Shown here piece after piece: positions 1-64,000 of a stretch of DNA of 64,000 nucleotides. Position 1 is the stretch's first letter. Each line of letters begins with the position of its first letter. The stretch covers positions 108,003 through 172,002 of the forward strand of contig CAMDCO010000001.1 in assembly GCA_945890495.1 (NCBI GenBank), given 5' to 3'. Under the pieces are notes generated by a model. The model was given only the letters and a program-made list of their open reading frames with translations, was not told the DNA's origin and ran no database searches. Origin of the DNA: Bordetella parapertussis (lineage in GTDB: Bacteria; Pseudomonadota; Gammaproteobacteria; Burkholderiales; Thiobacillaceae). Both the position numbers and the translations under genes were made by a program.

Positions 1-138
1 ACGCTGGGTGGCGGCATCGGCATGGGCAAACTTGTCCGGATGCACCTCGGACTGCACGGCGCGAAAGGCCGCGTCCAGCGCCGCGCGGTCAATCGCAAAA
101 CGCGGGGTCAGGCCAAAAAGCGCAAAGGCGTCAGACAT
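1..138 (-). CDS. hscB: Fe-S cluster co-chaperone HscB, N-terminal part (truncated by window edge)
   Basis: Reverse complement from ATG at 138 reads [47 protein letters not shown]-domain HPDK motif, directly downstream of iscA and overlapping its stop. Confidence 0.9.
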
Positions 139-532
139 TGAAGGACTCACCGCAACCGCAGGAGTTCTTCACATTGGGGTTATTGAACTGGAAGCCCTCG
201 TTGAGGCCCTCGCGTGCGTAATCCAGCTCGGTGCCGTCCAGAAAGGCCAGGCTCTTCGGGTCGATATACAGGGTCACACCCAGACTTTCGAACTTGATGT
301 CATTGGCATCCTCGACATCGGCAAACTCCAGCTTGTACGCCATCCCGGAACAACCGGAGGTGCGCACGCCGAGACGAATGCCAAGCCCTTTGCCGCGCTT
401 GGCGATGAAGTTCTTGATGTGATTGGCAGCGCGTTCGGTCAGGGTCACAGAGGCGCCGGCCATGGCCGCATCGCTCAAACTGCGTTCAGGGATGACCGTG
501 CCTTCCGGCACGGCACAGGTTGCCGCGCCCAT
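131..532 (-). CDS. iscA: Iron-sulfur cluster assembly protein IscA
   Basis: [14 protein letters not shown]...[21 protein letters not shown]...[14 protein letters not shown]; conserved C..CGCG motif. Start taken as [11 protein letters not shown] just after the iscU stop; an internal Met (MAGASVTL) is also possible. Confidence 0.93.
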
Positions 533-533
533 T

Positions 534-959
534 TCAGTGCCCCTTATTGGCGTTGCAGGCAGAATATTCACCCGCCGCGCCGCCATGCTTCTGCTTGTAA
601 TCCGCGACCGCCGCCTTGATGGCGTCCTCGGCCAGGATGGAACAGTGAATCTTCACCGGCGGCAGGGACAACTCCTCGGCGATCTGGGTGTTCTTCATCG
701 CCATCGCCTCGTCCAGGGTCTTGCCCTTGACCCATTCGGTGACCAGCGAGCTTGACGCGATCGCCGAGCCGCAGCCGTAGGTCTTGAACTTGGCGTCCTC
801 GATGATGCCCTGATCGTTGACGCGAATCTGCAACTTCATCACATCGCCGCAGGCCGGCGCACCGACCATACCGGTACCGATGCCGGACTCGGCCTTGTCA
901 AAGGCCCCGACATTGCGGGGATTTTCGTAATGGTCGATGACCTGTTCGCTGTATGCCAT
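534..959 (-). CDS. iscU: Fe-S cluster scaffold IscU
   Basis: [22 protein letters not shown]...[13 protein letters not shown]...[11 protein letters not shown]...[20 protein letters not shown]. Confidence 0.97.
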
Positions 960-974
960 GTTATTTCTCCAATC

Positions 975-2201
975 TCAGTGTGCAGCCCATTGCACGGTTT
1001 TTAGGTCAATTCCATCCTTGAACATCTCCCACAGCGGCGACATGTCGCGCAGTTTTCCGATCTTGTCGTGCAGGAGCTTGACGGCGTAATCCACCTCTGC
1101 CTCGGTCGTGAATCGACCAAGGGTAAAACGAATGGAACTGTGCGCCAGCTCGTCGTCGCGGCCCAACGCCTTGAGCACATAAGACGGCTCCAGCGAGGCT
1201 GAGGTACACGCCGAGCCGCTGGATACCGCCAAATCCTTGATCGCCATGATCAGCGATTCACCTTCAACAAAGTTGAAGCTGACATTGAGGTTACCCGCAA
1301 CGCGCTGCTCCATGTCGCCGTTCAGGTGAACCTCTTCCATGTCCATAAAGCCCCGCAGCATGCGGTCGCGCAGGGCGCGCAGGCGCTCGTTCTCGGCACC
1401 CATCTCCAGCTTGGCGAGGCGGAAGGCTTCGCCCATGCCGACGATCTGATGCGTGGCCAAGGTGCCTGAACGCATGCCACGCTCGTGACCACCGCCATGC
1501 ATCTGGGCTTCCAGCCGCACCCGCGGTTTGCGTCGCACATACAGCGCGCCGATACCTTTCGGGCCATAGGTCTTGTGCGCCGAGAACGACATCAGATCGA
1601 CCTTCAGCTTGGCGAGATCGATTTCCACTTTGCCAGTGGCCTGTGCCGCATCCACATGGAACAGAATGCCCTTTGAACGGCACAGTTCGCCGATCGCCGG
1701 GATGTCCTGGATGACCCCAATCTCGTTGTTCACATACATCACGGACACCAGAATGGTGTCTGGTCGGATGGCCGCCTTGAGTGCTTCCAGATCCAACAGG
1801 CCATTCGGCTGCACGCCGAGATAGGTCACTTCGTAACCCTCCCGCTCCAGTTCGCGACAGGTATCCAGCACGGCCTTATGCTCCGTTTTCACCGTAATCA
1901 GGTGCTTGCCCTTGCCGTGATAGAAGTGCGCCACGCCCTTGATGGCGAGGTTATTCGACTCGGTTGCACCCGAAGTCCAAACAATCTCCTTCGGGTCCGC
2001 ATTGACCAACGCCGCAACCTGCGCCCTCGCCTCTTCCACCGCCTCATCCGCCGCCCAGCCAAAGGCGTGCGAACGCGAGGCCGGGTTGCCAAACATCTCA
2101 GTCAAATACGGAATCATCTTCGCGGCGACGCGCGGGTCTACCGGCGTGGTCGCGGAATAATCAAAATAAATCGGGAGTTTCACGGGATTCCATTTCTTCA
2201 A
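975..2201 (-). CDS. iscS: Cysteine desulfurase IscS
   Basis: [16 protein letters not shown]..., [44 protein letters not shown]. Confidence 0.98.
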
Positions 2202-2217
2202 AACATCTTAGACCGGT

Positions 2218-2688
2218 CTAGGCCACCTGCAACTGCGCCCGTCCCACACTGCGTATGGAATCGGCCGGCTTATTCATCTTGGCCTGATGGGTCACAACCA
2301 GCTGGTCCAACGAGACCGACTCAAGATAGGCGTAAATATGCTTGTTCAGACCTGTCCACAAGTCATGGGTAATACATTCATGGTCGTCATGGCAGTTACC
2401 CAGCCCACCACACTGCGTCGCGTCCACTTCCTCATCCACGGCACGAATGATATCCGCCACCGAGATGGCTGATAGCGGCTTGGCCAAACAATAACCGCCG
2501 CCCGGCCCGCGCACACTCTCGACAATCTCGTGCCGGCGCAAACGACCGAACAACTGTTCCAGATAAGACAACGAAATACCCTGACGATCACTGATCCCAG
2601 CCAGCGTCACCGGGCCACGCAAATGGCGCAGACCGAGATCCACCATCGCCGTCACCGCAAATCTTCCCTTGGTTGTCAATCGCATCAC
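2218..2688 (-). CDS. iscR: Rrf2-family Fe-S regulator IscR
   Basis: MMRLTTKGRFAVTAMVDLGLR..., Cys ligand region CGGLGNCHDDHECITHDLW. Confidence 0.96.
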   Translation of the reverse strand: MMRLTTKGRFAVTAMVDLGLRHLRGPVTLAGISDRQGISLSYLEQLFGRLRRHEIVESVRGPGGGYCLAKPLSAISVADIIRAVDEEVDATQCGGLGNCHDDHECITHDLWTGLNKHIYAYLESVSLDQLVVTHQAKMNKPADSIRSVGRAQLQVA

Positions 2689-2726
2689 GACACTCCTTGT
2701 GTCTGGAACTGTAGCGTCACTCTACA

Positions 2727-2751
2727 ATACCCGATTATTTTTATCAACTAT
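2727..2751 (-). promoter_or_regulatory. Candidate type 1 IscR binding site upstream of iscR
   Basis: Minus strand ATAGTTGATAAAAATAATCGGGTAT matches remembered consensus ATASYYGACTRWWWYAGTCRRSTAT at about 22 of 25 positions, ~40 bp upstream of iscR start. Confidence 0.75.
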
Positions 2752-2859
2752 TATTCTCGCTCGCTTTTATAGCGATCCTTGGGGCCTCTTAAAACCCGCC
2801 GCCCCAAGTCTTTTTCCTCTTGCGGGGAGATCCCTCCGCAAAAAGGTGCCGCCGAAGGA

Positions 2860-3110
2860 GACGGTAGGGGCACCCCCCCCCCGTGGTTGCCCTGCAACCG
2901 TGGTTGTCCAATCCACGCCAGGGCAGGCACGGTGGCCTGCCCCTACGATCAGGCCATGGGCCAACGGCGCCCCCCCCCTACGATCAGGCCATGGGCCAAC
3001 GGCGCCCCCCCTAACGCCGTAGGGGCAACCCCCTGTGGTTGCCCTGCAACCCCCTGTGGTTGCCCTGCAACTCCCCGTGGTTGCCCTACAACTCCCTGTG
3101 GTTGCCCTAC
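2860..3110. repeat. Palindromic/tandem repeat island between iscR and cysE
   Basis: Contains a 35-bp direct repeat x2 (2943-2977, 2978-3011) and four contiguous 21-bp units (3027-3047, 3048-3068, 3069-3089, 3090-3110: AACYCCYGTGGTTGCCCTRC), plus inverted GTAGGGGCAACC...GGTTGCCC and GGCAGGCACGGTGGCCTGCC arms. Confidence 0.9.
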
Positions 3111-3140
3111 AAAAGCGCGGCAAGAGTTTTTGAGAAGCGA

Positions 3141-3896
3141 TCAGTCTACGATACGGTTAAGGTGCTCTGGGTCAAAGCGGTCCGCCACGCCCTTCTGCTC
3201 CTCCGCCGATCCACCCAAGCGCTTCAGTTCGGCCACAATCCAGTCGATCCGTGCATCGGCGTTCACGCTGTGATTGATCAAACCATGCACCGCCTTGACC
3301 ATGGGATCGTTCATGTCGGCACTCACCCCATAAGCCGAGAAGCCCCTATCGGTTACCGTCTCTGGGGCATTCGGAGCCGCTTTGGCCTCATCGAGAATCC
3401 GCGCCGGAATCCCCACGGCCGTTGCTCCGGCCGGAACATCCTTCACGACCACGGCGTTGGAGCCCACCTTGGCACCTTCGCCCAAGGTGATCGGCCCGAG
3501 CACCTTGGCGCCCGCACCAATGATGACACCGCGTGCCAAGGTCGGATGGCGTTTGCCCTTCTGCCACGAAGTGCCGCCCAGCGTCACACCATGATAAAGC
3601 GTACAGTCGTCACCGATCTCCGCCGTCTCGCCGATCACCACGCCCATGCCGTGGTCGATGAACACCCGCCGCCCGATCGTCGCCCCGGGATGAATCTCAA
3701 CACCGGTCAACCAGCGTGTCAGATAGGCCAACATCCGCGCCAGCCACTTCAAGCCCCACCCCCACAGCGCATGCGCTACGCGATGCGCCATAATCGCATG
3801 CAGGCCGGGGTAGGTGGTCAACACCTCAAAGATGGTGCGGGCCGCCGGGTCGCGGTCAAAAACGACACCGACATCCTCGCGCAGACGCTGGAACAT
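3141..3896 (-). CDS. cysE: Serine O-acetyltransferase
   Basis: [26 protein letters not shown]..., [40 protein letters not shown] hexapeptide repeats. ORF can extend to 3944. Confidence 0.94.
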
Positions 3897-3950
3897 GATG
3901 AGATTCGATCGATTCAGGATGGCAAAGTATGCAATACCTGACAAAGACAG

Positions 3951-4691
3951 TCAATCTTTACGCAGGCGAGCGAAGACTCCTCGCCAGATAGCGATCTCAT
4001 CCTTCTCCATGCCGGTGCGCGCAAAGAAGCGGCGCAGGCGCGGGATCAGGCGCTTGGGGTTATCCGGGTTATAGAAACCGCGTTCGGTCAGCAAGACCGT
4101 GAGCGCGGTCAGCACGCCCTCAATCTCGGCATGGGTTGCTGATTCGAAGACGGGCAGATCCATCGGGCCGTCTTCTAGGCTCGTACGCAATTCATAGGCC
4201 AGCACTTGCACCGCCGCGCCGAGATTGAGTGAGGCATAGTCCGGGTTGGCCGGGATATTCAGCAACCAGCGACAAAGGGCGAGTTGCTCGTTCGACAGGC
4301 CAAAGGTCTCCGAACCGAAGACCACGGCCACGGGTCCCTGCGCCGTCCTGGCCAGCAACTCGGGCGCGGCTTGGCGTGGGGTATACGCCGGGTGTGGCAG
4401 ATCACGGCGGCGCGAGGTGCAGGCCACCGATAACACCGTGTCAGCCAGCGCCTCCGCCAGCGTTGAGACAATCCGCGCCCGTTCCAGCACATCAACCGCC
4501 CCCGAGGCCCGCGCCTTCGCCTCGCCATCCACCGCACAATGCGGGTTGACCAGGACCAAGTCCGACAGGCCCATGGTCTTCATCGCCCGCGCCACCGCCC
4601 CCAGATTGCCGGGATGGCGCGTCTCAATCAGTACAATGCGTACCCGTGCGAGGCGATCTAGCCCTCCAGTTTCAAGCTCAGTGTTCGTCAT
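3951..4691 (-). CDS. trmJ: tRNA (cytidine/uridine-2'-O-)-methyltransferase TrmJ
   Basis: VRIVLIETRHPGNLGAVARAMKTMGLSDLVLVNP; VVFGSETFGLSNEQLALC: SpoU family. Confidence 0.92.
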   Translation of the reverse strand: MTNTELETGGLDRLARVRIVLIETRHPGNLGAVARAMKTMGLSDLVLVNPHCAVDGEAKARASGAVDVLERARIVSTLAEALADTVLSVACTSRRRDLPHPAYTPRQAAPELLARTAQGPVAVVFGSETFGLSNEQLALCRWLLNIPANPDYASLNLGAAVQVLAYELRTSLEDGPMDLPVFESATHAEIEGVLTALTVLLTERGFYNPDNPKRLIPRLRRFFARTGMEKDEIAIWRGVFARLRKD

Positions 4692-4735
4692 ACGCGGTAG
4701 AATAGCGGTAATTTCCCATCTGCTCTTTATTCGAC

Positions 4736-5545
4736 ATGCATCCGATGCTCAACACGGCGGTCAAGGCCGCCCGACGCGCCAGCGCCATTATCACTCGCGG
4801 TTCACTCGACCTCGATCGCTTGATCGTGCGCAACAAACGCGACAACGACTATGTCAGCGAGATCGACCAGAAGGCCGAAGAGGCCATCATCGACACCTTG
4901 CTCACGGCCTACCCGCGCCACAGCATTCTGGCCGAAGAGTCTGGTGTAACCGAGAACGCCGGCGAGGCATCGGAATACCAATGGATCATCGATCCGCTCG
5001 ACGGCACCACCAATTTCCTGCATGGCTTCCCCCAATATGCCATCTCCATCGCCCTGCGTCACCAAGGGGTACTGCAGCACGCCGTCGTCTATGACCCGGT
5101 ACGCAACGAATTATTTACCGCCTCACGCGGCGCTGGAGCCTTCCTCAACGAGCGGCGCATCCGCGTCGCCAGCCGCGACAAGCTGCTCGGTGCCCTGATC
5201 GGTACCGGCTTCCCTTATCACGACTTCCAGCATCTGGATGCCTATACCGCCATCTTCCGCGACCTGGTGCAAAAGACCTCTGGTCTGCGCCGCCCTGGCT
5301 CCGCCGCGTTGGACCTCGCCTGGCTCGCCTGTGGCCGCACCGATGGCTTCTTCGAGATCGGTCTTAATCCTTGGGATATCGCCGGCGGTTGCCTGCTGGT
5401 ACTAGAAGCCGGCGGACTGATCAGCGACTTCGGTGGCAAGGAAGGCTATCTCGACTCCGGCCATATCGTGGCCGGCAGCCCGAAGGTCTTTGCCCAGCTC
5501 CTGCAGGTCATCAGCGCGCATGTCACCCCGGAACTGAGGGGCTGA
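4736..5545 (+). CDS. suhB: Inositol-1-monophosphatase family protein
   Basis: YVSEIDQKAEEAIID...ILAEESG...QWIIDPLDGTTNFLHGFPQYAISIAL; WDIAGGCLLVLEAGG. Confidence 0.95.
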   Translation: MHPMLNTAVKAARRASAIITRGSLDLDRLIVRNKRDNDYVSEIDQKAEEAIIDTLLTAYPRHSILAEESGVTENAGEASEYQWIIDPLDGTTNFLHGFPQYAISIALRHQGVLQHAVVYDPVRNELFTASRGAGAFLNERRIRVASRDKLLGALIGTGFPYHDFQHLDAYTAIFRDLVQKTSGLRRPGSAALDLAWLACGRTDGFFEIGLNPWDIAGGCLLVLEAGGLISDFGGKEGYLDSGHIVAGSPKVFAQLLQVISAHVTPELRG

Positions 5546-5572
5546 ACCAGAACAACCGTCCCGCGCCTGAAG

Positions 5573-7183
5573 TCAGGCCGCGTGGATGATCGGGATGCTT
5601 TTCCGCCGACGCCCGGCCGCCGCGCAATGCGCCACCACCTCAGGCCGATCAAGCTCGATCTTGAGAAGATCCATGGTCACGCGGCCGATGTAATCGCTGT
5701 CCTTGCCCTGCGACTCGACGGCCTGCAGATAGGCGCGGCCGATGACGCTGCCTAGCGGCTCCGGGTTGTACAACAGCTTCTTGACAATGAACGGGTTGAA
5801 GGTCAGTGGATCGTAATCGGCCGGCAGATAACCCTCAGCAATCAAGCGTTTTTCGATTGGCGTCCCCGGCTGTACGCCAATAAAGAAGATGAATGGCAGC
5901 ACCTGATCGCGGCCAAATAAATCGTACAGATCCTCGATCCGGGCAATGGTGTGCTTCAGCGTCTCGATCGTCTCGCCCGGTGCGTTGAACGGGATATACA
6001 GCTTGACCTTCTGTTTGACAAAGCCCACCGTCTTGAACAGGCGGAAGGCGTCCATCTGCTGTTCCAGCTTATAGCCCAAGGTCAGGCTGTCGATGACCTC
6101 CTGCGTACCGGTAAACGACAGGTCAATGCTGGAGATGCCCGAATCGATCATCTTTTTGGCCATCTCCGGGGTCAAATGGTTGAGACGCAAATAGCCTGAC
6201 CAGGAAATCTTCAGTTCTCGGCGCAGGATCTCGTCGAGGATTTCCTCGACATGATGCATGCTCTGCTTCGTCGAACAAAACTGCGCGTCCGTAAACCAGA
6301 AGTTTTGCACCCCATAACGGCGATGCAACAACTCCAGCTCATCGACGATCTCAATCGAATCTCGGTAACGCTGATGCGCGCCCTCGATCTTGTTGTACAG
6401 GCAAAAATTACATTGCAGCGGACAGCCGCGCTTGGTGTTGACACCAAAGCTAGCCTCAGCCGAACGAATGTCCGGGTTCGGCGACATATCGAGATACTCA
6501 CCAAACTGCGGGAAGATCGTCTCGATGTAAGGAAAGTCCACCGCCGTGCGATCGATCAGCGGAAACTCGGTCTCGCGCACATGGTGCGTCACCGTGCCAT
6601 CAGCCGCCTTGCGGTAATACTCGCCCAGCGGCTCGGCATCGCCATCGACGATGGACAGCATCGCGTCCTCGCCCTCACCCACCACCACCAAGGTATCGGG
6701 CGGACATTGCTGCGCGACCTGACGGCCAAAAATGGATACCGCCGTGCCACCCACCACCACCTGAGATTCAGGCCGAACCTGCCGCACCAAGCGAAAATAG
6801 GCCAGATTGGCCAGACGATCCGCCTGATAGCGCCAAAGAATACCCACCGCCTGAAAAGCCGCCTTGAGGCGCTTCCACAGCGTACGGCCATAATCAAAAT
6901 TCATCACCACCGACAGCGCATCGTCCTCTGGATGCGGCCCGAACGACTGCATGTTGCGCCAAGAAAATGCGACCATGTCAGGTTGCATACGACGGATATG
7001 CTCAGCCAACACGGCGCGACGCTGCTGGCGCGGGATCAGCGCCAGATCGAGCAGATGCTGATTAACCTCGGGCCGATGCTTGTGGATCCAGTCTGCGACA
7101 TAGACCACCCCACCCGGCCAAATCTTCCAGCAAGGCAGGCGGACATATAGGACAGAACGGGCAGGTGTCGGCATCAAATCCAT
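5573..7183 (-). CDS. B12-binding-type radical SAM protein
   Basis: Radical SAM CxxxCxxC motif in TKRGCPLQCNFCLYNKIEG; N-terminal VVVGGTAVSIFG...VVVGEGEDAML typical of cobalamin-binding-domain radical SAM proteins; GVQNFWFTDAQF. Confidence 0.88.
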   Translation of the reverse strand: MDLMPTPARSVLYVRLPCWKIWPGGVVYVADWIHKHRPEVNQHLLDLALIPRQQRRAVLAEHIRRMQPDMVAFSWRNMQSFGPHPEDDALSVVMNFDYGRTLWKRLKAAFQAVGILWRYQADRLANLAYFRLVRQVRPESQVVVGGTAVSIFGRQVAQQCPPDTLVVVGEGEDAMLSIVDGDAEPLGEYYRKAADGTVTHHVRETEFPLIDRTAVDFPYIETIFPQFGEYLDMSPNPDIRSAEASFGVNTKRGCPLQCNFCLYNKIEGAHQRYRDSIEIVDELELLHRRYGVQNFWFTDAQFCSTKQSMHHVEEILDEILRRELKISWSGYLRLNHLTPEMAKKMIDSGISSIDLSFTGTQEVIDSLTLGYKLEQQMDAFRLFKTVGFVKQKVKLYIPFNAPGETIETLKHTIARIEDLYDLFGRDQVLPFIFFIGVQPGTPIEKRLIAEGYLPADYDPLTFNPFIVKKLLYNPEPLGSVIGRAYLQAVESQGKDSDYIGRVTMDLLKIELDRPEVVAHCAAAGRRRKSIPIIHAA

Positions 7184-7316
7184 CGATATAAATATCTTCG
7201 TACCTTATATATTAGCAAACTATTATTAACAATGGGTGACATAACGGAAAAACCAACGGCCAACATGTAAAAACCTCGCAAAAATGGCCACACACGGTGG
7301 CGCTACAATACGCGCC

Positions 7317-9896
7317 ATGAATCCGTCGTCGAATCCGCCCCCCATCCCCGCCGATCTCAAGGACCACACGCCGATGATGCAGCAATACCTGCGCATCAAG
7401 GCGGAACACCCGGATCGGCTGCTGTTCTACCGCATGGGCGATTTCTACGAGCTTTTTCATGACGATGCGGAACAGGCCGCCGCCCTCCTCGACATCACCC
7501 TGACCACGCGCGGCCAGTCCGCCGGGGTGCCCATCCGCATGGCCGGTGTCCCTTTTCACGCCGCCGAGCAATACCTTGCCAAGCTGGTCAAGCGGGGCAT
7601 TTCAGTCGCCATCTGCGAGCAGGTTGGCGACCCCAAGACCAGCAAGGGCCCGGTTGAACGCCGGGTCATGCGAATCGTGACACCCGGCACCCTGACCGAT
7701 GCGGCGCTGCTCGACGACCGGCGCGACACCCGCCTGATGGCCCTCCTGCCCGGCAAGGGGTCCGTGGCCATGGCCTGGCTGACCCTGTCTTCCGGGGAGT
7801 TCCGCGCCAGCGAGGTCGATGCCTCGCGGCTGGCCGCAGAACTGGCTCGTCTGGCCCCAGCCGAGCTGTTGCTCCCAGAGGACTCTCTGCTGCCCGTACC
7901 GGAAGGCACGGCCTTGGTCCGCCGCCCCTCTTGGCAATTCGATGCCGGTCGCGGCTACCGCCTCCTGTGCGAACACTTCGGCCTGCACAACCTGGACGCC
8001 TTCGGCATCGGCGACCGGCCGGCCATTCAAGCCGTCGCGGGCCTGCTGATCGAATACGCCCAGCACACGCAACAGGCTGCCCTGCCCCATCTGACCGGCC
8101 TCAGCCTCGAGCACCCGGACAGCTTCGTGCAACTCGACGCGGCCGCGCGCCGTACCCTGGAAATCACCGTGACCCTGCGCGGCGCCCCGGCCCCAACGCT
8201 GTTTTCGGAACTAGACCGCTGCGTTACCGGCATGGGCAGCCGCCTCCTGGCACGCTGGCTACACCATCCGCTCACCGACCGGCAGGTCCTCAGCCAGCGT
8301 CTTGATGCCCTGGAGGCCCTCCACGACGCCGATACGGCCCGCGCCCGGATTCGCTCCCAACTTAAGGGCAGCGCCGATGTCGAACGCATCTGCGCCCGCA
8401 TCGGCCTCGGTAGCGCACGGCCGCGCGACCTCTCCGGCCTGCGCGACACCCTGCAAAAACTACCCGACCTGCGCGACAGCCTTGCCACCGTCCTGCCCGC
8501 CCTGGCCAATCGTCTGGCCTGCCCACCGGATCTCGCTGAACACCTGCAGTGCGCCCTGCGCCCCGAACCGGCCCCGACCCTGCGCGAGGGCGGCGTCATG
8601 GCCGATGGCTTCGACCCCCTGCTCGACGAATTGCGCGCCCTACAATCGGACAGCGGCACCTTCCTACTCGAGATCGAACAGCGCGAACGCGAACGCACTG
8701 GCATCGCCAACCTACGGGTTGAATACAACCGGGTGAGCGGCTTTTATATCGAGGTCAGCCGCGGCCAGACTGACAAGGTCCCAGCCGATTACCACCGCCG
8801 GCAAACGCTGAAAAACTGTGAACGCTACCTGACGCCCGAACTGAAGGCCTTTGAGGCGCGCTACCTGTCCGCCGCCGATCAGTCTCTGGCCCGCGAACGC
8901 GAACTCTATGCCGAGTTGCTGACCCACCTCGCCGGTCACCTCCCCGAGTTGCAAGCCCTCGCCCAGGCCCTGGCCGAGGTCGACCTCCTGGCCGGCCAGG
9001 CCGAACTCGCCCGCGAACGCGACTACTGTCGCCCTCGTTACCAGACCGAATGGGGCCTCGACATCGTCGCCGGCCGCCACCCGATCGTCGAGACACGCAG
9101 CGAAGGCTTCGTCGCCAACGATCTCCACCTCGACCCGGGCCGGCGCATGCTGCTCATCACCGGCCCCAACATGGGCGGCAAATCGACCTACATGCGCCAG
9201 GCCGCGCTCATCACCCTGATGGCCTGCTGCGGCCTGTTTGTCCCCGCCCGTGCGGTCAACCTCGGCCCCATCGACCAGATCTTCACCCGCGTCGGCAGCT
9301 CGGATGACCTCGCTGGCGGGCGTTCGACCTTCATGGTCGAGATGACCGAGACCGCCGGCATCCTGCTTGGCGCGACCGAGCAGAGCCTGATCCTGATGGA
9401 CGAGATCGGCCGGGGCACCTCGACCTTCGACGGCATCTCGATCGCCTGGGCCGTGGCCCGTCACCTCGCCACCCAAACCCGCGCCGCAACCCTGTTCGCC
9501 ACCCATTATTTCGAGCTGACCCAACTGGTGCAGCACTATCCGATGCTGGCCAATGCGCACCTCGACGCCATCGAGAACAACGGAAAGCTGACCTTCCTGC
9601 ACAGCGTTGAAGACGGCCCGGCCTCGCAAAGCTACGGCCTGCAGGTCGCGCGACTGGCTGGAGTACCGAGCCGCATCATCCAGCAGGCACGGCGCAAGCT
9701 CACCGAACTGGAAGAACAGCAGATCCGCAGCGAGGGCCAGGGCGATCTGTTCCTCGACACGCCCGCCAGCGAGACCATGCCCTCCCCGCTCAGCACCGCA
9801 CTGGCTGGCATCGACCCCGACCAACTCACCCCCAAACAGGCGCTCGACGCGCTCTACACCCTAAAGGCCCTGGCCGATGAAAACCCTGCACCTTGA
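7317..9896 (+). CDS. mutS: DNA mismatch repair protein MutS
   Basis: [52 protein letters not shown] Walker [20 protein letters not shown]. Confidence 0.98.
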
Positions 9897-10155
9897 AACC
9901 GGCGACTGGGCCGCTGACTTCACCCAATGCCACCACCTCGCCGGCCGTCTTGCCGACGGTCTGCTCGACACCCCTATGCGGCTCTCCTTCTACGACCGCG
10001 AACGCAATCTGGAATCGCCCAACGGCGTCTCCGAATGTCACCAAGGCTGCACCACGCCGGGCTGGGTCGATTACGCCATGAATCGGGGCGGTAGCCTGAT
10101 GATTGATTTCGACCACGGCCGCTTCGTCTTCTGCTTCATGGGCACCCCGCTATGA
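9877..10155 (+). CDS. Small conserved protein, AF1514-like (tentative)
   Basis: [89 protein letters not shown]; family resemblance from memory only. Confidence 0.6.
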
Positions 10156-10598
10156 CCACGACGATGACGGCGCCAATGACCACGCCATCGCAACGCGAGT
10201 GGGACGAGCTGGCCCAGCAACTACTCACCCTACCGGGAGGCGGGCCCGCCGGCATCCTGAACGATTTCTTTGCTGCCACCGCCCGCCCCGTGGAACGGCA
10301 CTACAGCGAACGGGAACATTGGGAACTTTCCGAAGGTGGCCGGCTCAAGCTGGAGACCGGCGGCGCGCTGATGCACTATGACGCGACGCATACCGCCACG
10401 CTCATTGCCCGCCACGAAGATCTGAAAATCCCACCCGGCGCCCCCCCCCTCGCCCTGATGCTCGCCGCGCTGGCCGGTGGCCTGCTTGATGGCCATCCCC
10501 ACCCGACCCCCTTCAAGACGCTGAAAACGCTCAGCCCCAAGCTCGCCCGAGCCGCCCAAGAACTGCTGTTGGTGGCCAGTTGTCGCCTGTGTGGCTGA
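10152..10598 (+). CDS. Hypothetical protein
   Basis: ORF of 148 aa overlapping the previous stop by 4 bp, codirectional; no family recognised. Confidence 0.6.
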   Translation: MTTTMTAPMTTPSQREWDELAQQLLTLPGGGPAGILNDFFAATARPVERHYSEREHWELSEGGRLKLETGGALMHYDATHTATLIARHEDLKIPPGAPPLALMLAALAGGLLDGHPHPTPFKTLKTLSPKLARAAQELLLVASCRLCG

Positions 10599-10603
10599 TC
10601 ACA

Positions 10604-10804
10604 TCAATCCTTCTCGCAGTGCCCGCTGGAGGCACAACCACTACCGCTGCCGCCACTGCAGCTGCCGCAGCCCCGCGCATCCGGGTCGCGGAACGGGCCT
10701 AACTGAGGGTTGTGCCGGGCGAAGTTCTGGTACAGACGATTGACCGCCAGGCCCGCCAGTAGAAGGCCTAGGATCAGGCCCACTGCAACAAGATAGGTCA
10801 TCAT
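10604..10804 (-). CDS. Small single-TM, Cys-rich C-terminal protein at the end of the rnf operon
   Basis: MMTYLVAVGLILGLLLAGLAVNRLYQNFARHNPQLGPFRDPDARGCGSCSGGSGSGCASSGHCEKD; overlaps rnfA stop by 4 bp. Confidence 0.75.
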   Translation of the reverse strand: MMTYLVAVGLILGLLLAGLAVNRLYQNFARHNPQLGPFRDPDARGCGSCSGGSGSGCASSGHCEKD

Positions 10805-11391
10805 CCCGCGCTCGCCCCGAGCCCAGCAAAGCCCATAAACACCAAAGACAACAAGCCCGCGAGCATAAGGGCCAGTCCCGTGCCTTGCACCATTTGCGGA
10901 ACCGTTGACAGATTCAGGCGTTCACGCAGGCCGGCCATCAAGAGCAGCGCCAGCGTAAAACCGCCGCCACCGGCCAATGCAAACACCATGGATTGGAGAA
11001 AACTGTATTCGCGCGTCGTCTGGAACAGGGCCACGCCGAGCACGGCACAGTTGGTGGTGATGAGTGGCAGGTAGATACCGAGGGCGCGGAACAACATTGG
11101 ACTGGTCTTTTTCAGGAACATCTCCACCAATTGCACGGCGGAGGCGATCACCACGATATAGGCGATGAGGCGCAAGAACTGCAGATCCAATGCGGTGAGC
11201 AGCACATTCAGGCCGTAGGCACACAGCGAGGCGACCATCATCACGAAGGTCGTCGCGGCCCCCATCGGCAGGGCGGTATTGAGCCGCCCGGAGACGCCCA
11301 GGAAGGGACACAGACCGAGGAACATCGCCAGCACAAAGTTGTTGGTCAGGAGCGTTCCGATGAAGATCTGGAACAGCGATTCATGTTCCAT
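10801..11391 (-). CDS. rnfA: Electron transport complex subunit RnfA
   Basis: MEHESLFQIFIGTLLTNNFVLAMFLGLCPFLGVSGRLNTALPMGAATTFVM. Start moved from the ORF-track Met at 11535 to 11391. Confidence 0.95.
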   Translation of the reverse strand: MEHESLFQIFIGTLLTNNFVLAMFLGLCPFLGVSGRLNTALPMGAATTFVMMVASLCAYGLNVLLTALDLQFLRLIAYIVVIASAVQLVEMFLKKTSPMLFRALGIYLPLITTNCAVLGVALFQTTREYSFLQSMVFALAGGGGFTLALLLMAGLRERLNLSTVPQMVQGTGLALMLAGLLSLVFMGFAGLGASAG

Positions 11392-12010
11392 GACGAACCT
11401 CCTTGCGTTGCTTCCATCCCGCAAACAGGAGCAACCAACCACCGAGGACGAAGAACCCACCCGGCGGCAGGAGCATGACGATCCAGGGTTGGAAACTCGG
11501 TCCGAACAACGACACGCCGAACAGGCTGCCGGCACCCAAGATCTCGCGCACGCTACCCAGGGCGAAAAGACCTATCGTAAAACCGATACCCATACCGAAT
11601 GCGTTAACCACAGCGATCAGGGGCGGGTGTTTGGAGGCATGCGCCTCCGCGCGACCGAGAATGATGCAATTCACCACAATCAACTGAATAAATGCGCCGA
11701 GCGCCTCATACAAGGCCAGGCTCAGGGCCTGGATCGCATAATCGACCACGGTCACAAAGCTGGCGATGATGACGATGTAGGTGGCGATACGCACCTCCTT
11801 CGGCACCCAATTCCGGATTGTTGACACCAACAGACAGGAAGACACCAACACAAAGGTCGTCGCCAACCCCATGCCCAGAGCATTACTCGCCGACACGGTC
11901 ACGGCCAGCGTCGGGCACATACCCAACACCATGACAAAGACGGGGTTCTGTTTCCAGATCCCTTCCATGAAGTTTTCGAAGGCGGTCAGGGTGTGTTCGC
12001 CGGGTTTCAT
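11381..12010 (-). CDS. rnfE: Electron transport complex subunit RnfE
   Basis: ENFMEGIWKQNPVFVMVLGMCPTLAVTVSASNALGMGLATTFVL. Confidence 0.95.
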   Translation of the reverse strand: MKPGEHTLTAFENFMEGIWKQNPVFVMVLGMCPTLAVTVSASNALGMGLATTFVLVSSCLLVSTIRNWVPKEVRIATYIVIIASFVTVVDYAIQALSLALYEALGAFIQLIVVNCIILGRAEAHASKHPPLIAVVNAFGMGIGFTIGLFALGSVREILGAGSLFGVSLFGPSFQPWIVMLLPPGGFFVLGGWLLLFAGWKQRKEVRHGT

Positions 12011-12699
12011 GGCGGGGATTCCAGGTTATTTAGATGCGGACGCAGGCGCGGCAACAAGACACGGGCGCTATCATTGATGCCGCGTCCCACTGCGCGCGAG
12101 GTAATGGTCGCGCCAGAGATCGCGTCGATCTCCCAGGGATTGCGTTTGCTGCCATGTTTCACCGTCCGGATCGGATGAGCAAGGCCCTGACCGGAGGCAT
12201 CCAACCGTGCATCAAGGGCAACAAAGTTTTTCTGGAAGGCCGCGTCCGTGCGGATCTTGTCACCAATGCCCGGCGTCTCGCGATGCGCCCCGACGGCAAA
12301 ACCGATGATCGCCTGCCGCTGCGGGTCATAGGCGTACAGCACCCGCACCACATCGGCATAACCGACCGCACCCGCCTCGGCCACCAAACCACGCAGATGA
12401 CGATGGGCATCGTAGACCGCATAAACGCGCTGGGCCCCCTTGGGCATCGCTTGGCCCAACCGCAACGGGATCGTTCCTTGCGCACTCACAGCATGAATAT
12501 GCAAGGCCACCCCTTCAGGGATGAGGGAGAAGATTGACCGCTCCAAGGCAATACGCCGATTCTTGGCGATCGGGTCCAGCGTGCTTTGAAAGGCCGCAAC
12601 GATTAGCACCCCGCACAACAGAGCGACTCCGCCGAGCGTGGCGACCAAGCGCCAACCGGCCGTCACTTCTGCCACAGGATTCGGCAACGGCTCGCTCAT
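12007..12699 (-). CDS. rnfG: Electron transport complex subunit RnfG
   Basis: Single N-terminal TM; covalent FMN motif region IDAISGATITSRAV. Confidence 0.92.
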   Translation of the reverse strand: MSEPLPNPVAEVTAGWRLVATLGGVALLCGVLIVAAFQSTLDPIAKNRRIALERSIFSLIPEGVALHIHAVSAQGTIPLRLGQAMPKGAQRVYAVYDAHRHLRGLVAEAGAVGYADVVRVLYAYDPQRQAIIGFAVGAHRETPGIGDKIRTDAAFQKNFVALDARLDASGQGLAHPIRTVKHGSKRNPWEIDAISGATITSRAVGRGINDSARVLLPRLRPHLNNLESPP

Positions 12700-13736
12700 G
12701 ACGCCCCCCTCCGTGGCTTGCGCCGCCCGAAGACGCGCGTCGGCAAGCTGCGATCAAGCAAGGGCGCTAGCGCATTACCGAACAGGATGGCATACATCAC
12801 CCCCTCGGACAGGCCGCCAAAATAGCGGATCAGGACCGTCACCGTGCCGATGAGGATCGCGTAGGCCCAGACGGCCAGCGGCGTCACCGGCGAGGTCGCC
12901 ATGTCGGTCGCCATGAACATGGCTCCCAACATGAGGCCACCCGACAGCAGGACGAAGACGGGCGGCGGGAAAAAATCAGGGTTGTAGAGATGAAAAGCGT
13001 AGGCCAAGGCTACGGCAGACCCCATCATGCCCACCGGGATACGCCAGTCGAGCATGCCGCGCAAGGCCAGATAAAGCCCACAAACCAAGACCAACATCGC
13101 CGATGTCTCGCCCACGGAGGCGGTGGCAATACCCAGAAGCAGGTCCTCCGGTGCCGTCAGTTGATGCTGAAACTTCCACATAGCCAACGGCGTTGCGCCG
13201 GTGAACGCATCCGCCGAAGCCGCCTTGGCCCAAACCGTAATATCGGGCGGGATCATCAGGGGTGGTGTCAGGGTCGTGGGGATGAATTCATGGAATCGGT
13301 TCGGGGCATAACTCGGGGCCCAGGTCGCAATCGCCGACGGGAAAGCGGCCTGCACAAAGGCCCTCCCAACGAGGGCCGGGTTGAATACATTCATACCTAG
13401 GCCACCGAACAGGATCTTGCCCAACCCCATCGCCACCACTGCGGCCACGGCCGTCATCCAGAGCGGAAACGAGGGCGGCAGGACCAAGGCCAGCAGGATG
13501 CCGGTGATCATCGCGCTCCAATCCGACAGGGTCGAGGATTGTCCGGAAAGACGGTTAAACAGACGCTCGGTAGCCAGGCACACAATGACCGAGGTTAGCA
13601 GCAGCGCCAATGCGGACAAACCATATAACCAGATTGAAAACAGCGCGATCGGAAGCAAGGCCAGCACTACGTTGAGCATGATGCTCTCAACGCTGAGTCC
13701 CAGGCGTTCATGTGGGGCGCTACGCAGTTCCGTCAT
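12696..13736 (-). CDS. rnfD: Electron transport complex subunit RnfD
   Basis: Polytopic membrane protein; FMN-threonine region FTGATPLAMWK; NVFNPALVGRAFVQAAFP. Confidence 0.94.
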   Translation of the reverse strand: MTELRSAPHERLGLSVESIMLNVVLALLPIALFSIWLYGLSALALLLTSVIVCLATERLFNRLSGQSSTLSDWSAMITGILLALVLPPSFPLWMTAVAAVVAMGLGKILFGGLGMNVFNPALVGRAFVQAAFPSAIATWAPSYAPNRFHEFIPTTLTPPLMIPPDITVWAKAASADAFTGATPLAMWKFQHQLTAPEDLLLGIATASVGETSAMLVLVCGLYLALRGMLDWRIPVGMMGSAVALAYAFHLYNPDFFPPPVFVLLSGGLMLGAMFMATDMATSPVTPLAVWAYAILIGTVTVLIRYFGGLSEGVMYAILFGNALAPLLDRSLPTRVFGRRKPRRGAS

Positions 13737-13742
13737 CGGGTA

Positions 13743-15179
13743 TCAGGCGGCACGCGCACGCAACAAGCCCTTGGCGACGCGAAATTGCTGCACGAGAGGG
13801 ATGCCGGACGGGCAAACCCAAGTACAACAACCGCACTCAAAGCAATCCGCAAGATGGTAGTCGGCGCTCATACTGTCATAGTCCCGTTTCGCGGCCAGCA
13901 TCCCAAGCAGGGCGGGATTGAGCCCCATGGGACAGGCCTGAACACATTCGCCACACTTGATGCAAGGGTACACCTTTGCAACCGTTTCCCGCCTAACCCA
14001 TTCACGGTCATACACCAAAATCCCAGTCACGCCCTTGGTGACGGGGGCGTCCAGCGAAGTAATGGCCTGGCCCATCATGGATCCGCCGAGGACAACCTCC
14101 AACTCGGCGGGAGCCTCACCCTCCAGCGCGCCCAAACATTGCAACACATGACGGATCGGTGTGCCCAACGGCACCCAGAAATTACCCGGTCGCTTGACGG
14201 CCGGGCCGGTCACCGTCACCACCCGCTCGGTCAAGCCCTCGCCCGCCGGTAGCAAACGACCCAGCAAGGTCAGAGTACCCACATTATTGACGACCACACC
14301 GATCTCCGAGGGCAGGCCGCCCGCGGGCACCTCCAGGCCCAGAAGCGACTTGATCAGCATCTTTTCGGCGCCCTGCGGATACTTGGTCTGCACCATCTCA
14401 ATCGTTACCCGCCCATCCGCCGGCAGAAACGGGGTCAGTACCGCCACAGCATCGGGCTTGTTATCCTCAATGCCGATGATGGCGCGCCGGGCCCCCACCG
14501 CGCGCATCGCGTAGCCGATGCCACGCATCAAATCGGCTGGATGTTCGATCATGGTACGGTGATCGCAAGTCAAATACGGCTCGCATTCGCAACCATTAAC
14601 CACCAAGGTATGGATGCGGCGCTCAGGGGGGATGCTCAGCTTGACATGACTAGGGAAGGCCGCGCCGCCCAATCCCACCATCCCGCAGTCTTTGACCGCC
14701 GCAATGATCTCTTCGGGCGCGAGCGCATCCATATCGCGTAGCTCACGCCAGAGCACCTCTTGGGTGGAAGACTCGTAGGCACGGATGATGATGCTTTCCA
14801 CCCACGCTCCTGAGGCTGACGGGTGCAACCGGATCGCCTCAACTCGCCCGGTGACAGGGGAATGCAAGGGAACGGACATGAAACCATCGGCCCGTGCAAT
14901 AGGTTGACCGCGAACCACTTCCTCCCCGGGTCGGACAAGGGGTACTGCCGGCTTGCCGATGTGCTGCGCGAGGGGGAGGGAGATGCGCGGCGCATACGGC
15001 AACCGACGAATCGGCTTGCCGGCAGTACTCTTGTGCGTGTCGGGATGAACCCCGCGCGCGAAACTTTTGCGCCTGAACAGCGAAACAAGATACGAAGAAA
15101 CGAAGAAGGCTCTAGAAGGCCTCTCGTCTTGCGGAGAGGGCAGAGAACAATCTGCCTCAAGCCCCCCACTTCGTTCCAT
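13743..15179 (-). CDS. rnfC: Electron transport complex subunit RnfC
   Basis: GVHPDTHKSTAGKPIRRLP; GMVGLGGAAFPSHVKL; two ferredoxin motifs CIKCGECVQACP and CFECGCCTWVCP. Start uncertain (ORF open to 15242). Confidence 0.93.
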   Translation of the reverse strand: MERSGGLEADCSLPSPQDERPSRAFFVSSYLVSLFRRKSFARGVHPDTHKSTAGKPIRRLPYAPRISLPLAQHIGKPAVPLVRPGEEVVRGQPIARADGFMSVPLHSPVTGRVEAIRLHPSASGAWVESIIIRAYESSTQEVLWRELRDMDALAPEEIIAAVKDCGMVGLGGAAFPSHVKLSIPPERRIHTLVVNGCECEPYLTCDHRTMIEHPADLMRGIGYAMRAVGARRAIIGIEDNKPDAVAVLTPFLPADGRVTIEMVQTKYPQGAEKMLIKSLLGLEVPAGGLPSEIGVVVNNVGTLTLLGRLLPAGEGLTERVVTVTGPAVKRPGNFWVPLGTPIRHVLQCLGALEGEAPAELEVVLGGSMMGQAITSLDAPVTKGVTGILVYDREWVRRETVAKVYPCIKCGECVQACPMGLNPALLGMLAAKRDYDSMSADYHLADCFECGCCTWVCPSGIPLVQQFRVAKGLLRARAA

Positions 15180-15211
15180 GATCGGTCCAGTATCCATGAC
15201 GATGGTATGGC

Positions 15212-18200
15212 TCAGTTGTATTTTGCCGCCCGAGCCATCCATTTCTCGATGCCCGGTTCATTCATGTTCCACGGGGTCCCCGGATGCAGGCAGCCCGAAG
15301 TACATTTCTCTGCGGCCTTGACGATGTCGGGAAACTTCGCACCCTGTGGGTTCACCACAATGGCCAGTTTCTGGTCGTTATAGGCAAACACCTTGGGCGC
15401 GATCGTGGTGCACTCGTCACAGGCCGCGCAATCGGGCGTATCGATATAGACCGGCTCATAACCCTCGGCGACTGCCAAGGGATTGGCCTGCGAAGGCCCG
15501 GTAGATGCGGATGGCGCAGCCCCCATGCCCAACCCAGTCAGGCTGGCCGTCAGATGCGCGAGGATCTCCGCCCGCGCTTTTTCAACGATCGCCGCCTCAT
15601 CGCCCAGCGCCACAGCGGATTTGGCCACATCTTTAAGTTGATGCCAGAACGCCAAGCGCTCCTCACACGCGTTGACCAAGGCCTGCGAAACCATAACCCG
15701 CATCAGCCGGTTCTTTTTGTCCACCGCCCAGATGAACGGGAAACGGCCCTCGCGCTCGGCCGCAGGCAAGCGGAGAAAGTCTGCCATCAGCACCATGTCA
15801 TCGTTCCAGGTCTCCGGCGGAGCCTTCTTGAACTGCTTGGCAAAGCGGCCTTCCGTCAGGGCGAAGTCGGCAAAGGTCATCGGCAAGGCCATCTTCTGCT
15901 TCTGTCCCGCTTCATCGACATAAGCCAGCGTATATTCAGGCCAATCGGTCTCCGGTGAAGGATTGCCATCAAGGCTGACGCACTCGCTAAAGGTCGTCCC
16001 CTGATCGGGGTCGTAACGGAACAGCGAGTAAGCGCGTGACTCGACCGCCAACCGCGACTGCTCGACGGAACGGTCATCGCCCACGCCATGTTCGGGCGGA
16101 CACACAGCGTAGATGTTGAACAGGGCCGGGCGGCGCGAATTGAGGCCATCGATATAGCTCTCGATGAGGTGCGTCGGGTGGGCGATGGTGCTCTGCGCCA
16201 CATAGGCCGAGCGGTGCGCCATACCAATGAGCGCGATCTCCTTGCGGATCTCTTTTTTGCCCGCTGCGTGTTTTCCAAAGGGTGTCATATCCGCCACCTG
16301 GGCCACAAAGGTAGAGCTTGCCGCCTGACCGCCGGTATTTGAATACACCTGGGTATCGACGACCAGAATCTTGATCGGCTTGCCCGTCATCAAGGCACGC
16401 GACAGGTTCTGGAAACCGATGTCGTACATCGCCCCATCGCCGCCAATCGCCACAACCGGCGGACACAGTTTCCACTCTTCGTCCGTAAAGGTTTCCCAGT
16501 TGTAATAGGTGAGTTCGGCATCCTCTGTGTGCGGATCGTAACCACGCTCGAGTTCAATCTCAGCCATGCGGATGGCCTTGAACCCGTCCGCCATGCGCGT
16601 CATATGCCCTTCGAACAGCCCGAGAGCGACCGAGGGCGAATCCTGGAACAGGTGTGAGGTCCATGGGAACGGATAGGGATTAAAGGGGAAAGTCGACCCC
16701 CACACCGAGGTGCACCCCGTCGAATTGACGATACCCATGGCGGCGCGCCCCCGTCCCGTCGGACCCTCCAGATAGCGCCACTTGAGGTCTCTGAGGCGTT
16801 CCAAGATCTGGGTCACCCAGCGTAACCACGGCTGATCGATCGGCGGCGCGGCATGGTGGGCGTCCAAGTCTTCGGACAGGTTCGCCAGGGTCAGGTCATC
16901 GCCCTGATGCGCCGCAAGGGACTGCAGGACCGCCTGCGTATCGGTCAGGTTTACCGCCTCGGTCAAGCGCATGCGGATATGTTTTTCCAGCCCGACGATC
17001 AGGGTGTCAATTTTTTCCAGATGGGCCTCTACGCGCGGCTGCATCAGGGCTGTCACCGTGCTGGTAAAAAGGTGGATGGCGGTCTTCTCGCCACAGCCCA
17101 GACAGGCCCCATCGCCGCAAGCCATAGCGTTGTAGTTCTGCTTGGTCAGCAGCAGGGTTTCCAGTGCACCAATCTTCTCGTCGAGGTCGTCGATGCGGCT
17201 ATAGGATTTAGGGGTCGTGGGCAGGTCAAGCCAGAACTGCCAGTCGCGGCGCAATGCATCGATGCTGTCCTGGGTCTGGGTCACCATTTTCAGGGCATCG
17301 TCATCGCAGACATCCACGCAAAGGGCGCAGCCCTTGCAGGTATAGGGATTAACGGTAATAGAGAACAACCCACCAGCCCCCTTCGCCTTCTTCTCAGGAT
17401 TGACCCAGTAGGGCTTGGTGGTCGCGAGCTGGAACTCGCCCAGGGCATCGGTTAGCAAACGGTACTCATCCCGCAAGGGCTCCGCATCGGCACCTGCCGT
17501 GGCCAGAGCCTCCTCTACCGTCGCCTCGAGGGCGACCTTCAGGCGAGCACGCACATCCACTCCATCACGATCAAGCACACCGCGCAGGCGTTTCTCGATC
17601 GCCCGGGCGCCCTTGCGCAGGAAGCGGGTCGGGCGGCCGCCCATCTCAATACGGCCGATCGCACTATTCAGGACATCACCAACCGTCGAGACCAGACCCG
17701 GAATTGCCGAGTCCGGGCACTGGGTGTAACAGTTCCCACAGGCCGTGCAGTTCTCGGCGATCCACACCGGGTGCTCGAAACGGATCTGCGTCATATCGCG
17801 GAACACGCCCGTCACGGCCGGGATCAGGGCCATCCCCATAAAGGGATCGGCTAGGCTGTCCGAGCCGCGCCCCGTCATGTAGAAACTACCGGTCTGTTCC
17901 CAAAACCGGTGTATATCGGCCTGCTTCGAACCGGCCTCTGCCGAGGTTTCAGGCTGCTGGGTCAGCATAATGGGCAAGGCGGCCCGGGCCCGAAGCGGGG
18001 TCGCTTGGCGGGCACCCACCTGCATGGCCTCGGCAGGGATTTCATGGATCTCGGTATAGCCGCGCCGTACGACCCGCAGGTTGTCTTCGACGATACGCTG
18101 GCCCTTCTTGCCGAATTTTGCCTGCAACTGGTTTTCGATGGCCGAGAACAGGGTCTCTTCCGACAAACCGGCCCGTTCCTTGATATCGGAGGCGTGGAAG

Positions 18201-20182
18201 AAGGCGCCCTGGAAGGCATTGCCCTGCATACGCAACTGCAGGTCAGGGTTAGAGGACTCCTCGCGCGCAATCGTGAATGCATCCAGATAAAAAACGCGAA
18301 TGCCCTGTTCGACGATGTATTTCTGGATAGGCACCGGGAAGGTCGCCCACAAGGCCCCAGCATCCGGCAGGTTGCTCTGGATGATAAAGACGCCGCCCTG
18401 GCTCAACCCGGCAACCGCATTGGTGTGCAGAAAGACCTGCGGATCCGGCGACAGCACCACATCGACATGGCTGTATTCACAGTTGATACGAATCGGATCC
18501 GGTGCCGCCGACAGATAATAGGTGGTCGGCTGACCCTTCTTTTCGGAACCGTATTTCGGATTAGCCTTGATGTCCCAACCCAGAAGTTCGAACAGGGTCA
18601 TGGCGAGGTTCTTGCCGGTCGTCACCGCGCCCCAGCCACCGACCGAATGCATCCGCACCGCAATCCCACCCTTGGGCATCAGATTGGGGTTTTCGGAGCC
18701 GCGCAGGGCCAAGTCCCGGATCTGCGGGTAGGCCTCCAGCAGACCCTGCTGGCGGAGTTCCTGCTTGGGATTGGCCGCCTGATCGCGCACAAAGTCGATT
18801 GATAGATAGAAGAATCGCCGCTGAGCGCCGACGCTCCCGCCCTTGCCGCCTTCCAGCATATTCTCGACGGCGGCAATCAGCGCCTCGGGCTGCAGATCGC
18901 GCGATCCGATGCCATAGCTGCCGGAATAAAGCTGCGGAATTTCCACGCCGGAATGAAACGCCGCATAGCCCGCGTGCTGCCCCCCCCGCGTACGGCCAGC
19001 CACCCCATTCTCGACACACTTCGAGACCACGGAGCGCACCTCGCGCATCAGCGGCAGATCCTCAGACAGCGGTTGGTCGGTTCGCTCCAGGACCGCCACG
19101 CCCTTCTTTCCCTTCAGAATATGACCCAACAATTCGCCTGGAAAAGGACGGAACATGGTCAGATTGACGACACCGACCCGGATCTGTCGCGTCTCGCGCA
19201 GGTAATCGGCTACCGCACCGGCCTGCACGGTCATGCTGCCCTGACCTAGGATCAAGTAGTCCGCATCTTCACAGCGATACCCCGCCACACGAGCGTATCG
19301 ACGACCGGTCAGTTCGGCATACTCTTCCGTACAGCGGTCGAACAAGGCCGGTATATGTTGGAAAAAGTACGGCCGTTGCGCTGCCACCGCCTGCATATGT
19401 GCATCTTGGTTGGCCACAGCGCCCGAGGCCAATGGTGCGTCGACATCCCACAGGGCCGGGATACGGCGGCGCTTGGGCCCGTAGAGGATCACCTGCGCGG
19501 GTGTCGGTGTGTCAATCAGATCACCGGGCTGACCCAGGAACTCCGCGACCAGTTCACGCTCCGGAACCTGCACCGGTTCAATCAAGTGGGTGGTTAGGAA
19601 TCCGTCCATGCCCATGATCGCCGGGGTCAGGGACAATTCCGCCGTCTTGCGCGCGATCAGATTGAGGTCGGCCGCCTCTTGGGCACTGGCCGCCATCACC
19701 TGGATGAAACCCGTGTCATCGACGCTGTGATAGTCGTCGTGAGCGCAATGCACATTAAGCGTGGCCTTGGTGATGGCGCGACAGCCCATGTTGAGCACAT
19801 AGGGCAAACGCTTGCCCACCGCTCCGTAAAGCGATTCGTGCATGAACACCGCACCCTGAGACGAGGTGAAGTTAACCGCACGCAAACCGGTCATGGCCAT
19901 GCCGGCGGTCACTCCGGCGGCAGCGTGTTCGGATTCGGGCTCAACAAAGATCAGCGGTCGGCCGGAGATATTGATATGGCCTGCCGCCACCGACTCGGAC
20001 CAGTACTCGCCCATGTTGGTGGATGGGGTAATAGGGTAGGCGCCGGCCGCATCAGAAGCCTCGCGCTCCACTAAGATGACCGCCGTATTACCGTCGATCG
20101 CATCGCGCACACCGGGATATTTCACCGGCGAGGAGGTCGACTCATTCGATTGGGACGCAAACAGGTTCTTGAACATGAGCAC
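15212..20182 (-). CDS. nifJ: Pyruvate:ferredoxin (flavodoxin) oxidoreductase, unusually long with C-terminal Fe-S extension
   Basis: YPITPSTNMGEYWSE; CTACGNCYTQCP and CKGCALCVDVCDDDA clusters; ACGDGACLGCGEK; TPP motif GGDGAMYDIGFQN; VYSNTGGQ; extra C-terminal CAACDECTTIAPKVFAYND...CTSGCLHPGTPWN. Confidence 0.95.
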   Translation of the reverse strand: MLMFKNLFASQSNESTSSPVKYPGVRDAIDGNTAVILVEREASDAAGAYPITPSTNMGEYWSESVAAGHINISGRPLIFVEPESEHAAAGVTAGMAMTGLRAVNFTSSQGAVFMHESLYGAVGKRLPYVLNMGCRAITKATLNVHCAHDDYHSVDDTGFIQVMAASAQEAADLNLIARKTAELSLTPAIMGMDGFLTTHLIEPVQVPERELVAEFLGQPGDLIDTPTPAQVILYGPKRRRIPALWDVDAPLASGAVANQDAHMQAVAAQRPYFFQHIPALFDRCTEEYAELTGRRYARVAGYRCEDADYLILGQGSMTVQAGAVADYLRETRQIRVGVVNLTMFRPFPGELLGHILKGKKGVAVLERTDQPLSEDLPLMREVRSVVSKCVENGVAGRTRGGQHAGYAAFHSGVEIPQLYSGSYGIGSRDLQPEALIAAVENMLEGGKGGSVGAQRRFFYLSIDFVRDQAANPKQELRQQGLLEAYPQIRDLALRGSENPNLMPKGGIAVRMHSVGGWGAVTTGKNLAMTLFELLGWDIKANPKYGSEKKGQPTTYYLSAAPDPIRINCEYSHVDVVLSPDPQVFLHTNAVAGLSQGGVFIIQSNLPDAGALWATFPVPIQKYIVEQGIRVFYLDAFTIAREESSNPDLQLRMQGNAFQGAFFHASDIKERAGLSEETLFSAIENQLQAKFGKKGQRIVEDNLRVVRRGYTEIHEIPAEAMQVGARQATPLRARAALPIMLTQQPETSAEAGSKQADIHRFWEQTGSFYMTGRGSDSLADPFMGMALIPAVTGVFRDMTQIRFEHPVWIAENCTACGNCYTQCPDSAIPGLVSTVGDVLNSAIGRIEMGGRPTRFLRKGARAIEKRLRGVLDRDGVDVRARLKVALEATVEEALATAGADAEPLRDEYRLLTDALGEFQLATTKPYWVNPEKKAKGAGGLFSITVNPYTCKGCALCVDVCDDDALKMVTQTQDSIDALRRDWQFWLDLPTTPKSYSRIDDLDEKIGALETLLLTKQNYNAMACGDGACLGCGEKTAIHLFTSTVTALMQPRVEAHLEKIDTLIVGLEKHIRMRLTEAVNLTDTQAVLQSLAAHQGDDLTLANLSEDLDAHHAAPPIDQPWLRWVTQILERLRDLKWRYLEGPTGRGRAAMGIVNSTGCTSVWGSTFPFNPYPFPWTSHLFQDSPSVALGLFEGHMTRMADGFKAIRMAEIELERGYDPHTEDAELTYYNWETFTDEEWKLCPPVVAIGGDGAMYDIGFQNLSRALMTGKPIKILVVDTQVYSNTGGQAASSTFVAQVADMTPFGKHAAGKKEIRKEIALIGMAHRSAYVAQSTIAHPTHLIESYIDGLNSRRPALFNIYAVCPPEHGVGDDRSVEQSRLAVESRAYSLFRYDPDQGTTFSECVSLDGNPSPETDWPEYTLAYVDEAGQKQKMALPMTFADFALTEGRFAKQFKKAPPETWNDDMVLMADFLRLPAAEREGRFPFIWAVDKKNRLMRVMVSQALVNACEERLAFWHQLKDVAKSAVALGDEAAIVEKARAEILAHLTASLTGLGMGAAPSASTGPSQANPLAVAEGYEPVYIDTPDCAACDECTTIAPKVFAYNDQKLAIVVNPQGAKFPDIVKAAEKCTSGCLHPGTPWNMNEPGIEKWMARAAKYN

Positions 20183-20196
20183 TCTCCGTCTCTAAG

Positions 20197-21075
20197 CTAG
20201 GCCGCCAGCGGCAAGGGCGTTATGCGCACAATCTTCTTGGCCGCCTGACCGCGGGTTGCCTGACCCTCCGTCAACCAGACGATCGCACCTGTTGGGCAAC
20301 GCTCGATGGACTTGAGGCTGGCCAAATCATTGCGGGTGTAGTCGATCACGGCCAGATTTCGGTCCATGTGCATGAGACCTGACGGGGAATCCGCCACACA
20401 TTTCCCACAAGCGTTACAGGCCACGGAACACTGGGCCTCGGCGATATCACCTTCGGCATGACTCTTGCACGCCACCCATAACTGGTGGCTGATCGGCTGC
20501 AGGGAAAACAAGGTTTTGGGGCAGACTTCCACGCAGTCACCGCACGCCGTACAAAGCCCCGTATCAACAACAGGCAATCCAAAACCATTCATATGAATGG
20601 CAGCAAACTCGCACACCGTCTCACAGTCGCCAAGACCAAGGCAGCCCCAAGCACAGTCTTTTCCCCCACCGCTCACCGTGGCTGCCGCACGACAATGCCT
20701 CAAACCTTCATAACGCGCCCGCATGCGGGCCACATGGTGACCGCCGGCGCAAGCCAGCCGCGCCACCTGTTTTTCCACTTCGCCCATCGCAACACCCAGC
20801 ATCCCGGCGATATAGGCATTCATCTCGGGCGGATTAACCGAGCACTTTGCCGGCACGATGTCGCCGGAAACGACCTGTTCGGCAAAGTTACGACACCCCG
20901 CCGTCCCACAAGCCCCGCAGTTGGAGTGGGGCAGACAATCCTCGACCGCATCGATGCGTGCGTCCTCAAACACCTGCATGCGACGGCTAGCGATAGACAG
21001 AAACCCAGCCAAAACACCCCCAAGGGTCGCCATGAAGGCCCCGGCCAGGATGATGCCCGTCCAAGTCTCGCTCAC
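20197..21075 (-). CDS. rnfB: RnfB-like electron transport complex subunit with atypical Fe-S motifs
   Basis: N-terminal TM, CGACGTAGCRNFAEQVVSG, CAWGCLGLGDCETVCEF, CTACGDCVEVCP, CNACGKCVADSP. Confidence 0.9.
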   Translation of the reverse strand: MSETWTGIILAGAFMATLGGVLAGFLSIASRRMQVFEDARIDAVEDCLPHSNCGACGTAGCRNFAEQVVSGDIVPAKCSVNPPEMNAYIAGMLGVAMGEVEKQVARLACAGGHHVARMRARYEGLRHCRAAATVSGGGKDCAWGCLGLGDCETVCEFAAIHMNGFGLPVVDTGLCTACGDCVEVCPKTLFSLQPISHQLWVACKSHAEGDIAEAQCSVACNACGKCVADSPSGLMHMDRNLAVIDYTRNDLASLKSIERCPTGAIVWLTEGQATRGQAAKKIVRITPLPLAA

Positions 21076-21253
21076 TCACCGCTCCTTGTGCCATTAAAAA
21101 TTTATAACCCGATAACAAAGTCTATATATTTTCAAATGCATCGACTAACAAATATTTCAATCCAGAGTATTAAAGAACTGAATTATTATTCGGCGGACCC
21201 CATAAGCGAGAATATATGCCGTGCCCAAGCCAGAATTCCCCCAAGAGGCCCCC

Positions 21254-22294
21254 ATGTACTATAAGAACAATCGCATCAAGCAATTGCGCGCCTTTCAGAA
21301 CGTCGTAAAGGCTGGAAATATTTCGCGCGCGGCCGAGCGACTGTGTCTCAGTCAGCCCGCCGTCTCACTACAAATACAGGCCCTTGAGCGCGAGATGGGC
21401 ATCGTTCTGTTCGAACGCCGTGGCCCGAATCTACGCCTGACCCCGGAGGGGGAGGCCCTGTACCACCTCGCGGAACCGCTGGTGGAGGGTGTCGACAAGC
21501 TGCAGGAAAACTTTGCCGCCCTGTTTGGCAATGTGAATTCTGGCGACCTCAATATTGGGGCCGGCGAATCAACCATTCTCTATGTCCTGCCGGAACCGGT
21601 CCGCTGCTTTGTTAGTCAGCACCCGGGCGTACGCCTCAAGCTGAACAATGTAACCGGGCGCGACGGCATGAAAATGCTGCGCGCCAATGAAATCGATCTT
21701 GCGGTCGGCTCCATGCTGGAGGTTCCCGAGGATCTCGAATATCGCCCCTTTGCGACCTTTGATCCCGTGCTCATTACCCCGCAGGATCACCCCTTGGCCC
21801 AACTGGCGAGCACGCGCGAAATCACCCTGGAAGACATCAGCGCCTACGGTCTCATCCTGCCGCCGGCCCATCTATCCACCTGGCGTATCGTCAAGTATGT
21901 ATTCCAGCAACACAATCTGACCTTTACGGTCACGCTTGAGGCCGGCGGGTGGGAGGTCATCAAAAAGTATGTTGAATTGGGGATGGGGATTTCCATCGTC
22001 ACCGATATCTGCCTCGGCGGTACCGAGCGGTTGGCGCGCATCCCACTTGTACGCTACTTCCCGCAACGCAGTTACGGGTTAGTACTGCGTCGCGGCGGGG
22101 TCCTGTCACCCCAGGCGCGGCGTTTTATCGAAGTCCTGGAGGATGTGTACCAGACCCGGCCACCCCTGCCACAGACGCAGACGGTTACCGCAATGGGAAT
22201 AGCCGCGTCTACACCGAAGCCTGGACGACGATCACGCAAAGGGCCAACAGACCCTGCGGCAACAAGCCCAGACCCAGCACGGCCAGACCGTTGA
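21254..22294 (+). CDS. LysR-family transcriptional regulator
   Basis: RIKQLRAFQNVVKAGNISRAAERLCLSQPAVSLQIQALEREMGIVLFERRG HTH; divergent from rnfB. Confidence 0.94.
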   Translation: MYYKNNRIKQLRAFQNVVKAGNISRAAERLCLSQPAVSLQIQALEREMGIVLFERRGPNLRLTPEGEALYHLAEPLVEGVDKLQENFAALFGNVNSGDLNIGAGESTILYVLPEPVRCFVSQHPGVRLKLNNVTGRDGMKMLRANEIDLAVGSMLEVPEDLEYRPFATFDPVLITPQDHPLAQLASTREITLEDISAYGLILPPAHLSTWRIVKYVFQQHNLTFTVTLEAGGWEVIKKYVELGMGISIVTDICLGGTERLARIPLVRYFPQRSYGLVLRRGGVLSPQARRFIEVLEDVYQTRPPLPQTQTVTAMGIAASTPKPGRRSRKGPTDPAATSPDPARPDR

Positions 22295-23645
22295 AGCTGA
22301 GCAGGCCGATGGCCTCTCCGGCCGGGGCAATCTGGCCAGGCCCTTCGCTGGGGGCATCAAAGTACATCAGCTTGACGATGCGCAAGTAGTAGAAGGCGCC
22401 GATCAACGAGAACATGACGGCCACCACGGCCAGCGTAATCCAGCCGCCACCCACCAAGGCCTGAAGCACGAAGAACTTGGCATAGAAACCCAGGAAGGGC
22501 GGCAGGCCCGCCATCGAGAGCATCACTACGGCCATCATCGCCGCCAGCCAGGGATGATCACGGTTCAGGCCACGGAAGGCATCCAGCGTATCGGCCTCTG
22601 CATCCTTGCGCGACAGATGCACGATCAGTCCAAATCCGGCCAGGGTCATGATCAAATAGGAGATCACATAGAACATGCTGGCGGCGAAACCAGCGATGCT
22701 GGCCGCCAACACGCCCAAGAGGAGGAACCCCATATGGGAGATGGTTGAATAGGCCAGCATGCGCTTGATATTGGTCTGCATGATCGCCGCCAGGTTACCA
22801 ATGGCCAGACTGGCCACCGCCATGACCGCCAGCATCGACTGCCAGTCGTGAAGTAACTCGGGCAAGCCCAGAACCAGCATGCGCATGACAATGGCGAAGG
22901 CCGCCAACTTGGGCGCGGAGGCCAGGAACAGGGTTACCACCGTCGGTGCGCCTTGGTAGATGTCAGGCACCCACATGTGGAACGGGGCCACGCCGAGTTT
23001 GAAACCAATGCCCGCCACGATAAATACGAGGGCAAAGGTCAACAACATCGTATTGCCCGACTGACCATGCAGGGCCTCGGCGATGCCGGATAGCTCCAGA
23101 GTGCCGGTCGCGCCGTAAAGCAGCGACATGCCATAGAGAAGCAGGCCCGAGGCCAGCGCACCGAGGATGAAATATTTCATCGCCGCCTCGGAGGACTGCG
23201 CGGAATCCCGCTGCATGGCTACCAGGGTGTAGAGGGACAAGGACAACAACTCCAAGCCCAGATAGAGCGTCAACAGGCTGGCAGAGGAAATCATGACCAT
23301 CATGCCCAGCACGGCAAACAAGGCCAGGGCAAAATACTCACCCCGCAACAAGCCGAATTCGCGTAAGTACGCACGGCCATACACGAACGAGGCCATGGCC
23401 GCGAGGTAGGTCACCAATTTCAGCACATCGCCCATCGGGTCGATGACCACCAACCCGCCCACCAGGGCATCGGTCCCTAGGCCGCCCGTGAGAACGGTCA
23501 GCACCGCCGCACCCAAAAGGGTCAGCAGGGACGGGACATAGCCCGCCGTCGGACACTTGTCCGCCGCCGTCAGCAGCAAGATGACGCTGGCCATGACCAG
23601 CACGAGGATCTCGGGAACGATGGGCAGAAAATCAATCAGCGTCAT
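22209..23645 (-). CDS. nuoN: NADH-quinone oxidoreductase subunit N
   Basis: Proton-translocating membrane domain protein; last gene of nuoA-N order. Confidence 0.95.
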   Translation of the reverse strand: MTLIDFLPIVPEILVLVMASVILLLTAADKCPTAGYVPSLLTLLGAAVLTVLTGGLGTDALVGGLVVIDPMGDVLKLVTYLAAMASFVYGRAYLREFGLLRGEYFALALFAVLGMMVMISSASLLTLYLGLELLSLSLYTLVAMQRDSAQSSEAAMKYFILGALASGLLLYGMSLLYGATGTLELSGIAEALHGQSGNTMLLTFALVFIVAGIGFKLGVAPFHMWVPDIYQGAPTVVTLFLASAPKLAAFAIVMRMLVLGLPELLHDWQSMLAVMAVASLAIGNLAAIMQTNIKRMLAYSTISHMGFLLLGVLAASIAGFAASMFYVISYLIMTLAGFGLIVHLSRKDAEADTLDAFRGLNRDHPWLAAMMAVVMLSMAGLPPFLGFYAKFFVLQALVGGGWITLAVVAVMFSLIGAFYYLRIVKLMYFDAPSEGPGQIAPAGEAIGLLSFNGLAVLGLGLLPQGLLALCVIVVQASV

Positions 23646-23653
23646 GGCAGCTT

Positions 23654-25168
23654 TCAGTGCGCAACGAGGGGCACCAACTTGCTATGGGCCACATGCTCGA
23701 GAAGATTATTAACCGAGACATGCATCACCTCGGTCACCGGGAAGGGGTAAATACCCATGGCCAAGACACACACCGCCAGTATGGAAAGGATCAGGAACTC
23801 GCGTGAGTCGATGTCCGTCATACTCGCGACCTCAGGCCGGGTAATAGGGCCAAAGACGACCCGCTTGTACATCCACAGCGAATACGCCGCACCGAAGATC
23901 AGGGTGGTTCCGGCCAGCGCCGCGTACCAGAAGTTCACTTGGATGGCGCCCAAAATAACCATGAACTCGCCCACGAAACCCGAGGTCGCCGGCAGGCCGG
24001 AATTGGCCATGGCAAACAGCATGAACAAGGCCGCAAACTTGGGCATGGAAGTCGCCACGCCGCCATAATCGGAGATCTGCCGCGAATGCAGGCGGTCATA
24101 CATCACGCCAATACAGAGGAACAAGGCACCCGAGACGAAGCCGTGCGAGATCATCTGCACCAGACCGCCTTCGACCCCCCAACTGTTGAACATGAAGAAA
24201 CCTAGGGTCACAAAACCCATGTGGGCAATCGACGAATAGGCGATCAGCTTCTTCATGTCCGATTGCACCAGGGCCACCAGACCGATGTAAACCACCGCAA
24301 TCAGCGACAGGCCGATGATGAGCCAGGAAAGTTCATGCGAGGCATCGGGCAGGATGGGCAGGGTAAAACGCAGGAAACCGTAGGCACCCACCTTCAGCGT
24401 GATCGCGGCCAACACCACCGAACCGCCGGTCGGTGCCTCCACATGGGCGTCCGGCAACCAGGTATGCACCGGCCACATCGGCACCTTGACCGCAAAGGCG
24501 AAGAAGAAGGCCACAAACAGCAACATCTGCGCACTCATGGCGAGCGGCACCTTGTGCCAGACCAAGATATCGAAACTGCCCCCCGAGGCGAAGAACAGGT
24601 AGAGCATCGCCACCAGCATCAGCAGCGAACCCAACAGCGTGTAGAGGAAGAACTTGATCGCCGCATAGACGCGGTTGGGGCCACCCCAGATACCGATGAT
24701 CAGGTACAGCGGGATCAGCATCGCCTCGAAGAAGACATAAAACAGCACGCCGTCGAGCGACGCAAACACACCGTTGATCAGGCCCGACTGGATCAGGAAG
24801 GCCGCCATGTATTGCGCCACCTTGGTCTTGATCACCACCCAACCCGCCTGCACGACCAACAGGGTCACGAAGCTGTTGAGGACCACGAAGGGCATGGAAA
24901 TGCCATCCACACCCAAGGCGTAATGCACATTGAAGAGGGGGATCCAATTGGCGTGTTCCACAAACTGCATGGCCGCTGTGGAAATATCAAAACCCGTCCA
25001 CAAGGGCAGGGAGACGATAAAGCCCAGCGCCGCGCCCAACAGGGCTAAGGTCCGCTGACCCTCCACGCCGCCGCTGGCGCCATCCTTACCACCCACGGCA
25101 AGGACAAGGAGGCCGGCCACAATGGGCACCCAAATAGTCAGGCTGAGGATTCCGATGCTTTCAAACAT
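23654..25168 (-). CDS. nuoM: NADH-quinone oxidoreductase subunit M
   Basis: YALGVDGISMPFVVL; FEAMLIPLYLIIGIWGG; VHTWLPDAHVEAPTGGSVVLA. Confidence 0.97.
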   Translation of the reverse strand: MFESIGILSLTIWVPIVAGLLVLAVGGKDGASGGVEGQRTLALLGAALGFIVSLPLWTGFDISTAAMQFVEHANWIPLFNVHYALGVDGISMPFVVLNSFVTLLVVQAGWVVIKTKVAQYMAAFLIQSGLINGVFASLDGVLFYVFFEAMLIPLYLIIGIWGGPNRVYAAIKFFLYTLLGSLLMLVAMLYLFFASGGSFDILVWHKVPLAMSAQMLLFVAFFFAFAVKVPMWPVHTWLPDAHVEAPTGGSVVLAAITLKVGAYGFLRFTLPILPDASHELSWLIIGLSLIAVVYIGLVALVQSDMKKLIAYSSIAHMGFVTLGFFMFNSWGVEGGLVQMISHGFVSGALFLCIGVMYDRLHSRQISDYGGVATSMPKFAALFMLFAMANSGLPATSGFVGEFMVILGAIQVNFWYAALAGTTLIFGAAYSLWMYKRVVFGPITRPEVASMTDIDSREFLILSILAVCVLAMGIYPFPVTEVMHVSVNNLLEHVAHSKLVPLVAH

Positions 25169-25210
25169 GTGCTGTTATCCGGTTAGGTCGTCGCTTAATT
25201 TTGTCGCGGC

Positions 25211-27208
25211 TCAAAAGTGTACGAACAAGGTCGCAAGCAAAGCCACGCCGACGATCATGGCAAAGGCATAGTGGTAGAGGTAGCCAGACTGGATCTGGCG
25301 AGTACGCGCCGCCACCCAACCCACCATGCGTGCAGAGCCGTTCACTACCCAGCCATCAATGACAGCGGCATCACCCCAACGCCAGAGGCGGCTCCCCACT
25401 AGACGAGCACCGCCCGCGAAGAACCAGTCGTTGAAACGATCGAAGCCGTATTTCTCTTCGAGGATGGTATAGATAAAACCGGCCCGATTACGGATCGCCT
25501 GCGGCAGGTCTGGGCGCACCAGATACAGATAGTAGGCCGTTCCGACACCCGCCACCGCCAGCCAGAATGGCAGCGTAGTCAGTGCGTGGATAGCCATCGC
25601 CATCGCCCCGTGGAACCCGTGAGTCAACTCCTTCATGGCCGGATGCAGTGCCGTATTGACATGGATGGCATGGCCAAACCAGTCGCCTGCCACCAGCGGG
25701 CCTATCGTCAGGTAACCGATCACGACCGATGGGATGGCCAGCAAGATTAGCGGCAGGGTGACCACCCACGGCGTCTCGTGCGGCGCATGATGGTGGCCGT
25801 GCGAATCGCCTCCTTCGTCGTGGCCGTGCTGGGCGTGGGCGTTGTGGAAACGCTCCTTGCCGTGGAAGACCATGAAATACATCCGGAAGGAATAGAAGGC
25901 CGTCACGAATACGCCCGCCGCCACCGCGAAATAGGCGAAACTGGAACCGGCCAGGTGCGAGGCGTGCACCGCCTCGATGATCGAGTCCTTGGAATAAAAG
26001 CCCGACAGGAAGGGCGTGCCAATCAAGGCCAACGAACCGATCAACGAGGTGATCCAGGTGATCGGAAGGTATTTGCGCAGGCCGCCCATTTTGCGGATGT
26101 CTTGCTCATGATGCATGGCCATGATGACCGAACCCGCCGCCAGGAACAGTAAGGCCTTGAAGAAGGCATGCGTCATCAGGTGGAAGATCGCCACCGAGTA
26201 GGCCGAGGCACCCAAGGCAACGGTCATATAACCCAACTGCGACAGGGTCGAATAGGCGATGACCCGCTTGATGTCGTTCTGGATCACGCCGAGGAAGCCC
26301 ATGAACAAGGCCGTAATGGCACCGATCACCATGACGAAGGACAGGGCCGTATCCGACAACTCAAACAACGGCGACATACGCGCCACCATGAAGATGCCGG
26401 CCGTCACCATGGTCGCGGCATGGATCAGGGCCGAGATCGGGGTCGGGCCTTCCATTGAGTCCGGCAGCCAAACATGGAGCGGGAACTGGGCTGATTTACC
26501 CATGGCACCAATGAACAGCAGGATGCAGATCACCGTCAGGACCGACCAGCTATGGCCAGGCCAGATCGTCATCATGTGGCCCTGCATGCCCATGGCGTTG
26601 TTAAACACCTGCTGATAATCCAGCGTACCGAAGTAGGCCAGCACCAAACCGATGCCCAGCAGGAAGCCAAAGTCGCCGACGCGGTTAACCAGGAAGGCCT
26701 TGAGGTTGGCGTAGATGGCCGTCTCGCGGGTGTACCAGAAGCCAATCAGGAGATAGGACACCAGGCCCACGGCCTCCCAGCCGAAGAACAACTGCAGGAA
26801 GTTGTTGGCCATCACCAACATCAACATGGAGAAGGTGAACAAGCTGATGTAACTAAAGAAGCGTTGGTAACCCGGGTCCTCGGCCATGTAGCCAACGGTG
26901 TAGATGTGCACCATTAACGACACAAAGGTCACCACCAGCATCATCAGCACGGTCAGACGGTCGATCAGGAAACCGATCTCCAGCCGCACATCGCCACTGG
27001 CCAGCCAGGTATAGACCGAGCCGTTGTAGGTATTGCCGGCTAACACATCCTGAAAGATCACCAGGGAACCCAAGAAGGCAATGGCCACACCGAGGATAGT
27101 GACCGTGTGCGCGCCGCGCCGTCCAATGGCTTTTCCGAACAGGCCCGCGACGATTGCGCCAACCAAAGGCGCCATGGGGACGAGCAGATAAAGGGTCTTC
27201 ATATCCAT
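25211..27208 (-). CDS. nuoL: NADH-quinone oxidoreductase subunit L
   Basis: FGWEAVGLVSYLLIGFWYTR; LHVWLPDSMEGPTPISALIHAATMVTAGIFM. Confidence 0.97.
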   Translation of the reverse strand: MDMKTLYLLVPMAPLVGAIVAGLFGKAIGRRGAHTVTILGVAIAFLGSLVIFQDVLAGNTYNGSVYTWLASGDVRLEIGFLIDRLTVLMMLVVTFVSLMVHIYTVGYMAEDPGYQRFFSYISLFTFSMLMLVMANNFLQLFFGWEAVGLVSYLLIGFWYTRETAIYANLKAFLVNRVGDFGFLLGIGLVLAYFGTLDYQQVFNNAMGMQGHMMTIWPGHSWSVLTVICILLFIGAMGKSAQFPLHVWLPDSMEGPTPISALIHAATMVTAGIFMVARMSPLFELSDTALSFVMVIGAITALFMGFLGVIQNDIKRVIAYSTLSQLGYMTVALGASAYSVAIFHLMTHAFFKALLFLAAGSVIMAMHHEQDIRKMGGLRKYLPITWITSLIGSLALIGTPFLSGFYSKDSIIEAVHASHLAGSSFAYFAVAAGVFVTAFYSFRMYFMVFHGKERFHNAHAQHGHDEGGDSHGHHHAPHETPWVVTLPLILLAIPSVVIGYLTIGPLVAGDWFGHAIHVNTALHPAMKELTHGFHGAMAMAIHALTTLPFWLAVAGVGTAYYLYLVRPDLPQAIRNRAGFIYTILEEKYGFDRFNDWFFAGGARLVGSRLWRWGDAAVIDGWVVNGSARMVGWVAARTRQIQSGYLYHYAFAMIVGVALLATLFVHF

Positions 27209-27212
27209 GACA

Positions 27213-27518
27213 TCAACCCTTCAAAGATCCAAGGTCATCGACATGGATGCTGCGCAGATTACGGAACAGTAACACCAGGATCGCCAAGCCAATGGCGGAC
27301 TCGGCGGCCGCCACCGTCAGGATGAAGAACACGAACACCTGCCCGGAAAGGTCGTTCAGATAATGCGAGAAGGCGACGAAGTTCATGTTGACCGCCAACA
27401 GCATCAGCTCGATGGTCATCAGGATGACCACGAGGTTTTTGCGGTTGAGAAACAGGCCCATGATGCTGATCGCAAAGAGCAGGGAACCCAAGATCAGATA
27501 GTGGTTTACGGTAATCAT
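27213..27518 (-). CDS. nuoK: NADH-quinone oxidoreductase subunit K
   Basis: [44 protein letters not shown]; start corrected from 27620. Confidence 0.97.
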
Positions 27519-28132
27519 TCCTCGTCCTCCACGGGCGCACCGGGTTTCTGCGGTTTCAAGTTCACCATGCGCAGACGGTCGGCCTTCTTCACCACCACCT
27601 GGGTCGCCGGATCGCGCCACTTGAGGCCGGGGCGGCGACGCAAGGTCAACACAATGGCCGCCACAATGGCCACCAACAAGATCACCGCGGCAAGTTCAAA
27701 CGCGTAGGCATATTCGGTATACAGGACGCGGCCCAGGGCCTTCGTATTGCTGTAGTCGGCCGGTTTGGGTTCAGGCATCTTCAAGCCGAAGTTTTGCCCA
27801 CCCAGGACGATATACATCTCCAGTGCCATCAAGCCCGAGATCAATCCGGCCAGCGGCAGGTATTTGCGGAAATCAGCGCGCATCGTCTCGATATTGATGT
27901 CGAGCATCATGACCACGAAGAGGAACAACACCATGACCGCGCCGACATAGACCAACACCAGGGTAATGGCGAGGAACTCGGCCTCCAGCAAGACCCAGAG
28001 TCCGGCGGCCGTAAAGAAGGCCAAGACCAAGAACAAGGCGGCATGGACCGGATGACGCACGGTCACCACACGCAACCCGGCTAGAAGCAGGATGGCTGAA
28101 AGGAAGTAAAAGACAACGCTGGTAAATTCCAT
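27515..28132 (-). CDS. nuoJ: NADH-quinone oxidoreductase subunit J
   Basis: [51 protein letters not shown]. Confidence 0.96.
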
Positions 28133-28144
28133 CGTATTTATCCG

Positions 28145-28636
28145 TTAGCGATATTTGGCGTCTGCCGCCTTGTTGCGGGCAATCTCCGCCTCGTACTGAT
28201 CTCCCACCGCCAGCAACATGTCCTTGGTGTAATAGAGATCACCGCGCTTCTCACCGTGATAGGCAAAGATATGGGTCTCGACAATCGCATCGACCGGACA
28301 GGCCTCTTCGCAATAACCACAGAAGATGCACTTGGTCAGGTCGATGTCATAGCGCGTGGTGCGGCGCGAGCCGTCCTCGCGCTGCGCCGATTCAATCGTA
28401 ATGGCCAGGGCCGGGCAGGCCGTCTCGCACAGCTTGCAGGCGATACAACGCTCCTCGCCATTGGCATAACGACGCTGCGCATGCAGACCCCGGAAGCGCG
28501 GCGACATCGGCGTATGTTGCTCCGGATACATGATCGTGATCTTGCGCTCGAACAGATGCCGGCCCGTCACCGCCATCCCTTTCAGCAACTCCACGAGCAG
28601 GAAGGTCTTGAAGAACTGTTGAATCCACTTGAACAT
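28145..28636 (-). CDS. nuoI: NADH-quinone oxidoreductase subunit I
   Basis: [39 protein letters not shown]; start corrected to MFKWIQQ. Confidence 0.97.
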
Positions 28637-28662
28637 CGTGTGTCGTCCTTGTCCTTGGCGGT

Positions 28663-29682
28663 TCAATGGAAGAATCGGCCGAGTGAGGTCTGCATCGCGG
28701 CAGCCATCACCAGAAGCCAGACCAGGGTCACCGGGATCAGCACCTTCCAACCCAGACGCATGATCTGGTCATAGCGATAACGCGGGAAGGTGGCGCGAAA
28801 CCAGAGGAACAGGAACAGGATGAAGCTGGTCTTGGCCAGCAGCCAGACGAGGCTATCGGGCAGGAAGGGAACCGGTGACAGCCAGCCGCCCAAGAACATC
28901 AGCGCCGTCATCGCCGAGACCAGGATCATGTTGGCATATTCAGCCAAGAAGAACACCGCGAAGGCCATGCCCGAGTAGTCGACATGGAAACCGGCCACGA
29001 TCTCAGACTCGCCCTCGGCCACATCGAAGGGCGAGCGGTTGGTCTCGGCCAAGATGGCAATCAGATAGACCATGAACATCGGGAACAGCGGAAGGAAATA
29101 CCAGTGCCAGAAGCCGCCCGCTTGCGCGCGGACGATATCGCCCAGATTCAGGCTCTGCGCCGCCATCAGCACGCCCACTAAGGCGAAGCCCATGGCGATC
29201 TCGTAGGACACAATCTGCGCCGCCGAACGCATGGCACCCAGGAAGGCGTATTTCGAGTTGGAGGCCCAACCCGCCAAGATCACGCCGTACACGCCCATCG
29301 AGGTAATCGCCATCACATAGAGCAGGCTGGCATCGAGATCGGCCAAAACCAGCGTATCGCCGAACGGGATCACCGCCCAAGCGGCTAAGGCGGGGGCCAG
29401 CGCCAGCACCGGGGCGAGGAGGAACACCCCCTTGCTAGCCCCGGTCGGAATAATAATTTCCTTGAACATCAGCTTCAGGGCATCGGCGATCGGTTGCAAC
29501 CAGCCTTTTGGGCCGACCCGGTTGGGGCCGATCCGAACCTGCATGTAACCAATAATCTTGCGCTCGGCATAGGTCAGGTAGGCCACACCGATCAACAACG
29601 GCAAAACGATGGCCATGATCTTGACCAAGGTCCAGATCGGCAGCCAGGCCGGTCCCAGGAGGTTTTGAATCTGATCCATCAT
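28663..29682 (-). CDS. nuoH: NADH-quinone oxidoreductase subunit H
   Basis: [33 protein letters not shown]; start corrected to MMDQIQN. Confidence 0.97.
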
Positions 29683-31922
29683 GCCTCCACCTCTAGCACG
29701 CCCATGCGCGCACCGAGCGATACGGTATGCCGGTGTCCCGCGGCGATACGCAGCACACCCTCGGCCACACAATCATCCTGCCGGACGGCCAATTCAACGG
29801 CCAAACCCGCTTGACGCACGCGAAGGGGGGTCTTGCCACCCAAGCGTGCCAACATGGCGGCGTTTGCCGTGGCCACTGGCGCCACTCCAGCGGCTGTAGC
29901 CTGTAGCGCCGTTGCCCGACGCGTCACGGCATCGACAGCGTAGATCGGCGTTTCTGCCAGCCATTCGATTTCACCCACGACGGCCGCTGCCTGACCCACC
30001 GCCGGCGCGGCGTTATTCAAACCCGTCGCCCAGCCTTCCGGCAGGGCCTCAGCGCGCACCGCCGCGGCCGTGTCAAAATCGAAGCCGGCCAGACCGAATT
30101 GATTACCCAAAACGCGCAGCACCTTCCAGGCCGGACGAGCCTCGCCTTGGCAAGGCGTCGCCGCGTTAAAGGTTTGCAGGCGACCTTCCATGTTGACGAG
30201 TCCGCCCTCGTTCTCGGCCCACGGCGCGATCGGCAACAGCACGGTGGCGTACTCCGGTGCGCGGCCCTTGAAGGCCGTCAGCACCACCACACATTCGGCC
30301 GCCGCCAAGGCCTGCATGGCCGCTGCGCCATCGGCGCAATCGAGCTCAGGCTCCAGGCCGAGCAGCACATAGCCCTTACGTTGCGCCGCAAAAACATCCC
30401 CAGACTGGGCGTTGACCAAAGCCGCCCCAACGCTGTTGGCACCGACCGGCAAGAAACCCAGGGTCGCGCCGCAGGCCGAGGCAATGGCGGCGGCCTTGGC
30501 GTGCAAGGCATCTGCCTGCGGATGGGCCTGCGCTACGGCACCCAGCAGGACAGCCTTGTTTGCTCCCGATTTGAGACTCGCGGCGATGGCCTGAGCCTCG
30601 GCAGAGACCGGAGCGCCATTCAGCGCCTGTTCAATTTCGCCCAGCAACGCCAACCACTGTGACGGTGCGGCAATGGCGGCGTTGGCCACCGTGCAATTCT
30701 GTGCGTCGTTGGCGGCATGCAGAACCGATAACGCTGCACCGGCCTTCACCGCGGCGCGAATGCGTGCCGCCAACAGAGGCTGCTCGCTCCGCAGGGTGCT
30801 GCCAATCAACAGGATCCGATCGAGGTGATTCACCTCGGCCACCGGCATCCCCAGCCAACGCGCCTGGCCACGAGCCGCACCGCGTTCCAGCGGGTGCGCT
30901 TCAATCTGGCTCGAACCCAAGGAACGCGCCCATTTTTGCAGCAGGTGCAATTCTTCGACGGTCGAGCCCGACGCGGCAACAAAGCCCAAGGCATCGCCCC
31001 CATGCGTCTCTTTCAGCACCCGCAACGCGCCTGCCGCCTGCGCCAGCGCAGTCTGCCAATCGACCTCAATCCAGCGGCCGCCGTCCTTGACCATGGGTCG
31101 GGTCAGACGATCCTCGGCGTAAAGCCCCTGATAGGAAAAACGGTCGCGGTCGGACAGCCAACATTCATTGATCGCCGCATTGTCTGCCGGCAGGACGCGC
31201 ATCACGCGGCCATTCTTGACCTGCACGGTGAGGTTGGAACCCAGACTATCATGCGGACTAACGCCCAAACGCCGGCCCAACTCCCAGCCACGGGCACTGT
31301 AGCGGAACGGTTTGGAGGTCAACGCGCCGACCGGGCAGAGGTCGATGACATTACCGGACAGTTCGCTGTTGACCTGAGTTTCCAGGAAAGGCATCACCTC
31401 GACATGCTCGCCCCGACCGGGCATGCCCAGTTCCATCTGGCCCGCAATCTCCTGCCCGAAACGAATACAACGGCTGCAATGGATGCAGCGGGTCATGTCA
31501 GTGGCAACCAACGGCCCCAAATCCTTCTCGGACACGACGCGTTTCGCTTCGCCATAACGGCTCTCGACGCCGCCATAGCCCACCGCGACATCCTGCAACT
31601 GACACTCACCACCTTGGTCGCAGATCGGGCAATCGAGCGGATGGTTGATCAGCAGGAACTCCATCACGCCCTTTTGTGCGTCGATGGCGTATTGCGAACG
31701 GGTCTTGACCTTCATGCCGTCGGCGACGGGGGTCGCACACGCGGGCAAGGGCTTGGGCGCCTTCTCGACCTCAACCAGACACATGCGACAGGAGGCGGCA
31801 ATCGACAGCTTCTTGTGATAACAAAAGTGCGGGATGTAGATGCCCAACTGCTGCGCGGCCTCAATCAGCGAGGTGCCGGCCGGAACTTCAATCTCTTTGT
31901 TGTCAATCGTAACTAGCGGCAT
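29679..31922 (-). CDS. nuoG: NADH-quinone oxidoreductase subunit G
   Basis: [46 protein letters not shown]. Confidence 0.96.
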
Positions 31923-31923
31923 C

Positions 31924-33210
31924 TCAGGCTCCGACCATGCAGCGTTTGTGTTCGATGTGATATTCGAACTCGTTGCGGAAATGCTTGAGGAAACTATGCA
32001 CCGGGCCCACCGCCGCGTCGCCCAGCGCGCAGATAGTGCGACCCGAAATATTGGTGCCCACGCTCATTAGCAGGTCGAGGTCTTCCGGACGGCCTTCGCC
32101 ATGCTCGATGCGGTGGATAACGCGGTACATCCAGCCGGTGCCCTCGCGGCAGGGCGTACACTGACCGCAGGATTCCTCGAAGTAGAAATAGGCCAGCCGC
32201 TCCAGTGCCTTGACCATGCACACGGTGTCGTCCATGACAATGACCGAACCGGCCCCCAGATACGAGCCCGCCTTGGCGATGCTGTCGTAATCCATGGTCA
32301 GCTCCATCATCAGGGCACCCGGCAACACCGGCACGGACGAGCCGCCCGGAATGACCGCCTTCAATTCACGACCGCCCTTCACGCCCCCCGCCATCGCCAG
32401 CAATTCCGGGAACGGCGTACCCATCGGCACCTCATAGTTGCCGGGCCGCTCAACATGACCGGAAAGCGAGAACATCTTGGCGCCGCCGTTGTTGGGCTTG
32501 CCCAACTCCAAAAAGGCTTGGCCGCCGTGACGCATGATCCAAGGGATGGACGCCAAGGTTTCGGTGTTGTTGATCGTGGTCGGCTTGCCGTACAGACCGT
32601 AGCTGGCCGGGAACGGCGGCTTGAAGCGCGGCTGCCCCTTCTTGCCTTCCATCGACTCCAGCAATGCCGTTTCTTCGCCACACACATAGGCGCCGTAGCC
32701 GTGGTGGGCATGGAGATCAAAATTCCAGCCCGAGCCTAAAATATCCTTACCTAGGAAACCGGCGGCACGCGCCTCATCCAAGGCCTTTTCCCATGACAGG
32801 TATTGCTCGAAGATCTCGCCGTGGATGTAGTTGTAACCCACCCGCGCACCCAGCGTGTAGCCGGCGATGATCATGCCTTCGATCAGTTGATGCGGATTGA
32901 AACGGAGGATGTCACGGTCCTTGAAGGTGCCCGGCTCGCCCTCGTCGCTGTTGCAGATGATGTATTTGTCACCGTCATAATTGCGCGGCATGAAGGACCA
33001 CTTCAGGCCCGTCGGGAAACCCGCGCCGCCACGACCCCGCAAGGCCGAAATCTTGACCTGTTCGATGATGGCATCCGCCGGCGTCTTTTCAGCGAGGATC
33101 TTTTTCAGCGCCTCATAGCCGCCATGAGCCGTGTAAGTGGCCAGTGACGCGGGATTATCGTAATCCTGCGTCCAAGTGCACACCTTGTGACTGGGGGCTT
33201 TCAGAGTCAT
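31924..33210 (-). CDS. nuoF: NADH-quinone oxidoreductase subunit F
   Basis: [49 protein letters not shown]. Confidence 0.98.
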
Positions 33211-33692
33211 TTCAGCCCCTCAATAAAGGCATCCACATTGTCCGGTGTCAGGCGCGTATGCAGCGTGTGGTTGTTGTGCAAACAGACCGGCCCATCGCCA
33301 CAAGCGCCAAAGCATTCGCCCTCTTTCAGGGTGAAGCGGCCATCCACCGTGGTCTCGCCAAAGCCGATGCCGAGCCGGGCCTGAATCTTTTCAACCACGC
33401 CCACGACACCCTGCAACTGACAGGAGATATTGGTACACACCGTCAGCTTATGAGTCCCCACCGGCTTCAGGTTATACATGTTGTAGAACGAGGCCACCTC
33501 ATAGACGGCGATGGTCGGCATGGACAAATAGCTCGCCACGAACGCGATCGTCTCAGGGGCCAGCCAGCCTTTCTCCAACTGGGCAATGCGCAGCGCGCTC
33601 ATCACCGCTGACTGCTTTTGGTCGGCCGAATATTTGGCGATCTCACGATCAATCTGGGTCAGGGATTCATTCGTCAACATGGTGTCATCCAA
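33207..33692 (-). CDS. nuoE: NADH-quinone oxidoreductase subunit E
   Basis: [27 protein letters not shown]. Confidence 0.96.
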
Positions 33693-34955
33693 TCAGCGGT
33701 CGATCTCGCCGAACACGATATCCATCGTGCCGATAATGGCGACCGCATCGGCCAGCATATGCCCACTCGCCATCTCACTCATGGCCTGCAAGTGGGCAAA
33801 ACCCGGCGCGCGTATCTTCATGCGGTAAGGCTTGTTGGCGCCGTCGGACACCATGTAAATACCGAACTCGCCCTTAGGATGCTCGATCGCGGCATAGGCC
33901 TCGCCCTCGGGCACGAACATGCCCTCGGTGAAGAGTTTGAAATGGTGAATCAGGGCTTCCATGTTGCTCTTCATGGATTCGCGCAGGGGCGGGCCAATCT
34001 TGGCGTTGTCGGTCATCACCGGGCCGGGGTTGGTGCGTAGCCAAGCCACGCATTGCGCGATGATGCGATTCGACTGGCGCATCTCTTCCATGCGTACCAG
34101 ATAACGATCATACGAGTCGCCCGTACGGCCGACCGGGATCTCGAAATCCATGCGGTCATAGACCTCGTAGGGCTGCGTCTTGCGCAGATCCCATGCCACG
34201 CCAGAACCGCGAATCATCGGCCCGGTAAAGCCCAGCGCCTTGGCACGATCAGGATCAACCACGCCGATACCGACCAAGCGCTGCTTCCAGATGCGGTTGT
34301 CGGTGAGCAGGGTTTCGTAATCGTCGCAATAACCGGGGAATCGGCGGGTGAAATCTTCGATGAAGTCGAGCAGCGAACCCTGACGGTTCTCGTTCAGGCG
34401 CTTCGCCTTAGCCGCACTGCGGTTCACCGTGTCGTACTGCGGCATGCTGTCGGGCAGGTCGCGATACACGCCGCCGGGACGGTAATAGGCCGCATGCAGG
34501 CGCGCACCCGTAACCGCCTCATAGATGTCCATCAGGTCTTCCCGCTCGCGGAAGGCATACAGGAACATCGTCATCGCGCCCACATCCAGCGCGTGCGCAC
34601 CGATCCACAGCAGGTGGTTGAGGATGCGGGTGATCTCGTCAAACATGACGCGGATGTACTGCGCCCGCAGCGGCACCTCGACGCCCAGCAACTTTTCGGT
34701 CGCCAACACATAGGCATGTTCGTTGCACATCATCGACACATAGTCGAGGCGATCCATGTACGGCATCGCCTGTACGAAGGTCTTGTGCTCGGCCAGCTTC
34801 TCGGTACCACGATGCAGTAAGCCGATATGCGGATCCGCGCGCTCAATCACCTCGCCGTCCATCTCCAGCACCAGACGCAACACACCGTGTGCGGCCGGGT
34901 GCTGCGGGCCAAAATTCAATGTGTAATTGCGGATCTCAGACACGACCGGCTCCAT
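33693..34955 (-). CDS. nuoD: NADH-quinone oxidoreductase subunit D
   Basis: [33 protein letters not shown]-terminus. Confidence 0.98.
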
Positions 34956-35550
34956 AACTCTCGTCTCGGACGATACGCGGTGTTACCTCACGCGGCTCGA
35001 TACTGACCGGCTGATAAATGACACGCCGCTGCTCCGGGTCGTAACGCATCTCGACATGCCCAGAGAGCGGGAAATCCTTGCGGAAGGGGTGACCGATAAA
35101 ACCGTAATCCGTGAGGATGCGGCGCATATCGGGATGGCCCTCAAATACGATGCCGAACAGGTCAAAACACTCGCGCTCGAACCAATTGGCGGTCGGCCAG
35201 AGGGTGTGAACAGAGGGCACCACCGGCAGGACATCATCCGGGGCAAAGACCCGCACCCGCACCCGCTGGTTGCGGCGCACCGACAGCAAATGGATGACGG
35301 CCGCAAAGCGCGGGCCGTCCTTGAAACGACTCTCGCCGCCATCCCGGTAATCCAGATAATCAATGCCGCACAGGTCAATCAAGGTATCAAAACGCAACTC
35401 GGGGGCATCACGCAGTTGAACGGCCGCCTCCATCAGATTGGCCGCGCCCACCTCTAGGGTGACCTCATCCAGCGCCACCGTGAGATTAGCGATCAGATCA
35501 CCCAGCGACTCTTGCAGGCGTTCGGCGAGGGCTTCAGCAGTCAGGGGCAT
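34936..35550 (-). CDS. nuoC: NADH-quinone oxidoreductase subunit C
   Basis: [49 protein letters not shown]. Confidence 0.97.
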
Positions 35551-35564
35551 GAGAGTTCGTCCGA

Positions 35565-36041
35565 TCAGCGAGCGATAGTTTGAGTGCGACGGATCTTGTT
35601 CTGCAACTGCAGGATGCCGTAGATCAAGGCCTCGGCGGTCGGCGGGCAGCCGGGGACATAAATATCCACGGGCACCACCCGGTCACATCCGCGCACGACC
35701 GCATAGGAATAGTGGTAATAGCCACCGCCATTGGCGCAGGACCCCATGGAGATCACCCACTTGGGGTCCGGCATCTGGTCGTACACCTTGCGCAACGCCG
35801 GGGCCATCTTGTTGGTCAGCGTACCCGCGACGATCATCACATCCGACTGACGCGGACTGGGGCGGAACACCACACCAAAGCGGTCAAGATCGTAACGCGA
35901 GGCGCCCGCCTGCATCATCTCCACCGCACAGCAGGCCAAACCGAAGGTCATCGGCCACAAGGAACCATTCTTGGCCCAGTTGATGACGCTATCCGCCGTG
36001 GTGGTTACAAAACCCTTTTCGAGAATGCCTTCAATACCCAC
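35565..36041 (-). CDS. nuoB: NADH-quinone oxidoreductase subunit B
   Basis: [46 protein letters not shown]. Confidence 0.98.
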
Positions 36042-36047
36042 CCTGAA

Positions 36048-36404
36048 TCACTCCCACTCAAGCGCGCCTCGCATCCACTCGTAGGCGAAGCCGACAATCA
36101 GGATGGAGAGAAACACGACCATGGACCAAAAACCAAAGACACCGATCTCTTCCAGGACGATCGCCCAAGGAAAGAGGAAGGCAATCTCCAGATCAAACAG
36201 GATGAAGAGGATGGCGACGAGGTAGTAACGCACATCGAACTTCATGCGCGCATCTTCGAAGGCCTCAAAACCGCACTCGTAGGCGGATAGCTTTTCGGGA
36301 TCGGGGTGATGCGGAGAAAGCACCCATCCGATGGCGATTGGACCGATGCCAACGGCTAGGCCAACCAAAACAAACATCAGCACCGGAAAGTAGTTTTCCA
36401 ACAT
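36048..36404 (-). CDS. nuoA: NADH-quinone oxidoreductase subunit A
   Basis: [44 protein letters not shown]. Confidence 0.97.
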
Positions 36405-36429
36405 GGCTCTCTGTGTATCTCGCTTTAAG

Positions 36430-36478
36430 ATTCCGTGATCGGAATTCTATGTTGATGCACAACCCGGGTCAAATGACC
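36430..36478. promoter_or_regulatory. Two short palindromes upstream of nuoA (candidate operators)
   Basis: ATTCCG-TGAT-CGGAAT at 36430-36445 and GGTCA-AA-TGACC at 36467-36478 in the AT-rich leader region of nuoA. Confidence 0.4.
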
Positions 36479-36558
36479 AAATGATGACAAACAAAGCCAA
36501 ATATCTTGTAAATCAATCAACTGCCCATGGGCAGTGATGTGTTCATTAAAAAATTCGA

Positions 36559-36643
36559 TGGTGCCGACGGCGAGACTCGAACTCGCAAGACCTAAGTCAC
36601 TACCCCCTCAAGATAGCGTGTCTACCAATTTCACCACGTCGGC
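36559..36643 (-). tRNA. tRNA-Leu (anticodon GAG)
   Basis: Minus strand GCCGACGTGGTGAAATTGGTAGACACGCTATCTTGAGGGGGTAGTGACTTAGGTCTTGCGAGTTCGAGTCTCGCCGTCGGCACCA folds as a class II tRNA; anticodon loop TTGAGGG; CCA encoded. Confidence 0.96.
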
Positions 36644-36692
36644 ATAACGACTGACGAGCCCAGATGAGCCGCCAGAAAAACCCTTACTTTAC

Positions 36693-37043
36693 TTACTTTG
36701 GAATGGCCCCAGCCGGCGCGACAGGCTGCGTTGCCGGAGTTGCAGCGGGCTCCACACCCACAGGCGCGGAGACCGGTGACACCTCTGCGGAGACACCGAC
36801 ACCCAGCGCATCGGTCCGGGCCGAAAAGGCCGTCAAACCCACACTGGTCAAGAAGAACAGCGTGGCCAGAACAGCCGTGGTCCGGCTCAAAAAGTTGGCC
36901 GAACCCGTCGCACCGAACAGGCTACCGGAGGCGCCGCTTCCGAAGGCCGCACCCATATCAGCCCCTTTACCGTGCTGCATCAGGACCAGGCCAATGACGG
37001 AAATCGCCGTCAACACATGCACCACCCAAACTATCTGTTCCAT
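36693..37043 (-). CDS. secG: Preprotein translocase subunit SecG
   Basis: MEQIVWVVHVLTAISVIGLVLMQHGKGADMGAAFGSGASGSLFGATGSANFLSRTTA. Confidence 0.95.
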   Translation of the reverse strand: MEQIVWVVHVLTAISVIGLVLMQHGKGADMGAAFGSGASGSLFGATGSANFLSRTTAVLATLFFLTSVGLTAFSARTDALGVGVSAEVSPVSAPVGVEPAATPATQPVAPAGAIPK

Positions 37044-37084
37044 GAATCTCTCTCGAATGATCGAACCCGTGCGCGCCTCAAAGC

Positions 37085-37831
37085 TCAGGCCGCACGACAA
37101 ATGGCTAGGAAGTCCTCAGCCACCAAGGCTGCGCCCCCAATCAAACCGCCGTCGATATCAGGTTGTGACAACAACTCAGCGGCATTGGAAGGCTTCATGC
37201 TACCGCCATACTGAATAACCACATTCTCGGCAATGCCCGCCTCGCGCTGCGCCAAACGGCCACGAATAAAGGCATGCACCGCTTGCGCTTGCTCCGGCGT
37301 CGCAGTGAGGCCCGTACCGATAGCCCAGACCGGCTCATAGGCGATGACCGCACGGGCAAAGGCCGCAACACCCGCAACCGCCAGAACCGCATCCAACTGA
37401 CGCCCAACAACCGCCTCGGTCACACCGGTCTCGCGCTCCTGCAACGACTCACCCAAACACAGGATCGGGGTCAGGCCCATCGCTTGAGCGGCAACGAACT
37501 TGGCCGCCACCTGCGCATCGGTCTCACCATAAAGGCTACGCCGCTCGGAGTGCCCGACGATCACATAGGCACAGGCAAAATCCTTCAACATGGCCGCCGA
37601 CACCTCACCGGTATAGGCGCCCTTGGCGTGTTCGCTCAGGTTCTGAGTACCCAAACGAACCGGGGTGCCACTCAAGGCCTGCTGAGCTTGGTACAAATAC
37701 GGGAAGGGAACGCAAACGGCGATGTCACAGTTAAGACCCTGAGCACCGGACACAACACCCGCCAACAAGGCGGCATTGTCGACCAAAGACCCATGCATCT
37801 TCCAGTTACCAGCCACCAGTTTGCGAGGCAT
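37085..37831 (-). CDS. tpiA: Triosephosphate isomerase
   Basis: [57 protein letters not shown]. Confidence 0.97.
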
Positions 37832-37942
37832 CGCACCCTCCCTTTTCAAAGACCGTGGATTTTAACCGGAGCAAGCCGTTCGGTCAATGCTGGAGGTGTC
37901 TATTTGCGGGGTTTATCCTGTGATCCGGCCGGCCGGCCCCGA

Positions 37943-38209
37943 TCAAGAAGCCGCGCTGTCTTCGGCCTTTTCGGCAAGGTATTTGCCCAGACGACGCGAC
38001 TTCACATGGCGGTCAAAACGCCATTCGTCGATAAAGGCGATGGCGATGTTGTACGCCTTATCCTTCATGTTGTAGATGCTACTCAGATCAAAGGGGGCGC
38101 CCTGTTCCAGCGACTCACACAGGGACTGCATGATCCGAGCCTCCTCGGACTCGGGATTCTTTTTGATGTACTTGGCGATGTCCTTGATGGCGGTCATATC
38201 AGCATCCAC
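37943..38209 (-). CDS. Small hypothetical protein
   Basis: 88-aa ORF, charged and apparently soluble, between pstB and tpiA; no family recognised. Confidence 0.6.
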   Translation of the reverse strand: MDADMTAIKDIAKYIKKNPESEEARIMQSLCESLEQGAPFDLSSIYNMKDKAYNIAIAFIDEWRFDRHVKSRRLGKYLAEKAEDSAAS

Positions 38210-38295
38210 TAATAATTAGTTCAGCCGCGATCATAGCCATTATTCCCATGGCCATGGTTACGATTTTATGACAAAGACCCCGCCACTAACAGGGA

Positions 38296-39099
38296 TCAAC
38301 CAAAGCGCCCTGTAATGTATTCCTCAGTCTTTATGACCTTCGGCTTAACGAATAACTCATCCGTCTTGCCGAACTCGACCAAGTCTCCTAGGTACATGAA
38401 GGCCGTGAAATCAGAGATCCGTGCGGCCTGCTGCATGTTGTGGGTCACGATGGCAATCGTGTACTCGTGCTTGAGTTCGTTGATCAGCTCTTCAATCTTT
38501 GCCGTCGAGATCGGATCCAGTGCGGAGGTCGGCTCATCAAACAAGACGATATCCGGCTTGACCGCAATCGTCCGGGCGATGCACAAACGCTGCTGCTGGC
38601 CGCCCGACAGGGACAGGCCCGACTGCAACAACTTGTCCTTGACCTCATTCCACAAGGCCCCCTTCTTGAGTGCCCACTCGACCCGCGCATCCATCTCACT
38701 CTTCGACAGGTTCTCGTACAAACGAACCCCAAAGGCAATATTGTCGTAAATGGTCATGGGGAACGGGGTCGGCTTCTGGAAGACCATCCCGATCTTGGCC
38801 CGCACCAAGTTCACATCCTGCTTTTTGTCGAGCAGATTCTTGCCCTGGAACTGAATCTCGCCCTCGGCACGCTGCCCCGGATACAGGTCATACATCCGGT
38901 TAAAGGTGCGTAGCAAGGTGGACTTGCCACAGCCAGACGGACCAATAAAGGCCGTGACATGACGGTGGGCAATGTCCAGGTTAATGTCCCTCAAACCCTG
39001 AAAGCTGCCGTAGAAGAAATTAAGGTTGCGTACCTTCAGGGCGATGGGCAAGGAGCCCAACTCCACCGTTGCGGATTCCATCATCAAAGACTCCATCAT
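38296..39099 (-). CDS. pstB: Phosphate ABC transporter ATP-binding protein
   Basis: [79 protein letters not shown]. Confidence 0.98.
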
Positions 39100-39947
39100 T
39101 GCTTGAGATCAGTCTGGCTAAACAGGATGCGGGTGCCGATATTGATCGCAAGAACCATTAAAGCAATCAACAACGCCCCGCCCCAGGCCAATTGCTGCCA
39201 GTTTTCATAGGGGCTCATGGCAAACTGGTAAATCACCACCGGCAGGTTACCCATCGGCTGAGACATATCCAGGTTCATGAATTGGTTGTTCAATGCCGTG
39301 AAGAGCAAGGGCGCGGTCTCACCCGTAACGCGGGCAATCGCCAGTAGGATACCCGTCACCACGCCCGATTTGACCGCCCGCAGGGTCACGGCCAGAGAGA
39401 CCTTCCAACGCGGCGCGCCCAAGGAAAAGGCCGCCTCACGCAAGGCCGTCGGCACCAGCCTGAGCATGTTCTCTGTGGTGCGCACCACGACTGGAATGGC
39501 GATCAGGGACAAGGCGGCCGAACCCGCCCAACCCGAGAACCCCCCCAAGGTCGCCACCGCTAGGGCATACACAAAAAGACCAATCACGATGGACGGTGCC
39601 GACAGCATGATGTCCGTAACAAAACGGGTGATCTTGGCAAAACGCGAGCGGTCGCCGTATTCGGCCAGGAAGATGCCGGCCAAGATGCCGATCGGGGTGG
39701 AGACGAAGGTCGTCACGCCCAGCATCAACAGACTACCCACGATCGCATTGGAAAGGCCACCGCCCTCGCTACCCGGCGCCGGGGTCTCTTGTGTAAAAAA
39801 GGCCCAGCTCAGTGCCGAAAAACCATTGGAAATCAAGGTCCACAAAATCCACATCAAGGCGGCGAGGCCAAAGGCCATCGCCAACATGGAGAGCAGGATG
39901 CCGACTCGGTTGGTCCAGATGCGGCGGGTGTAAAGCGTAGTGGCCAT
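39096..39947 (-). CDS. pstA: Phosphate ABC transporter permease PstA
   Basis: Six-TM permease with [15 protein letters not shown] and [48 protein letters not shown]. Confidence 0.96.
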
Positions 39948-39960
39948 GATGCAATCTCCG

Positions 39961-40941
39961 TTAATGACCCGCTTTGGCGCGACCGCGAGCGATCAGCCAA
40001 TTGGAGGCTGCCAACACCGTGAAGGTGATCAAAAACAGCACCAGACCCAAGGCAAACAGGGACGACAGATGCAGCCCAGGTGAGGCCTCGCCGAACTCGT
40101 TGGCCAGGGTCGAAGCAATCGAAGTGCCGGGCGAAAACAGGCTGCCGGTAATGCGGTTGGCGTTACCGATCACGAAGGTCACCGCCATCGTTTCACCCAA
40201 GGCGCGACCCAGCCCAAGCATGATGCCGCCGATCACACCCACGCGGGTATAGGGCAGGACGATGCGCGTGACCACTTCCCATTGGGTACAACCCACACCG
40301 TAGGCCGATTCCTTCAGGACCGGCGGAGTGGTTTCGAACACATCGCGCATCACCGAGGCGATAAAGGGGATCACCATCAGGGACAGCACCAAACCGGCGG
40401 TGAGGATACCGATCCCCATCGGGGCGCCGGCGAACAAGCCGCCCAGACCAGGAATGTCCCCAAATACTGCTTGCAGGTGCGGTTGCACATGCTCGGAGAA
40501 GAGCGGGGCGAAGACAAACAAACCCCAGATGCCATACACGATGGACGGGATACCGGCCAAGAGTTCTACAGCCGTTCCCAGCGGTCGACGCAACCAAGGG
40601 GGACAGGTCTCGGTCAAGAACAAGGCAATACCAAAACTAACGGGAACCGCGATCAAAAGCGCAATAACCGAGGTCACCAAGGTGCCGTAAATGGAGATCG
40701 CCGCACCAAATTGCTCATCGGGCACATTCCAAACATTAGACCAAACAAACGACGCGCCAAAGGTACTCAGGCTCGGATACGCCTCAATCCCCAATGAAAC
40801 CAGGATGCCGACCAGGGTGAGGAGCACCGCTAAGGCAAAAAACTGAGTCACGCCATGGAAGAAATAATCTTGGCGGCGGAAAATAGCCACCCGACCTGCA
40901 TGCAGGTCAACGGGTTCCGTCTTCACTTCGCTTCCGGTCAT
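39961..40941 (-). CDS. pstC: Phosphate ABC transporter permease PstC
   Basis: [66 protein letters not shown]; start taken as MTGSEVK. Confidence 0.95.
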
Positions 40942-41058
40942 AGGACATCCAATTCGGTCATCATTTTCATCTGCAAGATTGTTCACCATTTTCGGGATAC
41001 ACGCGCATGATGCGTCCTGAAAATGGCCCCGTGAATTGACGCCACGGGGCCCCATCGA

Positions 41059-42075
41059 TTACTTGATGGTCTTCATCTCCGCTTCAACCATCTTCACCAC
41101 GCTGGCAGGCAGCGCAACGAAACCCAGATCTTCCGCCATCTTCTGGCCGTTGTTCAGGGACCAGGTGAAGAAATCAACGACACCCTTCTGACGGGCCGCG
41201 TTAGCACCCTTCTCGTAGACCAAGACATAGGTCGCGCTGGTGATAGGCCAAGCGTTCTTGTGCGTCTGGTCCAGCAGGTCCGGGGCCATGCCCTTGACCT
41301 TGAAGTCGGCGCCCGCCGCCGCCGCTTCCACCGCATCCTGATTCGGAACGATGAAATTGCCGGCCTTGTTCTTCAGGGCCACGAAATTCATCTTGTTCTT
41401 CATCGCATCCGCGATATCGACATAACCAATGGCGCCAGAGATCTTCTGCACATTCGCGGCCACACCCGGATTGCCCTTGCCGCCGACACCGTTGGCAGGC
41501 CAATTCACCGTATTGCCGGCACCCACATCGCGCTTGAATGCCATGGACTGTTTGGCCAGATAATTCGTGAACACAAAGGTGGTACCCGAGCCATCGGAGC
41601 GATGTGCAACGGTAATGGCGGCATCCGGCAACTTGGCGCCCGGATTCAACCGGGCAATCGCCGGATCGCTCCACTTGGTGATGGCTCCGCGGAAAATGTT
41701 GGCGACGGTTTCACCGTCCAGCTTGATCTGACCGGAGGTGAAGCCGGGCACATTGATGACGATGGTCACGCCACCCATGACGGTGGGAACCTGCACCAGA
41801 CCGGCAGCGTCCAGGTCAGATTCCTTCAGGGGCGCATCCGTACCGCCAAAATCAACCGTCTTGGCCTTGATCTGCTTAACGCCGCCAGAGGAGCCAATGC
41901 CCTGATAGTTCACCTGGTTGCCGGTAGCCGCCTTATAGCCCTCAGCCCACTTGCTATAGATGGCATACGGGAAGGTTGCGCCAGCGCCGGTAATATCGGT
42001 CGCCTGAGCGGAATGAGCGCCAGCCGCAAACAATGCGGCAACGAGAATGGACTTCAGAACAGGGGTATGACGCAT
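41059..42075 (-). CDS. pstS: Phosphate-binding protein PstS
   Basis: Signal peptide; ITGAGATFPYAIYSKWAEGYKAATGNQVNYQGIGSSGGVKQIKAKTVDFGGTDAPL; HRSDGSGTTFVFTNYL. Confidence 0.97.
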   Translation of the reverse strand: MRHTPVLKSILVAALFAAGAHSAQATDITGAGATFPYAIYSKWAEGYKAATGNQVNYQGIGSSGGVKQIKAKTVDFGGTDAPLKESDLDAAGLVQVPTVMGGVTIVINVPGFTSGQIKLDGETVANIFRGAITKWSDPAIARLNPGAKLPDAAITVAHRSDGSGTTFVFTNYLAKQSMAFKRDVGAGNTVNWPANGVGGKGNPGVAANVQKISGAIGYVDIADAMKNKMNFVALKNKAGNFIVPNQDAVEAAAAGADFKVKGMAPDLLDQTHKNAWPITSATYVLVYEKGANAARQKGVVDFFTWSLNNGQKMAEDLGFVALPASVVKMVEAEMKTIK

Positions 42076-42120
42076 GATCTCTCCTAGTAGATGGGGACAA
42101 AGAAAACAACATCGACCATC

Positions 42121-42909
42121 CTACGTCGCGAATGTTACAGAACTGTGACTATCACATGAATACTTTTCAAGGTCGGCGCGAATCCAGCCTTCCGCCTCGG
42201 CAACGAGGCTGCGCCGATCGCAGGAACCCGTCGCGATCGCTGGCAGAAATACGACCTCGGCCGAAAACGGCTCGGCACAAGCGATGCGCCAAAGCGATTT
42301 CGCCAAGGTCATCTCACCGTAATAGGCGGGAATCTCGGTGCGACACCCTTGGGCATCCAAATAACGAATCGAGACCGGCCAGAGGGTTGCGTTCGACTGG
42401 ATGGCCGGTTCCAGCAACGCCGCCCTGAATGGCAGCACCCGATCCCCGGCCGTCGTCGTCCCCTCCGGAAACAAGGCCAGACATTCGCCCTCGGCCAACA
42501 GACCCGCGATTTCGGCATTCACCTGCCGTATAGCCGAGCGCTTTTCCCGAGCCAGAAACAAGGTCCCCGTCTGCGCGGCCAACCAGCCAAACAGGGGCCA
42601 GCGCGCAATATCCGCCTTGGCAACAAAACGACACGGCAAGATACTGTGCAGGAGGTGAATATCCAACCAAGAGACATGATTGGCAACGATCAACGCCCCG
42701 TTGCCACGCAGGTGGGGGGCGCGGCCTCGAACCACCAGGCGAATGCCCATTACACGCAACATTCCGGCAGACCAGCGTGTAACCCTCCGGCCCTGTTCCC
42801 AACGATCCAAGCGCGGAAACAACAGGGCGACCGTGAGGGTCCCCACCAGCAGATGCCAGGCGAGGCGCGTCAAACGCATCCACGCCCGCAACACTTCAAA
42901 GCGAAACAT
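42121..42909 (-). CDS. 1-acyl-sn-glycerol-3-phosphate / lyso-ornithine lipid acyltransferase (PlsC/OlsA-like)
   Basis: NHVSWLDIHLLHSILPCRFVAKADIARWPLFG (NHxxxxD); ALFPEGTTTAGDRVLPFRAALLEPA; immediately downstream of the OlsB-like gene. Confidence 0.85.
   Translation of the reverse strand: MFRFEVLRAWMRLTRLAWHLLVGTLTVALLFPRLDRWEQGRRVTRWSAGMLRVMGIRLVVRGRAPHLRGNGALIVANHVSWLDIHLLHSILPCRFVAKADIARWPLFGWLAAQTGTLFLAREKRSAIRQVNAEIAGLLAEGECLALFPEGTTTAGDRVLPFRAALLEPAIQSNATLWPVSIRYLDAQGCRTEIPAYYGEMTLAKSLWRIACAEPFSAEVVFLPAIATGSCDRRSLVAEAEGWIRADLEKYSCDSHSSVTFAT
42134..42151 (-). promoter_or_regulatory. Candidate Pho box upstream of pstS (inside olsA-like 3' end)
   Basis: Minus strand TAGTCACAGTTCTGTAAC versus remembered consensus CTGTCATAWAWCTGTCAY, about 13-14/18, ~60 bp upstream of the pstS start. 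Confidence 0.5.
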
Positions 42910-42923
42910 CCGTCTTTATGCCC

Positions 42924-43700
42924 TCAGCGCGTCAGAAAATGACGAGCATACACCGGGCTAAGGTTCTTCATGGGCAAGAGGATGGGCAGATCCGCCGTAT
43001 TGAAATCGGGGTCCCAGGCCGGTTCGCCACAAACCATGGCCCCCGCGCGCAGATAACCCTTGATCAATGGCGGGATGATGGGGGCCGGTGCGGCGTCCAA
43101 CTCGGCGAGCGGTAGCGGGCAACGCGGGAAGACACGCCACTCCGGCGGGGCCAGGTGTTTTTCCTTGATCGCCTGCCAAATGGCCGCCGCGTTGTGGCCA
43201 CCATCCTGCATCCCAATGCTGGCACAGCCGATCAAGGTGTCATAACCGCGTTTCTGCATGAATTCCGCCAAACCCATCCAAAGGAGGGTGATCACGCCCC
43301 CGCTACGACACTCCGAATGCACACAGGAGCGCCCTAGCTCCACCATGCGTGGCCGTAGATGCTGCAAGCGAACCAGATCAAATTCCTGATCGCTGTAATA
43401 GCTTCCCACCTCATTCGCCGCTTCGGGGGTCAGGATACGGTAGGTGCCCACCACCTGCCCACTCGTCTCATCGCGCACCAACAAGTGCTCACAGAAATCA
43501 TCGTACAGATCGATATCCACGCCCGATTCGGGGCTGGCCAGGCGCGCGCCCATCTCCTCAGCAAAGACCTGCCAGCGCAGTTTTTGCGCCTCGCGGACAT
43601 CCTCCTTACTGGTCGCCATACCCACCACAAAACGACGCTTCTCAGGAGTACCTGCAAATTCTGCCGCTTCTTGGAGCGGGGTATTCAGCACAAGGCTCAT
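42924..43700 (-). CDS. Ornithine-acyl[ACP] N-acyltransferase-like (OlsB/GNAT family)
   Basis: VREAQKLRWQVFAEEMGARL...DIDLYDDFCEHLLVRDETSGQVVGTYRIL...VELGRSCVHSECRSGGVITLLWMGLAEFM...LIGCASIGM. Confidence 0.82.
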   Translation of the reverse strand: MSLVLNTPLQEAAEFAGTPEKRRFVVGMATSKEDVREAQKLRWQVFAEEMGARLASPESGVDIDLYDDFCEHLLVRDETSGQVVGTYRILTPEAANEVGSYYSDQEFDLVRLQHLRPRMVELGRSCVHSECRSGGVITLLWMGLAEFMQKRGYDTLIGCASIGMQDGGHNAAAIWQAIKEKHLAPPEWRVFPRCPLPLAELDAAPAPIIPPLIKGYLRAGAMVCGEPAWDPDFNTADLPILLPMKNLSPVYARHFLTR

Positions 43701-43747
43701 CTTGGCTTCTTCCTATCGATATGTTCTATAAATTCTAGAAACGCGTC

Positions 43748-43765
43748 ATGTCACCGGAATGACAG
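43748..43765 (-). promoter_or_regulatory. Candidate Pho box upstream of olsB-like gene
   Basis: Minus strand CTGTCATTCCGGTGACAT: complete CTGTCAT first half and TGACAT second half at the correct 11-bp phase, ~50 bp upstream of the start. Confidence 0.55.
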
Positions 43766-43794
43766 CCGTATGAAGCTTTGATGACGCGACAGAT

Positions 43795-44870
43795 CTAATC
43801 GACCTGCGTGGCCCTAACTTCGTTCAATGCGGCCTCAAAATCGGCCAAAATATGGCTCCATGAACGCGACTGCACCGAGGCACACGCCTGGCTCGCCAAG
43901 CGCTGCCGCAGTAACGCATCCCCAGCGACACGCCGCGCCGCCGCCACAAAGGCCACCTGATCACCGGGAGTGACCGTCACTCCATTGACCCCGTCCTGAA
44001 TCAGCTCAGAGGCCGCTGCGCTACGGTAGGCCACCACGGCCAAGCCGCTGGCCATCGCCTCGGCGACGACATTGCCATAGGTTTCAGTCAGGCTGGGGAA
44101 TAGGAACAAATCGGCGCTGGCGTAATGCATCGCCAACGCCTGACCCCTCTGTACACCCACGAAGTGATGTTGTGGCTGGCGTTCCTGCATCGCGATACGC
44201 GACGGACCCTCCCCCACCCAGACCATCTGCGCACCCGGCAAATCGGCCGCAATACGGTCAAAGGCCATGTCAGCCAAGCTCAGATTCTTTTCTGGCGCAA
44301 GGCCTCGTTACGGCATTGCGGCGAAAACAAGGCCAAGTCAATGCCGCGCCCGACCACACGAACCCCCGGAATACCTTCTCCAGCCAAGGTCGCCGCCAAG
44401 GCCTCGGTCGGCACCAGGGTCGCCTGAGCACGGCGATGAAAAGTCCGCAGATAGGTCGAGACCATCGGCCGCAACCAGCCAAACCCATAATGCGTGCTGT
44501 AGTGGTCAAAATTGGTATGGAAACCCGAGGTTGCCGGGATGCCCAAACCTTTAGCCGCTGCAAGGGCTGACCAGCCCAGCGGCCCTTCAGTGACCACATG
44601 AACCAGATCCGGACGCTGCTGCCGCCAACGCCTCCGCAAGCGCCAAGCCTGAGGCAGGCCCAGACGCAGCTCCGAATAGCCCGGCAATGGCAGTCCGGGA
44701 ACGAGAAAGTCGCCTTTATTTTGACCCGAGTTCGGATCATCAGCCTGTCGGGGTCGAATCACCTCAACCTGATGGCCCCGTTGGCGCATCCCTTCAACCA
44801 AATGGCCGATGGTCATGGCCACGCCATTCACCTCCGGTGGATAGGTCTCGGTCACCACCGTCAGGCGCAT
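43795..44870 (-). pseudogene. GT4-family glycosyltransferase, disrupted by internal deletion/frameshift
   Basis: N-terminal half (44280-44870: MRLTVVTETYPPEVNGVAMTIGHL...VGRGIDLALFSPQCRNEALRQKRI*) and C-terminal half (43795-~44295: EKNLSLADMAFDRIAADLPGAQMVWVGEGPSR...PSLTETYGNVVAEAMASG) lie in different frames; the usual YVGRL segment is missing. Confidence 0.8.
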
Positions 44871-44872
44871 GA

Positions 44873-46033
44873 CTACAGCAATTCTCGATAAAGGTCGGCC
44901 ATGCGCCGCGCCATGGCCGCCGCAGACCACTCGCCGGCATAGATCGGCGCCTCGGCAGACAAGGCCGCCAGCGCCTCGGGGTCCTTGATCAGGTCAAGCC
45001 AATCATCGGCAAAGGCATTGGCATCGTCTGCGGCGACCCGACAGCCCCTCTGCGGCAGCAGAATATCGGCCGTGCCCATGGCCGCCAACCCCAAAACAGG
45101 ACAACCGGCGGCCATGGCCTCCAGCAGCACCAATCCCTGCGTCTCGGTACGCGAAGCGAAGACCATCAGGTCGGCCGCCGCATAGGCGTCGGGCAACTCC
45201 GTTGCGCGGTCCAGATAGCCTAGAAAACGGACCTGGTTATGCAGACCTAAACGCTCCACCTCCGCTTCCAGATGGCCGCGTGAAGGGCCCTCGCCCATCA
45301 GCAATAACAGGGCATCCGGGCGTTCGCGATGGACCCGAGTCAGCGCATGCAACAAGAAACTGATGTTTTTTTCATGCCCAAGGCGGCCGACGAAGATCGC
45401 CACCGGGCGGTTCGGATCAATTCCATGGGCCGCGCGGAAACGCGCCCTAGAACCGCCCGCAAACGCCGACAGAGGGATACCTGTCGGCAAGACCCGGAGC
45501 GGGGTGGTCACGCCATAGGACAGCAGTCGGTCGCGCATCGCCGTCGAGGGGACAACCACGGCATTCAGGGCATTGCACTGCCCGCGCGAGAATCTTCGCG
45601 TTGCCGCGCGCAACATGGCGCTAGGAACCAACGGGATATAGTGCTGAAGGTATTCCTCGAACAGGGTGTGATAAGTAGCGAGTACCGGTTTATTCAAGCG
45701 CCGCGCCGCACGCAGACCGGCATAATGCGCCACAAACGGGGTCTGAATATGGATTAGATCCACCGTTTTCGCCGCGATTTCCACCGCACGACTGGTTTCC
45801 CCCCAGCGCAACAGACGGTCCTCGGGATCGCGCGGCAACACCCACCCAGAAACCCGGTCGATGTTCATTTCCTCAGGCTCATCGCCATAACGCGGCGCGA
45901 TCAAGGTCACCTCAACCCCTTCATGCGCTAAGGCATGGCGAAAACTCTGGATCGAGGTGGACACCCCATTGATACGCGGGAAATACACATCCGACACCAT
46001 CAAAACGCGTAGGGTCTTCCGATCGCCGCTCAT
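44873..46033 (-). CDS. GT4-family glycosyltransferase
   Basis: LRVLMVSDVYFPRINGVSTSIQSFRHALAHEG; VAIFVGRLGHEKNISFLLHAL; ASRTETQGLVLLEAMAAGCPV; overlaps the upstream phosphoesterase by 4 bp. Confidence 0.92.
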   Translation of the reverse strand: MSGDRKTLRVLMVSDVYFPRINGVSTSIQSFRHALAHEGVEVTLIAPRYGDEPEEMNIDRVSGWVLPRDPEDRLLRWGETSRAVEIAAKTVDLIHIQTPFVAHYAGLRAARRLNKPVLATYHTLFEEYLQHYIPLVPSAMLRAATRRFSRGQCNALNAVVVPSTAMRDRLLSYGVTTPLRVLPTGIPLSAFAGGSRARFRAAHGIDPNRPVAIFVGRLGHEKNISFLLHALTRVHRERPDALLLLMGEGPSRGHLEAEVERLGLHNQVRFLGYLDRATELPDAYAAADLMVFASRTETQGLVLLEAMAAGCPVLGLAAMGTADILLPQRGCRVAADDANAFADDWLDLIKDPEALAALSAEAPIYAGEWSAAAMARRMADLYRELL

Positions 46034-46812
46034 ACCGTCACCGCGCACTGAGGTTCAACGACCGAGATCGCCAGGTCCGGCGCACCCCAACGGATCAATT
46101 CGAGGCGACCATCCATGTGCTCAACAATGGCCGTACAGGAGTCGACCCAATCGCCACAATTAACATAGAGCAGGCCATCCACCTCCTTGATGGCCGCCCA
46201 GTGGATGTGGCCGCAGATCACCCCATCCAGCCCACGATCCGCCGCGTGACGAACAATCGAGGACTCAAAGTCGAAGATGAATTGCAAGGCCCCCTTGACC
46301 CGGCCCTTGGCATACCCCGCCAAAGACCAGTAACCCGAAATACCCAGGGCACGCCGCGCCCACGACAGCCAACCATTGAGGCGAACCAGGAAGTTGTAGG
46401 AAACATCCCCCAAAACCGCCACCCAGCGGTGATGCCGCGTCACTTGATCAAAATCGTCGCCATGCGAAACCAAGAATCGGCGCCCGTCGGCCGTTTCATG
46501 CAAGGCCTCGCGTGTCACCAAGATATCGCCAAACAGGATCTCACAGTAATCCCGCAGCGCCTCGTCGTGATTGCCCGGCACAAAGATCACCCGCTCGCCA
46601 TGTCGGGCCCGACGCAGGATCTTTTGCACCACCGTATTCTGGGACGGGGTCCAGCATACGCTGCGTTTCATGCCCCAGAAATCGAGGATATCGCCGACCA
46701 GATACAGGGTCTCGGACGAGTACTCCTTCAAGAAGTCGAGCAGACGGTTGGCCTGGCAGGCGCGGGTACCCAGGTGAATATCAGACAGGAAGATCGTGCG
46801 GACGGCAGGCAT
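46030..46812 (-). CDS. Calcineurin-like phosphoesterase of the LpxH / PlcP type
   Basis: RTIFLSDIHLGTRACQANRLLDFLKEY; YLVGDILDFWGMKR; FVPGNHDEALRDY; VSHGDDFDQ; ICGHIHWAAIKEVDGLLYVNCGDWVDSCTAIVEH. Confidence 0.88.
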   Translation of the reverse strand: MPAVRTIFLSDIHLGTRACQANRLLDFLKEYSSETLYLVGDILDFWGMKRSVCWTPSQNTVVQKILRRARHGERVIFVPGNHDEALRDYCEILFGDILVTREALHETADGRRFLVSHGDDFDQVTRHHRWVAVLGDVSYNFLVRLNGWLSWARRALGISGYWSLAGYAKGRVKGALQFIFDFESSIVRHAADRGLDGVICGHIHWAAIKEVDGLLYVNCGDWVDSCTAIVEHMDGRLELIRWGAPDLAISVVEPQCAVTV

Positions 46813-46830
46813 GGACGCTTATCCTGCCCT

Positions 46831-46854
46831 CTTATTGTTTCAATAAGATGACAC
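46831..46854 (-). promoter_or_regulatory. Leader inverted repeat and weak Pho-box-like sequence upstream of the PlcP-like gene
   Basis: CTTATTG-TTT-CAATAAG perfect 7-bp stem at 46831-46847; minus-strand GTGTCATCTTATTGAAAC (46837-46854) retains TGTCAT with a degenerate second half. Confidence 0.3.
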
Positions 46855-47089
46855 AAAGACTACACGCCAATGAAAAACACGGGGCACCGCCCTAATCTGT
46901 CCTTGCCCCCACAACCTCCTCGCAGAAAACCCTTGCGACCCCCCAATCGTTTCGATTATCATGGAATAGTGGAATCGTCACGGGATGCCCGGGGCCAGCG
47001 GGCGGGCCATTGTGTATGAGACGCAGGCCTTCGCCACCGCCATCCTTGCGACAAAAACCACACCGATCCATCCCTTTCGAGGCCCCTTG

Positions 47090-48049
47090 ATGTTTGACGC
47101 CCTTGGCACGCTGATTGCCTATCGCCTGCTCGACCTGGACGGCACCCCCACGGGCGCGGCCGTGCATTTCTTCGTCATGGATGTGGCAAAGATCCTGCTC
47201 CTACTGACCACCGTCATCTACCTGATGGGCTGGCTGCGTGCGTTGTTCACGCCGGAACGGGTGCGTGCGCTGATGAAGGGCCGATCCGGGCCCGGTGCAC
47301 GCCTGATGGCAGTAGGTCTAGGCGCGGTAACGCCGTTCTGTTCGTGTTCATCGATTCCGCTCTTCATCGGCTTCGTCGAGGCGGGGATTCCACTCGGCGT
47401 AACCCTATCCTTCCTGATCGCCAGCCCGATGGTCGATCTGGCCGCCATCACGGTATTGATCGGTGTGATCGGCTGGAAGATCACCCTGATCTATGTCCTG
47501 ACCGGGCTAAGCATCGCGTTTGCCGGCGGCTACATCCTGCAAGGATTCAAACTAGAGCGCTGGGTCGAAGACTATGTGTGGAAAATCCGCATGGGCGAGG
47601 CACAGGTCGAGGCGGAAAGGCTCACGCTGCGCGCCCGCCACCACTACGCCTGGAACGAGGTGCGCCAGATCGTCGGTCGGATCTGGAAATTTGTCCTCAT
47701 CGGCGTTGGCGTTGGCGCGGTTATCCACGGCTATGTACCCGCCGATTTCGTCGCCCGCATCGCCGGCGATGGCAGCGTGCTATCGGTGCTCGTCGCCGTT
47801 TTGGTCGGCGTGCCCATGTATTCCGATGCCGTCGGCATCATTCCGGTGGCGGAAGCGCTGCTGTTAAAGGGCGTGCCGCTGGGCACGGTACTGGCCTTTA
47901 TGATGGCCGTCATTGCCCTGTCCTTGCCTGAGATGCTGATCCTGCGCAAAGTCGTAAAATGGCCCCTGCTGGCAATTTTTTCCGCTTATCTGGCGGTCAG
48001 CTTTGTGCTGGTTGGCGTTTTATTCAATAACTTGCAAGGCTTCCTATGA
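47090..48049 (+). CDS. YraQ/UPF0718-type permease (SO_0444/ArsP-like)
   Basis: GLGAVTPFCSCSSIPLFIGFVEAGIPLGVTLSFLIASPMVDLAAITVL; VGVPMYSDAVGIIPVAEALLLKGVPLGTVLAFMMAVIALSLPEMLILRKV. Confidence 0.88.
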   Translation: MFDALGTLIAYRLLDLDGTPTGAAVHFFVMDVAKILLLLTTVIYLMGWLRALFTPERVRALMKGRSGPGARLMAVGLGAVTPFCSCSSIPLFIGFVEAGIPLGVTLSFLIASPMVDLAAITVLIGVIGWKITLIYVLTGLSIAFAGGYILQGFKLERWVEDYVWKIRMGEAQVEAERLTLRARHHYAWNEVRQIVGRIWKFVLIGVGVGAVIHGYVPADFVARIAGDGSVLSVLVAVLVGVPMYSDAVGIIPVAEALLLKGVPLGTVLAFMMAVIALSLPEMLILRKVVKWPLLAIFSAYLAVSFVLVGVLFNNLQGFL

Positions 48050-48414
48050 CCGAAACGACTCCCTCAATAAACGCTCCCGTACCTGACCTGCACCCCTCCA
48101 TCGTCGCCCTGATCGCCTTGAGCGCGAACATCGCCGCCAATCACCCCAAGCAAGGTTTGTGTCAACTCGACACGTTGCGCAACATGCGCGTCCCCGAAAC
48201 ACACATCCAAACCGTGATCGAGATCGCCCGCCACATCCGCACCGAAGCCGGAGAAATGCTCGACACGGCCTTCGACACCGCCCTGACTACGCGCCCCGCT
48301 GAAGCCATGCCCCCGACCCGCAAGCCGAAAATACCCAAAGGCACCCTGCTCAATATCCCCGTCAGTAGTGGTGCCTGTTGCACCCCCACCGCCTCCGGAA
48401 AATCCTGCTGTTGA
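48046..48414 (+). CDS. Cys-rich C-terminal protein with carboxymuconolactone-decarboxylase-like helices (tentative)
   Basis: IVALIALSANIAANHPKQGLCQLDTLRNMRVPETHIQTVIEIARHIRTEAGEMLD; C-terminal GACCTPTASGKSCC; 4-bp overlap with permease. Confidence 0.6.
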   Translation: MTETTPSINAPVPDLHPSIVALIALSANIAANHPKQGLCQLDTLRNMRVPETHIQTVIEIARHIRTEAGEMLDTAFDTALTTRPAEAMPPTRKPKIPKGTLLNIPVSSGACCTPTASGKSCC

Positions 48415-48423
48415 AAGAGACCT

Positions 48424-48666
48424 ATGAAACACTTCAAAGTCCTCGGCACCGGCTGTGCCAATTGCGACAACACCGCCAAACTGATTGAATCCACCGCACA
48501 CAGCCTAGGTGTCCCAATGACCCTGGAAAAGATCACCGACATCGCGCAGATCCTCGGCTATGGCGTTATGAGCACCCCCGGGGTCGTACTCGACGACAAG
48601 GTTGTGCACGCGGGTGGCGTACCCGACCGTAGCAAGGTCGAAGGCTGGCTGGGCAGTAAGGCCTAA
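48424..48666 (+). CDS. Small thioredoxin-fold protein (MTH895/TM0996 family)
   Basis: MKHFKVLGTGCANCDNTAKLIESTAHSLGVPMTLEKITDIAQILGYGVMSTPGVVLDDKVVHAGGVPDRSKVEGWL; CxxC and cis-Pro. Confidence 0.9.
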   Translation: MKHFKVLGTGCANCDNTAKLIESTAHSLGVPMTLEKITDIAQILGYGVMSTPGVVLDDKVVHAGGVPDRSKVEGWLGSKA

Positions 48667-48716
48667 GGGGTAAGGCGTAACCCAAGACGCCAAACGAATG
48701 GACTCCGATGAGCCCG

Positions 48717-50213
48717 CTACAAGCCGTGCACAGGGAGCTCTTCGAGTCGCCCCCAGGCCTTGTGGGCCCGTTGTATTGCCACCGCCTCTGTCTGGCACAA
48801 CACCCCTTCAAACTGTCCCAACGCCCGCCATTGCGTGACATTCAAAGCCGCACCCGATCGGGCCAGTCGTTCCAGCCAAACGAGGGTCACGCGGGCATCA
48901 TTGGCCGCCCCCAAGGCATCCTGCAGGTATTCGATCACCTGGCTGAGGTTACGCAGGCCTGCGCCATACACCGATGCACTGGCATCCAGCGCATAGCGTA
49001 ATTTTTTAACCTGCAGACGCAAACGATGACGCGCCTCTGGATCCAGAAGCTCAAAGCGCTCACCCAACGCCCTCACCCGACGCAAACGGCGTTGCAACAC
49101 CTTGATCAACCATTGACGGGCTTGTGGCCCTGCGGGCGGCTCAAGCAACGCACTTTGGCCCAAGGCCAGCAGGAAACGCACCACCCGCGCCTCACTCAAG
49201 GCATCAAGCAAGTGCTGGCGGGCCACTTCGCGAGCCACCTCGGCAATCACAAACATGGGCTGTAAATGCGACTGCGCCCCCAGTGCTTGTACGGCCTGCG
49301 GCAAGCGCTCATACAGTCTTACATCGGCATCGCGCTGCTCCGACAAGGCCTGCATCAACCAACGCGCATCGGCTTGCCACTCCGGGACGGGCAGCCCCAC
49401 GGCGCGCATCAAATAGGCGGCGGCCTCCAAGCGACGCAAGGCTACCCGCGCCTGGTGAACAAATTCGGGATCCGGTGACAACGCCACCCCCGCCAAATTG
49501 TGGGTCACTTGTTCCAAGGCGGCGGTGAGCAAACCATGCCAGACGCTATGCACACCGGCCTTGGCCGGCAAATGCAGGGGCTCGGCCTTGTCCGGACGCA
49601 AGTTTTGACAACCGGCCAGACGATAACCACGCTCGGCCTTGCTCAGCCACTCCGGGCGCAGCACGAACCGCGCTGCCCAATCACTGGCGAGCGCGTACAC
49701 ACTGGCTAGGCCCCCCTGTTTAAGCTCCAGTTCTAGTTCACAAATAGGCTCATAGGTCTGGCCCACCGCATCGCTGACTCGAATCTCCCCACGATCCAGC
49801 GCGATCTCAATCAGATCGCCATGAATATCCAGAACGCGGCGCTGGCGTTCGAACTGGGTCACAAACACCGGCCTTAGGCTGTCCTCGGAGACCCCCTGCA
49901 AAAAAACCCGGGCCTCGTCCGGAAACGCAGTCAAATCAAGGGCTTCTCCGACCGCCGGCACCTCCCATTCGGGCCGAACGCTAAGCATCCCTTGATTGGG
50001 CCGCGCCACCTTGAGGGTTTGCACCCACTGCGCGCCTTGCTGGCGCAAACGCACCGCAACACCCCGGCGATACAGCAAAAAATCGGCCGTATCAAAATAA
50101 TGTGTCCAAACCTTCTCCGCCCGTGCGGAACGACCGGTCAGACCCACCTGTTTGGCAATCTGCGCGGCCACCACCGGGGATACGCCCAGTTTGATCTCTG
50201 CTTCAATCATCAA
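48717..50213 (-). CDS. CYTH and CHAD domain protein (YgiF-like)
   Basis: MMIEAEIKLGV (ExExK) CYTH start; C-terminal His-rich CHAD helices VHQARVALRRLEAAAYLM... HRLRLQVKKLRYALD. Confidence 0.9.
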   Translation of the reverse strand: MMIEAEIKLGVSPVVAAQIAKQVGLTGRSARAEKVWTHYFDTADFLLYRRGVAVRLRQQGAQWVQTLKVARPNQGMLSVRPEWEVPAVGEALDLTAFPDEARVFLQGVSEDSLRPVFVTQFERQRRVLDIHGDLIEIALDRGEIRVSDAVGQTYEPICELELELKQGGLASVYALASDWAARFVLRPEWLSKAERGYRLAGCQNLRPDKAEPLHLPAKAGVHSVWHGLLTAALEQVTHNLAGVALSPDPEFVHQARVALRRLEAAAYLMRAVGLPVPEWQADARWLMQALSEQRDADVRLYERLPQAVQALGAQSHLQPMFVIAEVAREVARQHLLDALSEARVVRFLLALGQSALLEPPAGPQARQWLIKVLQRRLRRVRALGERFELLDPEARHRLRLQVKKLRYALDASASVYGAGLRNLSQVIEYLQDALGAANDARVTLVWLERLARSGAALNVTQWRALGQFEGVLCQTEAVAIQRAHKAWGRLEELPVHGL

Positions 50214-50260
50214 CCCACTCCAAGCGCGAAGAGAACCGTTCAGCGCCGCTCACCCGTCGC

Positions 50261-52426
50261 TTAGGTGCCAATGCGGCCACCGTCGATGCGGGTAATAACC
50301 ACGGTCGCAGAACGCGGCCGTTTTCCGGCCCCGTACCCCGCATTGGCCGGCCATTGGCTCTCATATTTATCCGGGGCGTTAACATCGGACATCGCCGTAT
50401 TTTCACCCGGATGCTGAATATTGACGAACAGGGCCGTGCCGTCAGGCGACTCACACACGCCGGTAATTTCGCAGCCCTTCGGCCCGACCAAGAAGCGCCG
50501 CAGCGTCGCTAGCGTCGGGGCACGCCCCACCGGCGTAAGGACCCGGGTTGCCGCCACCGGTACCGGACGGCCATCCCCCACGCGCCCCGGCAATGCCGCC
50601 AACATCATGCAGTTGGTCACATCGGTGTACGCGCTGTCATCCGTCTGGATCCAGCAAATCCCCGTGGCGGGCGTAAAGACCAGACCATCCGGGCTAGAAA
50701 AATCCTGATCCGCCGTCAGGCCGGACAGGTTGATGGCCGGATCCGCACCGGCCTCGGCCCCAAACAAGTACACATCCCAAGTAAAGGTCGTCGCAGCGGC
50801 CGCCCCGCCCGCCTCACTCATGCGAAGAATATGACCGTTGACATTGCCCTTGTTCACTTTCCCGGCCTTGTTGTCCTGGTAGGCACGCGGATTGGCGGCA
50901 TCCGCACTTTCCACCGTCCGTTTGCTGTTATTGGTCAAGGTGAAATAGACCTCGCCATTGGCCGGGTTCACCGCGCTCCACTCCGGTCTATCCATCTTTG
51001 TCGCACCTACGGCGTCGGCCGCCAAGCGAGAGTGAATGCACACATCCGCCGGGTCCGCAAAGGCATATTTTGGATACCCGGCAATCCGTGGGTTCGACAG
51101 GGTCAGCGGGATCCAGACACCCCGCCCATCCGGGTCGAAGCGCGCCACATAGAGGGTGCCGCGATCCAGATATTTGTCGCCGGTCGCAAGACGGTCAGCG
51201 GCCGTTGCATCGGCCGGGTCCCAGAGCGCCGCAGAGACCCATTTGTAAATATATTCACCGCGCGCATCGTCCCCCTGATAAATCGCCAAGGGCTGTCCGG
51301 GCACGGGACGAGAAAAGGCGGCCGCCTCATGCGCGAAACGCCCAAGGGCCGTCCGCTTTCGAGGATGGCGCGACGGATCATAAGGATCGACCTCGACGAT
51401 ATAGCCCATCGCATTTGTCTCGTTCCGATAGTCGTCCTCAGCCCGCCCACCGCGCACGCTGACATCCCAGCGTGCAAAACGCGACTCCGCCCCTGCAGAC
51501 TCCCAGCCATGTCGGCTGGCCGAGCCCTGAGGCCGGCCATAACGCTGCAGCGCCACGACACTACGGTCATTGCGCAGGGCATCGTCACCGGCTGCGCGTG
51601 CAAAATAACCGGCCCAGTTTTCTTCCCCGGACAACAAGCTGCCCCACGGCGTGCGCCCCGTTCCACAGTTGTTGAGCGTCCCACGCACCTGGGTGCCTTG
51701 CGGCGAGTAACGCGTACGCAGCAAGGCATTGCCGCGCGCAGGGCCGTGAATCTCAACGGCCGTTTGCAAATGGATGCGGGTATTGAACGGCGAGTCCACC
51801 ACAGGGTGCCAATCATTCCCCGTGCGCCGCACCTCAAAAACTGAAATGCCGTGCAACGCCATCTCCTTGTCCACCTCGGTGGCCGGTCGTGGCAAATCGC
51901 TCCGTCCCCCATCGGCATGCACAAAAAAGGAGCTGCGTAGCTCATCCGTCGTCGCTTCGTGATTCAAGCCAATAAGTGCGCGCTGCGAAGAAGAGGGATC
52001 CGGTCGGCCCGTGGCACCGAGACCAAAAAATTCCATGCCGTCATGGTGATCCCCAAAACGATGCTCGAAATCCGTGTCCGTGCCATCGTTGCGAAACGCC
52101 GGGATCTTTGCCTGCAAGGGATCGCCCAGCGCGCACACAATCGTATAGCGGTAGCCCGGCGGCAGGGTCAGCCTGTCTTCCAGGCTCTTGGGCACCGGCG
52201 AAAAGCCTAGCGTAGCCAGTCCTTCCGCCAAGCCCGTCCTTGCCTCGGCTGCCGCATGGCCAGAATAGTTTAAAAGCCCAATACCCAGCACCCCCGAGGC
52301 GACTGAGCCACCCGCCAAGGCCGCCCCACCCCGCAGGAGATTGCGACGCGACAAACGCAGGGCCATGACCGTTGCAAACTGGGTCAGATCCTCGGAAACA
52401 GGCCGATTAGACATCGTGGATTCCAT
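50261..52426 (-). CDS. PhoX-type (DUF839) phosphatase, Tat-secreted
   Basis: Twin-arginine SRRNLLRGGAALAGGSVASG; NNCGTGRTPWGSLLSGEENW; FSSPDGLVFTPATGICWIQTDDS. ORF open to 52552; start taken as MESTMSNRP. Confidence 0.87.
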   Translation of the reverse strand: MESTMSNRPVSEDLTQFATVMALRLSRRNLLRGGAALAGGSVASGVLGIGLLNYSGHAAAEARTGLAEGLATLGFSPVPKSLEDRLTLPPGYRYTIVCALGDPLQAKIPAFRNDGTDTDFEHRFGDHHDGMEFFGLGATGRPDPSSSQRALIGLNHEATTDELRSSFFVHADGGRSDLPRPATEVDKEMALHGISVFEVRRTGNDWHPVVDSPFNTRIHLQTAVEIHGPARGNALLRTRYSPQGTQVRGTLNNCGTGRTPWGSLLSGEENWAGYFARAAGDDALRNDRSVVALQRYGRPQGSASRHGWESAGAESRFARWDVSVRGGRAEDDYRNETNAMGYIVEVDPYDPSRHPRKRTALGRFAHEAAAFSRPVPGQPLAIYQGDDARGEYIYKWVSAALWDPADATAADRLATGDKYLDRGTLYVARFDPDGRGVWIPLTLSNPRIAGYPKYAFADPADVCIHSRLAADAVGATKMDRPEWSAVNPANGEVYFTLTNNSKRTVESADAANPRAYQDNKAGKVNKGNVNGHILRMSEAGGAAAATTFTWDVYLFGAEAGADPAINLSGLTADQDFSSPDGLVFTPATGICWIQTDDSAYTDVTNCMMLAALPGRVGDGRPVPVAATRVLTPVGRAPTLATLRRFLVGPKGCEITGVCESPDGTALFVNIQHPGENTAMSDVNAPDKYESQWPANAGYGAGKRPRSATVVITRIDGGRIGT

Positions 52427-52464
52427 CACAGGAGATATAAACAAACACAGCCTACTCGCCATTT

Positions 52465-52482
52465 TTGACAAGACGATGACCC
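52465..52482 (-). promoter_or_regulatory. Candidate Pho box upstream of the PhoX-like gene
   Basis: Minus strand GGGTCATCGTCTTGTCAA: GTCAT-N5-TGTCA with the same spacing as CTGTCATAWAWCTGTCAY; ~40-55 bp upstream of the chosen start. Confidence 0.5.
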
Positions 52483-52630
52483 TCCCGAGAAGGCCTGGCA
52501 AACGATTCAGGGCGCGATAGATGGAATTCGTTGATTCTGTTAGTGTAATCATTGACTTGAAATTTGCCGAATGAATCCGTGGCCATCCAAACCTTCGTCA
52601 CGGCCACATCCTCTCGACACGGAAGACACC

Positions 52631-53293
52631 ATGCCCAATGCCTACATCATCACCATCGTGAACCAAAAAGGGGGGTCCGGAAAAACCACCCTAACCATGC
52701 TTCTGGCCGGCGCACTGGCGGACACCTATGCCAAGGTGCTGGTGGCTGACACCGATCCTCAAAACTCATCCATGTTCTGGGCCAGCCGTAGCGCCCACTT
52801 CCCTGCCGAGGTGAAAGACTTCTCGCAGGAGCCTGAGAGACTCGCCAAGCGGATTGGCAAGCGGATCGAAGAATACGAATTCATCCTGATTGACTGTCCG
52901 CCGCACGCCTCGGCCCCGGCCACTGAGAGCGCCTTGGCCATGTCGCATCTAGCCCTTGTTCCGCTCAACCCATCGCCGCTGGATCTGCATGCCAGCCTGG
53001 GCATCCGCGAAACCATCGCCAAGGTGCGGGCAGAAGGCAACACCGCACTCAAGGCCCGTCTGGTACTCAATCAGGCCCAGCCGCAGACGCGCATGACACA
53101 AGACCTTGAGGTCGCCCTGGCGCAGTTCGGGATTCCGCTCATGAAGGCACAACTGCACCAGCGCACCGCCTATCGACAATGCGCCCTGCATGGACAAACC
53201 ATCGGCAGCAAGAAACTCTCCTCACCGCTGGCGGCACTGGAAGTCGCTGCCCTTAAGCGCGAAGTGCTGCAAATCCTTAAGCGTTCAGCGTAG
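52631..53293 (+). CDS. ParA/MinD-family ATPase (orphan, no adjacent ParB)
   Basis: IITIVNQKGGSGKTTLTMLLAGALADTYAKVLVADTDPQNSSMFWA; ILIDCPPHASAPATESALAMSHLALVPLNPSPLD. Confidence 0.9.
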   Translation: MPNAYIITIVNQKGGSGKTTLTMLLAGALADTYAKVLVADTDPQNSSMFWASRSAHFPAEVKDFSQEPERLAKRIGKRIEEYEFILIDCPPHASAPATESALAMSHLALVPLNPSPLDLHASLGIRETIAKVRAEGNTALKARLVLNQAQPQTRMTQDLEVALAQFGIPLMKAQLHQRTAYRQCALHGQTIGSKKLSSPLAALEVAALKREVLQILKRSA

Positions 53294-53314
53294 CGCCGGT
53301 AGCCCCGGTGCCGA

Positions 53315-54670
53315 TTAAATAGCCAAACGCCGCACTACGGTAGCAATCCGCTCGGCCGCGGCCTGCACAACGGCAGCATCCATGCCTTCGGCCATCACCC
53401 GCACCAAGGGTTCGGTGCCGGAGGCACGCAGCAGGATGCGGCCTTGACCGGCGAAGGCAGCGTCTTCGGCTGCCGCAGCCGCGACCACCTCAGGATGCTG
53501 GGCCAGTTCGCGCGGGGCCTTGATATTCAGCAGCACCTGCGGCCAGAGCGGACAGTCGGCGACCAGTTCGGACAGGCTTTGCCCGGTGCGGCGCAGCGCG
53601 GCCAGCACCTGCAAGGCGGAAATGATGCCATCGCCGGTGGTATGGCGATCCATGCACAGCAGATGGCCAGAACCTTCGCCGCCCAGCACCCAGCCACGCG
53701 CCTGCATGCGTTCCAGCACATAGCGATCGCCCACCTTGGCGCGCTCGAAATCGAGGCCCAGTGCACGCAAGGCCTGCTCCACCGCACCGTTGGTCATCTG
53801 CGTGCCGACCACGCCCTCCACCGTTTCACCCGCCGCCAGGCGGCTCTTGGCCATGAGGTAGAGCAGGCGATCGCCATCCACGATCTCGCCGTCGGCGTCG
53901 CACATGATCAGACGGTCACCATCGCCATCCAGCGCAATGCCCAGATCAGCGCCATTGGCACGCACCGCCTCGGCCATCAACTCAGGATGGGTCGCACCGC
54001 AGCCCTCGTTGATGTTGAAGCCGTCCGGATGATTGGCAATGGCGATCACCTCGGCACCTAGTTCGTGCAGCACCGGCGGCGCGACATGGTAGGTAGCACC
54101 GTTAGCGCAATCGACAACGATGCGCAGGCCCTTGAGATCCAGCTCATACGGGAAACTGCCCTTGCAAAACTCGATGTAACGGCCGGGCGCGTCGTCCAGT
54201 CGCTTAACCTTGCCAATCAGCCGCGCCTCGGCGGTGACTAGCGGCTTGTCGATGGCCGCCTCGATCTCCAGTTCCACCGCGTCCGGCAGCTTGTAGCCAT
54301 TACCGGAGAAGAACTTGATGCCGTTGTCCTCGAACGGATTGTGCGAGGCCGAAATCACCACGCCAGCCGATAGGCGCAAGGTGCGGGTGAGGTAGGCCAC
54401 CGCCGGCGTCGGCATCGGCCCCACCAGACGCACATCAACGCCCGCCGCCGTAAAACCCGCCTCCAGCGCCGACTCCAACATGTAGCCGGACAGTCGCGTG
54501 TCCTTGCCAATCAACACCATGGGCCGTGCGCCGTGGTCGCGCTGCTGCGCCAGCACCTGGCCGGCGGCATAGCCCAGCTTCAACGCAAAATCCGGCGTGA
54601 TCGGCGCCTCGCCCACCCGACCGCGCACACCATCGGTGCCGAAATATTTCCTGCTGCCTGTCGCACTCAT
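53315..54670 (-). CDS. glmM: Phosphoglucosamine mutase
   Basis: [59 protein letters not shown]. Confidence 0.98.
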
Positions 54671-55461
54671 CGCGTTCTCTCCCAAATTTTCAGCGCATCC
54701 ACCGTGGCCGCCACATCGTGTACCCGCACGATGGAGGCGCCCTTTTCGACCGCCCGTAGCGCCGCCGCAACGCTGCCCGCCAACCGATCCTCGACCGACC
54801 GACCGGTGATCTCACCGATCATGCGTTTGCGCGACACGCCCACCAACACCGGTGCCAGTTCTGCCAAACGCGGTAAACCCCGCAACAAGGTCAGATTGTG
54901 TTCCAGTGTCTTGCCAAAGCCAAATCCCGGGTCAATACAAAGCCGCGAGCGGGCAATGCCGGCGGCCTCGCACGCAGCGATACGAGTGGCCAGAAAGTCA
55001 TACACCTCATTCAGCACATCGCGGTACTGCGGCGCATCCTGCATGCGGCGCGGCTCACCCTGCATGTGCATCAGACAAACTGCGCAATCACTGTCCCGCA
55101 CCGCCTCCAGCGCACCCTGCGCCTGCAAGGCGCGCACATCGTTGATCATCGCCGCACCCGCCGCCAGCGCCGCACGCATCACGGCCGGTTTCATCGTATC
55201 TACCGAGACCGGTACCCCGCAATGACGCAAACCCTCCAGTACCGGCAGGATACGCTCCAGTTCCTCCTGTTCGCCCACCGCCTGCGCCCCCGGCCGCGTC
55301 GACTCGCCGCCAATATCCAGGCCATCCGCGCCTGCGTCGATCAGACAACGGGCCTGATCCAGCGCCTGAGCAGGCGAATAAAAACGCCCGCCGTCGGAAA
55401 ACGAGTCGGGCGTCACATTGACGATGCCCATCACCTGCGGGCGATCGTTTTGCAAGATCAC
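54667..55461 (-). CDS. folP: Dihydropteroate synthase
   Basis: [54 protein letters not shown] start at 55461 preferred because the longest ORF overlaps ftsH by >50 bp. Confidence 0.95.
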
Positions 55462-55474
55462 GGCCTTAGCGGAA

Positions 55475-57367
55475 TCAGGCTTCTTCCGCCGGTTGCGTCG
55501 TTGCCTCAGGAGCCGCAGGCGGTTCACTGGCCGGCGGGTTCGGAACCGGTGCCGGCTTAGGCGGACGCGCTGGGCGGCCTTCCATGATGTCGTCGATCTG
55601 CTCGATGCCGATGGTCTCCCATTCCAGCAAGGCTTGGGTCATCGCCTCGATCTTGTCCCGGTTCGCTTCGATGAGCTGGCGGGCGCGGGCGTACTGCGCG
55701 TCAACAATGCAGCGCACCTCGGCATCCACCTTTTGCAGGGTCGCCTCGGACACGCTCTTGTGCGTGGTGACCGAACGGCCCAGGAAGACCTCGCCCTCCT
55801 CTTCACCGTACACCATGGTGCCCAGCGCGTCGGACATGCCCCATTGGGTCACCATCCGCCGTGCCAGATCGGTAGCGCGCTGGAAATCGTTGGACGCGCC
55901 GGTGGTCATCTGATTCATGAAGATCTCTTCGGCGATACGACCGCCAAACAGCACGCAGACCGTAGATAACAGGCGAATCTTGTCCTGGCTATAACGGTCC
56001 TCAGTCGGCAACTGCATGGTCACGCCCAAGGCGCGGCCGCGCGGGATGATCGTGACCTTGTGCACCGGATCGGTCTTTGGCAGCAAGCGGGCGACGACCG
56101 CATGGCCAGACTCATGATAGGCCGTGTTCTTGCGCTCCTCCTCGGGCATGATCATTGAACGACGCTCGGCGCCCATCATGATCTTGTCCTTGGCGCGCTC
56201 GAAGTCATCCATATCGACCACGCGTTTGTTGCCGCGGGCAGCAAACAAGGCCGCCTCGTTGACCAGATTGGCAAGATCCGCACCCGAGAAACCGGGCGTA
56301 CCCCGAGCAATGATGTCGGCCTTCACATCTTGCGAGATCGGCACCTTGCGCATGTGCACCATCAGGATCTGCTCGCGACCGCGAATATCAGGTAGCGGCA
56401 CCACCACCTGACGGTCGAAGCGACCCGGACGCAACAGGGCCGGATCCAACACATCAGGACGGTTGGTGGCGGCGATAATGATGACGCCCTGATTGGCCTC
56501 AAAGCCATCCATTTCCACCAGCAACTGATTCAGCGTCTGCTCGCGTTCATCATTTCCACCGCCCAGACCCGCACCGCGCTGGCGACCGACCGCATCGATC
56601 TCGTCGATGAACAGGATGCAGGGCGAATGCTTCTTGGCTTGCTCAAACATGTCGCGCACCCGCGCCGCACCGACACCGACAAACATCTCAACGAAGTCCG
56701 AACCGGAGATGGTGAAGAACGGTACTTTGGCCTCGCCCGCAATGGCCTTCGCCAAGAGGGTCTTGCCGGTACCTGGCGAACCCACCAACAGCACCCCCCG
56801 CGGGATGCGTCCGCCCAGTTTCTGGAACTTGGACGGGTCACGCAAGAACTCGACCAGTTCGCCCACTTCGTCCTTCGCCTCATCGCAGCCCGCGACATCG
56901 GCGAAAGTGACGGTGTTGGTGTCCTGATCAAGCAGACGGGCTTTGCTCTTGCCGAAAGAGAAGGCGCCGCCCTTGCCGCCACCTTGCATCTGGCGCATGA
57001 AGAATACCCAGACACCAATCAAGAGCAACATGGGGAACCAGGACACGAAAATGCTGGTCAGCATGGACGGCTGTTCCTCCGGCTTAACCTCGACCGTTAC
57101 CCCATTCTTGAGCAGGTCAGACACCATCCATGGATCGTTGGGGGCATAGGTGGTAAAGCGTTGGCCATCGGTCTGCGTGCCGCGCAGGACATGACCGTCG
57201 ATGGTGACCTTGGCGATGCGGCCTTGTGTTACCTCATCCAAGAACTGTGAATATTCGAGTTGCGACGACCCACCACCCGAATCGCGCGGACCAAACTGGT
57301 TGAACACCGTCATCAGCACGAGGGCAATAACCAGCCATACCCCTACATTTTTAAAAAGATTGTTCAA
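55475..57367 (-). CDS. ftsH: ATP-dependent zinc metalloprotease FtsH
   Basis: [40 protein letters not shown] zinc motif. Confidence 0.98.
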
Positions 57368-57442
57368 TCTCGCACCCTTTAATCACATACCCGCGACGCG
57401 CTGCCGCACATCGGCGCACAGTAGTCCAATTAATCGGTCCAA

Positions 57443-58063
57443 TCAATGTCGCAGACCCCGTCCCAACAAATAAACCTCGGTGCTCTCATCCCGCGAGGCC
57501 TTGGGTTTGCGCGATACCACCGCCTTGAATGCACCCCGCATCTGCCGCAAAAAGTCCTCAAACCCGGCACCCTGAAAGACCTTGATCAGGAAGACCCCTT
57601 CCGGACGCAACACACTCTGGGCGAACTCAAGCGCCATCTCGGCCAAGGCATAGGATTTCGCCTGATCTGACAACAACACGCCAGTCAAGTTGGGGGCAAT
57701 ATCAGAAAGTACAAGGTCTACCGGATGGCCATCCAAGCGCGACAGGAAATCATCTAAGACCGCCTGGCTGGAAAAATCGCCCTGCACAAACTCAACCCCC
57801 TTGACCGGCTCCATCGGCAACAGATCAATGGCCAAGACAGATCCTTGGCCCTGGAGTCGCTCACTCACTACCTGGCACCAACCGCCCGGAGCGCTACCCA
57901 GATCCACCACGCGGATGCCGGAGCGAAGCAGGCGGTCCTTTTCCAGGATTTCAATCAATTTGAAGGCAGAGCGGGCGCGATAACCTGCCTTGGTGGCCAG
58001 CTGCACATAGTAATCGTTGGCATGGCGCTGATGCCAGATATGAGTTTTTGCACTACGCTTCAT
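57443..58063 (-). CDS. rlmE: 23S rRNA (uridine2552-2'-O)-methyltransferase RlmE/FtsJ
   Basis: YRARSAFKLIEILEKDRLLRSGIRVVDLGSAPGGWCQVVSERL; LVLSDIAPNLTGV. Confidence 0.97.
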   Translation of the reverse strand: MKRSAKTHIWHQRHANDYYVQLATKAGYRARSAFKLIEILEKDRLLRSGIRVVDLGSAPGGWCQVVSERLQGQGSVLAIDLLPMEPVKGVEFVQGDFSSQAVLDDFLSRLDGHPVDLVLSDIAPNLTGVLLSDQAKSYALAEMALEFAQSVLRPEGVFLIKVFQGAGFEDFLRQMRGAFKAVVSRKPKASRDESTEVYLLGRGLRH

Positions 58064-58096
58064 GATGCGGCCCTGCTCCTCAGGTAAAATAGAGGC

Positions 58097-58405
58097 ATGA
58101 ATACTTCAGCCACAACAATCCTCACCCCGCAACAGCGGAAATTTCTCCGTGCCCAGGCCCACGACCTAAAGCCCGTCGTGATGATCGGCAACCAAGGACT
58201 GACCGAGGCCGTGCTCCGGGAGACACAACGCTCCCTCGTCGCCCATGAACTGATCAAGATCCGCGTCCTCGGCGATGACCGTACGGCCCGCGAGGCCTGG
58301 TTGGTCGAGATCTGCGCCGCTACGGGTGCCGCCCCGGTGCAGCACATTGGTAAGCTATTACTCATTTATCGCCCGGCAGACACACCACGACTGCAATTAC
58401 CGTGA
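58097..58405 (+). CDS. yhbY: YhbY family RNA-binding protein
   Basis: LTPQQRKFLRAQAHDLKPVVMIGNQGLTEAVLRETQRSLVAHELIKIRVLGDDR. Confidence 0.94.
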   Translation: MNTSATTILTPQQRKFLRAQAHDLKPVVMIGNQGLTEAVLRETQRSLVAHELIKIRVLGDDRTAREAWLVEICAATGAAPVQHIGKLLLIYRPADTPRLQLP

Positions 58406-58846
58406 CTTAGCGACGAGAGCCAGACCTAACAGGCTCTCGATCAGATAGACCACGCTGGACACCCCATGCCAGGTCTCGAAGCGATCACGGAAGAGGGTCT
58501 CCATGACATCCTTGGGCATCGCCTCGGCTTTTAGTTCAGCGAGAATCGGCTGGATACCGAAGTATTGCGCCAAGGTCAGGAGCAGCATCGCCAGAACGAT
58601 CCAGAATGCGGCCTGTTTGAAGGCCTGCCCCCCCGCTGCCTGCACCCGCGACAGGAGCAACCACGCCGCACAGGCCATCCCGACCCAAGCCATTCCCGCA
58701 AACATCTTCCCCGCCAGTAGCCCCGCCAGGGCCCTGTCTTCAGGAAGGTTATGGAATAACAGCGGGGCCACCAGATAGCCCACTGCCCACAAGCCCCCGA
58801 CCCACAGGACAATAGCCCAGGCCGAGATCATCTGACCTAGGCGCAT
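58397..58846 (-). CDS. DUF4149-type membrane protein
   Basis: Four predicted TM segments; WVGGLWAVGYLVAPLLFHNLPEDRALAGLLAGKMF; adjacent to greA. Confidence 0.75.
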   Translation of the reverse strand: MRLGQMISAWAIVLWVGGLWAVGYLVAPLLFHNLPEDRALAGLLAGKMFAGMAWVGMACAAWLLLSRVQAAGGQAFKQAAFWIVLAMLLLTLAQYFGIQPILAELKAEAMPKDVMETLFRDRFETWHGVSSVVYLIESLLGLALVAKSR

Positions 58847-58852
58847 AACTGT

Positions 58853-59329
58853 TCAGAGATAATGTACATCGAGAATCTCAAAATGGCGCACCCCACCGGG
58901 GGCCTGGACATCGGCCACATCATCGGCGTATTTACCAATCAGGGCACGCGCAAGCGGTGAACTCACGGAGACCTTACCCTGCTTGATGTTGGCCTCGTCA
59001 TCGCCGACGATTTGGTAGCGCACCTCTTCGCCTGTCGCGGCATCCACCAACACCACCGTGGCACCAAAAACAACGCGGCCTTCGGCATCCAAGTGCCTCG
59101 GATCGATGATCTGAGCGTTAGACAGCTTGGCTTCAAGTTCCTTGATACGCCCCTCGACGAAACCCTGCCGTTCTTTGGCGGCATCATATTCGGCGTTTTC
59201 TGAGAGATCCCCATGCGAACGCGCCTCGGCAATCGCTGCAATCACCGTCGGACGGTCGACAGACTTCAAATGTTGCAATTCTTTGCGCAGCAGATCGGCA
59301 CCGATCACTGTCAATGGCACCTTGTTCAT
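58853..59329 (-). CDS. greA: Transcription elongation factor GreA
   Basis: [56 protein letters not shown]. Confidence 0.97.
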
Positions 59330-62300
59330 GCGAGTCCTTCTTCTAGTTGACGGTGCAGTGATTGCAAGTCATAGACGCTAATTTCGCGCCGCTCCCTCAT
59401 GCCCTGACAGGCCGCCAGTGCACCCGCCAGCGTGGTGTAATACGGCACATTCGCCGCCATTGCACCGGTACGAATCGAGGCCGAATCCTTGGCTCCGCGT
59501 TTGTCCTCAACCACATTGACGATCAAGGCCACATCTCGATTCTTGATCATATCCACAATATGCGGCCGCCCCTCACCCACCTTGTTGACCCGCGTCACGG
59601 GAAAACCGGCGGCCTGGATCGCCTTGGCCGTGCCCTTGGTCGCATAGAGGTTGAAACCCAATTCGATCAATAACTTAGCAACTTCAGCTACGCGCGGATG
59701 CTCGACATCGCGCACCGACAGACAGACATTTCCCTCGCGCGGCAAATTGACGCTAGCGGCATATTGCGACTTCAGGAAGGCCTCGCCAAAGCAGCCCGAG
59801 ATGCCCATAACCTCGCCGGTCGAACGCATCTCCGGCCCCAGCAAGGGATCAACACCCGGAAACTTGCGGAACGGAAAGACCGCTTCCTTAACCGAAAAAT
59901 ACGGCGGGATGATCTCCCGAGTCACGCCTTGAGAGGCCAGGCTCTGGCCCGTCATGCAACGCGCAGCCACCTTGGCCAGCGGTCGACCTGTCGCCTTGGA
60001 TACAAAGGGGACCGTACGCGAGGCACGCGGATTAACCTCCAGCACGAACACCTTGGCCTGATCGCCCTCACCCTGGATAGCGAACTGCACATTCATCAGA
60101 CCAATGACATTAAGGGCACGCGCCATGGCCACGGTTTGACGACGGATTTCATCCTGTAAGGCATCTGACAAGGAATAGGGCGGTAGCGAGCAAGCCGAAT
60201 CACCCGAATGGATACCGGCCTGTTCGATGTGTTCCATGATGCCGCCCATGACCACCTCCTGGCCGTCGCATAGGGCATCGACATCAATCTCAATCGCATC
60301 ATCAAGAAAGCGATCCAGCAACACCGGTGAGTCGTTGGACACCTTCACCGCTTCGCGCATATAGCGTTGCAGGTCGGCCTCTTCACGCACGATCTCCATG
60401 GCGCGACCACCCAGCACATAGGAAGGCCGCACCACCAAGGGATAGCCAATCTCTTCAGCGAGACGCAGGGCATCCGCCTCGGTACGTGCGGTGCGATTGG
60501 GCGGCTGACGCAGGCCCAGCGCATTGATCAGCTTCTGGAAGCGCTCGCGGTCTTCCGCCGCATCGATCATGTCCGGCGAGGTTCCGATGATGGGTACGCC
60601 GTATTTTTCGAGGTCGCGCGCCAACTTCAGCGGCGTCTGGCCGCCGTACTGGACGATGACGCCCTTGGGCTTTTCAATGCGCACGATCTCCAGCACATCT
60701 TCCAGTGTCACCGGCTCGAAATAAAGACGGTCAGAGGTATCGTAATCCGTCGATACGGTTTCCGGATTGCAGTTGACCATGATGGTTTCATAGCCGTCCG
60801 CGCGACAGGCCATGGCCGCATGGACGCAACAGTAATCAAACTCGATGCCCTGACCGATACGGTTCGGACCCCCGCCCAAGACCATAATCTTGTCTCGCTG
60901 GGTCGGTTGCGCCTCACACTCTTCTTCGTAACACGAATACAAATAGGCCGTGGCCGTAGAAAATTCGGCGGCGCAGGTATCAACGCGCTTGTACACGGGG
61001 TTAACGCCCAGCTCCCAGCGTCGCGCACGCACGGCGTGCTGGTCGGTACCCAGCAGGGTCGCCAGACGGCGGTCAGAGAAACCGGCACGCTTCAGTTGAT
61101 ACAAGGCCTCGCGTTCAATCGCGTGCAGGGCCTGGCCCCGCATGGCATCCTCCTGACGCACCAGATCAGCGATCTGAACCAAGAACCAAGGGTCAATCTT
61201 TGAATAGCCAAACACCTCATCCACGCTCATGCCGATACGGAAGGCATCGGCCACATAAAAGAGACGATCGGCACCCGGGTTGCTCATCTCCGAGATGATG
61301 ACATCCCGCTCACGGGTCTTTTCGTCGAGCCCGTCCACGCCGGTTTCCAGGCCACGCAAGGCCTTTTGCAAGGACTCCTGGAAGGTGCGGCCCATAGCCA
61401 TCACCTCACCCACCGACTTCATTTGTGTGGTCAGACGATCGTTGGCCTGCGGGAACTTTTCAAACGCGAAACGCGGGATCTTGGTCACCACATAATCAAT
61501 CGAAGGCTCGAACGAGGCGGGTGTGGCCCCGCCCGTAATCTCATTTTTCAATTCGTCCAGGGTATAACCCACCGCCAGCTTGGCCGCCACCCTGGCAATC
61601 GGGAAACCCGTGGCCTTGGAAGCCAGCGCCGAGGACCGCGACACCCGCGGATTCATCTCGATCACCACCATCCGGCCATCCTCCGGATTGACGGAGAACT
61701 GCACATTGGCCCCCCCCGTATCGACACCAATCTCGCGCAATACGGCAATCGAAGCGTTACGCATAATCTGGTATTCACGGTCCGTCAGCGTCTGTGCCGG
61801 GGCCACGGTGATGGAATCACCGGTGTGCACGCCCATCGGATCGAGATTCTCGATGGAACAAATGATGATGCAGTTGTCCTTGTGGTCGCGAACCACCTCC
61901 ATCTCGTACTCTTTCCAACCCAGCAGGGATTCCTCAATCAGGAGCTCATGGGTGGGGGACGCCTCCAGGCCGCGTTCGCAGATCTCGACAAACTCGACCA
62001 TATTGTAGGCAATCCCACCGCCACTCCCGCCCATCGTGAAAGAGGGCCGGATAATGGTTGGAAAGCCCATGGCCGCCTGCACTTGCAAGGCCTCTACCAT
62101 AGAGTGCGCAATGCCCGAACGCGCCGAGGCCAAACCGATACGAGTCATCGCCTGCTTGAACTTCTCGCGATCCTCCGCCATATCGATGGCCTCGCGCTTG
62201 GCCCCGATCATCTGAACACCAAACTGCTCAAGGACCCCATTCGAAGCCAGATCCAGCGCACAGTTCAGTGCAGTCTGACCGCCCATGGTCGGCAGCAGTG

Positions 62301-62553
62301 CATCGGGACGCTCTATCTCAATGATCTTGGCCACCGTCTGCCAATTGATCGGTTCAATATAGGTGGCATCGGCCATGTCCGGGTCGGTCATGATCGTCGC
62401 CGGGTTGGAATTGACCAAAATGACGCGATAACCCTCTTCTCGCAACGCCTTACAGGCCTGCGCGCCGGAGTAATCAAATTCGCAAGCCTGACCAATGATG
62501 ATCGGGCCGGCGCCAATAATGAGAATAGACTGAATATCTGTGCGCTTAGGCAT
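59326..62553 (-). CDS. carB: Carbamoyl-phosphate synthase large subunit
   Basis: [58 protein letters not shown]. Confidence 0.98.
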
Positions 62554-63682
62554 GTTTGGACTCCTGCATCATGCGCACGAAGCGATCGAATAAATAACCC
62601 ACATCATGGGGGCCCGGGCTGGCCTCTGGGTGCCCTTGAAAACTGAAAGCCGGCGCATCCGTGCGGGCAATGCCCTGCAATGAACCGTCGAACAGCGATT
62701 TGTGTGTCGCGCGCAGATTGGCCGGAAGGCTGTCGGCATCCACCGCAAACCCGTGGTTCTGACTGGTAATCATCACCTGCTGGGTATCTAGGTCCTGCAC
62801 CGGATGGTTGGCACCATGATGGCCAAATTTCATCTTCACGGTCTTGGCACCGGAGGCCAGCGCCAATAACTGATGGCCCAGGCAGATCCCCATGGTGGGC
62901 ACCTTGGCCGCGACCACCTCTTGAATGGCACGAATGGCGTAATCACACGGCGCCGGATCGCCCGGACCATTGGACAGCAACACACCATCCGGGCGCATCG
63001 CCAGCACCTCAGCCGCCGAGGTCTGCGCCGGAACGATCGTCAAGCGGCAACCGCGCGCGGCGGCCATGCGCAAGATGTTGCGCTTGACGCCATAGTCATA
63101 GACAACCACATGATGGGGGAACTCAACCGCAGAGACAAAGCCCTGGCCCAAGGCCCACTCACCTTCGGTCCACGGCTCAATCTCAGTCCGCGTAACCACC
63201 TTGGCCAGGTCCATTCCGTTCAGGCCGGGGAAGGCCCTGGCCAGCTCCAACGCCTTGGCCTCATCCACCGTTCCGGCCAAGACACAGCCATTTTGCGCAC
63301 CCTTTTCACGCAAGATTCGGGTCAGACGACGGGTATCGATACCGGCGATACCCACGACATTTCGCGTCCGAAGATATTCATCCAAGGGTTGCGTAGAACG
63401 AAAATTACTGAGCGTCAGCGGAAGGTCGCGGATAACCAAGCCGGCGGCATGAATCTGCGGCGATTCCTCATCTTCCGGGTTGGTACCGACATTTCCAATG
63501 TGCGGATAGGTCAGGGTCACAATCTGACGCGAATAGGAAGGATCCGTGAGAATTTCCTGATACCCCGTCAGGGCCGTGTTGAACACCACCTCGCCGATAC
63601 CAACGCCCTCGGCGCCTATGGAGTAGCCCTTGAACACCGATCCATCGGCAAGCGCAAGGAGGGCGGGGGTTTTACTAGACAA
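62546..63682 (-). CDS. carA: Carbamoyl-phosphate synthase small subunit
   Basis: [59 protein letters not shown]. Confidence 0.98.
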
Positions 63683-63754
63683 GGGAGCTCCTGATTCAGA
63701 TGTAACAAACGGGAGGCTCGATTTTTACCGAGCGCATCCCGCAAAATTGTCCTG

Positions 63755-63783
63755 ATTATACCTGTTCGCCGCCTCCCCCTCAA
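63755..63783 (-). promoter_or_regulatory. Sigma70-type promoter for carAB
   Basis: Minus strand TTGAGG-N17-TATAAT, ~75-100 bp upstream of carA. Confidence 0.65.
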
Positions 63784-63854
63784 GACGAAGCGTATAGCTC
63801 GCTTAGAGCACACCGCAACGAAACCCATGCCGTAACCATTTTCTTTCGCCCAAC

Positions 63855-63883
63855 AAAAAACCCAGCTTTAGGCTGGGTTTTTT
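63855..63883 (-). terminator. Rho-independent terminator downstream of the rrn operon
   Basis: AAAAAACCCAGC-CTTTA-like loop-GGCTGGGTTTTTT hairpin with T tract, just after the 5S gene. Confidence 0.85.
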
Positions 63884-63895
63884 GTGTTTATGGGA

Positions 63896-64000
63896 GTCTG
63901 GCGATGACCTACTTTCACGAGCTCGAAGCTCACTATCATTGGCGCAGGTATGTTTCACGGTCCTGTTCGGGATGGGAAGGGGTGGGGCCATACCGCTATG
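63896..64000 (-). rRNA. 5S ribosomal RNA, partial (continues past window end)
   Basis: Plus strand GTCTGGCGATGACCTACTTTCACGAGCTCGAAGCTCACTATCATTGGCGC...GTTTCACGGTCCTGTTCGGGATGGGAAGGGGTGGGGCCA is the reverse complement of a 5S 3' portion. Confidence 0.9.

Follow-up and report, generated by a model that had tools for sequence, protein, structure and literature searches.

A long PFOR subfamily with a predicted ferredoxin tail is encoded together with an apparently dedicated Rnf complex

The long PFOR gene and the surrounding Rnf operon

The window, i.e. the whole stretch of 64,000 nucleotides that was analysed, carries on its minus strand an operon in which the gene of a long PFOR-like enzyme lies between rnfB and the remaining rnf genes. 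A divergent regulator gene precedes the operon.

21221..22294, plus strand: LysR-type regulator, divergent from the operon and its candidate regulator
20197..21075, minus strand: RnfB-like subunit (292 aa, of which 21 are Cys), encoded at the head of the operon; FeS domain and Fer4, NCBIfam RnfB models matched below cut-off
15212..20182, minus strand: long PFOR-like 2-oxoacid:ferredoxin oxidoreductase of 1656 aa (codons); POR_N, PFOR_II, POR, Fer4 and TPP_enzyme_C domains
13743..15242, minus strand: RnfC (true start probably near 15090); TIGR01945 488 bits, cut-off 246
12696..13736, minus strand: RnfD; TIGR01946 279 bits, cut-off 207
12007..12699, minus strand: RnfG (divergent); TIGR01947 84 bits, cut-off 102
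11381..12010, minus strand: RnfE; TIGR01948 231 bits, cut-off 213
10801..11535, minus strand: RnfA (true start inside the ORF, at about residue 50); TIGR01943 241 bits, cut-off 229

All six Rnf subunits are encoded together in the window. RnfA, RnfC, RnfD and RnfE score above their curated cut-offs, and RnfB and RnfG are matched but stay below theirs, which marks the linked Rnf as a divergent subtype. In 25 related loci a homologue of the LysR-type regulator (at least 57% identity) is likewise encoded divergently to the operon at this position. Just upstream of rnfB-PFOR, with the divergent LysR gene in between, an apparent complex I (nuo) operon was recognized by eye on the minus strand of the window (22209-36041).

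The preliminary description of this DNA had pointed to a giant PFOR of 1656 aa, and the open reading frame indeed occupies exactly the interval given above, with all PFOR domains and the quoted motifs present. The listed start is GTG at 20182; ATG at 20176, two codons inside and following GGAGA, is the likelier one. The POR_N, PFOR_II, POR and TPP domains are found by Pfam in the order typical of PFOR, each above the Pfam cut-off. The best sequence matches in PDB are the PFORs of Moorella and Desulfovibrio and, separately, ferredoxin I of Desulfovibrio africanus. The score with the NifJ equivalog TIGR02176 (NCBIfam) is 397 bits, which is below the curated cut-off of 911 and therefore places the protein in the PFOR superfamily but outside the NifJ equivalog. 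In the alignment of long PFORs (92 rows, with the window counted twice) the 12 Cys of the three usual PFOR [4Fe-4S] clusters are invariant, and so are the TPP/substrate-site residues T52, R135, G1250 and N1282. Judging from these conserved residues only, pyruvate is the putative substrate, although the low TIGR02176 score counts against assuming it.

Homodimeric PFORs of the NifJ type (D. africanus, 1b0p; Moorella thermoacetica, 6cin) and the long PFOR have in common the domain order, the three-cluster Cys, the TPP site and the substrate-site residues. The long PFOR differs from them in its distant sequence, two helical insertions, an enlarged post-TPP segment and a tethered ferredoxin. A chance or reading-frame artefact is ruled out, as the architecture is kept in about 90 full-length homologues.

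Helical insertions and the C-terminal ferredoxin

Four parts of the long PFOR gene deserve separate description.

17378..17680, minus strand: insertion 1 (residues 835-935), helical, separating the two 4-Cys motifs within the dicluster ferredoxin domain
16733..17065, minus strand: insertion 2 (residues 1040-1150), helical, between CLGCGEK and NSTGC
15461..15595, minus strand: Ala/Gly-rich flexible linker (residues 1530-1574), recognized by composition, variability and low pLDDT
15215..15451, minus strand: C-terminal monocluster ferredoxin (residues 1578-1656), predicted ligands C1585, C1588, C1591 and C1627

The insertions were compared with canonical PFORs of the same order and with the split PFORs of the Magnetococcia type. 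The stretch of insertion 1 comprises 101 residues in the long PFOR versus 19 in three canonical PFORs and about 39 in the split ones, the insertion adding about 80 residues; in the model it forms four helices (pLDDT ~80-92). It was absent from the preliminary description, which had noticed an extra helical stretch of about 110 aa after CLGCGEK. The latter is borne out as insertion 2, which has 111 residues where the split PFORs have 13 and three canonical PFORs of the same order have 9 (two more such PFORs align loosely). Mean conservation of insertion 2 is 0.65 and in the model it contains one helix of 47 residues. The same comparison shows an enlarged segment at 1417-1530, in a post-TPP region that is present in ordinary PFORs too. 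Of the post-TPP extension of about 250 aa proposed earlier, only the linker and the ferredoxin (~1530-1656) are wholly extra, while residues 1396-1525 belong to this enlarged segment.

The model of residues 500-1656 has a mean pLDDT of 77, with both insertions helical. Its matches are PFOR structures, at a best E of 1e-26, yet the global TM-score is low (~0.4), so that the domain arrangement and the position of the tail are not readable from it. We suggest with caution that the two insertions would probably serve as a docking surface for the ferredoxin tail or for Rnf.

Likeness of the C-terminus to a monocluster ferredoxin had been proposed before, and both the domain search and the structure prediction agree with it. 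Pfam Fer4_13 matches residues 1580-1633 with 27.6 bits in the whole protein and 33.7 bits in the fragment (cut-off 24.5), and it matches 70 of 70 homologous tails. When the profile of these 70 tails is compared with solved structures, D. africanus ferredoxin I is the top match (1e-11). AlphaFold, given an alignment from which two rows of plasmid records were left out, gives pLDDT >90 over the ferredoxin, and Foldseek with this predicted structure finds 1fxr first (rmsd 1.4 Å, TM 0.80 by target). C1585, C1588 and C1591 are kept in 92/92 aligned rows and C1627 in 91/92, the other row ending at a contig end; C1631 is kept in only 73/92. The four conserved Cys imply one [4Fe-4S] cluster in the tail. 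A dicluster domain is ruled out, since only four Cys are conserved and their spacing is that of a single cluster. The alignment thus shows that each long PFOR chain keeps conserved ligands for four predicted [4Fe-4S] clusters.

D. africanus ferredoxin I (1fxr/1dax), also a monocluster ferredoxin, is the closest solved structure to the tail both by sequence and by fold. It is free in Desulfovibrio, where it is a redox partner of D. africanus PFOR, whereas in the long PFOR the ferredoxin is a covalent tail. The residues A/P/G/S/T make up 57% of the linker, and its pLDDT is <50 in the predicted models. The stretch 1540-1574 varies from 27 to 95 aa across the family of long PFORs, with a mean conservation of 0.41 versus 0.74 for the ferredoxin. 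A variable, Ala/Gly-rich linker is what is expected of a tether.

Distribution of the long PFOR and its linkage to rnf genes

A scan of species-level genomes confirmed at least 500 relatives, of which the best 80 were kept. The long PFOR thus occurs in 80 or more such genomes, mostly Proteobacteria with other phyla as well. Carriers among the best 80 include Thiobacillus, Gallionellaceae, Rhodocyclaceae, Sulfuritalea, Rhodoferax, Rubrivivax, Rhodoblastus, Chromatiaceae, Ectothiorhodospira, Sedimenticola and Thiodiazotropha, together with MAGs labelled Opitutales, Kiritimatiellae and Acidobacteria. The long PFOR is also found in plasmid records of Persicobacter (Bacteroidota) and Gemmatirosa (Gemmatimonadota). 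Such a spread suggests that the whole operon may have moved between phyla; single MAGs could be contamination. The full-length form at ≥70% identity was found in 3 of 399 genomes sampled from the window's phylum (the window's own included), and the long PFOR can therefore be described as widespread but patchy.

All 82 loci that were compared have at least one rnf gene next to the long PFOR; where the flanks are long enough, rnfB-PFOR-rnfCDGEA is the order with few exceptions. In two loci (L021 and L062) rnfB is downstream instead, and in one (L099) rnfB was not found in the stretch examined around the long PFOR. About ten short contigs show rnfB alone or rnfC alone because the contig ends. In a tree that combines linked RnfC with ordinary RnfC from the same genomes and from related ones, the linked proteins split from the ordinary ones with a support of 100/100, two of the linked rows being long-branched. 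Judged by this phylogeny, the linked Rnf appears to form a dedicated subtype. Of the 25 genomes in the window's family, 14 have the long PFOR and all 14 have the linked rnfC beside it, mostly besides another Rnf. A long-frame match of 1720 codons in genome G021 was rejected as an ordinary PFOR with spurious upstream read-through.

The nearest short relatives found are in Magnetococcia-type genomes of the same phylum (L118, L119, L121 and L122), where the PFOR is split into two adjacent genes. They are ~37-44% identical to the long PFOR over the two best-matching core segments, and they have a shorter insertion 1, no insertion 2, no ferredoxin tail and no adjoining rnf operon. One Magnetococcia-type genus encodes a divergent PFOR of 1684 aa (L116:6574-11607) with both insertions and a CxxCxxC...C tail, which is not recognised as ferredoxin by Pfam. 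In the genomes of this genus rnfC lies elsewhere, not beside the PFOR gene. In the core tree the L116 protein stands next to the Rnf-linked class, but the support is weak (80/78). Given this place in the tree and a tail with no rnf gene beside it, the tail may predate the linkage to Rnf, and in these bacteria it may serve another acceptor.

Proposed function of the PFOR-Rnf module

We consider it fairly probable, on the grounds of sequence and gene order, that the long PFOR with its tethered ferredoxin works as one unit with the dedicated Rnf in reversible, ion-coupled pyruvate oxidation and synthesis. During oxidation, electrons from pyruvate would pass via TPP to the three PFOR clusters and further to the tethered ferredoxin, which would swing to RnfB and deliver them there. 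Rnf would then hand the electrons to NAD+ while pumping H+ or Na+. Running backwards, the module would use the ion gradient to drive electrons of NADH onto the tethered ferredoxin, and pyruvate would be made from acetyl-CoA and CO2. Such a module would be equivalent to a reversible, ion-coupled pyruvate dehydrogenase, and its low-potential electrons would not have to enter the common pool of ferredoxin. The transfer of electrons via the tail to RnfB, the pumping of ions and the direction are what we infer from the data above.

The preliminary description had already suggested that the fused ferredoxin channels electrons to RnfB or RnfC. Rnf as the partner is well supported by inference from the rnf synteny, the dedicated Rnf subtype, the likeness of the tail to D. 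africanus ferredoxin I and the long, variable Ala/Gly-rich linker; as to the receiver, RnfB, being the subunit that accepts ferredoxin, is likelier than RnfC. According to Vitt and colleagues, a ferredoxin-like domain that belongs to a larger complex could bind to RnfB (PMC9588780). Ferredoxin flexibly linked to its partner and channelling electrons is also known from engineered ferredoxin-hydrogenase fusions, in which electron flux was raised and the hydrogen yield, given an optimal linker, rose as much as fourfold (PMC2847965). Those fusions are synthetic and the partner is hydrogenase, whereas the long PFOR is natural and the partner is PFOR itself. The L116 protein, having both insertions and the tail with no rnf gene adjoining, counts against the PFOR-Rnf unit. 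Going further, we tentatively raise the idea of a physical PFOR-Rnf supercomplex, in which the swinging tail, like the lipoyl arm of pyruvate dehydrogenase, would pass electrons directly with no free ferredoxin, making it a reversible ion-motive pyruvate dehydrogenase/synthase present in several phyla.

Other genes near the operon fit the reading as a PFOR-Rnf module, namely those of an FNR-like reductase, PEP synthase and ApbE. In 18 loci (e.g. L083:19708-20565) the operon is followed by the gene of the FNR-like reductase, a relative of PetH/BoxA, and inspection showed it also in Persicobacter (L021:22130-22987); this reductase may link the module to NADPH. ApbE is encoded near the operon in 6 loci. 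In 8 loci (L028, L029, L030, L031, L035, L064, L075 and L094) rnfA is directly followed by the PEP synthase gene in the same orientation; these loci span Gallionellaceae, Thiodiazotropha, a Lamellibrachia symbiont, Thiotrichaceae and others.

Linked PEP synthase favours pyruvate synthesis. It is possible, although we would not call it probable, that the biosynthetic direction dominates, i.e. that Rnf spends the ion gradient on reducing the tethered ferredoxin, with the enzyme acting chiefly as pyruvate synthase in acetate assimilation and anaplerosis. In agreement with this, the window's own genome (81% complete) has aceE, the gene of PDH E1, which would take care of oxidation, as well as acetyl-CoA synthetase and RuBisCO, and many carriers are phototrophs or lithoautotrophs. 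However, PEP synthase was not found in this genome or in its genus. PPDK, which is able to run either way and is encoded in the window's own genome, co-occurs with the long PFOR instead: in the window's family (G000-G024) it is present in 13 of 14 carriers versus 1 of 11 non-carriers (Fisher p = 3e-5, with kinship and genome completeness ignored, as in the aceE and nifH comparisons below).

The PPDK co-occurrence is compatible with dominance of the oxidative direction, where the module would be an ion-pumping counterpart of PDH under oxygen limitation, for example during glycogen breakdown. So is published low-O2 expression. In Endoriftia, the Riftia symbiont, several PFOR isoforms and RNF are listed with their direction unknown, and one PFOR isoform, not identified as Rnf-linked, rises together with ppdk and a glycogen gene under O2 limitation (PMC11636981). 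Nevertheless, the operon-linked PEP synthase points the opposite way, and most carriers in the window's family have aceE (12/14 versus 3/11 non-carriers). Mainly oxidative use is possible but looks rather unlikely to us.

Tail function can also be thought of with no hand-over to Rnf at all, the ferredoxin being an extra relay within the dimer or an oxygen shield for a cluster. Occurrence of a tail apart from rnf genes in L116 speaks for this, and oxygen tolerance of D. africanus PFOR is linked to its C-terminal extension. Yet the tail of the long PFOR comprises an entire ferredoxin fold and is attached by a long variable linker, in contrast to a fixed protective arm, and the rnf synteny is steady in close homologues. 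We regard this explanation as improbable, and we found no evidence for the shielding of the low-potential cluster from oxygen that the preliminary description had considered. Rnf and NifJ supply electrons to nitrogenase in some diazotrophs, but such a role of the operon is most unlikely: a search of the window's own incomplete genome gave no nifH, and in the family this gene does not co-occur with the long PFOR (3/14 carriers versus 3/11 non-carriers), on which grounds a nitrogen-fixation link was rejected.

Relation to previously described systems

Clustering of PFOR with Rnf has been noted once before. In the rnf2 cluster of the Solemya velum symbiont the PFOR gene is located between rnfB2 and rnfC2, as in the window, and pyruvate has been proposed as the electron donor (Dmytrenko 2014, PMC4287430). 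The passages on it treat the PFOR as ordinary and have no description of the insertions, the ferredoxin tail, the subfamily or its distribution. The long PFOR architecture is common and its operon was on record, but neither a demonstration of its role nor a description of the fusion was found in the open-access literature searched. In the same literature neither a natural ferredoxin tail nor insertions on PFOR are described, and the search for ferredoxin-PFOR fusions found only engineered hydrogenase fusions. What was known before is the rnfB-PFOR-rnfC order; what is new here is a PFOR subfamily with a built-in ferredoxin tied to a dedicated Rnf.

If the reading as a PFOR-Rnf unit is true and the tail feeds Rnf, part of the energy of pyruvate oxidation would be kept as an ion gradient, or a gradient would be spent on fixing CO2 into pyruvate, and competing reactions would have no access to the low-potential electrons. 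Among the carriers are purple bacteria, marine animals' sulfur-oxidizing symbionts and further lithoautotrophs, and the cultivated ones, e.g. Rubrivivax gelatinosus, Thiocapsa and Allochromatium, make the module testable. Just upstream of the rnfB-PFOR operon of Gemmatirosa lie two genes for a 2-oxoacid:ferredoxin oxidoreductase that looks korAB-like by eye (L022:7140-10015).
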